DNA of 30,096 nt, from positions 1 to 30,096 of IMG/VR virus record IMGVR_UViG_3300027963_000235. One strand, 5' to 3'. The notes beneath the pieces were generated by a model. The model searched no databases and had not been told where the DNA came from. It saw only the letters and a list, made by a program, of their open reading frames with translations. The position numbers and the translations under genes were made by a program. This DNA comes from a virus. Shown here in pieces: positions 1 through 30,096 of this stretch (its first letter is position 1; each line of letters begins with the position of its first letter).

Positions 1-22
1 TGCAATTATTATTCTCCGCCGC

Positions 23-847
23 GTGCTTCTGATCTTTCTCTGCCTAGCGGGTGTGTCAGGCGGGCCCATTACAGCCGGCACTCGCGATCCCGAAACTCCC
101 GACGAGAAGTACGTCGAGTTTGGCAAGAAGTTCCCGTTTGTGCGCAGAATCAGGGCCGAAGAGCGCGCCCCCAAAGACCCCAAAGCTATTCATGTCTTCT
201 ACGGCTCCGCAGTGATGATTCGCCCACACTGGGTGCTCACTGCCGCGCACGTCTTAATCGACGTCGCGCAGCCCACTATTCTTGGCGACGAGCTGGATCC
301 GACAGAATACCCCATCCAGCACACGATCTCGCACCCCTTGTTTGACGACGGCAAGAACGGGTACTACGACATCGCCCTGTGCTATTCAGCGAAAGACTTG
401 GGGTTAACGTTCTATCCAGCGCTGTACACAGAGACAGACGAGCTGGGCAAAGAGGCTACTATGGCCGGCTTTGGCTTTCAGGGCACGTTTCATACGGGCA
501 TGGCAGAGCAAGACGGCAAGCGTAGGGCTGGAAGTAACAAGATTACGAGCCTAGAGCGCTCTGTCTTAGTGTGTGACCCCAGCATGTACCAGAAAACAGT
601 GCTGGAGTTCTTAATTACCCCCGGTGATTCTGGCGGCGGCTTGTTTATAGGTAACAAACTAGCTGGAATACACTCGTTTCTCATGGCCAAAGACGGCAAG
701 CCCAACGGAACGTACACAGACGAGTCGGCGCATACCCGTGTTAGTTTGTACGCGGATTGGGTAGAATCACAGATCGAGCAATACGAGCTAGCCAAGCAGG
801 CGCGGGCCACCGAAGGCCAGACGCCTATTCTCGACGCTGTACAGTGA
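23..847 (+). CDS. Trypsin-like secreted serine protease (5' end uncertain)
   Basis: This is a chymotrypsin-fold (S1-like) serine endopeptidase. Counting from the GTG at 23, the catalytic triad is visible: His76 in LTAAH, Asp116 in YDIAL and Ser203 in GDSGGG. The length of about 274 residues fits a single protease domain with a short tail. The N-terminus (LLIFLCLAGVSGG) is a hydrophobic signal-peptide core. The reading frame stays open to the left edge of the window (upstream codons give AIIILRR), so the true start may lie outside and supply the basic n-region; the GTG is only the first in-window start. The stop is 14 bp before the helicase ATG, so the two are probably co-transcribed. Inference: the protein is exported or carried in the virion, to cut host surface proteins or mature phage proteins. 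The family call is firm; the role is not. Confidence 0.88.
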   Translation: MLLIFLCLAGVSGGPITAGTRDPETPDEKYVEFGKKFPFVRRIRAEERAPKDPKAIHVFYGSAVMIRPHWVLTAAHVLIDVAQPTILGDELDPTEYPIQHTISHPLFDDGKNGYYDIALCYSAKDLGLTFYPALYTETDELGKEATMAGFGFQGTFHTGMAEQDGKRRAGSNKITSLERSVLVCDPSMYQKTVLEFLITPGDSGGGLFIGNKLAGIHSFLMAKDGKPNGTYTDESAHTRVSLYADWVESQIEQYELAKQARATEGQTPILDAVQ

Positions 848-861
848 GCGGAAACGCACCC

Positions 862-3402
862 ATGCCTGATCTGGATAAAGATATCATTGCGCAGGCGGCT
901 GGCAGTGCGTGGGAGAAGGGCGCCAAGACGTTCTATCACGGCTCAACAACGCCCGGTTTAACTACGCTGAAAGCCCAGCAGCCAAATATGGGCGGCGCTG
1001 GTGTCTACGGCACTGATAATTTGGACTGGGCTGCGCTGTACGCATTAGCCAAAGATCGCAAGGGCATGGCTGTTATTGGCGGCGCAAACCCCAAGCTGCT
1101 CATCTACAAAAACAACGCGCTGCTGCCCGAGGGCGATGTATACGAGTACGATTCTGACCAATATTCTGCGCCGCCCGAAAGCGATCCGAATCTTGGCTGG
1201 TCTGTGCCACACGATGTCACGCCCACGAAGACGCACAAAGTAAAACTCACTGACCACATGCGTAACATCGAGCAGTTTGATGACAAGGACGCACTGCGCA
1301 AACGGTTTGCTGAGTTAGCTGGCAAAGCGTGGGCAAAGCACGCTGCTGCCGATGTTCCTGTCCTCGATTCGCGAACTGCGGACATCGCCGACAAGTTTCA
1401 GCCAGACTACACGCCTGAGCAGCTTGAGAACTTGGGCGTGTACGACGCGCTGTATAGAAACCAAGGCCCCAGATTGGCTAGTCTGGGCGAGTGGAAGCCC
1501 GAGTGGGTGTCAAAGCATGACCCGAAGGGCTGGGCGCAGTGGTATAAGCGCTACTCAGCTGGCCGGCGCATCCCAGAAGAAGACGAACGGCAGATTAAGC
1601 GCTGGTCTAGCTTCAAAGCGCGACACGGCGGGCCCTTTGTGAGTAATCCAACACCACGTAGAGGCTGGGCTTTACGCAACTGGGGAATCGACCCTGCGAA
1701 ATTGGTTACTAACGACGCGCGAAATGGTGTAGTAGAGATGCTAGACGACTACCAGCGCAAAGCTATGCAGAAGTACGTGGCTGAAAAGCAAGCTGATTTG
1801 CTTCCAGAAGTCCAGTTACAACCCCACCAGCAAAGAATAGCTGACGAAGTCACAGAAGACGAGCCCCGCATGCTTGTCTATCACGGCTTGGGTAGTGGCA
1901 AGTCTCTTTCTGCATTAGCTGCCGCAGAAGCCGCCAAGAAGAAGTTCGGCGGTACTTACGGCATCGTGGCGCCTGCTAGCTTGAAGGGCAACTTCGAGAA
2001 AGAGATCAAGAAGTTCACAACTGGCTCTGATCCCGAGGTCATGAGTTATACGGGGCTGGGGCTGGGCAAGAAATTCCAAGAGCAGCCCAGCACGCTCATC
2101 ATGGACGAGGCCCATAGATTACGTAATCCCAACGCTGCTAGCTCCCAAGCCGCTGCGCAAGCTGCTGCAGCCGCTAAAAGACTCTTGCTGCTCACTGGTT
2201 CGCCTGTTACCAATGAGCCCAGCGACATGGCTAATCTCTTGTCGCTGATTCATAACAAGCAGATCACGCCTGAAGAGTTTAACAAGCAGTACGTAGGCCA
2301 GAAGACAGTGTGGCCGGGGATTATGGGCTGGCTCAGGGGCGCGCAGCCGGGTGTCAAACCAGTTGTCAAAAACGAAGCTGGCCTAAGAAAGCTTCTTGCT
2401 GGCCACGTAGACTATCAGCCCAGCAAGACACCAGAAGGCGTGAACATCAACGAGCAGACAGTGCACGTACCACTGAGTGCAGAACAGCAGAAGATCCAGA
2501 AAGCTATTCGCACGAAGATTCCGCCGGGATTCTTATGGAAGATCGACCATGAGTTCCCGCTGTCGCGCGAAGAGCTGGCCAAGCTAAACTCTTTTATGTC
2601 GGGCATGCGCCAAGTGAGTCTCTCCACGCAGCCATTCAGGGTAGACAAAGACCCGAGCAAAGCGTTTACGCAGAGCGCCAAGCTTCAAGCTGCATTTAAT
2701 AACCTGCAGAAAGAACTGCAGACAGACCCACGCAAGAAAGCCATCATCTACTCGAACTTTGTAGAGTCTGGCTTAGCCCCGTATGCCAGCGCGCTAGAGA
2801 AAGCCAAAGTCCCGCACGGGTTCTTTCATGGCGGCGTGACACCCAAGGCCCGCCAAGCCGCTGTCGATGCGTACAACGCCGGCAAGCTCAGAGCGCTCCT
2901 TATTGGCCCCGCTGGCGCCGAAGGGTTGTCGACCAAGGGCACCAGTCTTATCCAACTTTTAGACCCGCATTGGAACGAAACCCGTAGCCAGCAGGCGCGT
3001 GGTCGTGGGTTACGGTTTGACTCTCATGTTGGGCTGCCAGAGGAACTCAAGAACGTCGCGGTACAAAGATATCTAAGTAGCTCGGAAGACCCCAGTGTGT
3101 TGGGCAGGCTCATGGGCTACAAGCGCGAACGCACTGGCGACGAAGTATTGGCTCATTTAGCCAATGAAAAAGAGCAAGTCAACGAAGAATTCAGGCGTAT
3201 TCTGCGCGAAGAGGGCAGCAAGAATCACGAGCCAGAGAAGCTTGCGGCTGTATTTAACTCCATGCCGTTACAGAGCGAACGGTTGAAAGCCCGCCTGAAG
3301 AAATTGAAATTGCGCCCGAGCAATGTTAAATTGGTGGCACAAGCACCAGCTACTTCAAATGGCGGGGCTGACGACTCAACAGCCGATAAATCCAACGCGT
3401 AA
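862..3402 (+). CDS. SNF2/DEAH-type helicase with ART-like N-terminal domain
   Basis: This superfamily 2 DNA-dependent ATPase has 846 residues. The Walker A loop is HGLGSGKS near residue 341, the Walker B box is MDEAH near 415, motif III is LLLLTGSPV, and motif VI is QQARGRGLR near 710. The YHGLGSGKS form resembles helicases of large DNA viruses more than bacterial Swi2/Snf2 (DEMGLGKT). Residues 22-135 are a separate module: YHGS (His26), a short Gly-rich stretch, then GVYGTD followed by an alanine/tyrosine helix. That pattern fits the ADP-ribosyltransferase/PARP-like fold, which I infer with modest confidence. The frame could start at 757, but that would overlap the protease by 90 bp, so the ATG at 862 is preferred. 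Likely roles are transcription or chromatin-like remodelling of host DNA, replication, or packaged early action. Confidence 0.9.
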   Translation: MPDLDKDIIAQAAGSAWEKGAKTFYHGSTTPGLTTLKAQQPNMGGAGVYGTDNLDWAALYALAKDRKGMAVIGGANPKLLIYKNNALLPEGDVYEYDSDQYSAPPESDPNLGWSVPHDVTPTKTHKVKLTDHMRNIEQFDDKDALRKRFAELAGKAWAKHAAADVPVLDSRTADIADKFQPDYTPEQLENLGVYDALYRNQGPRLASLGEWKPEWVSKHDPKGWAQWYKRYSAGRRIPEEDERQIKRWSSFKARHGGPFVSNPTPRRGWALRNWGIDPAKLVTNDARNGVVEMLDDYQRKAMQKYVAEKQADLLPEVQLQPHQQRIADEVTEDEPRMLVYHGLGSGKSLSALAAAEAAKKKFGGTYGIVAPASLKGNFEKEIKKFTTGSDPEVMSYTGLGLGKKFQEQPSTLIMDEAHRLRNPNAASSQAAAQAAAAAKRLLLLTGSPVTNEPSDMANLLSLIHNKQITPEEFNKQYVGQKTVWPGIMGWLRGAQPGVKPVVKNEAGLRKLLAGHVDYQPSKTPEGVNINEQTVHVPLSAEQQKIQKAIRTKIPPGFLWKIDHEFPLSREELAKLNSFMSGMRQVSLSTQPFRVDKDPSKAFTQSAKLQAAFNNLQKELQTDPRKKAIIYSNFVESGLAPYASALEKAKVPHGFFHGGVTPKARQAAVDAYNAGKLRALLIGPAGAEGLSTKGTSLIQLLDPHWNETRSQQARGRGLRFDSHVGLPEELKNVAVQRYLSSSEDPSVLGRLMGYKRERTGDEVLAHLANEKEQVNEEFRRILREEGSKNHEPEKLAAVFNSMPLQSERLKARLKKLKLRPSNVKLVAQAPATSNGGADDSTADKSNA

Positions 3403-3421
3403 TTATTTACGGAGCTGATCT

Positions 3422-4405
3422 ATGTCCCAATCCAGTGCCATGAATAGTTCGCTCAACTATGACCTGCTGAAACAAGCGCAGGCGCATCTGAAGACAGCAG
3501 CTGAGCCGGGTTCGCTTCCGTTGGGTCGCTCACAGGTACCGAAGGCGCAGTTTGATCAGATGCGTCAGCAGCAGCTGCAGCGCAACCCGCAGCCGCAATC
3601 AATGCTGCAGAATGTGCTGGCTCAAGGTGGCGGCAATGGTTGGAAGGCTCCGGGAACGGTGCCAGCCGTGTCGTATAACACTGGCGCTGGCGCTCCTGCT
3701 GAACCAATTGCTGCCAAGCCGCCTGTGGCCACACAATCTGGGCCGAAACCGGCAAACGGTTGGCGGCAGGCGACGATGATTCCAGACATGTCAGTAACCT
3801 CTGGTAACGGCGCAGTTGCTGCCCCGAAGCCTGCGGCACCCGTCGCACCCAAACCAGTGAGCCCCGCCAATACGCAACTCGTTGCTATGCAAAAGTCGCA
3901 GCCAGAGATGCACCCGTCTGACCAAGCTAAGGCTATCTTCGCCCAAGTCAATCAGCGTCGCCGTGACGCAGCGTTTGGTCGTGGCACGTTTTCTGCCGCT
4001 GAAGAAAAGTCCATGATGGATCAGGGCAACAAGCTGCTTAACCAGAGCAACACCATGCGCAACGCGCCGGGATATAAGCCAGACGTGAAGAGCATGCACC
4101 CGCGTGACCAAGCTGACCGGCTGCGTATTCAACTCAATCAGCAACGCAGTGCAGCTGGCGGCGAAGTAGCACAGGCACCGCAAGTAATGCGTCGGCTCAA
4201 TCAGTTCAACGCCGCAGCTGACGCCATGCCAGCCCCTAAGATGCCCGGCAACATGAGGATCCCGGGCAAGCCGCAACAGATGCCCGCTGGCCCGATGCCG
4301 TCAATGCCGAAACAGCAAGATACTCCCGGCCCTATGTTTGCCAAATTGTCGGCGGCGAATCAGTTCGTTATGTTCGGCGCTTACATAGGTCAGCTGGCGC
4401 GCTAA
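3422..4405 (+). CDS. Low-complexity Pro/Gln/Ala-rich protein, probable virion protein
   Basis: I do not recognise a family. The 327-residue protein is rich in Pro, Gln, Ala and Met and looks largely disordered. It holds two copies of a degenerate repeat starting MHPSDQAKAIF and MHPRDQADRLR (about residues 163-185 and 225-247), each followed by an Asn/Gln/Arg stretch. The C-terminus (FVMFGAYIGQLAR) resembles the FGxxVG tag found at the N-termini of the proteins starting at 4571/4577, 6731 and 7565. A good Shine-Dalgarno (GGAG at 3411-3414) precedes the ATG by 7 nt. It lies 19 bp after the helicase gene and just upstream of the glycine-zipper protein, so it may belong to the same virion or injected set. 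Confidence 0.8.
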   Translation: MSQSSAMNSSLNYDLLKQAQAHLKTAAEPGSLPLGRSQVPKAQFDQMRQQQLQRNPQPQSMLQNVLAQGGGNGWKAPGTVPAVSYNTGAGAPAEPIAAKPPVATQSGPKPANGWRQATMIPDMSVTSGNGAVAAPKPAAPVAPKPVSPANTQLVAMQKSQPEMHPSDQAKAIFAQVNQRRRDAAFGRGTFSAAEEKSMMDQGNKLLNQSNTMRNAPGYKPDVKSMHPRDQADRLRIQLNQQRSAAGGEVAQAPQVMRRLNQFNAAADAMPAPKMPGNMRIPGKPQQMPAGPMPSMPKQQDTPGPMFAKLSAANQFVMFGAYIGQLAR

Positions 4406-4426
4406 TTACACAGCAGGAATTTTGCC

Positions 4427-5002
4427 ATGCCGCCGTTTAGACTACTGACAAGTCTTGGCGCTAATCTTTCGCCGGAACTTCTATTGTCTCGTCGAAAGTT
4501 AATGGAAAAAATTTTTGCGCATGTAACGGCCAGAAAAATGCAAAACGCGGTTCAAGCAACAGGTGACAGAATGGCTATGACTCCACAGCAGTTTGGCATG
4601 CACGTTGGCAAGCAAATGGGCAAGCAGGCTTTGTTCGGCCCCATTGGCGCCGGGCTGGGAGTTATCACATCGCCGGAAGGCCATCGCATGGAAGGCGCAG
4701 CTCGTGGTGCTGTCAAAGGCACGGGAGCTGGGCTAGGCGCGCTGGCTGGCACGCCGCTAGGTGTATTAGCGATGTCGCTGTTGCTCAAGGGCAGAGGCCG
4801 CAAAATCCCGCTGAGTGGAGCAGCTAACCCGATGCGCCGACCGATGCCATTTACGCAAAATCAGGTTAACAGGCAAAACTTAGGCAGAGCGTTAGCCACG
4901 CTGGGTCTTGGTGTGCCTGCCGGCGCTACTGTTGGCGGCGTGGGCGGTTATGCTGCCACGAGCGCTGTACTTGGCAAACCGAGCTGGGAAAGCACTAAAT
5001 AA
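4427..5002 (+). CDS. Glycine-zipper membrane-active protein with FG tag
   Basis: This is an unknown protein with long Gly/Ala runs (IGAGLG, GTGAGLGALAGTPLG, GATVGGVGGYAAT) typical of glycine-zipper membrane segments. Two starts compete. The ATG at 4427 (191 aa) has AGGA 8 nt upstream. The ATG at 4571 (143 aa) has AGGTGA 4 nt upstream and begins MAMTPQQFGMHVGKQMGKQA, which aligns residue for residue with the N-terminal tags of the proteins at 6731, 7565 and 8868. The 48 codons before 4571 also use codons such as AGA, CTA and CGA more than their neighbours. I therefore think 4571 (or 4577) is the real start, though the longer frame is reported. The likely role is a virion or ejected membrane-interacting protein. 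Confidence 0.75.
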   Translation: MPPFRLLTSLGANLSPELLLSRRKLMEKIFAHVTARKMQNAVQATGDRMAMTPQQFGMHVGKQMGKQALFGPIGAGLGVITSPEGHRMEGAARGAVKGTGAGLGALAGTPLGVLAMSLLLKGRGRKIPLSGAANPMRRPMPFTQNQVNRQNLGRALATLGLGVPAGATVGGVGGYAATSAVLGKPSWESTK

Positions 5003-5008
5003 TCTCTG

Positions 5009-5037
5009 CCGACTATCTTCTCCCGGCCCTGTATACT
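5009..5037 (+). promoter_or_regulatory. Putative sigma70-like promoter (A)
   Basis: CCGACT (5009-5014) and TATACT (5032-5037) are separated by exactly 17 nt in the 74-bp gap before the HEWAH metallopeptidase gene. The -10 matches TATAAT at 5 of 6 positions and is preceded by TG-like bases. The -35 keeps only the GAC core of TTGACA. The same layout (xxGACx-17-TAxxxT) recurs at 11315 and 15824, which supports it. No run of T residues or strong terminator precedes it. Confidence 0.5.
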
Positions 5038-5076
5038 AGGGGTTACTGGCACGGAAGCCACCGGGAGATTTAGAGC

Positions 5077-5430
5077 ATGGCCGCTCGATTTAGATATTAT
5101 CAGGCCCTTCTCCGCATGCTCAAACAGGACTGCCCCGCGGCATTTCCTGTGAGTGTGCGCCGTGTGAAGCTCTCCAAGCTAGAGGGCCGCTGCTGGAAAC
5201 ACGGCAAGAAGTTCCACATCCAGATTGACCGGGCGCTGGACGAAGGCCGGGCCATGGACGTGCTGATCCATGAGTGGGCGCATGCTCGGGCGTGGAACCA
5301 CATGCTGGACGAGGCCAAAGATGACGCCGCGTTCAATAAGTTAGCGCACGATCCGGCATGGGGTGTGGCGTATGCTGAGATTTACGTCCAGTATGAGCGG
5401 CATTTCACGCACGCTGCTTCAATGCAGTGA
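5077..5430 (+). CDS. Small HExxH zinc metallopeptidase-like protein
   Basis: This is a minimal zincin-type protein of 117 residues. The metal-binding helix is LIHEWAHARAWN (His65, Glu66, His69). A third ligand could be Glu101 in AYAEIY or His91 in LAHDPAWG. The N-terminal half contains short basic strands that could form the beta sheet of a stripped-down zincin. It resembles the short SprT/ImmA-like peptidases common in phages, but I cannot assign it to one family. The ATG follows GGGAG at 5062-5066, and the gene lies just after promoter A. It is followed after 6 bp by a membrane protein. The substrate is unknown; the cytoplasm is its likely site because no signal peptide is present. Confidence 0.8.
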   Translation: MAARFRYYQALLRMLKQDCPAAFPVSVRRVKLSKLEGRCWKHGKKFHIQIDRALDEGRAMDVLIHEWAHARAWNHMLDEAKDDAAFNKLAHDPAWGVAYAEIYVQYERHFTHAASMQ

Positions 5431-5436
5431 TATGCC

Positions 5437-5694
5437 ATGCAGACACCCGACACATTTAACTGGACCACGGCCGGGCTTGTATTTATCACGTACATCCTGA
5501 TCGACGTGCTCTATGCGTGGTACATCATCGCGGTGGGCAAGCGGCAGGAAGTGCAGGCAGCCGTGGCCAGCTCGCTGTTGTATAGCCTTGCGGCCTATGG
5601 CGTGCTCACATACTCGCGTAACATTGTTTACATCGCGTTTTTAGCCGCGGGGGCTTTTTTGGGCACGTACATCATTGTGAAGCTCAAGAAATGA
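5437..5694 (+). CDS. Small three-helix integral membrane protein
   Basis: The 85-residue protein is almost entirely hydrophobic. About three membrane helices can be seen: TAGLVFITYILIDVLYAW, then VASSLLYSLAAYGVLTY, then IVYIAFLAAGAFLGTYIIV, ending in the basic tail KLKK. The loop GKRQEVQ between helices 1 and 2 is short and charged. This small phage membrane protein type is widespread, but I know of no assigned function. Its stop overlaps the next start (ATGA), so the two genes are translationally coupled. Confidence 0.75.
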   Translation: MQTPDTFNWTTAGLVFITYILIDVLYAWYIIAVGKRQEVQAAVASSLLYSLAAYGVLTYSRNIVYIAFLAAGAFLGTYIIVKLKK

Positions 5695-5843
5695 CGGCCC
5701 CAAGGCCGATGTCACGGGAGAAACTCCTACAGTACGGCAAATGCTGTGGGAACAAATGTAAGAACTGCCCATATGTGCCCAAGCACAAAGCGGGCAGCAA
5801 AGAAGTCGGGGCGCCACATGCAACAAATCGTGACGGGGCATGA
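5691..5843 (+). CDS. DUF5522-like CCGNxCxNCPY mini-protein
   Basis: This 50-residue gene starts with the ATG of an ATGA overlap with the upstream membrane protein. The core, REKLLQYGKCCGNKCKNCPY, carries four cysteines arranged CC-x3-C-x2-C and followed by a proline/tyrosine pair. This is the signature I know from DUF5522-type small bacterial proteins, which are probably metal-binding. The last 26 bp overlap the start of the AlkB-like gene in another frame, so the three genes 5691-6715 look like one coupled cassette. The function is unknown. Recognition rests on the motif alone. Confidence 0.72.
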   Translation: MTAPRPMSREKLLQYGKCCGNKCKNCPYVPKHKAGSKEVGAPHATNRDGA

Positions 5844-6360
5844 GCCTATTGGCCTGCGCTTGTACGGCGAGTTTATTACGCCTACCGAAGAGCAGCACTT
5901 GATTGCGCGGTGTAGCTCAGGCGCACCCCATAACGCCCAACCCCGGGACACAAACAGGCAGAGCGTCCGGCGCTACGGCTCGGACAAGTCATACGGCTCG
6001 TACATGCTAGCCGACACTATCCCAGCCTACTTACAAGCGCTGTGCGACAGATTACTAGAAAACAAGCTCGTCAGTGTGCTGCCCGATTCTGTTTCTATTA
6101 ACGAATATTTACGGGGCCAGAGCATTGCGCTTCATATTGATAACCCCGCCAGTGGGCGCATTGTCACTGTATTGAGCGTCGAGTCACCGGCCACAATGAT
6201 ATTTGTACGGGACCAAGCGCGCTTTGCTATTGAGTTACCGCCCCGAAGTCTTGTCCAATTACATGACGAGATTCGCACTGAGTGGCAGCACGCTATCGAG
6301 CCAGTTGTGCGCCGTAGATACTCCCTTGTCTTTCGTTGCAGCTGTGACGGCCATGCTTGA
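5818..6360 (+). CDS. AlkB-like 2-oxoglutarate/Fe(II) dioxygenase
   Basis: This is a 180-residue member of the AlkB branch of 2OG-Fe(II) oxygenases, which repair alkylated bases by oxidative demethylation. The iron ligands are visible as HID (His106, Asp108) in QSIALHIDNP and His158 in EWQHAI. The 2OG-binding RxxxxxR signature is RYSLVFR (Arg167, Arg173); the Asn and Thr of the classical RxNxTxR are Ser and Val here. NEYLRG before HxD matches the family's NxY substrate-side motif. The frame is open to 5746, but the ATG at 5818 gives a normal N-terminus and only a 26-bp overlap. It is followed by an HNH nuclease with an 8-bp overlap, which suggests a nucleic-acid repair or modification unit. 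Confidence 0.88.
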   Translation: MQQIVTGHEPIGLRLYGEFITPTEEQHLIARCSSGAPHNAQPRDTNRQSVRRYGSDKSYGSYMLADTIPAYLQALCDRLLENKLVSVLPDSVSINEYLRGQSIALHIDNPASGRIVTVLSVESPATMIFVRDQARFAIELPPRSLVQLHDEIRTEWQHAIEPVVRRRYSLVFRCSCDGHA

Positions 6361-6715
6361 ATTCCTAATCAACCTGCTTCCGCTTGCGTGGCGGCCCCGG
6401 CGTATTCTGGAGTTACGCCAGCGGGCAAGCCAATGGCGCGCTATTCGGGACGAGCATTTGCTCAAAGAGCCAGCCTGTGCAGCGTGCGGTAGAACAGCCA
6501 ATTTAGAGGTCCATCACGTGATTCCAGTGGGCTTCGACGAGACAAAACAGCTGGACCCGAATAACTTAATCACCCTATGCGGCAGTCCGTGTCACATTGT
6601 GTTTGGCCACTGCATGAGTTATCATTGCTATAACAAAGATGTGCGGAAAATGGCCGCTGAATACAAAAAAGCCATGCTGAAACGTAAGTGCCTGAAGCCA
6701 CACGAGACTCGGTAA
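6353..6715 (+). CDS. HNH endonuclease
   Basis: This HNH/McrA-type nuclease has 120 residues. The structural zinc knuckle cysteines are CAACG and LCGSPCH. The catalytic strand is LEVHHVIPV, followed by DPNNLITLC, which gives the H-N-H order. The N-terminus (MLEFLINLLPLAWRPRRI) is hydrophobic and then basic. The ATG at 6353 overlaps the AlkB stop. In phages such free-standing HNH proteins can be homing enzymes or packaging-associated nucleases. Its position inside the AlkB cassette and away from terminase genes leaves the role open. Confidence 0.88.
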   Translation: MLEFLINLLPLAWRPRRILELRQRASQWRAIRDEHLLKEPACAACGRTANLEVHHVIPVGFDETKQLDPNNLITLCGSPCHIVFGHCMSYHCYNKDVRKMAAEYKKAMLKRKCLKPHETR

Positions 6716-6730
6716 CACGCGAGACACGCC

Positions 6731-7546
6731 ATGCAACCATACGAATTCGGCCAGCATGTTGGGCTGTATTTGAAGAAGCAAGCCGGCTGGGCCGAGGGCG
6801 ACTGGATTCCTAGTTGGAGCGAAACCGGTAACGCAGCGTTTGGCACCGCGCCAATGACAACGCAGGCTGTCGATCCGATGCAGCGCGGCATAGTTCAACA
6901 CGTGGCGCAGTATTCAAACCCCATTTCTGGCGTACCCACAGCCATTAACGACACGGCTCGCCATTTGTATAACGGCCGGTATTTGAGCGCGCTGGGTTCA
7001 GTGGGCGAAGGCGCACTCAGCTTTTTACCGGGGGCAGGCGGCCTTTTGAGCGGCGCTGCGACTAAGGGGCTGGCTCGGGGCGGAGCGCGACTGGCTGGCG
7101 CTGGGGCTACTACTGCCGGCAAAGCATTGACAGGTACTGCAAACGCGTTGAACAAGGGCACCAAAATTGTAACAAACGCGCAGAAATCGATGGGCGCTGG
7201 TATTCAGAAAGCCTTGCCCACCGTGGCGCCAGCGGTACCAGCCGCAACGGGTGCTGCTGGCTATGGCGCTGCGCTTCGCAATGCGCCAACAACAGCGCGC
7301 AACTTTATTGTCACGAAGCCAATTCAAGCGGCGGCCGGTGGGTTTGGTCCGGCAGATCCTCTTACTGTTGGCGCGATTGCTCGCGGCGAACATTACATGA
7401 CACCAGATATGCGCGCATATCAGCAACAGATGCAGCAACCGCAAATGCCAGCGCCGCCGGCACCGGCACCGGCACCGGCTCCAGCTCCTATGGCGCCAAA
7501 GTTGCCACCGGGGCAATTCAAACCCAAGAAGATGCTGAACTTTTAA
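6731..7546 (+). CDS. Gly/Ala-rich tagged protein, probable virion or ejected protein
   Basis: The 271-residue protein has no family that I recognise. It opens with MQPYEFGQHVGLYLKKQAGW, the clearest copy of the shared tag: Phe6, Gly7, Val10, Gly11, Lys16, Ala18, Gly19. The middle (residues 90-180) is Gly/Ala-rich with possible membrane-inserting segments such as LPGAGGLLSGAA. The C-terminus carries an (AP)n run around 7455-7492 and ends basic (KPKKMLNF). The composition suggests a protein ejected with DNA or a membrane-channel protein. It is followed 18 bp later by a paralogue-like gene with the same head. Confidence 0.78.
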   Translation: MQPYEFGQHVGLYLKKQAGWAEGDWIPSWSETGNAAFGTAPMTTQAVDPMQRGIVQHVAQYSNPISGVPTAINDTARHLYNGRYLSALGSVGEGALSFLPGAGGLLSGAATKGLARGGARLAGAGATTAGKALTGTANALNKGTKIVTNAQKSMGAGIQKALPTVAPAVPAATGAAGYGAALRNAPTTARNFIVTKPIQAAAGGFGPADPLTVGAIARGEHYMTPDMRAYQQQMQQPQMPAPPAPAPAPAPAPMAPKLPPGQFKPKKMLNF

Positions 7547-7564
7547 ATATCAGGAGCGGCAGAC

Positions 7565-8134
7565 ATGACGCCATTTGATTTTGGATATCTGGTCGGCGGG
7601 CACGAAAAGCGAGCTGGCGGTTTATTTGCTGGCCTTGGTCGCGCTGCAGGCACGGCCGGTAAGGCGCTGAGCGCTGTTAATGACGCTTCGAAGAGCGTTG
7701 TGCGCGGAGCCGGCGGCATTGTCGGCGGCGTAGGCAGCGGCATTGACGCAGTTGGTCAGGCCACTCGCGCTGTGGGGCGCGCAGGCATGTCGGCTGGTAC
7801 GCAGGCTGTGCGACCGGTGAACAAAGCGCAATTTCAGGGTATTCTGCGCGATATCGTTGGCGCACTGGGGCATACAGCGCGACTGGGCGGCAAAGCGACG
7901 CATCTCACTGGCCACGGTGTTTCTGCAGTTGGGCAGGGCATTGGCGAGCTGGGCAAGGGCATCAAGATGCTGGGCGACGCCCCGATGGGCATTCCGACTG
8001 TGGCTGCCGGTGGTTTACTGGCCGCTGGCGCCAATGTAGCCCCCAAGCTTCCGCTGCCAGATATCAAGTTTCAGTCGCCGATTGATTTCAGCGTGAAGTA
8101 CAAGACTCGTAAACCCGTTGAGTTTAAGTGGTGA
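7565..8134 (+). CDS. Gly/Ala-rich tagged protein, probable virion or ejected protein
   Basis: The 189-residue protein begins MTPFDFGYLVGGHEKRAGGL, aligning with the tag of its upstream neighbour at Phe6, Gly7, Val10, Gly11 and a Lys-Arg-Ala-Gly end. The body is built of glycine-rich heptad-like helices (GGIVGGVGSGIDAVG, GHGVSAVGQGIGELGKGIK) that could form amphipathic or glycine-zipper membrane helices. The tail (KYKTRKPVEFKW) is basic. No enzyme motif is seen. By composition and tag it belongs with the proteins at 4571, 6731 and 8868. Confidence 0.78.
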   Translation: MTPFDFGYLVGGHEKRAGGLFAGLGRAAGTAGKALSAVNDASKSVVRGAGGIVGGVGSGIDAVGQATRAVGRAGMSAGTQAVRPVNKAQFQGILRDIVGALGHTARLGGKATHLTGHGVSAVGQGIGELGKGIKMLGDAPMGIPTVAAGGLLAAGANVAPKLPLPDIKFQSPIDFSVKYKTRKPVEFKW

Positions 8135-8136
8135 CC

Positions 8137-8337
8137 ATGAGTCTGTGCTACGGCTGTCAGAGTGAGCTTACGGAACTGCGCGGGAAACTCATCTGCCCCG
8201 CCTGCCATATGATCATCGAGACATGCTGCGAAGGCGGGCGCTGTACGTATAGCGACACAACAGTAGAACGCTGGAAAGAACTGACTAAAACAAGCGCTGA
8301 AAAATACAGCGCGTGGTGTAACAAAACCGCAAACTAA
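8137..8337 (+). CDS. Small zinc-ribbon protein
   Basis: This 66-residue protein has two CxxC knuckles, CYGC near the N-terminus and CPAC about 16 residues later, followed by a further cysteine cluster (ETCCEGGRC). This is a zinc-ribbon layout, as found in small nucleic-acid-binding or adaptor proteins. Starts at GTG 8128 or 8131 are possible, but ATG 8137 gives MSLCYGC and a minimal overlap with the upstream stop (8132-8134). The function is unknown. A long hairpin follows, so this may be the end of a transcript. Confidence 0.7.
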   Translation: MSLCYGCQSELTELRGKLICPACHMIIETCCEGGRCTYSDTTVERWKELTKTSAEKYSAWCNKTAN

Positions 8338-8366
8338 AAGATTTTGAGCAGAGGTTTCGTAACACC

Positions 8367-8414
8367 TGTGACAAAACATCGGTCGTTATCGTTAATGACC
8401 TAGGTTTTGTCACA
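8367..8414 (+). promoter_or_regulatory. Long intergenic hairpin
   Basis: Two 22-nt arms (8367-8388 and 8393-8414) around a TCGT loop pair at 20 of 22 positions, with one G-U pair and two mismatches. The outer 11 bp (TGTGACAAAAC with GTTTTGTCACA) are perfect. It fills the 100-bp gap between the zinc-ribbon and cupin genes. No long T tract follows (ATTTGATT), so it is not a classical terminator. It could be an RNase III processing site, an mRNA stabiliser or a protein-binding dyad. Confidence 0.65.
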
Positions 8415-8437
8415 TTTGATTAAATAAGGAGCACTTC

Positions 8438-8851
8438 GTGGCCGAGCCCAAGCGGTTTGTTTTGAATGCCGAGCAGCGCCCCTACGCCGAACACATATGG
8501 GGCAGCGAAGATTACATCTGGAACGGGCGGTATTGCGGCAAGAAAATCAAAGTAAACAAGGGCAAAACCAGCGAGTGGGTTTACCATCGGGTGCGCGACA
8601 AGGTGCTCTATGTGGAAAAGGGCAAGATTTTATTAAGCTATGGGTGGGACGATAACGAGAGCACCGCGGCGACTTTAACCATGACGCCCGATATGGCGTT
8701 TCACATTCCTCCGGGGATGTGGCACAAGTTCCAAGGTTTAGAAGAGACACAGATTCTAGAGTTGGGCACGCACCACAGCGACAAAGACGTGCTGACGACG
8801 AACGACACAGACTCAGAAAACACACCAGACGAAGACTCCCGCCACGTTTAA
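8438..8851 (+). CDS. Cupin protein, mannose-6-phosphate isomerase type
   Basis: This 137-residue single-domain cupin starts at a GTG with AAGGAG 7 nt upstream. It matches the C-terminal cupin of type II phosphomannose isomerase in pattern: WGSEDYIW at the N-terminus, KTSEWVYHR in the position of motif 1 (normally H-x-H), VEKGKILLSYG, and DMAFHIPPGMWHKFQG as motif 2 (His in the expected place). Motif 1 has SEWVYH rather than HxH, so the metal site may be altered. Phages use such cupins in sugar-nucleotide or small-molecule pathways, but no partner gene is seen here. The acidic tail (residues 118-137) looks disordered. Confidence 0.75.
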   Translation: MAEPKRFVLNAEQRPYAEHIWGSEDYIWNGRYCGKKIKVNKGKTSEWVYHRVRDKVLYVEKGKILLSYGWDDNESTAATLTMTPDMAFHIPPGMWHKFQGLEETQILELGTHHSDKDVLTTNDTDSENTPDEDSRHV

Positions 8852-8867
8852 ATAACAGAGGACGCCC

Positions 8868-10541
8868 ATGACACCGCAAGAATTTATTGCAGCGATGGAA
8901 CAGCAGATGGCCAAGCAGGCCGGCGGCGGTATGGGAGCGCTGATTCCCGCAGCTGCCCGCGGAGCTGCCCAGCAAGCAGCGCAGCAAGCCGCGCCAAGCA
9001 TGTTGCAGCGCGGTTTGAATGCTGCTGGTCGTGGGGTGGGTATCGCGGCTGACGAGAGCCTGACAGCGCTGAATAACTTGGGCGCAGCCACGCGGCACGG
9101 TGCTGGCAAGGTTGTGGACGCCGGCAAGGACTTTGTGAACGGGTTTCGCGGCAAGGGTGCGCCAGCGCCTGACGGTACTCCGCGGCTTACTGGACCCAAC
9201 CCCGGCACGGGCATGATTCCGAGCCGCCGGGCTGATAATTTTGCGCTGCCTGTCCGACCAGCCCCGCGCACATGGGGCAACATCGGCACAGGCGCAGCAG
9301 TAGCCGGCGGTACAGCTGCTGGTTTGACATCGCTTAAGAACAAATTGTTTTACGGCAATGGTCAAGACGCCGTAGCACCAATGCCGTATCCGGTCCAGCA
9401 CTCGCCTGCTCAAGGCGGTGGCGGCCTCATGGACATGTGGAACAACCTGCCGCTTGAAGCCCGCTACGCAATTGGTGCTGGTGTTCCGCTGGCGTTGATG
9501 GGTGCGTTTGCCCATGGTGGCGGCAATTCCGGGCTGGGTATGGGTCTGGGCGCAGCTGGACTGGGTCTGGCGGGCTTGGGAGCAGCGCACGGCGGCTATC
9601 TTGGAAAGAACATGCAGGGCGGCGCGCAAAGCATCATGGACATGCTCAACGGTCGTGGCGGCATCAACGGCGGTCAAGATCCCCACTATCACGCGTATCT
9701 GCAGGGCCAGCTGAATAACAATCTGGAAAACAACAGCGTGCGTGGCGTCAAGAAGAGCAGTGACTTGCAAGCATTCGGCGCTGCGCTTGAAAAGCTCTCG
9801 GCGGGTCGGTGCTGGACGGGCTACGAGCCAGTGCCGGGCAAGGCGCCCTATAGCAACGACTCCTGCCGACCCAAGGGCAAGAAGGCTACGAAGAAGAAGA
9901 CAGAAGAGAAGACAGCCGCCAAGGATTGCGGTTGTACTTCGATGACAGAGACGCCTTCGAGCCGCGGTACGCTCAAGAAGATCAATGATGAGCAGAAGAG
10001 CACGAACAGCCCGCAGCCCGAAGATGTCGGTATGACACAGCAGAAGATGTCGCAGGCGTACTTGTTTGGAAACGCTATTGGCAAAGAAGCTGGCTTTATG
10101 GGCGATGCTGCGCGGGGTATTGGCAACTTTGCCAGTAGCGCCGGCAACTACTTGCAGCAGACTGGTAACTCCATGCAGCGGGGTTTAAATAACTTTGCTG
10201 ATAGCAGCGACCAAGCTGCCAAGAGCATGTATTACAGCGGCGCACGCATGTATAACAATGTCACACTTCCGTTCCGGCAAGCCGGCGCAGCAGTAGGTGG
10301 TTTTGGGGAGGGTTTAGTGCAGGGCGCCAAGAACATCGCCAGCATTCCGGGTCAGATTGCCGCGCTGCCGGGCCAAGCAGCTACAGCGGCTGGCAACGCT
10401 ATTCAATCTGGCGCAACTGCAGCTGGCAACGCTATCCAGTCCGGCGTAGATACTGCTCGGTCGTACATTCCCAGCGTGCGTAGCCCGTTTCACTACCCGG
10501 GCCAGCCGGGGCAGCCAGCGCAGCCGGCAGGAGCCATGTAA
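8868..10541 (+). CDS. Large Gly/Ala-rich protein with repeated tag motifs
   Basis: This 557-residue protein begins MTPQEFIAAMEQQMAKQAGG, a tag with Phe6, Lys16, Ala18 and Gly19. Similar elements recur inside it: FGAALEKLSAG at residues 303-313 and YLFGNAIGKEAGF at 398-410. Residues 205-245 form a long Gly-rich hydrophobic stretch. Residues 314-327 hold a Cys box (RCWTGYEPVPGKAPYSNDSC), followed by a Lys-rich linker and CGC. The C-terminal quarter has an 11-residue repeat (GNAIQSG) and a Pro/Gln end. An in-frame ATG at 10032 opens a unit that looks like another tagged protein, so this may be a fusion or a processed polyprotein. A virion or ejected role is inferred from the composition. Confidence 0.8.
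   Translation: MTPQEFIAAMEQQMAKQAGGGMGALIPAAARGAAQQAAQQAAPSMLQRGLNAAGRGVGIAADESLTALNNLGAATRHGAGKVVDAGKDFVNGFRGKGAPAPDGTPRLTGPNPGTGMIPSRRADNFALPVRPAPRTWGNIGTGAAVAGGTAAGLTSLKNKLFYGNGQDAVAPMPYPVQHSPAQGGGGLMDMWNNLPLEARYAIGAGVPLALMGAFAHGGGNSGLGMGLGAAGLGLAGLGAAHGGYLGKNMQGGAQSIMDMLNGRGGINGGQDPHYHAYLQGQLNNNLENNSVRGVKKSSDLQAFGAALEKLSAGRCWTGYEPVPGKAPYSNDSCRPKGKKATKKKTEEKTAAKDCGCTSMTETPSSRGTLKKINDEQKSTNSPQPEDVGMTQQKMSQAYLFGNAIGKEAGFMGDAARGIGNFASSAGNYLQQTGNSMQRGLNNFADSSDQAAKSMYYSGARMYNNVTLPFRQAGAAVGGFGEGLVQGAKNIASIPGQIAALPGQAATAAGNAIQSGATAAGNAIQSGVDTARSYIPSVRSPFHYPGQPGQPAQPAGAM
10386..10451 (+). repeat. 33-bp tandem repeat, two copies, in coding sequence
   Basis: Two adjacent 33-nt units encode AAGNAIQSGAT and AAGNAIQSGVD near the C-terminus of the 557-residue protein. 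The first eight codons of each unit are nearly identical in DNA as well, which suggests a recent duplication. Confidence 0.85.
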
Positions 10542-10599
10542 CAGCATTGAAATAACATAATCTCGTCCTAGCCACAGCCACGGAAGGCGTGTTAACCAT

Positions 10600-11307
10600 A
10601 TGGGCAAAAAACCGCAGACCCCGAAGGTCGCGCAGCGAGCCAAGAAACATCAAGAGAAGCAAAAACAAGAAAAGGCAGCGGTTTATCAGCCGGTTGACAT
10701 CGAATGGCGCACGTCCGGCCAGAAGCGGGCATGGGACTTACTTGGCGAGAACGATGTGAGCTTTTTATTGGGCTCAGCCGGCTCTGGCAAGACGTTCTTA
10801 GCCATGGCGTATGCGATCAACGCTATTCTGTCGCAGACCCACTCCAATATCATTCTTACTCGGCCCATTGTGGACGCTGGTGAGAAGCTTGGGTTCTTGC
10901 CGGGCACGTTCGGGGACAAAGTGAATCCCTACATGCAGCCCCTGTTTGACACGATGGACACGCTTTTGGGCAAGTTCAGCTCCAAGCGTGAAGTCATTAA
11001 CAAAGCTGTGTCATTGGCGCCGCTGTGCTACATGCGCGGGCGTACATTCAATGACGCCGTGTGTATTCTCGATGAAGCTCAGAACGCCACATACACGCAG
11101 CTGAAACTCTTCTTGTCCCGCTTTGGCCGCAATACCAAAGTGATTGTTACGGGTGACTTGCACCAGAGCGACTTGCCATTCTCGCCGGCGCCGCTTGGCG
11201 AAGTAGTGGAGAAGCTCAAGGGCACAAGCGGCATTGGCGCGATGCAGTTTAACCACGGCGACGTGGTCAGGCATCCGCTTGTCGCAGCTATCTTGAAAAA
11301 GCTGTAG
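10600..11307 (+). CDS. phoH: PhoH-like ATPase
   Basis: The 235-residue protein is a PhoH-family P-loop ATPase. The Walker A motif is GSAGSGKT at residues 58-65, after the family-typical QKRAWDLL helix. LTRPIVDAGEKLGFLPG follows, and the Walker B is VCILDEAQNAT near residue 147, then VTGDLHQSDL as sensor. The first 30 residues are a Lys/Gln-rich basic extension. PhoH proteins are common in phages; some bind or unwind RNA, but the phage role is unsettled. A 58-bp gap separates it from the upstream gene, and promoter B follows directly, so PhoH may close a transcription unit. Confidence 0.95.
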   Translation: MGKKPQTPKVAQRAKKHQEKQKQEKAAVYQPVDIEWRTSGQKRAWDLLGENDVSFLLGSAGSGKTFLAMAYAINAILSQTHSNIILTRPIVDAGEKLGFLPGTFGDKVNPYMQPLFDTMDTLLGKFSSKREVINKAVSLAPLCYMRGRTFNDAVCILDEAQNATYTQLKLFLSRFGRNTKVIVTGDLHQSDLPFSPAPLGEVVEKLKGTSGIGAMQFNHGDVVRHPLVAAILKKL

Positions 11308-11314
11308 TCAAGTC

Positions 11315-11343
11315 TTGACCTCTTTTCAGGGGGGTCGTAGACT
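11315..11343 (+). promoter_or_regulatory. Sigma70-like promoter (B)
   Basis: TTGACC (11315-11320) is followed after exactly 17 nt by TAGACT (11338-11343), in the 63-bp gap between phoH and the next gene. The -35 matches TTGACA at 5 of 6 positions. The bases TAGACTGCGCGC (11338-11349) recur exactly at 13606-13617. The spacer shares CTTTTC with promoter D at 15824. It likely drives the 11371-13589 genes. Confidence 0.7.
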
Positions 11344-11370
11344 GCGCGCACCTCTAGCGAAAGGATGCGC

Positions 11371-12024
11371 ATGTCACGGATTATTGAGGTCACGCCCTCG
11401 CGAGACGTTCAAGATTGCGCCAGAAAAATGGCGGCAGAGTTTGCAGAAATGTGTCAGGCTGCGCACGGTACTCCGCACCTGCCTAATTCCATTACTGCTG
11501 GCAAACGCACGCCATACGGGATGCTCGCCGAAGTAGGGCTTGACGAGTATTATGGCGCTTCAACATGGCGCCACAGTGTAAGCCGAGAAATATACAACTG
11601 TGATCGCGTGCACCCAGCGCTGCAAGAGATAGATATCAAAGCAAAATTTTGCACGTCCCGACCAAAGTTAAACTTCTTGGGTTCTGTTGCAGACACACGC
11701 AAGTCTGGCGGCATGCCAAAATGCGACTGGTTTATTCATGTCCGTGTGCTTGAGGATTTCTCAAAGCTGTACATATGCGGCTTTATACCGCGTGATTTAT
11801 TTGCCGCATTCGCGTTTTACGGCGTCAAAGGGGAACGCGAAGAGCCAAACAATCCGTACAACCTGTTTTGCTTTACCGAGAATTGCTGGAATGTCCCGTA
11901 CGGCCGCATGTTTTGCCCGCCGAAAACAGCGGATGACTTTCATTTATTGCTTGAAGAAGCGCAGCAGATTAGAGAAGCGCTGGCTCAAATTCAAGAAGCA
12001 AAGGCAGCAACATGCGCATCTTAG
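11371..12024 (+). CDS. Unknown protein, possible PD-(D/E)xK nuclease fold
   Basis: I do not recognise this 217-residue protein. The start is set at ATG 11371, because AAAGGA lies 5 nt upstream, whereas ATG 11365 sits directly on it. GLDEYYGA is followed later by IDIKAKF and, after FLGSVADTRKSGG, by CDWFIHVRVL. The order of an acidic residue, a strand with DxK and a following strand loosely fits PD-(D/E)xK nucleases, but this is only a suggestion. Cysteines are frequent in the C-terminal half (CGF, CFTENCW, MFCPP). The tail is helical and Glu/Ala-rich. Its stop overlaps the start of the methyltransferase gene by 13 bp. Confidence 0.7.
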   Translation: MSRIIEVTPSRDVQDCARKMAAEFAEMCQAAHGTPHLPNSITAGKRTPYGMLAEVGLDEYYGASTWRHSVSREIYNCDRVHPALQEIDIKAKFCTSRPKLNFLGSVADTRKSGGMPKCDWFIHVRVLEDFSKLYICGFIPRDLFAAFAFYGVKGEREEPNNPYNLFCFTENCWNVPYGRMFCPPKTADDFHLLLEEAQQIREALAQIQEAKAATCAS

Positions 12025-12548
12025 ACGTAGGCTGCGGTCCCGGAATCTATGTCACAGCGTTGCGAGAGCTGGGCATTGAAGCAGACGGCATGGACTTAGA
12101 CCCACGCAGTCCGTTTACCCAGCTCGACGTGTTCTCAGAAGAGTTTCTGAACTTATACACGCCGCAGAAGTACGACCTGTGTATTTCGCTGGAAGTCGGC
12201 GAGCATCTGGGCAAAGAGTGGGCGAATGAGTTTGTCCGGCGTTTAACACAAGTCGCGCCCACTGTGTTATTCAGCGCAGCGCTTCCGGGACAAGGCGGGC
12301 ACGGACACATTAACTGCCAGCCCAAGGAATACTGGATCGAGAAGTTCGGCCTGTGCAACTATGTGCTAGACGATAAGGCCACAGAAAGCCTCGTCGGATT
12401 CATGCGGCAGGGGTATCATATGGGCTGGTTCGTCAACAACGCCATGGTGTTCAAAGCTTATGGCGATGTGTACTACGACCAGATCATTCAGGAAGAGACG
12501 CCGCAGGCCCAGCGCTTGGCTGACTATCTCAAAACAAACCCGCTGTAA
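12012..12548 (+). CDS. Class I SAM-dependent methyltransferase
   Basis: This 178-residue protein has a Rossmann-fold methyltransferase core: motif I is ILDVGCGPG (residues 3-11), the acidic loop after strand 2 is GMDLDPRS, motif IV is YDLCISLEVGEHL, and a following strand is PTVLFSAALPGQGG. The pattern is that of small-molecule or sugar methyltransferases (Methyltransf_23/25-like) rather than DNA methyltransferases, since no DPPY/NPPY is present. The N-terminus starts at motif I, so the usual leading helix is missing; the domain is compact. It overlaps the upstream gene, and the ferritin-like gene follows after 12 bp. The substrate is unknown. Confidence 0.88.
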   Translation: MRILDVGCGPGIYVTALRELGIEADGMDLDPRSPFTQLDVFSEEFLNLYTPQKYDLCISLEVGEHLGKEWANEFVRRLTQVAPTVLFSAALPGQGGHGHINCQPKEYWIEKFGLCNYVLDDKATESLVGFMRQGYHMGWFVNNAMVFKAYGDVYYDQIIQEETPQAQRLADYLKTNPL

Positions 12549-12560
12549 AGGAATACGCAC

Positions 12561-13034
12561 ATGACGCTGAGCCAATTTCTAGAGATCATGAACGGCGACT
12601 TAGCCAACGAGTGGACGCATTTGAGCTTTTATCTCTATCACGCCAGCTCTGTTTCTGGTCTGCACGCGCACGAGTACAAAGAGTTCTTCACCAAGGCAGC
12701 AGAGGGTGAAATGGCCCACGTGCAGGCGTTTTTAGACCGGCTTCTGGGTCTGAATTACGCACAGCCGTGTCAGGGGCCAAAGCCGTTTGCGTATGCTGCC
12801 CGCGTTGAAGATATCTTAACGCTGGCCATCAAGCTTGAAGAGGACGTGGTCACGAACTACACGTATCGGCTGAAACAGTTAGACGATTTAGGTATTGCGC
12901 ACCCTGAGACAGCCGCGTATCTCAAGGTGTTCTACGAAGACCAGATCCAAGACAGCTACGAGGATTGCGAGCACATGCGCCGGCTGGTAGCGTACAGCGT
13001 GAGTAGCTTAGAGCCGCAGAAACGTGGCGACTGA
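12561..13034 (+). CDS. Ferritin-like diiron protein (bacterioferritin type)
   Basis: This 157-residue four-helix ferritin-like protein has carboxylates at bacterioferritin-like spacing: Glu17 (ANEWTH), Glu50 and His53 (EGEMAH), Glu93/Glu94 (KLEED) and Glu126/Asp127 (YEDQIQD). The second ExxH motif of bacterioferritin is not conserved; Gln or Ile stands in place of His, so one iron site may be altered. The length is right for a full ferritin subunit. The family stores iron or detoxifies H2O2 with Fe(II). In a phage it could protect DNA from oxidative damage, or it could be an unrelated diiron enzyme. The ATG has AAAGGAA upstream. Confidence 0.82.
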   Translation: MTLSQFLEIMNGDLANEWTHLSFYLYHASSVSGLHAHEYKEFFTKAAEGEMAHVQAFLDRLLGLNYAQPCQGPKPFAYAARVEDILTLAIKLEEDVVTNYTYRLKQLDDLGIAHPETAAYLKVFYEDQIQDSYEDCEHMRRLVAYSVSSLEPQKRGD

Positions 13035-13061
13035 GTCTTTATTTCACAGAAAGGATTCGTT

Positions 13062-13589
13062 ATGTCTAACGTGCGTATTGCGCCGCTGATTGAGCAAATA
13101 TGGACGATCATCGACGCGCAACATGAGATTCGGGCAACGGTTGAAGCTGGTGCACCGCAAGATCAATTACGCAAGCTCAATCAGTGGGAGATGGAGTATG
13201 ACCAAGAGCTGTGTAATCTTTGCGGTATTCTGGATGAAGAGTTTGATTACTCCATAGACTCGGCTATTAACTCTGATTTGTGCTCTGCCACGAACATCGA
13301 ACTGTTTGTGTATCAAAGTATTTATGACTTTGAGAACGAATCGGAAGAAGAAAAGGCGCTGACCCGCACCGTGAGTGAGCATGATTTAGCCGCGTACAAC
13401 ACGGCCAAACGCGACGAGATCGGCTATCGGTATGTGCTGGACATCAAGCCCACGTTTAACGGCGTGATTGTGCGGTCTAAAAGCGTCAAACAAGTTGGCG
13501 ACGCTCCGCCTGTAAACTATGACGACGTTGTTGATCTCTGCGACGAAATTGCCATTGTGCTTAACACTGTGTACGAGCTGGAATACTGA
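13062..13589 (+). CDS. Acidic protein of unknown function
   Basis: I do not recognise this 175-residue protein. It is acidic, with Glu/Asp-rich stretches (FDYSIDSAINSD, FENESEEEKALT) and mostly helical-looking N- and C-terminal thirds, and a basic strand pair in the middle (VLDIKPTFNGVIVRSKSVKQ). No signal peptide or membrane segment is present. The start is supported by AGAAAGGA 8 nt upstream. It ends just before the structured leader of the homing endonuclease. Confidence 0.75.
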   Translation: MSNVRIAPLIEQIWTIIDAQHEIRATVEAGAPQDQLRKLNQWEMEYDQELCNLCGILDEEFDYSIDSAINSDLCSATNIELFVYQSIYDFENESEEEKALTRTVSEHDLAAYNTAKRDEIGYRYVLDIKPTFNGVIVRSKSVKQVGDAPPVNYDDVVDLCDEIAIVLNTVYELEY

Positions 13590-13605
13590 TACCCCCTGCT
13601 AGTGT

Positions 13606-13690
13606 TAGACTGCGCGCTGTAAAACAGCTACATTAATATCTGCCGGTTAGACGGATCTAACCGCTTATTCACACTGAATGGACTCAGTGT
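13606..13690 (+). promoter_or_regulatory. Structured leader with three tandem hairpins
   Basis: The 102-bp gap upstream of the homing endonuclease begins with TAGACTGCGCGC (13606-13617), identical to the -10 region of promoter B. It then has three stem-loops in a row: GCTGT/ACAGC (13616-13628), CGGTTAG/CTAACCG around ACGGAT (13644-13663) and ACACTGA/TCAGTGT around ATGGAC (13671-13690). The last ends one base before the ATG at 13692, and no clear Shine-Dalgarno is present. This suggests translation held low by RNA structure, as in some T4 homing-endonuclease genes. A matching -35 is weak. Confidence 0.6.
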
Positions 13691-13691
13691 A

Positions 13692-14381
13692 ATGCAGAAG
13701 CGCTGGCACTATCTGTACGTCATTGTGTACCCATCGCTGGGGCACAAGCTCTACTACGGCTCCCGCGTCTCGACAGCACACCCCGATAAAGATATCGGGT
13801 ACTTTGGGTCGTCGATGACGTTTGCGCACTACAACGACCCCGAGCACGTCGAATATCAAGCTGACGCGCTGAAAGTCGTTCTCTGGGCAAAGTATCAGAC
13901 GCACGGGAAACGAAACACCGCGGCGCTATCCAAGGCAGAGTCAGCGCTGATTAAAACAGCGCTAGACGAGCACGGGCTAGACGCTTGTTTAAATAGAAAT
14001 ATCAACGGGCGGGTCTATCTCACACCGGAAGAACAAGCCCGGGCGTTTGAGCGCTCGCAGGCCAACGGTGGCGGGTTTTCTGGCATGACCCACGCAGACT
14101 GGCTCAAGACCTGCGCGTCGGGGGGCAAGAAAGCAGCGAAGCTCAAGAAAGGCGTTCACGGCATGACGCCCGAACAGCACAGAGCGGCTATTACCAAGGG
14201 CCACGCCACGATCACTGAAAAATACTCCAAGACGTACACCTTTTGCACGCCGTACGGCAAAGAAGTCACCATCACTAATCTCAGCGAGTTCTGCCGACTG
14301 CATCATCTCAGCGACTGCCACATGCGCAGCCTGAATAGCGGCCGCATTAACTCGCACAAGGGCTGGCGCAGGCCAGAGTAA
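13692..14381 (+). CDS. GIY-YIG-type homing endonuclease
   Basis: This 229-residue putative homing endonuclease has the GIY-YIG-like elements HYLYVIV, KLYYGSRV and DIGYFGSS at residues 6-41, and the catalytic glutamate is likely in SKAESALI. The C-terminal 45 residues (TPYGKEVTITNLSEFCRLH ... HKGWRRPE) form a NUMOD-like, helix-turn-helix DNA-binding module used by phage GIY-YIG and HNH homing enzymes. The middle is a Lys/Gly linker (GGKKAAKLKKGVHGMTPEQH). The enzyme would cut cognate DNA lacking the gene and promote its own spread. The unusual hairpin leader and its separate position support a mobile, self-contained gene between 13589 and 14387. Confidence 0.78.
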   Translation: MQKRWHYLYVIVYPSLGHKLYYGSRVSTAHPDKDIGYFGSSMTFAHYNDPEHVEYQADALKVVLWAKYQTHGKRNTAALSKAESALIKTALDEHGLDACLNRNINGRVYLTPEEQARAFERSQANGGGFSGMTHADWLKTCASGGKKAAKLKKGVHGMTPEQHRAAITKGHATITEKYSKTYTFCTPYGKEVTITNLSEFCRLHHLSDCHMRSLNSGRINSHKGWRRPE

Positions 14382-14386
14382 CAATC

Positions 14387-14767
14387 ATGTTTGACCAGAT
14401 TACAACGGCGTATATTACAGCGCTCTTTCTCATCTGCATGGGCTACGTGGCGGGTTATATCGTGGGCCGCTTAGATATCATTTACGGAGCGCTGCGCATT
14501 CTGGTGGGCATTGCAAAAGGCGCTGTGGAAACACCCAGTGTCCAGACGCCAGTCATGCAAACCAGCGCAGCCTCGCGGCGTTTCTCAGTAGCGCCTGTAG
14601 TTGAGTCGCCGGCTACGCGTGTGGATATTAACGAAACGAAGTTTGTAGCGCCTATTTCTACAGCCGGCATGGAACGCACGAATGATGTGGCCCTTGGCAA
14701 AACCACTGCGACACAGGATGATATTGGTGCCTCTGTCTCCAAGTTAGCTCAGCTCAAAGGAAAGTAA
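14387..14767 (+). CDS. Single-pass membrane-anchored protein
   Basis: The 126-residue protein has one N-terminal membrane helix (AYITALFLICMGYVAGYIVG) followed by RLDII and a second weakly hydrophobic stretch. A long Ser/Thr/Ala/Val-rich, probably disordered cytoplasmic part ends in a short helix, SVSKLAQLKGK. I do not recognise a family. It ends 2 bp before the actin-like ATPase gene, so the two are almost certainly co-translated. It could be the membrane partner of that ATPase; this is inferred from position only. Confidence 0.75.
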   Translation: MFDQITTAYITALFLICMGYVAGYIVGRLDIIYGALRILVGIAKGAVETPSVQTPVMQTSAASRRFSVAPVVESPATRVDINETKFVAPISTAGMERTNDVALGKTTATQDDIGASVSKLAQLKGK

Positions 14768-14769
14768 TC

Positions 14770-15804
14770 ATGGCCAAGGGTTTAGACGTCGGGACTTCTT
14801 TTATTGTCTTAGCTTCAGATAGCCTCGAACCTATCAGCTACACCAGCGACGATAAGGCTGAATTCATCAGCTACAAGGATTTCCGGGACGCGTTCTACGT
14901 CATTAAGCCCACGACCCCCGTGGCCACGAAGATGATTGAGAAGGGCCTGCAGGGCAAGGTGTTTGTGAAAGACACAGACAACGCTTTTATTCTGCTGGGC
15001 CAAGACGCTATCGACAAAGCCATTGAGCGCAACGAGTCGGCGAAGCGCCCGATGTACCGCGGCGTTGTTTCTCCTAAAGAGAAGGAAGCCAAGCGCGTAC
15101 TGGCGTTTATTCTCAAAGAAGTCGCCGGCAAGGCCACAGAGCAGGACGAAAAGCTTGTATTCTGCGTCCCAGCCCAGCCTGTTGACCAAGAAGACGAAGA
15201 CTTTGACGTCGGCTATCACGAAGACGTTGTCAAAGCAGTCTTGGCTGAACAGGGCTATCAGGCGCGGGCTATCAACGAGGCTGAAGCACTGTGCTACTCG
15301 GAGCTGGCCAACGACGATTACACGGGCATCGGGCTCTCGTGGGGCGCTGGTATGGTGAACGTGTGCGTGATGCTCAATGGCGAGCCCACGGTGCTGTTCT
15401 CGACCACAAAGTCCGGCGACTGGATCGACCGTATGGCAGCTGTTGCTACGGGCGAAGAAGACTCGGTGGTGCAAGCCGAGAAAGAGCAGGGTGACTTCAC
15501 AATCGGCGAGGCTAATGAGAACCCGGTGTTATCCGCTGTCAGTGCCTACTATGAGCGCCTGATTGACTACACAACCAAGCAGCTGGCCGCAGCGCTCTTG
15601 GGGCACAAAGCACTGCCCAAGTTCAAAGAGCCGCTGCTGATTGCGTTTGCTGGCGGCACGACTGCAGCCAAGGGATTCTTGCCCATGTTTGAAAAGAAAC
15701 TGGCAGAGAACAATTTTCCGCTGCCCATCAAAGAAGTTCGCCATGCGCATGACCCACTGCACGCTGTAGCGCGTGGCTGTCTGATTGCCGCGAAGATTCT
15801 CTGA
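14770..15804 (+). CDS. Actin/Hsp70-fold ATPase (ParM/MreB-like)
   Basis: This 344-residue protein has the actin-like ATPase signature in order: phosphate-1 loop GLDVGTSFIV (residues 4-13), connect-1 INEAEALCYSEL, phosphate-2 IGLSWGAGMVNVCVM, and adenosine loop AFAGGTTAAKGF. The length matches bare actin-like proteins, with no Hsp70 substrate domain. It may polymerise like ParM or the phage actin homologues, or act as a monomeric FtsA/MreB-like switch. The phosphate-2 Asp-Gly is Trp-Gly here, so ATPase kinetics may differ. It is preceded by a membrane-anchored protein only 2 bp upstream, hinting at a membrane-tethered filament that positions phage DNA or compartments. Confidence 0.83.
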   Translation: MAKGLDVGTSFIVLASDSLEPISYTSDDKAEFISYKDFRDAFYVIKPTTPVATKMIEKGLQGKVFVKDTDNAFILLGQDAIDKAIERNESAKRPMYRGVVSPKEKEAKRVLAFILKEVAGKATEQDEKLVFCVPAQPVDQEDEDFDVGYHEDVVKAVLAEQGYQARAINEAEALCYSELANDDYTGIGLSWGAGMVNVCVMLNGEPTVLFSTTKSGDWIDRMAAVATGEEDSVVQAEKEQGDFTIGEANENPVLSAVSAYYERLIDYTTKQLAAALLGHKALPKFKEPLLIAFAGGTTAAKGFLPMFEKKLAENNFPLPIKEVRHAHDPLHAVARGCLIAAKIL

Positions 15805-15823
15805 GATTTCTTCTGGCTTTTCG

Positions 15824-15852
15824 TGGACGCCTTTTCGGCTCTGCGGTAGGAT
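15824..15852 (+). promoter_or_regulatory. Putative sigma70-like promoter (D)
   Basis: TGGACG (15824-15829) and TAGGAT (15847-15852) are 17 nt apart in the 106-bp gap after the actin-like gene. The spacer begins CCTTTTC, close to the TCTTTTC of promoter B. Just downstream, CGCGCC (15861-15866) and GGCGCG (15880-15885) can form a 6-bp hairpin near the transcript 5' end. Confidence 0.5.
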
Positions 15853-15910
15853 TGGCCCTTCGCGCCGCCGTGCTTTGTTGGCGCGTAATTAACAAACCAA
15901 GGACGGTTGT

Positions 15911-16369
15911 ATGGGTAACAGCCAGCGCTTCGAGGGCATTATTATTTCGCATCTGGGCAACATCTCGGGGCGCAAACCAGACAAGGAAAACCGGTTCAAA
16001 TATCTAAAAGCAGCGCTGGACGCTGGCTGGCACGTGTGCGCTGACGTGATTTTTTATCAGGGCGGCTTCTTGCTCCCTTTTGACGGCGGTTTTAACTCAG
16101 CGCCGCCCAGTTTCTTCTCCAGTCAGCGTGTCTGGTCGCGATGTTACAACGCTGACACGCTGGATGCCTTGTGTAACATCGGCGCGCATGCGTTTATGGA
16201 TACAGAGCACATGCCCAGCCTGACTAGCGCGCAGTTTATCTGGACGCCGGCAAATCGGGAGCTTTCTCCCCGATCTATTGCGTATCTTCCAGAATTGGCG
16301 GAAGCAGCGTGGCTGGATGTCTATGAGCCAGCAGGAATCTGCAGCAACGAACCGGCAAGCTACGTCTGA
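15911..16369 (+). CDS. Degenerate PI-PLC/GDPD-like TIM-barrel protein
   Basis: This 152-residue protein matches in outline the phage and bacterial family reading ISHrGN..G..P..EN, then ...GH D..., then WtH..., then lTS..iWt..., then sI..lPE. Here the first motif is IISHLGNISGRKPDKEN and the late ones are LTSAQFIWTP and SPRSIAYLPEL. The expected catalytic positions are changed: LPFD replaces GHD, SRCY replaces CHAK, and MDTEH replaces HxxD. It may be catalytically dead or structural. The start has AAGGACGG upstream, and the gene follows promoter D. A terminator overlaps its last codons, so it forms a short unit. Confidence 0.6.
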   Translation: MGNSQRFEGIIISHLGNISGRKPDKENRFKYLKAALDAGWHVCADVIFYQGGFLLPFDGGFNSAPPSFFSSQRVWSRCYNADTLDALCNIGAHAFMDTEHMPSLTSAQFIWTPANRELSPRSIAYLPELAEAAWLDVYEPAGICSNEPASYV

Positions 16370-16383
16370 CCGTTCGTTTTTTT
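16346..16383 (+). terminator. Rho-independent terminator overlapping a stop codon
   Basis: AACGAACCGG (16346-16355) pairs with CCGTTCGTT (16370-16378), with one bulged base. The loop is about 14 nt, and seven T residues follow (16377-16383). The stem begins inside the last codons of the 15911-16369 gene. This is the clearest intrinsic terminator in the window. Confidence 0.68.
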
Positions 16384-16492
16384 CTGCTCTTTGGCAATCC
16401 AGCGCTGCGTGTGTATCCCCTTATGCTGCGGGATATACAAGCTGTTAAACTTAAGGTGTATCAGAAGTTAGTCGTGGTGGTCGGCTGGTTAG
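16384..16492 (+). other. Stretch without a convincing gene
   Basis: The span 16370-16736 holds no clear gene. This first part contains an imperfect palindrome (TGTATCCCC and GGGATATACA around 16412-16440) and an open frame from GTG 16411 that shows no recognisable protein features. The base pattern is G/T-rich and unlike the flanking genes. A structured RNA is possible but none is recognised. Confidence 0.4.
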
Positions 16493-16747
16493 GTGTTTCT
16501 CTGGCAGCAGGGATGCGGCCGGGGTTACAGGTTTCCGTGGTCAGATATTGTCGGGCTCACGGGCGGAGGAGCGGCGAATACCACACGGGATAATTTATTG
16601 TCCTTGAAAGTCGCCGCGGAACACTGGCTTCGGCCGGTGCTGGGCTTGCGGAAGGGGATCGCAAGGGCTTCTGATACATTTCATTTTCTAGTTTCTGGAA
16701 AAGAGAAAGTCGTTGGCAGCAAAGCAGTTACGCGCTATGGATCATGA
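16493..16747 (+). pseudogene. Possible remnant of an M15-type D,D-peptidase
   Basis: An 84-codon frame from GTG contains RFPWSDIV, then NTTRDNLLSLKVAAEHWLRP, which resembles the F..sE.. and NTp..vl.NL..L...vLePlR segment of peptidase M15_3 proteins. The later part (SGKEKVVGSKAVTRYGS) may be the SGyRs..lN..vGG..sSqH motif, but the conserved His/Asp zinc ligands are missing. The ORF stops where the holin begins (ATGGATCATGA). Codon use (AGG, CGG, GGG) differs from neighbours and no clear ribosome site precedes it. A truncated lysis enzyme is one explanation; chance is another. Confidence 0.35.
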
Positions 16748-17093
16748 TTACTTACATGCGTTCTCGGTGTTTAGCAGCGCCTTTGGGGCGGCGGCCTTTG
16801 CGGGGCTGGCAACCCTTTTGCGGTTTGCCAAGAAACTGTCTAAACTAGCTGTTGTCAGTGCGATGCTCAACGCCGGGTTTCTGGGTTTAGCCATTGCCCT
16901 GATTTGGTATCAAAACTACCGCAAAGCAGAGAACGTGTACGGGCTGATTGGGATCTGTGTGCTGGCCGGCATGGGCGGGTCAACACTGACTGATTTGGCC
17001 ATTTCGTTATTGTCCGGGGCTGGTATTAAAGTCACCATTGTCCACGAACGCGATCACGTAGGAGATCACGAAGATGAGCATGACAACCCGTAA
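16737..17093 (+). CDS. Holin-like membrane protein
   Basis: The 118-residue protein starts at ATG 16737 and has three likely membrane helices: FSAFGAAAFAGLATLL-like, VVSAMLNAGFLGLAIALIWY, and a Gly-rich third (LIGICVLAGMGGSTLTDLAI). The tail is charged and histidine-rich (HERDHVGDHEDEHDNP), a layout common in phage holins. A TTG start at 16713 would add eight residues. Neighbours are a possible lysis-enzyme remnant upstream and a tiny secreted protein overlapping its end, which would suit a lysis module. The holin call rests on topology and context. Confidence 0.62.
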   Translation: MDHDYLHAFSVFSSAFGAAAFAGLATLLRFAKKLSKLAVVSAMLNAGFLGLAIALIWYQNYRKAENVYGLIGICVLAGMGGSTLTDLAISLLSGAGIKVTIVHERDHVGDHEDEHDNP

Positions 17094-17229
17094 ATTTTTG
17101 AGTGTGGCATCGTGGGGCGCGTCGCTGGTGTTCTGCGGCTTACTCTTGTTCTCAGCCTACGCCGCCGCAGCGCATAAAACCCCAGATGTAACCGCGACCA
17201 AAGACGTGACGATTCAAGCACAACCTTAA
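17074..17229 (+). CDS. Tiny secreted or membrane-anchored protein
   Basis: This 51-residue gene overlaps the end of the holin-like gene by 20 bp in another frame. GGAG lies 10 nt upstream of the ATG at 17074. The N-terminus (MSMTTRKFLSVASWGASLVF) leads into CGLLLFSAYAAAA, a signal peptide or single membrane helix, then a short hydrophilic tail, HKTPDVTATKDVTIQAQP. No lipobox is clear. An inner-membrane lysis accessory or spanin-like role is possible but unsupported by motif. Confidence 0.6.
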   Translation: MSMTTRKFLSVASWGASLVFCGLLLFSAYAAAAHKTPDVTATKDVTIQAQP

Positions 17230-17235
17230 CACTAG

Positions 17236-17307
17236 TGCCTGATAGCTCAACGGTAGAGCGAGCGGCTGTTAACCGCTAGGTTCTAGGTTCGAATCCTAGT
17301 CAGGCAG
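17236..17307 (+). tRNA. tRNA-Asn (anticodon GTT)
   Basis: The 72-nt gene folds into a complete cloverleaf. The acceptor stem is TGCCTGA/TCAGGCA, the D stem is GCTC/GAGC, the anticodon stem is AGCGG/CCGCT with loop CTGTTAA (anticodon GTT), the variable loop is AGGTT, and the T arm is CTAGG-TTCGAAT-CCTAG. The discriminator base is G and no CCA is encoded. It lies 6 bp after the tiny secreted protein gene and 17 bp before the next gene, so it is probably cut from an mRNA. Confidence 0.97.
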
Positions 17308-17324
17308 CGCACACGGAGAAAGCA

Positions 17325-17534
17325 ATGGACCGGTTTGAGTTGGAAGACGCCATCATGGCTTGCTGGCACACGGCAGACGATCTTAAGCTCGTGACCAAGC
17401 AAATTCTTGAGGGCGCTGATGATAAAGACAATCTTGCCAACGCGCTTATCGGTATCCAAGAGCTTCACAACCTGCGCTGCCAACGGGTTTTTGATATTTT
17501 TTCCGCGTTAGTCGAGAGCGGCGCGATTAAGTAA
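17325..17534 (+). CDS. Small conserved phage protein
   Basis: This 69-residue helical protein begins MDRFELEDAIMACWHTADDL and contains LANALIGIQELHNLRCQRVF. I recognise the pattern from short phage proteins of the form MxRFDLExxIMxxWxxxDD...LxNxLxGIxxLHxxR, which are widespread in large phages but of unknown role. It is acidic, with no membrane segment. The start is supported by GGAGAAA upstream. Confidence 0.78.
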   Translation: MDRFELEDAIMACWHTADDLKLVTKQILEGADDKDNLANALIGIQELHNLRCQRVFDIFSALVESGAIK

Positions 17535-17553
17535 AACACATTCAGGACCAGCT

Positions 17554-18723
17554 ATGGACAGCTTATCAGCGCTTGATCCGCTGGCGTGGGATCCTGAGTT
17601 TCTGCAAGAACATCCGGCTTACGCAGCTGGACAGGCCCTTGGATGTCTCTATCAGGGCAACAAGCAGGCCGCCACAAGCTACCCGTTGTCTGGCCGCCTG
17701 TATCTTTCGAAGAACGGCTGGCTTTTGCTCTCTGTGCCCAATGCGATGGTTCGGGGTGTCTACGACGCCATGACAGCTCCCGGCGCTGAGCTGCCTACCA
17801 CGGGCGCAATGGGCGTAGGCGATAAATCCGAGCTGCTCAACGCGCATATCACAGTGATGACAGGCGATGAAGTCACCAAGGTCGGCGCTGACAAGATCAA
17901 TGAGCGCGGCCACATGTTTGGCTACACGCTGGGCGCGCTCAAAGAGATTGAGCCTCGGACTGGAAGTAGTCTCAGCAAGATCTGGGCGATTCAAATCTCG
18001 GCGCCATTACTTTCAGCCCTGCGCAAGAGCTATGGCTTGTCTGCGCTGCCCAATGACGACGAGCCGTTCCATATCACCGTCGCTGTGCGTAAGCGCGGTA
18101 TTCTTCTCGATAACGGCGTTGCCAAAGGCTACGAGACGCCCACGGAAGTCAACGACGGCGAGAGTTTCGAGCACCCGATCAGCCGCGGGGAACTCAAAGC
18201 AGCCGCGGAAGATCTACTGCCCGGTGGCACAGCAGACAACATGCCCGATACTAAGTTTTCACCCAAGGCTCTCGACGAAGGAAAAGAAGATGAGCGTGAA
18301 CACACAGACAATGATCAAGTCGCCAAAGAAATTGCCAAGGATCACCTGTCCAAAGACCCCGAATACTACAAAAAAGAAAAGCTAATTGAACAGCTGCCGG
18401 CCAAGATCGCCAGCGTGTACATGCAGCAGCTCAAGAACTTGGCCAGCTTTCGCGAGCCGATTGTGTACGACCAGTCGAAGCCCGTGTACCAGAACGTGGT
18501 CAACCATTTGTTCAAAGCCAAGCAGAACGGCGACCGTATTCTGCGCGGGCAGCAGAACATGCACACGTACCGGACCATGATCGACCCGACTTACCGGCAT
18601 CAGATGGCGCTGCACGCTATTCGCGGCACGCTGCCTCAGATGAATCCGCTGGATAAGACCGTGCAGCTGTACGGTAATGATATCTTTGACACGCTGCGAA
18701 ATTTTGGGGGCAAGAATGGCTGA
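17554..18723 (+). CDS. 2H phosphoesterase-like protein with DUF5661 domain
   Basis: This 389-residue two-domain protein has an N-terminal half carrying the two HxT motifs of the 2H phosphoesterase fold, NAHITVM (His98, Thr100) and PFHITVAV (His173, Thr175), about 75 residues apart as in LigT/CPDase-type enzymes. Members hydrolyse cyclic phosphodiesters; the phage protein Acb1, which defeats CBASS by cutting cyclic oligonucleotides, is a 2H protein. Residues about 222-280 match DUF5661, with GGTADNMPDTKF, EHTDNDQVAKEIAKDHL and DPEYYKK. The last 100 residues are helical and ungrouped. Its stop overlaps the ATG of the next gene. The enzymatic role is plausible; the substrate is open. Confidence 0.75.
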   Translation: MDSLSALDPLAWDPEFLQEHPAYAAGQALGCLYQGNKQAATSYPLSGRLYLSKNGWLLLSVPNAMVRGVYDAMTAPGAELPTTGAMGVGDKSELLNAHITVMTGDEVTKVGADKINERGHMFGYTLGALKEIEPRTGSSLSKIWAIQISAPLLSALRKSYGLSALPNDDEPFHITVAVRKRGILLDNGVAKGYETPTEVNDGESFEHPISRGELKAAAEDLLPGGTADNMPDTKFSPKALDEGKEDEREHTDNDQVAKEIAKDHLSKDPEYYKKEKLIEQLPAKIASVYMQQLKNLASFREPIVYDQSKPVYQNVVNHLFKAKQNGDRILRGQQNMHTYRTMIDPTYRHQMALHAIRGTLPQMNPLDKTVQLYGNDIFDTLRNFGGKNG

Positions 18724-19003
18724 TACCCCCAAAGAATCGTTGTGGAGCCGGCTCAAGAAGCTGCTGGGCAACGACACAAAGCCAGTGGTGCCCGATGTAC
18801 CTGTTGTAGCGCCAAAGGAAACGCATTACTTACGCGCGCTCATGATTCTGCGCCAGATTGACTTCAAGAAGTTACTGCCGGTGTTCCTCACCGTGCCGGC
18901 CGTGCTTTTTTTTGCTATTAGCGGCTTTATCGCGTGGCTGGGTTTGCTCGTAGGGTTTTTTATCCGCATTGTCAAAGCTGTAGTGTGGCCGCGTCATGAC
19001 TAA
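18716..19003 (+). CDS. Small membrane protein
   Basis: The 95-residue protein starts at ATG 18716, overlapping the upstream stop by 8 bp. A Lys-rich, Pro/Val-rich N-terminal part is followed by one or two membrane helices (LLPVFLTVPAVLFFAISGFI and AWLGLLVGFFIRIVKAVV). No family is recognised. It overlaps the following gene in the same way (ATGACTAA), so all three are coupled. Confidence 0.72.
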   Translation: MADTPKESLWSRLKKLLGNDTKPVVPDVPVVAPKETHYLRALMILRQIDFKKLLPVFLTVPAVLFFAISGFIAWLGLLVGFFIRIVKAVVWPRHD

Positions 19004-20126
19004 CGAAGAGAACTACACGCCCTATGTAGAGTGGCGACGCGTTCCCCAAAGAGTGGTGGAACTCATGCCATATGCGCTGGCCGCCAAGCTTGCCCACGAA
19101 AAAGCCGCTGTCGCCGCGGGAATTGCGAGCACTACAGCGGCGACGTGGACGCCAGAACTCAATGCCGTCACGGTATACACGCCCGCGCCGCTGTCCAAGA
19201 TGGCGCTGGACACTTACGAGCGCGAGATGGCTGATGGCGACCGCAATCTGGCCGTCGTGCCCATGGACGTCACGCCAACATGGGACGAAGAAATTGTCAT
19301 CAAGCGCGGCTCATTAATCCCGGGCCTGCCGACAGTCTGGAACACCGGAAATAAACTTCTGGGCGGTCCGACGCCATTATCAAACGGCATTGTGACGAGC
19401 CTGCTTGGCGCTGGTCTTGGTTATGGCGCTGGCACACTTGCCGAGAACTTATTCCCGGAGCGTTACATTGAGCGCGGGAAGTTACGCCGCACATTAGCCG
19501 CGATGGGCGCACTAGGTGGCGTGGGTGTAGCCGGCGTGAATGCCTACGCGAATGCGCGTGCATTACGGACAGGCATGCTCAGCGGCTTAGTGACGCATAA
19601 CAAAACACCCGTCGTTTATCCGTACGAGCAGAAGAAATTAGACGCGCTGCAAGAGAAAGCGTCATTTGACCAGTTTGGCGACGACTTCCTGCGCCAGCAA
19701 ATGAATCAGCAGCTAGGCATGAACGCTATGCAAAGCATGAATCAGCAGCAGTTTATGCAGCAGGGTTCGCAATCGCCGATGTATCAGCCCAGCGTTCCGG
19801 TGGCGCAGTTTAACAACGCTATGTGGAACGACGTACGTAAGGGCATGACCAACGGCTTTGATAGCCACACACCGCCGCAATACGCTGCTGCCATGACAGG
19901 CCTTATGTCTGGAATCAGCGTTAATAACAATTCACCTATTATTCGTCCGATTGACGTTGTAACTGGTATTGCCTCTGCTGGCGTTGGTTTAGCCACCGCG
20001 CACATTGTCGGCAAAACCCTTTCGGCATTGGCAGGATTAACACCCGCCGGCCAGAACAAGTTACAGGATATGGGTTTATGGGGTGGAATGATGCACGCCA
20101 TCGTCCCGCCCATGTTTGGGCGTTAA
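18996..20126 (+). CDS. Large Gly-rich protein, probable virion or membrane-active
   Basis: I do not recognise this 376-residue protein. It has a Gly/Ala-rich hydrophobic region (residues 128-190) with LLGAGLGYGAGTLAENL and AAMGALGGVGVAG, a Gln/Met-rich middle (MNQQLGMNAMQSMNQQQFM), and a second Gly-rich segment near the C-terminus (VTGIASAGVGLATAHIVG). This mix of disordered and glycine-zipper segments resembles the tagged proteins at 6731-10541, but the FG head is absent. A virion or ejected role is inferred. Confidence 0.72.
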   Translation: MTNEENYTPYVEWRRVPQRVVELMPYALAAKLAHEKAAVAAGIASTTAATWTPELNAVTVYTPAPLSKMALDTYEREMADGDRNLAVVPMDVTPTWDEEIVIKRGSLIPGLPTVWNTGNKLLGGPTPLSNGIVTSLLGAGLGYGAGTLAENLFPERYIERGKLRRTLAAMGALGGVGVAGVNAYANARALRTGMLSGLVTHNKTPVVYPYEQKKLDALQEKASFDQFGDDFLRQQMNQQLGMNAMQSMNQQQFMQQGSQSPMYQPSVPVAQFNNAMWNDVRKGMTNGFDSHTPPQYAAAMTGLMSGISVNNNSPIIRPIDVVTGIASAGVGLATAHIVGKTLSALAGLTPAGQNKLQDMGLWGGMMHAIVPPMFGR

Positions 20127-20195
20127 CATCAGTGTTGCGCCGCCTATGCGTGTCTGTCACAATAGGTAGTATTAACTTGCATGGAGGCAAAAAAG

Positions 20196-20567
20196 ATGGC
20201 AGCTGCAAAAAAGAGCATTGATACAATTCGTGAAGAACTGCGCGTGCTGAACGCCGCTGGTGACGAAGCCGCGGCAACCAAAGACAACTGGCTGACGCCT
20301 GAATTCTGGACCATGGCGACCGCTGCCGTGACCAATCTTGTGACCGTGGCCGTGTTAATCGGCTGGGTCGACCATTCAAACGCTGACGCTTTGCTGACGG
20401 CTGTGACGGCACTAATTGGCGCGTCGCAGGCCATCATTGTAAATACAGCGCTGATCTGGAAGTTTATTGCTGGCCGTACACAGGCCAAGGCGCAAATTGC
20501 TGAAGCGCGTTATCGCTACATGGAGGCGATCGTGGCGGAAAAGTTTCGCGCTGAGCGGAGCTTCTAA
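20196..20567 (+). CDS. Small membrane protein, two helices
   Basis: The 123-residue protein has two probable membrane helices (TMATAAVTNLVTVAVLIGWV and LLTAVTALIGASQAIIVNTA) between charged ends; the C-terminal AQIAEARYRYMEAIVAEKF is helical and basic. The layout fits a small holin-like or phage membrane protein. The start is put at ATG 20196 because GGAGG at 20183-20187 lies 8 nt upstream; ATG 20181 sits on that site. Confidence 0.7.
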   Translation: MAAAKKSIDTIREELRVLNAAGDEAAATKDNWLTPEFWTMATAAVTNLVTVAVLIGWVDHSNADALLTAVTALIGASQAIIVNTALIWKFIAGRTQAKAQIAEARYRYMEAIVAEKFRAERSF

Positions 20568-20568
20568 C

Positions 20569-20973
20569 ATGAAACTCGAAGAACTGGAAGCACAGGTCAA
20601 CGCATCTCCGGCGTTACGGCAGCTTCGCGATCGTTGCATGTCGGAGATGTCGCACCGTGTAGACAACTCCACGCAGTTTGGCATCATCTTAATTCTGAGC
20701 ATGATTTCGTTGGCGATTCAAATTGCCGCGTACTGCAAGAACAAGAACAAGGCTGAACTGCTGCAAGACATGCGCGATATTCGTACCCTGCCGCCACGCC
20801 GATTGCTTCGACTTAAGCGCCAAGTAAACAAACTGTGGCGCGAAGAGTATCCCGATAAGCCGATCACGTTGCGCAACCCAAACCCGATGTTGGAAGTGAT
20901 GTACGAGCTGGGCGAGAACGCTGAGGATGAAGCGCTCAACGAACTGTTAACATTAGCCAACGTACCAGACTGA
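20569..20973 (+). CDS. Single-pass membrane protein, unknown
   Basis: The 134-residue protein starts 1 bp after the upstream stop. A helical N-terminal part precedes one membrane helix, FGIILILSMISLAIQIAAYC, followed by a basic cytoplasmic stretch (PPRRLLRLKRQVNKLWREEY). The C-terminus is acidic (ENAEDEALNELL). I have no function to give. The basic part after the helix suggests binding to nucleic acid or the membrane face. Confidence 0.7.
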   Translation: MKLEELEAQVNASPALRQLRDRCMSEMSHRVDNSTQFGIILILSMISLAIQIAAYCKNKNKAELLQDMRDIRTLPPRRLLRLKRQVNKLWREEYPDKPITLRNPNPMLEVMYELGENAEDEALNELLTLANVPD

Positions 20974-21010
20974 ATCGTTTCTTTTACATTCGCATGCAAG
21001 GACGCAGCGC

Positions 21011-21838
21011 ATGGCAAAAAAGGCAAAAAAAGCTGACGCCGCGGCCAATGTGCTGCCCACACAAGAGATTTTGAAGCGGCTCTTTGATTTGGGCTATTTC
21101 GGCGCCAAGTCGTGGGCAGACGTACAGAACCTCAAGGGCGCGCAGCTGATCAAAGCCATCAAGGCTTTTCAGTCGTTTCACGGCCTGCCGACTACTGGTG
21201 TTGTGGGCCCAAAGACGGCCAATAATATCAATAAGCGCCGCTGTGGCTTGCCCGATTTCAATATCACGGCGGCCAACAGCGATCCGTGCAAGTGGCCAAT
21301 GCCGGCGATCTCGTATTTCCATCAAGTAAAATTGCCGGGACTGACAGACGCGCAGGTCAAAGAAGCCTATGACATTGCGTTTTCGCAGTGGGCCAAGGTT
21401 TGTAACATCGAGCCTGTGCGCGTCGACGGCCCAACCCGCGCGAACATTTATGCCAAGTCCGGTGTAGGCAAGGCTAACGGCCTCGATGACCGTGGCGGCA
21501 CACTTGCGTGGAGCGAACTGCCCTGTGGCGTCGCCGAGAACGTGCAGCTGGATCAGATGTTTGACGAGGCCGAGGCGTGGAGCTTCAACATGGCTGTGGC
21601 GGTGATTTGCCACGAGCTGGGCCACGCACTGGGCCTGCCGCATTTGGGCAATGGCAACCTGATGGCGCCCTACTACAACCCGAACGTCACAGCGCCACAG
21701 AAGGGCGACGTGAAAGAGATCGTTAAACTATACGGCAAGCGCACCAAGCCTTATGCCATTACACAAGACGCGTCGCTGCAAGTTGGCGGCACTATTGTTA
21801 TTAACGGTCGGCCGTACGTGCTTGTCCCAAAAACCTGA
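21011..21838 (+). CDS. Matrixin-type (M10) metalloprotease with cysteine switch
   Basis: This 275-residue protein has the full layout of a matrix metalloprotease. Residues 15-75 are a peptidoglycan-binding-like prodomain (LFDLGYFG ... AIKAFQSFHGLP ... GVVGPKTANNI). The cysteine switch is RRCGLPDF (Cys78), close to the classical PRCGVPD. The catalytic domain has GGTLAWSELP and DEAEAW, then HELGHALGLPH (His201, His205, His211, Glu202), the Met-turn NLMAP (Met218) and GDVKEIVKLYG. No signal peptide is seen. Likely zymogen control by the switch cysteine is known for the family. The role may be degradation of host envelope or matrix protein, or of phage proteins. Confidence 0.92.
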   Translation: MAKKAKKADAAANVLPTQEILKRLFDLGYFGAKSWADVQNLKGAQLIKAIKAFQSFHGLPTTGVVGPKTANNINKRRCGLPDFNITAANSDPCKWPMPAISYFHQVKLPGLTDAQVKEAYDIAFSQWAKVCNIEPVRVDGPTRANIYAKSGVGKANGLDDRGGTLAWSELPCGVAENVQLDQMFDEAEAWSFNMAVAVICHELGHALGLPHLGNGNLMAPYYNPNVTAPQKGDVKEIVKLYGKRTKPYAITQDASLQVGGTIVINGRPYVLVPKT

Positions 21839-21874
21839 TAGATTAGATACCACTGTTTAACATTGGAGTGACTT

Positions 21875-22162
21875 ATGACTCAGTTTCAGTTGATTTGCGC
21901 TGCTGTATTCGTGTTATCGGCTCTGTGTGTGTACCGAAGCGTGCTAGCTAACGGCGTGCGTGGTTTACTGCGCTTATCTAAGCCGTCAAACGTTCCGGTG
22001 GCCCAGCCGTCGATTGCTGTGAATCTGGTAAATGACATTGTGTCGGTAACAAACCTCCGGGATCGGCTGACCGCAGAAGGTTGTCAAGAAGGTGTCGACG
22101 CCTGCACCGTGTTGCTGCGCGTGATCGTAGAGTTCAAGGAACCGTCAAAGGGTGTTGTATGA
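21875..22162 (+). CDS. Small membrane-anchored protein
   Basis: The 95-residue protein has an N-terminal membrane helix (LICAAVFVLSALCVYRSVLA) followed by a soluble domain with two cysteines (EGCQEGVDACTV). No family is recognised. GGAGTGA precedes the ATG, and the stop overlaps the next start by 4 bp. Confidence 0.68.
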   Translation: MTQFQLICAAVFVLSALCVYRSVLANGVRGLLRLSKPSNVPVAQPSIAVNLVNDIVSVTNLRDRLTAEGCQEGVDACTVLLRVIVEFKEPSKGVV

Positions 22163-22611
22163 ACTGCAAAAACTGTAATAAGGCTCTGCTGTGGTTAGCC
22201 GGCGCCTTGCTGGCTGTGTCGATTGCGTTTCCGAACGGTCTGAAGCTCGGCCAGCTTGCCGCGCCAGTCACGCCGGTCGCTGAGCACGCCACAGACTCCG
22301 AGATTGTGCAGCTGTTGGCTAACGCCACGGCGGCTGACAAGGCCCGAATTAATGGTATTTATACCGCGCTGGCGGCTGTCTTGAAGAAAGACGCCGGCAA
22401 GCGAATCACCACGACGGAGCAATGGGCGGATCTGCAGGCCAATACGCTGCAGCTGGCTATTGATACGCCGGGCAAGTATCCGGGATTAGATACAGCTATC
22501 GAGTTAGTGTTTGCTGGAAAGTTGGGCACGGACGACGTTATGCCCAGCACACCAGAAACACAAGCCAAGTTAATCGACGCGTGCGAGACGATTGCCAGCT
22601 CCGCCCGATAA
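22159..22611 (+). CDS. Membrane-anchored or exported protein, unknown
   Basis: This 150-residue protein starts with MNCKNCNKALLWLAGALLAV, a CxxC pair before one hydrophobic helix, then a soluble helical domain. Later segments (TAADKARINGIYTALAAVLKK, TTEQWADLQANT) read as amphipathic helices. The frame is open to 22081, but the ATG at 22159 gives the minimal overlap with the upstream gene. No enzyme motif is seen. It sits in a run of small envelope-associated genes. Confidence 0.7.
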   Translation: MNCKNCNKALLWLAGALLAVSIAFPNGLKLGQLAAPVTPVAEHATDSEIVQLLANATAADKARINGIYTALAAVLKKDAGKRITTTEQWADLQANTLQLAIDTPGKYPGLDTAIELVFAGKLGTDDVMPSTPETQAKLIDACETIASSAR

Positions 22612-22621
22612 GGTCGTCGCT

Positions 22622-23119
22622 ATGTTTGACGTAATTATCACTATTGCAGAGTTAGTCCCGTTTCTGTTCGCGTTGTGGTACTTGGTGCATGTAGCGTTGG
22701 CGATATACGAGCTAGCGTTTAAAAGAACTGTAAGTGTGCCGAGGGGTTTGAGTGTTGTCTTACGAAAAGGTGAAACTATGGCGAATGTGCTGACATATCG
22801 TGTTTCTGTAAATGCTCCGGTTGACGGCGACGTTGTGTCGCGCGAGCTGACCGTGACCGTGAACGGCGTTGAATCGACGGTGGTGACGGCTGCGGGTAAC
22901 GCGACGGACCTTGGTTCCGTGGACGTGCCGCAGGACGCGCTGGTTGTTCTTTCCTTGGTCGACGTGGACGATGCCGGCAACAAGTCGGAACCGGCTACGG
23001 TCGAGTTCACTGCTCTCGACACATTGGCCCCGGCGCAGCCCGGTGGTTTCAACGTGACGCTGGTGAGCGAAAAGGTTGTTGAAGAGTCGACTCCTGAAAC
23101 TGATACCACGAACGGTTGA
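22622..23119 (+). CDS. Membrane-anchored Ig-like protein with possible internal start
   Basis: The 165-residue frame has an N-terminal hydrophobic helix (AELVPFLFALWYLVHVALAI) and a C-terminal beta-rich domain from residue 53 (MANVLTYRVSVNAPVDG), with the strands LTVTVNG and VVLSLVDVDDAGN. The second part reads as a small Ig/fibronectin-like domain with a Pro/Thr tail. AAAGGTG sits 6 nt before the in-frame ATG at 22778, so the soluble domain could also be made alone (113 aa). No function is known to me; a decoration or adhesion role is an inference. Confidence 0.68.
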   Translation: MFDVIITIAELVPFLFALWYLVHVALAIYELAFKRTVSVPRGLSVVLRKGETMANVLTYRVSVNAPVDGDVVSRELTVTVNGVESTVVTAAGNATDLGSVDVPQDALVVLSLVDVDDAGNKSEPATVEFTALDTLAPAQPGGFNVTLVSEKVVEESTPETDTTNG

Positions 23120-23140
23120 TCTACATGCCGGAGACATGCC

Positions 23141-24169
23141 ATGGCCGCCAACGAACATTTTTTTGAGAACGTCTATGACGTTGTGGCAGCGTATGAAACG
23201 GGTTTCACGGGTGCCTATAGCAACCCCGAAGCCGCGGCTGCGTTGCGCGAGCAGATTAAATCTGCTGGCGGTATTCCTGATGGGGCCATGGCATGCTCCG
23301 CGTATAACCTTGAAGAAACCGGGAAAGGCAAGTTAAGCCTGCCGTTTCTTGAGATCGTTAAACTCTACCCGGATTGTTTACCGGGCGGCGCGCAGGGCCG
23401 AGGGGATTGTGTAAGTTGGTCGACGCGGAATGCCTGCTTGGGCACCATGTGCTGCGAGATTACAAGCGGCGTGCCTGACCCAAACAGTCATAAGTTAGAA
23501 GGCGCGCCTGAAGTGAGCGACGCCGGCCGTCTTAGCGGCGTGCTCGCGACGGAAGCATTTTACAATTGGCGCCGGCACGGTGGGGACGGCTGGAGTTGCG
23601 CCGAAGCAGCTCAAGTAGCCCTTAACGACTCGGGCCTTTGGCTGCGCAAGAAGTACGACGAAATTGACGTCGACTTCACTACATACAGCTCCAAGAATGC
23701 CGGTATTTACGGCTCTCGCACGCCGCCGGACTCGTGGCTGGAGATTGGCAAAGACCACCGCGTCCAGACTGTTACAGAGGTCGAAGAGTACGAAGCCATG
23801 CGCGATTTACTCGCGAATGGTTACTGCATTTCGTCCTGCGGCGGGGAATCCTTCTCCTCTGATAAAGATATGAACGGCTGGTCGAAGCGTACCGCTGCCG
23901 GGTGGGCTCACGCTATGGCTTATCTGGCCGTGGACGACCGAGAAGAGATTAAGAAGCTTTACGGCGAGCCGCTTGTTATGCTCCAGCAAAGCTGGGGAAA
24001 TTGGAACGACGGCGGGCGTCGTATTTTCGGCACTGTGGTTGATATTCCGATTGGCGCGTTCTGGGTAAAGTGGTCAGATATCAAAAACCGATATATGATC
24101 GCGATGTCCGGCGTAAACGGATGGCCGCCGAAGAAACTCAAGAATTATGGCGCGCTCGGTAACATCTGA
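23141..24169 (+). CDS. Papain-like cysteine peptidase-fold protein
   Basis: This 342-residue protein has a C1-type layout: Gln85 and Cys90 in GGAQGRGDCVSWS, His257 in GWAHAMAYLAV, and Asn287 in LQQSWGNWNDGG. The spacing from Cys to His of about 167 residues and the SWGxxW box are as in papain. No signal peptide or prodomain is seen; the first 80 residues may fill that role. It follows the Ig-like gene after 21 bp. The likely substrate is unknown. Other folds with the same boxes cannot be excluded, but the triad order supports the call. Confidence 0.82.
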   Translation: MAANEHFFENVYDVVAAYETGFTGAYSNPEAAAALREQIKSAGGIPDGAMACSAYNLEETGKGKLSLPFLEIVKLYPDCLPGGAQGRGDCVSWSTRNACLGTMCCEITSGVPDPNSHKLEGAPEVSDAGRLSGVLATEAFYNWRRHGGDGWSCAEAAQVALNDSGLWLRKKYDEIDVDFTTYSSKNAGIYGSRTPPDSWLEIGKDHRVQTVTEVEEYEAMRDLLANGYCISSCGGESFSSDKDMNGWSKRTAAGWAHAMAYLAVDDREEIKKLYGEPLVMLQQSWGNWNDGGRRIFGTVVDIPIGAFWVKWSDIKNRYMIAMSGVNGWPPKKLKNYGALGNI

Positions 24170-24205
24170 GCGGGTCGTGGCGTAGAAAGCGTAAAAGGAC
24201 AACAC

Positions 24206-24547
24206 ATGTTTGAATGGCTTATGCTTCTTTTGACTCCGTGGGTGCCCAATGCCACGCCGACTGAAACAAACTATATCGGCATGGTCGCTGCAGAGACTGC
24301 TTACTCTGCTTTACTTTCTGGCACGACCCCGGTAAAACCTACACCTGTGAATCCGAAAGACTGCCTCACGTGTAAAGGCACGGGGAAAGTTCCATCGGGT
24401 GACGGATTGGGTTGGACGAAGTGCCCCACTTGTCAGCCGATGCAAAAGTTAAATTCGGCGCCATCCATGAAACTACAGGTTCAACCGCTGCCGCCTGTAA
24501 AAACAAGCTCTTGTCCAGACGGCAAGTGTCCTCTCTCCCGTACATAA
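24206..24547 (+). CDS. Zinc-knuckle protein (DnaJ-like CxxCxGxG)
   Basis: The 113-residue protein has a hydrophobic start (MFEWLMLLLTPWV), then CLTCKGTGKVPSGDG followed by WTKCPTCQ, the CxxCxGxG and CxxC pair of a DnaJ-type zinc knuckle. The tail is Pro/Lys-rich with a further cysteine pair (CPDGKCPL). The single zinc unit is shorter than a DnaJ cysteine-rich domain. It may be a small zinc-binding adaptor. The N-terminal segment could be a weak signal or membrane anchor. Confidence 0.7.
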   Translation: MFEWLMLLLTPWVPNATPTETNYIGMVAAETAYSALLSGTTPVKPTPVNPKDCLTCKGTGKVPSGDGLGWTKCPTCQPMQKLNSAPSMKLQVQPLPPVKTSSCPDGKCPLSRT

Positions 24548-24556
24548 GGGTGTTGC

Positions 24557-25045
24557 GTGGCTGACCTACAGAACAATTCAGGCAAGTGCTACACGTACCG
24601 CGGCCTGAAGTTTTACGCCAAAAACGGCTTTATTTGCCTGCACGATGAAGAAACAGGCGAGTTTTTCGTCCTGACGCGCAAGGAATTCTTATTCCGCGCC
24701 CAAGCCCTCAGCGACGAGGCGAAGTATTTACGGGGGATGTCAGCGACAAACCCCGACAAGAAGTGGCTGGCTGCTGACCGCATGGAATTACAGCGAGCCA
24801 TTGAGAATATGTTGCTCTGCACCACCGAGGCCAAGGAGCAGGGCGACCGCAACGACCCAGAAGTAGATGCGTGGTTCAGGAGACACCGTCCCGGGAGAAA
24901 GAGTAAGATATCTTTGGCTAGTGCGGCAAATTTCACGACAGCCACTCCCGGCGCCTTGCCGCTGGGTGTTGATACAGGTCGTTACGCCACGCCCGACTTT
25001 ACGGTCGGCGCCAAGAAAAAACTGATTCTTCCCGGAGATTTTTGA
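24557..25045 (+). CDS. Unknown protein
   Basis: I do not recognise this 162-residue protein, which starts at GTG 24557. The N-terminus is beta-rich (CYTYRGLKFYAKNGFICLHD, EFFVLTRKEF); the middle is helical and charged (EAKYLRGMS, ADRMELQRAIENMLL); a basic patch follows (WFRRHRPGRKSKI). The C-terminus is Gly/Ala/Pro-rich. The next gene begins 1 bp after its stop. Confidence 0.68.
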   Translation: MADLQNNSGKCYTYRGLKFYAKNGFICLHDEETGEFFVLTRKEFLFRAQALSDEAKYLRGMSATNPDKKWLAADRMELQRAIENMLLCTTEAKEQGDRNDPEVDAWFRRHRPGRKSKISLASAANFTTATPGALPLGVDTGRYATPDFTVGAKKKLILPGDF

Positions 25046-25046
25046 C

Positions 25047-25403
25047 ATGGATGTCAATGAAAAAGAAGCTTTTAAGCTTGGTTTTCTCTACCGTTGCGCC
25101 GAAGAGTCGTTGACCGGTGCCGATCTGCAAAGCCGGGTGAAGGCTGCCGCAGATCTGTGCAAGACCGGCGCGCTTGATTTGAGCGCATTTAATCCAGCTG
25201 GTGCGCTGAGTAACATCGCCGCCGCGCCAATTATGCTGGGCACGGTTGCAGGCGGGCTTGGCGGGCATTTAGCCGCCAAGCTCACCGAGCCTGACGTAGA
25301 CGAAGAAGATCTCAAAGCGAAAGAATTGGCTGCGGCCTACAAGGCGTATGCTGCCCGGGCCAAGACGAACAGGAAGTTACGTCTGTATCGACCAGAAAGG
25401 TAA
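25047..25403 (+). CDS. Small membrane-active protein with FG-like head
   Basis: The 118-residue protein begins MDVNEKEAFKLGFLYRCAEE, where FKLG and Ala18 loosely match the FG tag of the Gly/Ala-rich set, though the KxAG ending is absent. Residues 50-72 form a hydrophobic Gly-rich helix (AAPIMLGTVAGGLGGHLAAK). The tail is acidic and then basic. The start follows 1 bp after the upstream stop. The role is unknown. Confidence 0.66.
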   Translation: MDVNEKEAFKLGFLYRCAEESLTGADLQSRVKAAADLCKTGALDLSAFNPAGALSNIAAAPIMLGTVAGGLGGHLAAKLTEPDVDEEDLKAKELAAAYKAYAARAKTNRKLRLYRPER

Positions 25404-25406
25404 TTT

Positions 25407-25757
25407 GTGAGTCTGCGCAAATATCACGGCGAGCATGGAGGCTTGCAGCATGGTGATTCAATGCTGCATTGGCCGGGTACGATGGACGGGTTTCCGGTAT
25501 TAAGCAACCCGTCGGCACAGCTTGATTTAAAGCAGGAAGAAGTCGAGAACCTTGATACGCAGATGGCGTTCAAGTCTCGACTGTTTGAGCTTTGGGATCC
25601 TGAGCAAAAAGCGGAATTTGACGACATAAGTGATAAGATAATTAACGGTTGGTACAGGTTGCTCAAACGCAGCGAGCACTGGGACGACGAGAAAAAACAC
25701 TTTCGTGTCTGGATGGAGTGGGGCCAAGTGTACGGTATGGCTCCAGACAAGAAATAA
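25407..25757 (+). CDS. Unknown small acidic protein
   Basis: The 116-residue protein starts at GTG, with AGAAAGG upstream inside the previous gene's end. It is rich in Trp, His, Asp and Glu, with LHWPGTMDGFPVLSN near the start and helical segments later (EQKAEFDDISDKIINGWYRL). No membrane helix or enzyme motif is evident. I do not recognise a family. Confidence 0.66.
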   Translation: MSLRKYHGEHGGLQHGDSMLHWPGTMDGFPVLSNPSAQLDLKQEEVENLDTQMAFKSRLFELWDPEQKAEFDDISDKIINGWYRLLKRSEHWDDEKKHFRVWMEWGQVYGMAPDKK

Positions 25758-25768
25758 ACGGGTGCGCG

Positions 25769-26611
25769 ATGAATACAACACAGACAGAAAAACTGAGTCA
25801 GGCGCCAACAAACGCTGACTTTGAGAAATTCTGGGGCGACCGCATGGTGCGCACAGGCGTTCGTGGCCTTGGCGCTGGTTTAGGCGCCGGCGCGTTGTAT
25901 TACTTAGCTCGCAGCCTGTCCGACGCAGTCCGTCAGCGCTCCCAGATAGCAAAAGAAAAAGAGACAGCGCAATTGATGGGCGAGATGCCGGGCGCTGAAA
26001 AGTTGTCGTCGAACACGTACGACAATATTACAGAGAATATTGGCAAGCTTCTGCCGAACTCGTTCAACAGCTTTCTCAAGCCGTTTACGCCAAGCGTGCC
26101 GAACGCTGACAACACGTTTGACCCGAATACGATTAGGTCGTCTTTCGGGATTGGCGGCACAGTTGCCGCAGGCGGGTTGGGCGGGCTAGCTGGCTGGAAG
26201 CTGATTCAGGCGCTTCACAACCGCAAAAAGAAACAAGATCAGCAGCAGGAAGTTGATGATGCCGAGCAAGAGTATCACGACGCGCTGATGGGCAAGTCTG
26301 GCGCCGCGCTCGATAGCGTATACGACAGCATTGGCGAAAAGCAGGCAGCCTTTGAAACCATCACGGGCCTGTGGGATGCGCTCAAGCGTGTTCCGGCAGC
26401 TGTGGGCGGTGCCGGCGTCGTTGCTGGTTTAGGCGGTGGTGCTCTGGCGGCGAAGCTCATGTACGACAGGGCCAAAGAACGTTCGCGCGCCAAGGCTGTT
26501 GAAGACGCGGCAAAGTCGCGTGAGCGGCTTGCCGGAATTCTGCCGACTTATGTTGATCCCGACGAGATCAGCGCGCTCAAGCAACAGGTTAACAACGCGC
26601 AAGCCGGGTGA
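25769..26611 (+). CDS. Gly-rich membrane-active protein, probable virion or ejected
   Basis: This 280-residue protein starts at ATG 25769. Gly-rich hydrophobic helices (GVRGLGAGLGAGALYYLA, GIGGTVAAGGLGGLAGWKL, GGAGVVAGLGGGALAAKL) alternate with basic or Gln-rich coiled segments (RKKKQDQQQEVDDAEQEY). The layout suggests a membrane-penetrating or ejected virion protein similar to the set at 6731-10541, without the FG head. The frame is open upstream to 25649, but that would overlap the previous gene by 109 bp. It ends 3 bp before the RNA polymerase ATG. Confidence 0.7.
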   Translation: MNTTQTEKLSQAPTNADFEKFWGDRMVRTGVRGLGAGLGAGALYYLARSLSDAVRQRSQIAKEKETAQLMGEMPGAEKLSSNTYDNITENIGKLLPNSFNSFLKPFTPSVPNADNTFDPNTIRSSFGIGGTVAAGGLGGLAGWKLIQALHNRKKKQDQQQEVDDAEQEYHDALMGKSGAALDSVYDSIGEKQAAFETITGLWDALKRVPAAVGGAGVVAGLGGGALAAKLMYDRAKERSRAKAVEDAAKSRERLAGILPTYVDPDEISALKQQVNNAQAG

Positions 26612-26614
26612 CGC

Positions 26615-29600
26615 ATGCCAACGCCTGAGCTACCGCCGCTTGTTAATACGTCGCAGTCTCCGACCCCAACGATGCGGGCCTTCGGAGACATTTCGGGCAT
26701 GCGTAAAAATATCTTTGATCAGGCTCTGACTAGCGCGCAAACTATCAAGCCGCTACAGAACGATCTGTACACGCTGAATCTGACTGACGCGAACTACGCC
26801 GGTCCAGAGGTGTATACCCGAGCGGATCAAAAGCGCGCTGTTCTCACCCGCGGCTCGCTCTCGCGTAAGTTGCAGGGCACATGGTCATTGGTAGATAACA
26901 AAACCGGCCAAGTTGTCGGGCAGAAGAATGCGACGATTGCGCATGTGCCGTATCTCACCGACTCCGGCACGTTTGTAAACAAAGGCGTTGAATACACGCT
27001 CGCCCACCAAATGCGTTTGCGGCCGGGCGTGTTTACTCGCGAGAAAGACAACGGCGAAATCGAAGCGCACGTGAATACGCTTCCCGGCAAGGGCCGCTCG
27101 CACCGGTATTTTCTCGACCCCAAGACCGGCGTGTTCAAGATCAATATCGGGCAGGCACAGATTCCGCTGATGCCGGTGCTCAAGAGCATGGGCGTCACGG
27201 ACCAACAGCTCCGCGAACATTGGGGCAACGACATCACCGCCGTAAACATGGCGAAGGGCGACGCCGGCACACTGGATAAGCTGTATCAAAGAATAGCTAA
27301 CAAGATTGACCTGAACGCCGACAACATTGCAAAACAACAGGCTATTCAAGAAGCGTTTGCCAAGGTTGAGTTAGATCCTGAAGTCACGCATCGCACTCTG
27401 GGTGCCGGGCATAAAAATATCAATGCTGAAACGATGCTGGCGATCACCAAGAAACTCTTGGCTGTAAATCGTCGCGAAGCTGACCCGGACGACCGAGACA
27501 ACATGGTGTTCCAGTCAATTGCGGGGCCGGAAGATCTTATTGCAGAACGGTTTGGCAAAGATAGGCAAGGTTTGAACAAGCTTCTCTGGCGCGCCACTGC
27601 AAAGAAATCCATCGACCACATCCCGAGCGGCGTATTTGACAAGGCTATTTCGAGCGCGCTCATTGGTTCTGGTCTTGGTTCAAGCTTGGAAGAAATCAAC
27701 CCGGCTGAAATTTTTGACCATCAGACCCGCGTGACGCGCATGGGCGAAGGCGGTATTTCATCGCTCGACGCCGTGCCGGCTGAGTCGCGCAGCGTACAAC
27801 CCAGCCATCTAGGTTACATCGACTACCTGCGCACTCCCGAATCTGGCAAAGTCGGCGTGGACATGCGGTTTGCCCGTGGCGCAATGAAGGGCGCTGACGG
27901 CAGAATTTATACGCCGGTTATCGACATGAAGACCGGAGAAACAACGCATAAGACACCGCAAGAACTAGCTGATACACCGTTGGCCTTTCCGGGCGAAGAA
28001 AACAACAAGCTGCCAGTAGTCGCCGCGCTTGTTGGCGGCAAGATTAAGTATGTGCCGCGCAAAGAAGTGCAGTACAGCTTGCCGCATATGGACTCGGCGT
28101 TCTCGTCGCTGTCTAACATGGTGCCGCTCAAGTTCATGATGAAGGGCCATCGCGTCATCATGGGTTCGCGCATGTTTACGCAGGCGTTACCGCTCGTTGG
28201 TGCCGAAGCGCCGTTTGTGCAGTCTGCCGTGGCCGATAAACCGGGCACATCACATGAAGACGAAATGGGTGAGCGGCTTGGCGCTACGCGGTCTGATATT
28301 CACGGCCAAGTAGTTTCCGTGTCGCCAGACGGTATTGTGGTACGTGATCGCGACGGCAACAAGAAAACCGTCGAACTGTACAACGACATGCCGTACAACC
28401 GGAAGACGTTTTTACATCAGACGCCAATGGTACAGCCGGGCGATGTCATTAAGCCCGGGCAACTGCTGGCGCGCTCTAATTTTACAGACAGCAATGGCTC
28501 GGCCGCGCTAGGTTTAAATATGCGCGTGGGTTATCTGCCATTCAGGGGCAAGAACTACGAAGACGCTACGGTGATCTCCGAGTCTGCGGCCAAGCGTTTA
28601 ACGTCTGAGCACATGTATCAGCATGAAGCCGAGTGGGACGACAACACGCACGTCGGCAAGCGCGCATTCGTGAGTTTGTTTCCCGGCCAGTACGAGAAGA
28701 AGCTTTTAGATAACTTTGATGACCAAGGCGCGATCAAGAAGGGCATGACCGTCAACTTCGGTGACCCGCTTGTGCTCGTGGCTAAGAAAAAAGACACGGT
28801 GTACGGCAAAGTGCATCGTGGTCGTGCCGGCAGCTTTACCAACGAAACAGTGACATGGGATCATCATGCGCCCGGTATTGTGACCGACGTTGAGCACACA
28901 TCCAAGGGCGTCAGCGTTGTCGTCAAGAATCAAGCACCGATGGAAGTTGGCGACAAGCTCACAGGTCGATTTGGCGACAAGGGTGTAATTTCTGATATTG
29001 TCCCAGATCATCAGATGCCGCACGACAAAGACGGCAACCCCATGGAAGTGCTGGTCAGTCCGCTGGGCCTGATCTCGCGCGTGAATCCGTCTCAAGTTAT
29101 CGAAACCGCACTAGGCAAAGTAGCCGCCAAAACTGGCCAGCCGTACAAGGTTAAAGATTTCGATAACGACACAGATATGGTCGAGTTTGCGCAGAAAGAA
29201 CTCGCCAAGCACGGGCTGAATGACACCGAGGATTTATTTGACCCTGAGACTGGCCGCAAGATTGGCAACGTGCTCACTGGTAATAGATTCTTTATGAAGC
29301 TGCACCACACAGCTGAGTCCAAAGGGCAGGGGCGCTCTACCGGCGGTTACACAGCGGAAGGCACGCCGGCCAAGGGCGGTTCAGAAGGCGCGAAGCGCGT
29401 GGGCATGCTTGATCTGGGCGCGCTGTTGTCTCACGGCGCCGGCAAAGTCATTCGCGACGCCAAAATGGTGCGCGGTCAAGCGAACCCAGAGTATTGGTCG
29501 CAGTTCATGGCCGGTTATGACGCCCCGCTGCCCAAGATCCCGCACGTTTATGAAAAGTTCGTCAACCAGCTCAAGGGCTCTGGGATTAACGTCACGCGCA

Positions 29601-30096
29601 CTGGTACGAAGACGAATATCATGGCCCTGCACGACAAAGACGTCGATCAGCTAGCCGGTAACCGCGAGATCCAGAATGCCGAAACGGTGGATTGGAAAGG
29701 CCGGATGAAGCCAGTCGCCGGCGGCCTTTTTGACGAGACGCTTACGGGTGGCCACGGCGGCAATCGCTGGTCAAAGATAACATTACACGAGCCGATGCCT
29801 AACCCGATCATGGAAGATCCTATTCGTCGGGTTTTGGGGCTGACAGAGAAACAGTTTCGCGGTGTTCTTGCTGGCCAAGAAAAGCTGTACGACGCTACTG
29901 GCCCGCAAGCTATTTCAGACGCGCTGGCGAAGATCAATCTTCCCAAAGCTATTGAGCAGGCGCGCGAAGACATCAAATCGGGCCGTGCCGTTCAGCGCGA
30001 TGCCGCTGTGCGTAAGCTGGGATATTTAAAGAGCGCTGAGCGTATTGGCGTGCATCCCAAAGACTGGATGCTGACCAAGATACCAGTCATTCCGCC
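26615..30096 (+). CDS. Fused beta-beta' DNA-dependent RNA polymerase (3' end outside)
   Basis: This is a multisubunit-type RNA polymerase, read as about 1160 residues without a stop. The beta part has TDSGTFVNKGVEYTL, a fork/rifampicin region at residues 350-378 (SSLEEINPAEIFDHQTR), GKNYEDATVISE (residues 645-656), and the active-site lysines in GDKLTGRFGDKG (Lys781 and Lys789, spaced as in E. coli 1065/1073). From about residue 1016 the sequence passes without a break into a beta'-like N-terminus (AGGLFDETLTGG ... WMLTKIPVIPP). Natural beta-beta' fusions are known in some bacteria; in a phage this is notable. No beta' zinc-ribbon cysteines are seen. The start codon lies 3 bp after the upstream stop. 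Confidence 0.95.
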   Translation, partial: MPTPELPPLVNTSQSPTPTMRAFGDISGMRKNIFDQALTSAQTIKPLQNDLYTLNLTDANYAGPEVYTRADQKRAVLTRGSLSRKLQGTWSLVDNKTGQVVGQKNATIAHVPYLTDSGTFVNKGVEYTLAHQMRLRPGVFTREKDNGEIEAHVNTLPGKGRSHRYFLDPKTGVFKINIGQAQIPLMPVLKSMGVTDQQLREHWGNDITAVNMAKGDAGTLDKLYQRIANKIDLNADNIAKQQAIQEAFAKVELDPEVTHRTLGAGHKNINAETMLAITKKLLAVNRREADPDDRDNMVFQSIAGPEDLIAERFGKDRQGLNKLLWRATAKKSIDHIPSGVFDKAISSALIGSGLGSSLEEINPAEIFDHQTRVTRMGEGGISSLDAVPAESRSVQPSHLGYIDYLRTPESGKVGVDMRFARGAMKGADGRIYTPVIDMKTGETTHKTPQELADTPLAFPGEENNKLPVVAALVGGKIKYVPRKEVQYSLPHMDSAFSSLSNMVPLKFMMKGHRVIMGSRMFTQALPLVGAEAPFVQSAVADKPGTSHEDEMGERLGATRSDIHGQVVSVSPDGIVVRDRDGNKKTVELYNDMPYNRKTFLHQTPMVQPGDVIKPGQLLARSNFTDSNGSAALGLNMRVGYLPFRGKNYEDATVISESAAKRLTSEHMYQHEAEWDDNTHVGKRAFVSLFPGQYEKKLLDNFDDQGAIKKGMTVNFGDPLVLVAKKKDTVYGKVHRGRAGSFTNETVTWDHHAPGIVTDVEHTSKGVSVVVKNQAPMEVGDKLTGRFGDKGVISDIVPDHQMPHDKDGNPMEVLVSPLGLISRVNPSQVIETALGKVAAKTGQPYKVKDFDNDTDMVEFAQKELAKHGLNDTEDLFDPETGRKIGNVLTGNRFFMKLHHTAESKGQGRSTGGYTAEGTPAKGGSEGAKRVGMLDLGALLSHGAGKVIRDAKMVRGQANPEYWSQFMAGYDAPLPKIPHVYEKFVNQLKGSGINVTRTGTKTNIMALHDKDVDQLAGNREIQNAETVDWKGRMKPVAGGLFDETLTGGHGGNRWSKITLHEPMPNPIMEDPIRRVLGLTEKQFRGVLAGQEKLYDATGPQAISDALAKINLPKAIEQAREDIKSGRAVQRDAAVRKLGYLKSAERIGVHPKDWMLTKIPVIP

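Follow-up and report, generated by a model that had tools for sequence, protein, structure and literature searches.

A short tag ending in K-x-A on several basic proteins of an uncultivated tailed phage: a candidate capsid-targeting propeptide

Several genes that lie close together in this fragment of an uncultivated tailed phage encode basic proteins with a common short stretch at or near the N-terminus, which raises the question of what a stretch shared by otherwise different proteins might do. The window analysed here is the entire 30,096-base record, and the tag shared by several of its proteins is genuine. Two of its copies, MQPYEFGQHVGLYLKKQA and MTPFDFGYLVGGHEKRA, begin their genes and have in common the pattern M-x-P-[YF]-[ED]-F-G-x-x-V-G...K-x-A. 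A preliminary description of this DNA had four proteins begin with the tag; this holds for the proteins at 6731 and 7565, but the copy at 4577 is internal and that at 8868 degenerate (Table 1). The internal copy spans residues 51-68 of the product of the 4427 gene, whose start we place at 4427 because the residues preceding the tag are conserved in relatives (LSRRKL.EKI..HV..RK.QN..QATGDRM). An internal tag calls for an explanation of its own; the propeptide might, for example, be longer here, at about 68 residues. The degenerate copy, MTPQEFIAAMEQQMAKQA, has neither the F-G nor either glycine and matches the pattern only loosely; the canonical tag is found in orthologues of the 8868 protein (MTPYEFGQLTGAMEKDA, MNAYEFGQHIGGHEKEA). 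Two tag-like copies within the 8868 product, QAYLFGNAIGKEAG and the weaker DLQAFGAALEKLSAG, come in addition to the four of the preliminary description. The bodies of all four proteins are basic (+10 to +17), and hydropathy analysis gave no protein more than a single hydrophobic stretch, two of the four having none at all, which lends little support to the earlier impression that they are membrane-active. None of the tagged proteins had a match in Pfam or PHROGs. The AlphaFold model of the 7565 protein is poor (pLDDT 48), and the helix that it places at residues 3-17 is at most suggestive.

Table 1. Tagged genes, tag copies and neighbouring features discussed in the text.
Feature	Coordinates	Strand	Remarks
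Trypsin-like protease gene	23-847		Pfam Trypsin match
Tagged gene 1, 191 aa	4427..5002	+	Start lies upstream of the tag; pre-tag residues kept in relatives
Tag copy 1, MTPQQFGMHVGKQMGKQA, internal	4577..4630	+	Sole K-x-A in the gene 1 product
Tagged gene 2, 271 aa, basic Gly/Ala-rich body	6731..7546	+	
Tag copy 2, MQPYEFGQHVGLYLKKQA, N-terminal	6731..6784	+	Sole K-x-A in the gene 2 product
Tagged gene 3, 189 aa, basic Gly/Ala-rich body	7565..8134	+	
Tag copy 3, MTPFDFGYLVGGHEKRA, N-terminal	7565..7615	+	Sole K-x-A in the gene 3 product
Tagged gene 4, 557 aa, modular	8868..10541	+	Relatives have the modules as separate, differently joined genes
Tag copy 4, MTPQEFIAAMEQQMAKQA, degenerate	8868..8921	+	K-x-A kept; orthologues with canonical tag
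Weaker tag-like stretch, DLQAFGAALEKLSAG	9762..9806	+	Adjoins the Cys/Trp module on its upstream side
Cys/Trp module, RCWTGYEPVPG...EEKTA	9807..9917	+	K-x-A at its bounds in most relatives
Second internal tag-like stretch, QAYLFGNAIGKEAG	10053..10094	+	
RNA polymerase beta subunit (context)	26615..30094, cut by the window end	+	Homologous to Arash Gp206

Since the window is already the whole fragment record, the genome-wide motif search suggested at the outset was moved to relatives of about 200 kb. With PhoH (10600-11307) as the entry point we obtained 80 related loci, several records of about 200 kb among them, and retrieved most or all of six (G004, G006, G009, G013, G015 and G017; 193.8-200 kb each); the sequences of G004, G009 and G013 stop short of their final 3-5 kb, and the genes of the relatives were called with a simple script. 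The strict tag pattern had 23 matches within the first 75 residues of the 1515 proteins in seven proteomes, against 0.075 in shuffles, although this and our other shuffle statistics overstate the effect because homologous sequences are not independent. Six further matches, deeper in the proteins, are all one unrelated conserved stretch in a probable RNA polymerase beta-prime protein. A tag profile scored 18-36 bits on the tags on which it had been trained and at most 4.5 bits on reversed proteins. The search did uncover further copies, canonical tags numbering three or four in most relatives and lying in one gene cluster (two strict matches in G013), but the tag profile found no canonical copy outside that cluster in the relatives of about 200 kb. 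A DNA pattern scan of viral contigs returned 19 stretches, about four of them short chance frames and the rest from this same phage group, and the profile gave no convincing copy in Salmonella phage Arash or in the part of Vibrio phage D69 that was searched.

Judged by these comparisons of sequence, the tag is a unit independent of the bodies that carry it. Profile-profile comparison with the tag included gave 97.6% for the 7565 versus the 6731 family and 93.2% for the 7565 versus the 8868 family; once the tag was left out, the bodies showed no convincing relation. Conservation over the first 20 residues is 56-58% in the 6731 and 7565 families, as against 37-49% in the segments just downstream, later parts of the 7565 bodies being more conserved even than this N-terminal stretch. 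In one of these two families P3, Y4, F6, G7 and G11 never vary, and in the other M1, F6, G7, G11, E14 and K15; both thus keep F6, G7 and G11, although body identity is only 30-59%.

The tag ends in [LM]-E-K-x-A, and this ending recurs well beyond the tagged proteins. Motif enrichment restricted to N-termini over whole genomes gave noise; the K-x-A signal emerged once head-gene blocks were taken separately. In the head/RNA-polymerase gene block of G004, no other xx.x pattern was as enriched as EK.A (19 versus 3.4 by shuffling). It was also enriched in the tag block (7 versus 1.0, the tags themselves supplying part of the count) and lay at or near expectation elsewhere, with a mild excess in the tail block. 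The enrichment was repeated in the head blocks of five more relatives, of Arash and of D69, and when Arash was tested block by block the strong excess was that of its head block. At all 32 of the protease-homologue loci examined, K.A or an extension of it (EK.A, K.AA, K.AS, K.AE) was among the top-enriched patterns. As a control, a scan of the T4 head proteins put the known gp21 motif I.E first and gave K.A no excess, while phiKZ, taken as a second positive control with five proteins, gave no signal. The aggregate logo, [ML]-E-K-[QE]-A-[SEA], agrees with the end of the tag, and with a matrix trained on distant clades only, the tag site was the top-scoring K-x-A for 36 of the 44 tagged proteins. 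A literature search, largely of open-access papers, did not find a K-x-A prohead site.

Where K-x-A occurs within proteins is also telling of its possible use. In three of the four tagged proteins of the window the tag holds the only K-x-A, and downstream of the tag the motif is rarer than expected in the 7565 family (1 versus 11.7) and the 6731 family (5 versus 13.7), A-x-K not being depleted. The family of the 4427 gene has no significant K-x-A depletion after the tag. In the 8868 family K-x-A is depleted overall with [EQ]K.A in excess, which is what the use of some internal sites would predict. All 22 distinct major capsid N-termini found carry one K-x-A at a fixed place relative to a conserved arm, and scaffold-like proteins have several. 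The protease domain itself contains some K-x-A, which counts against reading the motif as a cutting site. The preliminary description had put cleavage at an Ala-Gly junction; the site at KxA is supported, with the cut probably after it, but A, I, L and G all occur in the next position, so that Gly is optional and the junction as worded is too narrow.

A candidate for the corresponding enzyme is encoded in the head block, where its gene adjoins scaffold-like and capsid genes (G004 3061-4521; Arash gp222; D69 VPHD69_0270). Homologues fetched from 80 contigs gave an alignment of 39 sequences, with 22-90% identity to the G004 protein, in which H103 and S164, possibly the His and Ser of an active site, are invariant. 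An assemblin-type fold is found for the G004 protein on predicted structures: its AlphaFold model (pLDDT 79), compared with predicted viral structures, hit ones annotated as prohead proteases (E of about 3e-6 and weaker). A PDB fold search gave nothing significant, with herpesvirus proteases, which have the prohead-protease fold, at probability 0.4-0.6. Counting against the assignment, the PHROG of the candidate carries no function. We infer that this head-block gene product is the prohead protease, and the distribution of the motif suggests that K-x-A would be its specificity.

By analogy, we think it fairly probable that the tag is a capsid-targeting propeptide of internal head (cargo) proteins, removed after K-x-A by the prohead protease. 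Through a short helix with [YFQ]-x-F-G-x-x-x-G, each protein would be drawn to the core of the assembling prohead, and the protease would then cut after the Ala of the adjoining [LM]-E-K-x-A, so that the basic, Gly/Ala-rich protein is freed in its mature form within the head. By the identical rule the major capsid protein would be trimmed at about residue 27, scaffold and core proteins would be cut at several places, and the 8868 product would be split into modules. Taking the steps together, we infer cutting by the protease at K-x-A, its position after Ala, the helix as the targeting part, and the packaging and ejection of the mature proteins. That this region of the window encodes head cargo is suggested by the adjacent RNA polymerase beta subunit, since its Arash homologue, Gp206, is the protein detected most in the virions of that phage (PMC10585845). 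The same study lists a coverage of 100% for Arash Gp221, Gp223 and Gp224, each of which has an N-terminal K-x-A (PMC10585845); read literally, this speaks against removal of the N-terminus, but we give these figures little weight because proteins detected by two peptides are also listed at 100%.

Those coverage figures, if literal, would suit a different role, in which the tag docks the protein permanently, to RNA polymerase, portal or scaffold for example, and is retained on the mature protein, K-x-A being a motif for binding. Tag-like copies occur inside proteins too, and binding and cutting are indistinguishable from enrichment alone. We nevertheless regard permanent docking as unlikely, given that two tagged families have fewer K-x-A in their bodies than expected, and that the motif stands at a fixed place ahead of the conserved capsid arm, occurs repeatedly in scaffold-like proteins and bounds modules, and is accompanied by the protease gene in all loci examined.

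Two further explanations concern the origin of the tag and the identity of the enzyme. The tag is very unlikely to be a relic of gene duplication, in which old paralogues kept their N-terminus as their bodies diverged: the tag-less bodies have no convincing relation, relatives join the tag to varied body start points, and F6, G7 and G11 stay invariant in the 6731 and 7565 families despite such dissimilar bodies. Keeping the tag would, even with such a history, call for a function. The nearness of the tagged genes in one cluster and the similar basic, Gly/Ala-rich composition of their bodies are points in favour of this highly improbable history. Enzymes of the trypsin type commonly cleave after Lys or Arg, and the trypsin-like protease encoded in the window might instead cut the tags after Lys; its gene matches Pfam Trypsin and accompanies the tag in all five close relatives tested. 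We give this last possibility hardly any credence, because the gene was not found in seven of eight distant records, those tested having the K-x-A signature, and the hydrophobic start of the protein suggests export out of the cytoplasm.

Removal of the tag by a prohead protease, the reading that we prefer, has a particular bearing on the 8868 product, which is perhaps polyprotein-like and, to go by its motifs, may be cut into pieces. It has K-x-A in the tag, at the end of the Cys/Trp module (EEKTA) and in the second tag-like stretch; the site in DLQAFGAALEKLSAG is spoiled in the window (KLSA) and intact in most relatives. At one related locus (L002) the tag runs straight on into what is the middle domain in the 8868 protein, and at another (L005) straight on into the Cys/Trp module.

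Internal proteins of phage T4 have targeting propeptides of 10-19 residues, which gp21 removes after L/I-x-E (PMC9026906). Comparison with the propeptides in the T4 record shows a likeness to IPI, IPII and IPIII in that a short N-terminal stretch is common to small basic proteins with different bodies, has aromatics in its targeting part (positions 4 and 7 in T4, 4 and 6 in the window tag) and is closed by a site of the P3-x-P1 type. The tagged bodies, being basic, are also closer to the basic internal proteins of T4 than to membrane-active ones. The differences are the site itself, L/I-x-E in T4 and K-x-A here, the F-G-x-x-x-G signature, the internal copy and the tag-like copies between modules; capsid targeting, moreover, is here a prediction. 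The proposal of a T4-like processing tag is thus largely upheld by the predicted protease, the K-x-A signature of the head block, the capsid N-termini and the depletion in two families; a short N-terminal stretch on unrelated bodies is indeed what the window has, with the internal copy and the degenerate one speaking against the likeness. As the tag ends in K-x-A and not L/I-x-E, we do not file it as a T4 capsid-targeting sequence, only as probably working like one.

Phages of the phiKZ type, SPN3US and phiKZ (prohead proteases gp245 and gp175), package an RNA polymerase, make some head proteins with propeptides, and have near-identical N-termini on two ejection proteins, gp53 and gp54, that have otherwise diverged (PMC5694885, PMC10052503). 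The clade of the window resembles them in all three respects, packaging and propeptides being predicted here, but the phiKZ-type proteases cut after Glu (A-x-E, S/A/G-x-E) and most phiKZ-type propeptides are longer than 100 residues. In phage P1, a 30-residue N-terminal signal of DarB is sufficient for a reporter to enter the head (PMC9024508); this signal was shown for one large protein, and we liken it to the window tag without a comparison of sequence. Arash and D69 share with the clade the RNA polymerase, capsid protein and protease homologues and the K-x-A signature of the head block, and Arash also the helicase; they differ from it in having no convincing F-G-x-x-x-G tag.

In its widest form, the proposal would be that a large, mostly uncultivated clade of phages with a packaged multisubunit RNA polymerase has a prohead protease whose cut follows the Ala of [ML]-E-K-x-A and not a Glu, and that one branch evolved a portable capsid-loading tag, present also between polyprotein-like cargo modules, that can be joined to new cargo. 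We see the chances of this wider proposal as evenly balanced. If it is true, the cleavage rule of an entire head-assembly system could be read from genomes, and one could predict where mature capsid, scaffold and cargo proteins begin in many uncultivated phages. The rule would also mark which unknown proteins ride inside the head, and a further short capsid-loading tag would join those of T4 and P1.

The tag, a short stretch that contains F-G-x-x-x-G, ends in [LM]-E-K-x-A and is common to several proteins with unrelated bodies, co-occurs with the trypsin-family protease gene, which was found in the close relatives tested and was not found in seven of the eight distant records. At the start of one further protein (MDVNEKEAFKLGFLYRCAEE) EKxA adjoins an AF-x-x-GF stretch, and this is perhaps a diverged tag. 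The match of the C-terminal stretch QFVMFGAYIGQLAR to the tag profile was weak (2.1 bits), no higher than that of the reversed-protein control.

One tagged protein also carries a small conserved Cys/Trp module with the pattern RCW-x-GYEPVPG-x-x-PYS-x-x-SCRP, after which comes a Lys-rich run. This module is without a match in Pfam or PHROG. Among many related proteins its position varies, being N-terminal, internal or C-terminal, and K-x-A-(G)-R nearly always lies before it.

Features of the window noted here
Feature	Position	Remarks
Trypsin-family protease gene	23-847	hydrophobic start
C-terminus QFVMFGAYIGQLAR of product	3422-4405	tag-like, without K-x-A
Cys/Trp module	9807-9917	
Ferritin-like protein	12561-13034	
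Actin-like protein	14770-15804	Pfam Volactin match (PF25216, E 7.8e-63)
tRNA-Asn gene	17236-17308	single
Matrixin-type metallopeptidase	21011-21838	with peptidoglycan-binding domain
Protein starting MDVNEKEAFKLGFLYRCAEE	25047-25403	kept in relatives
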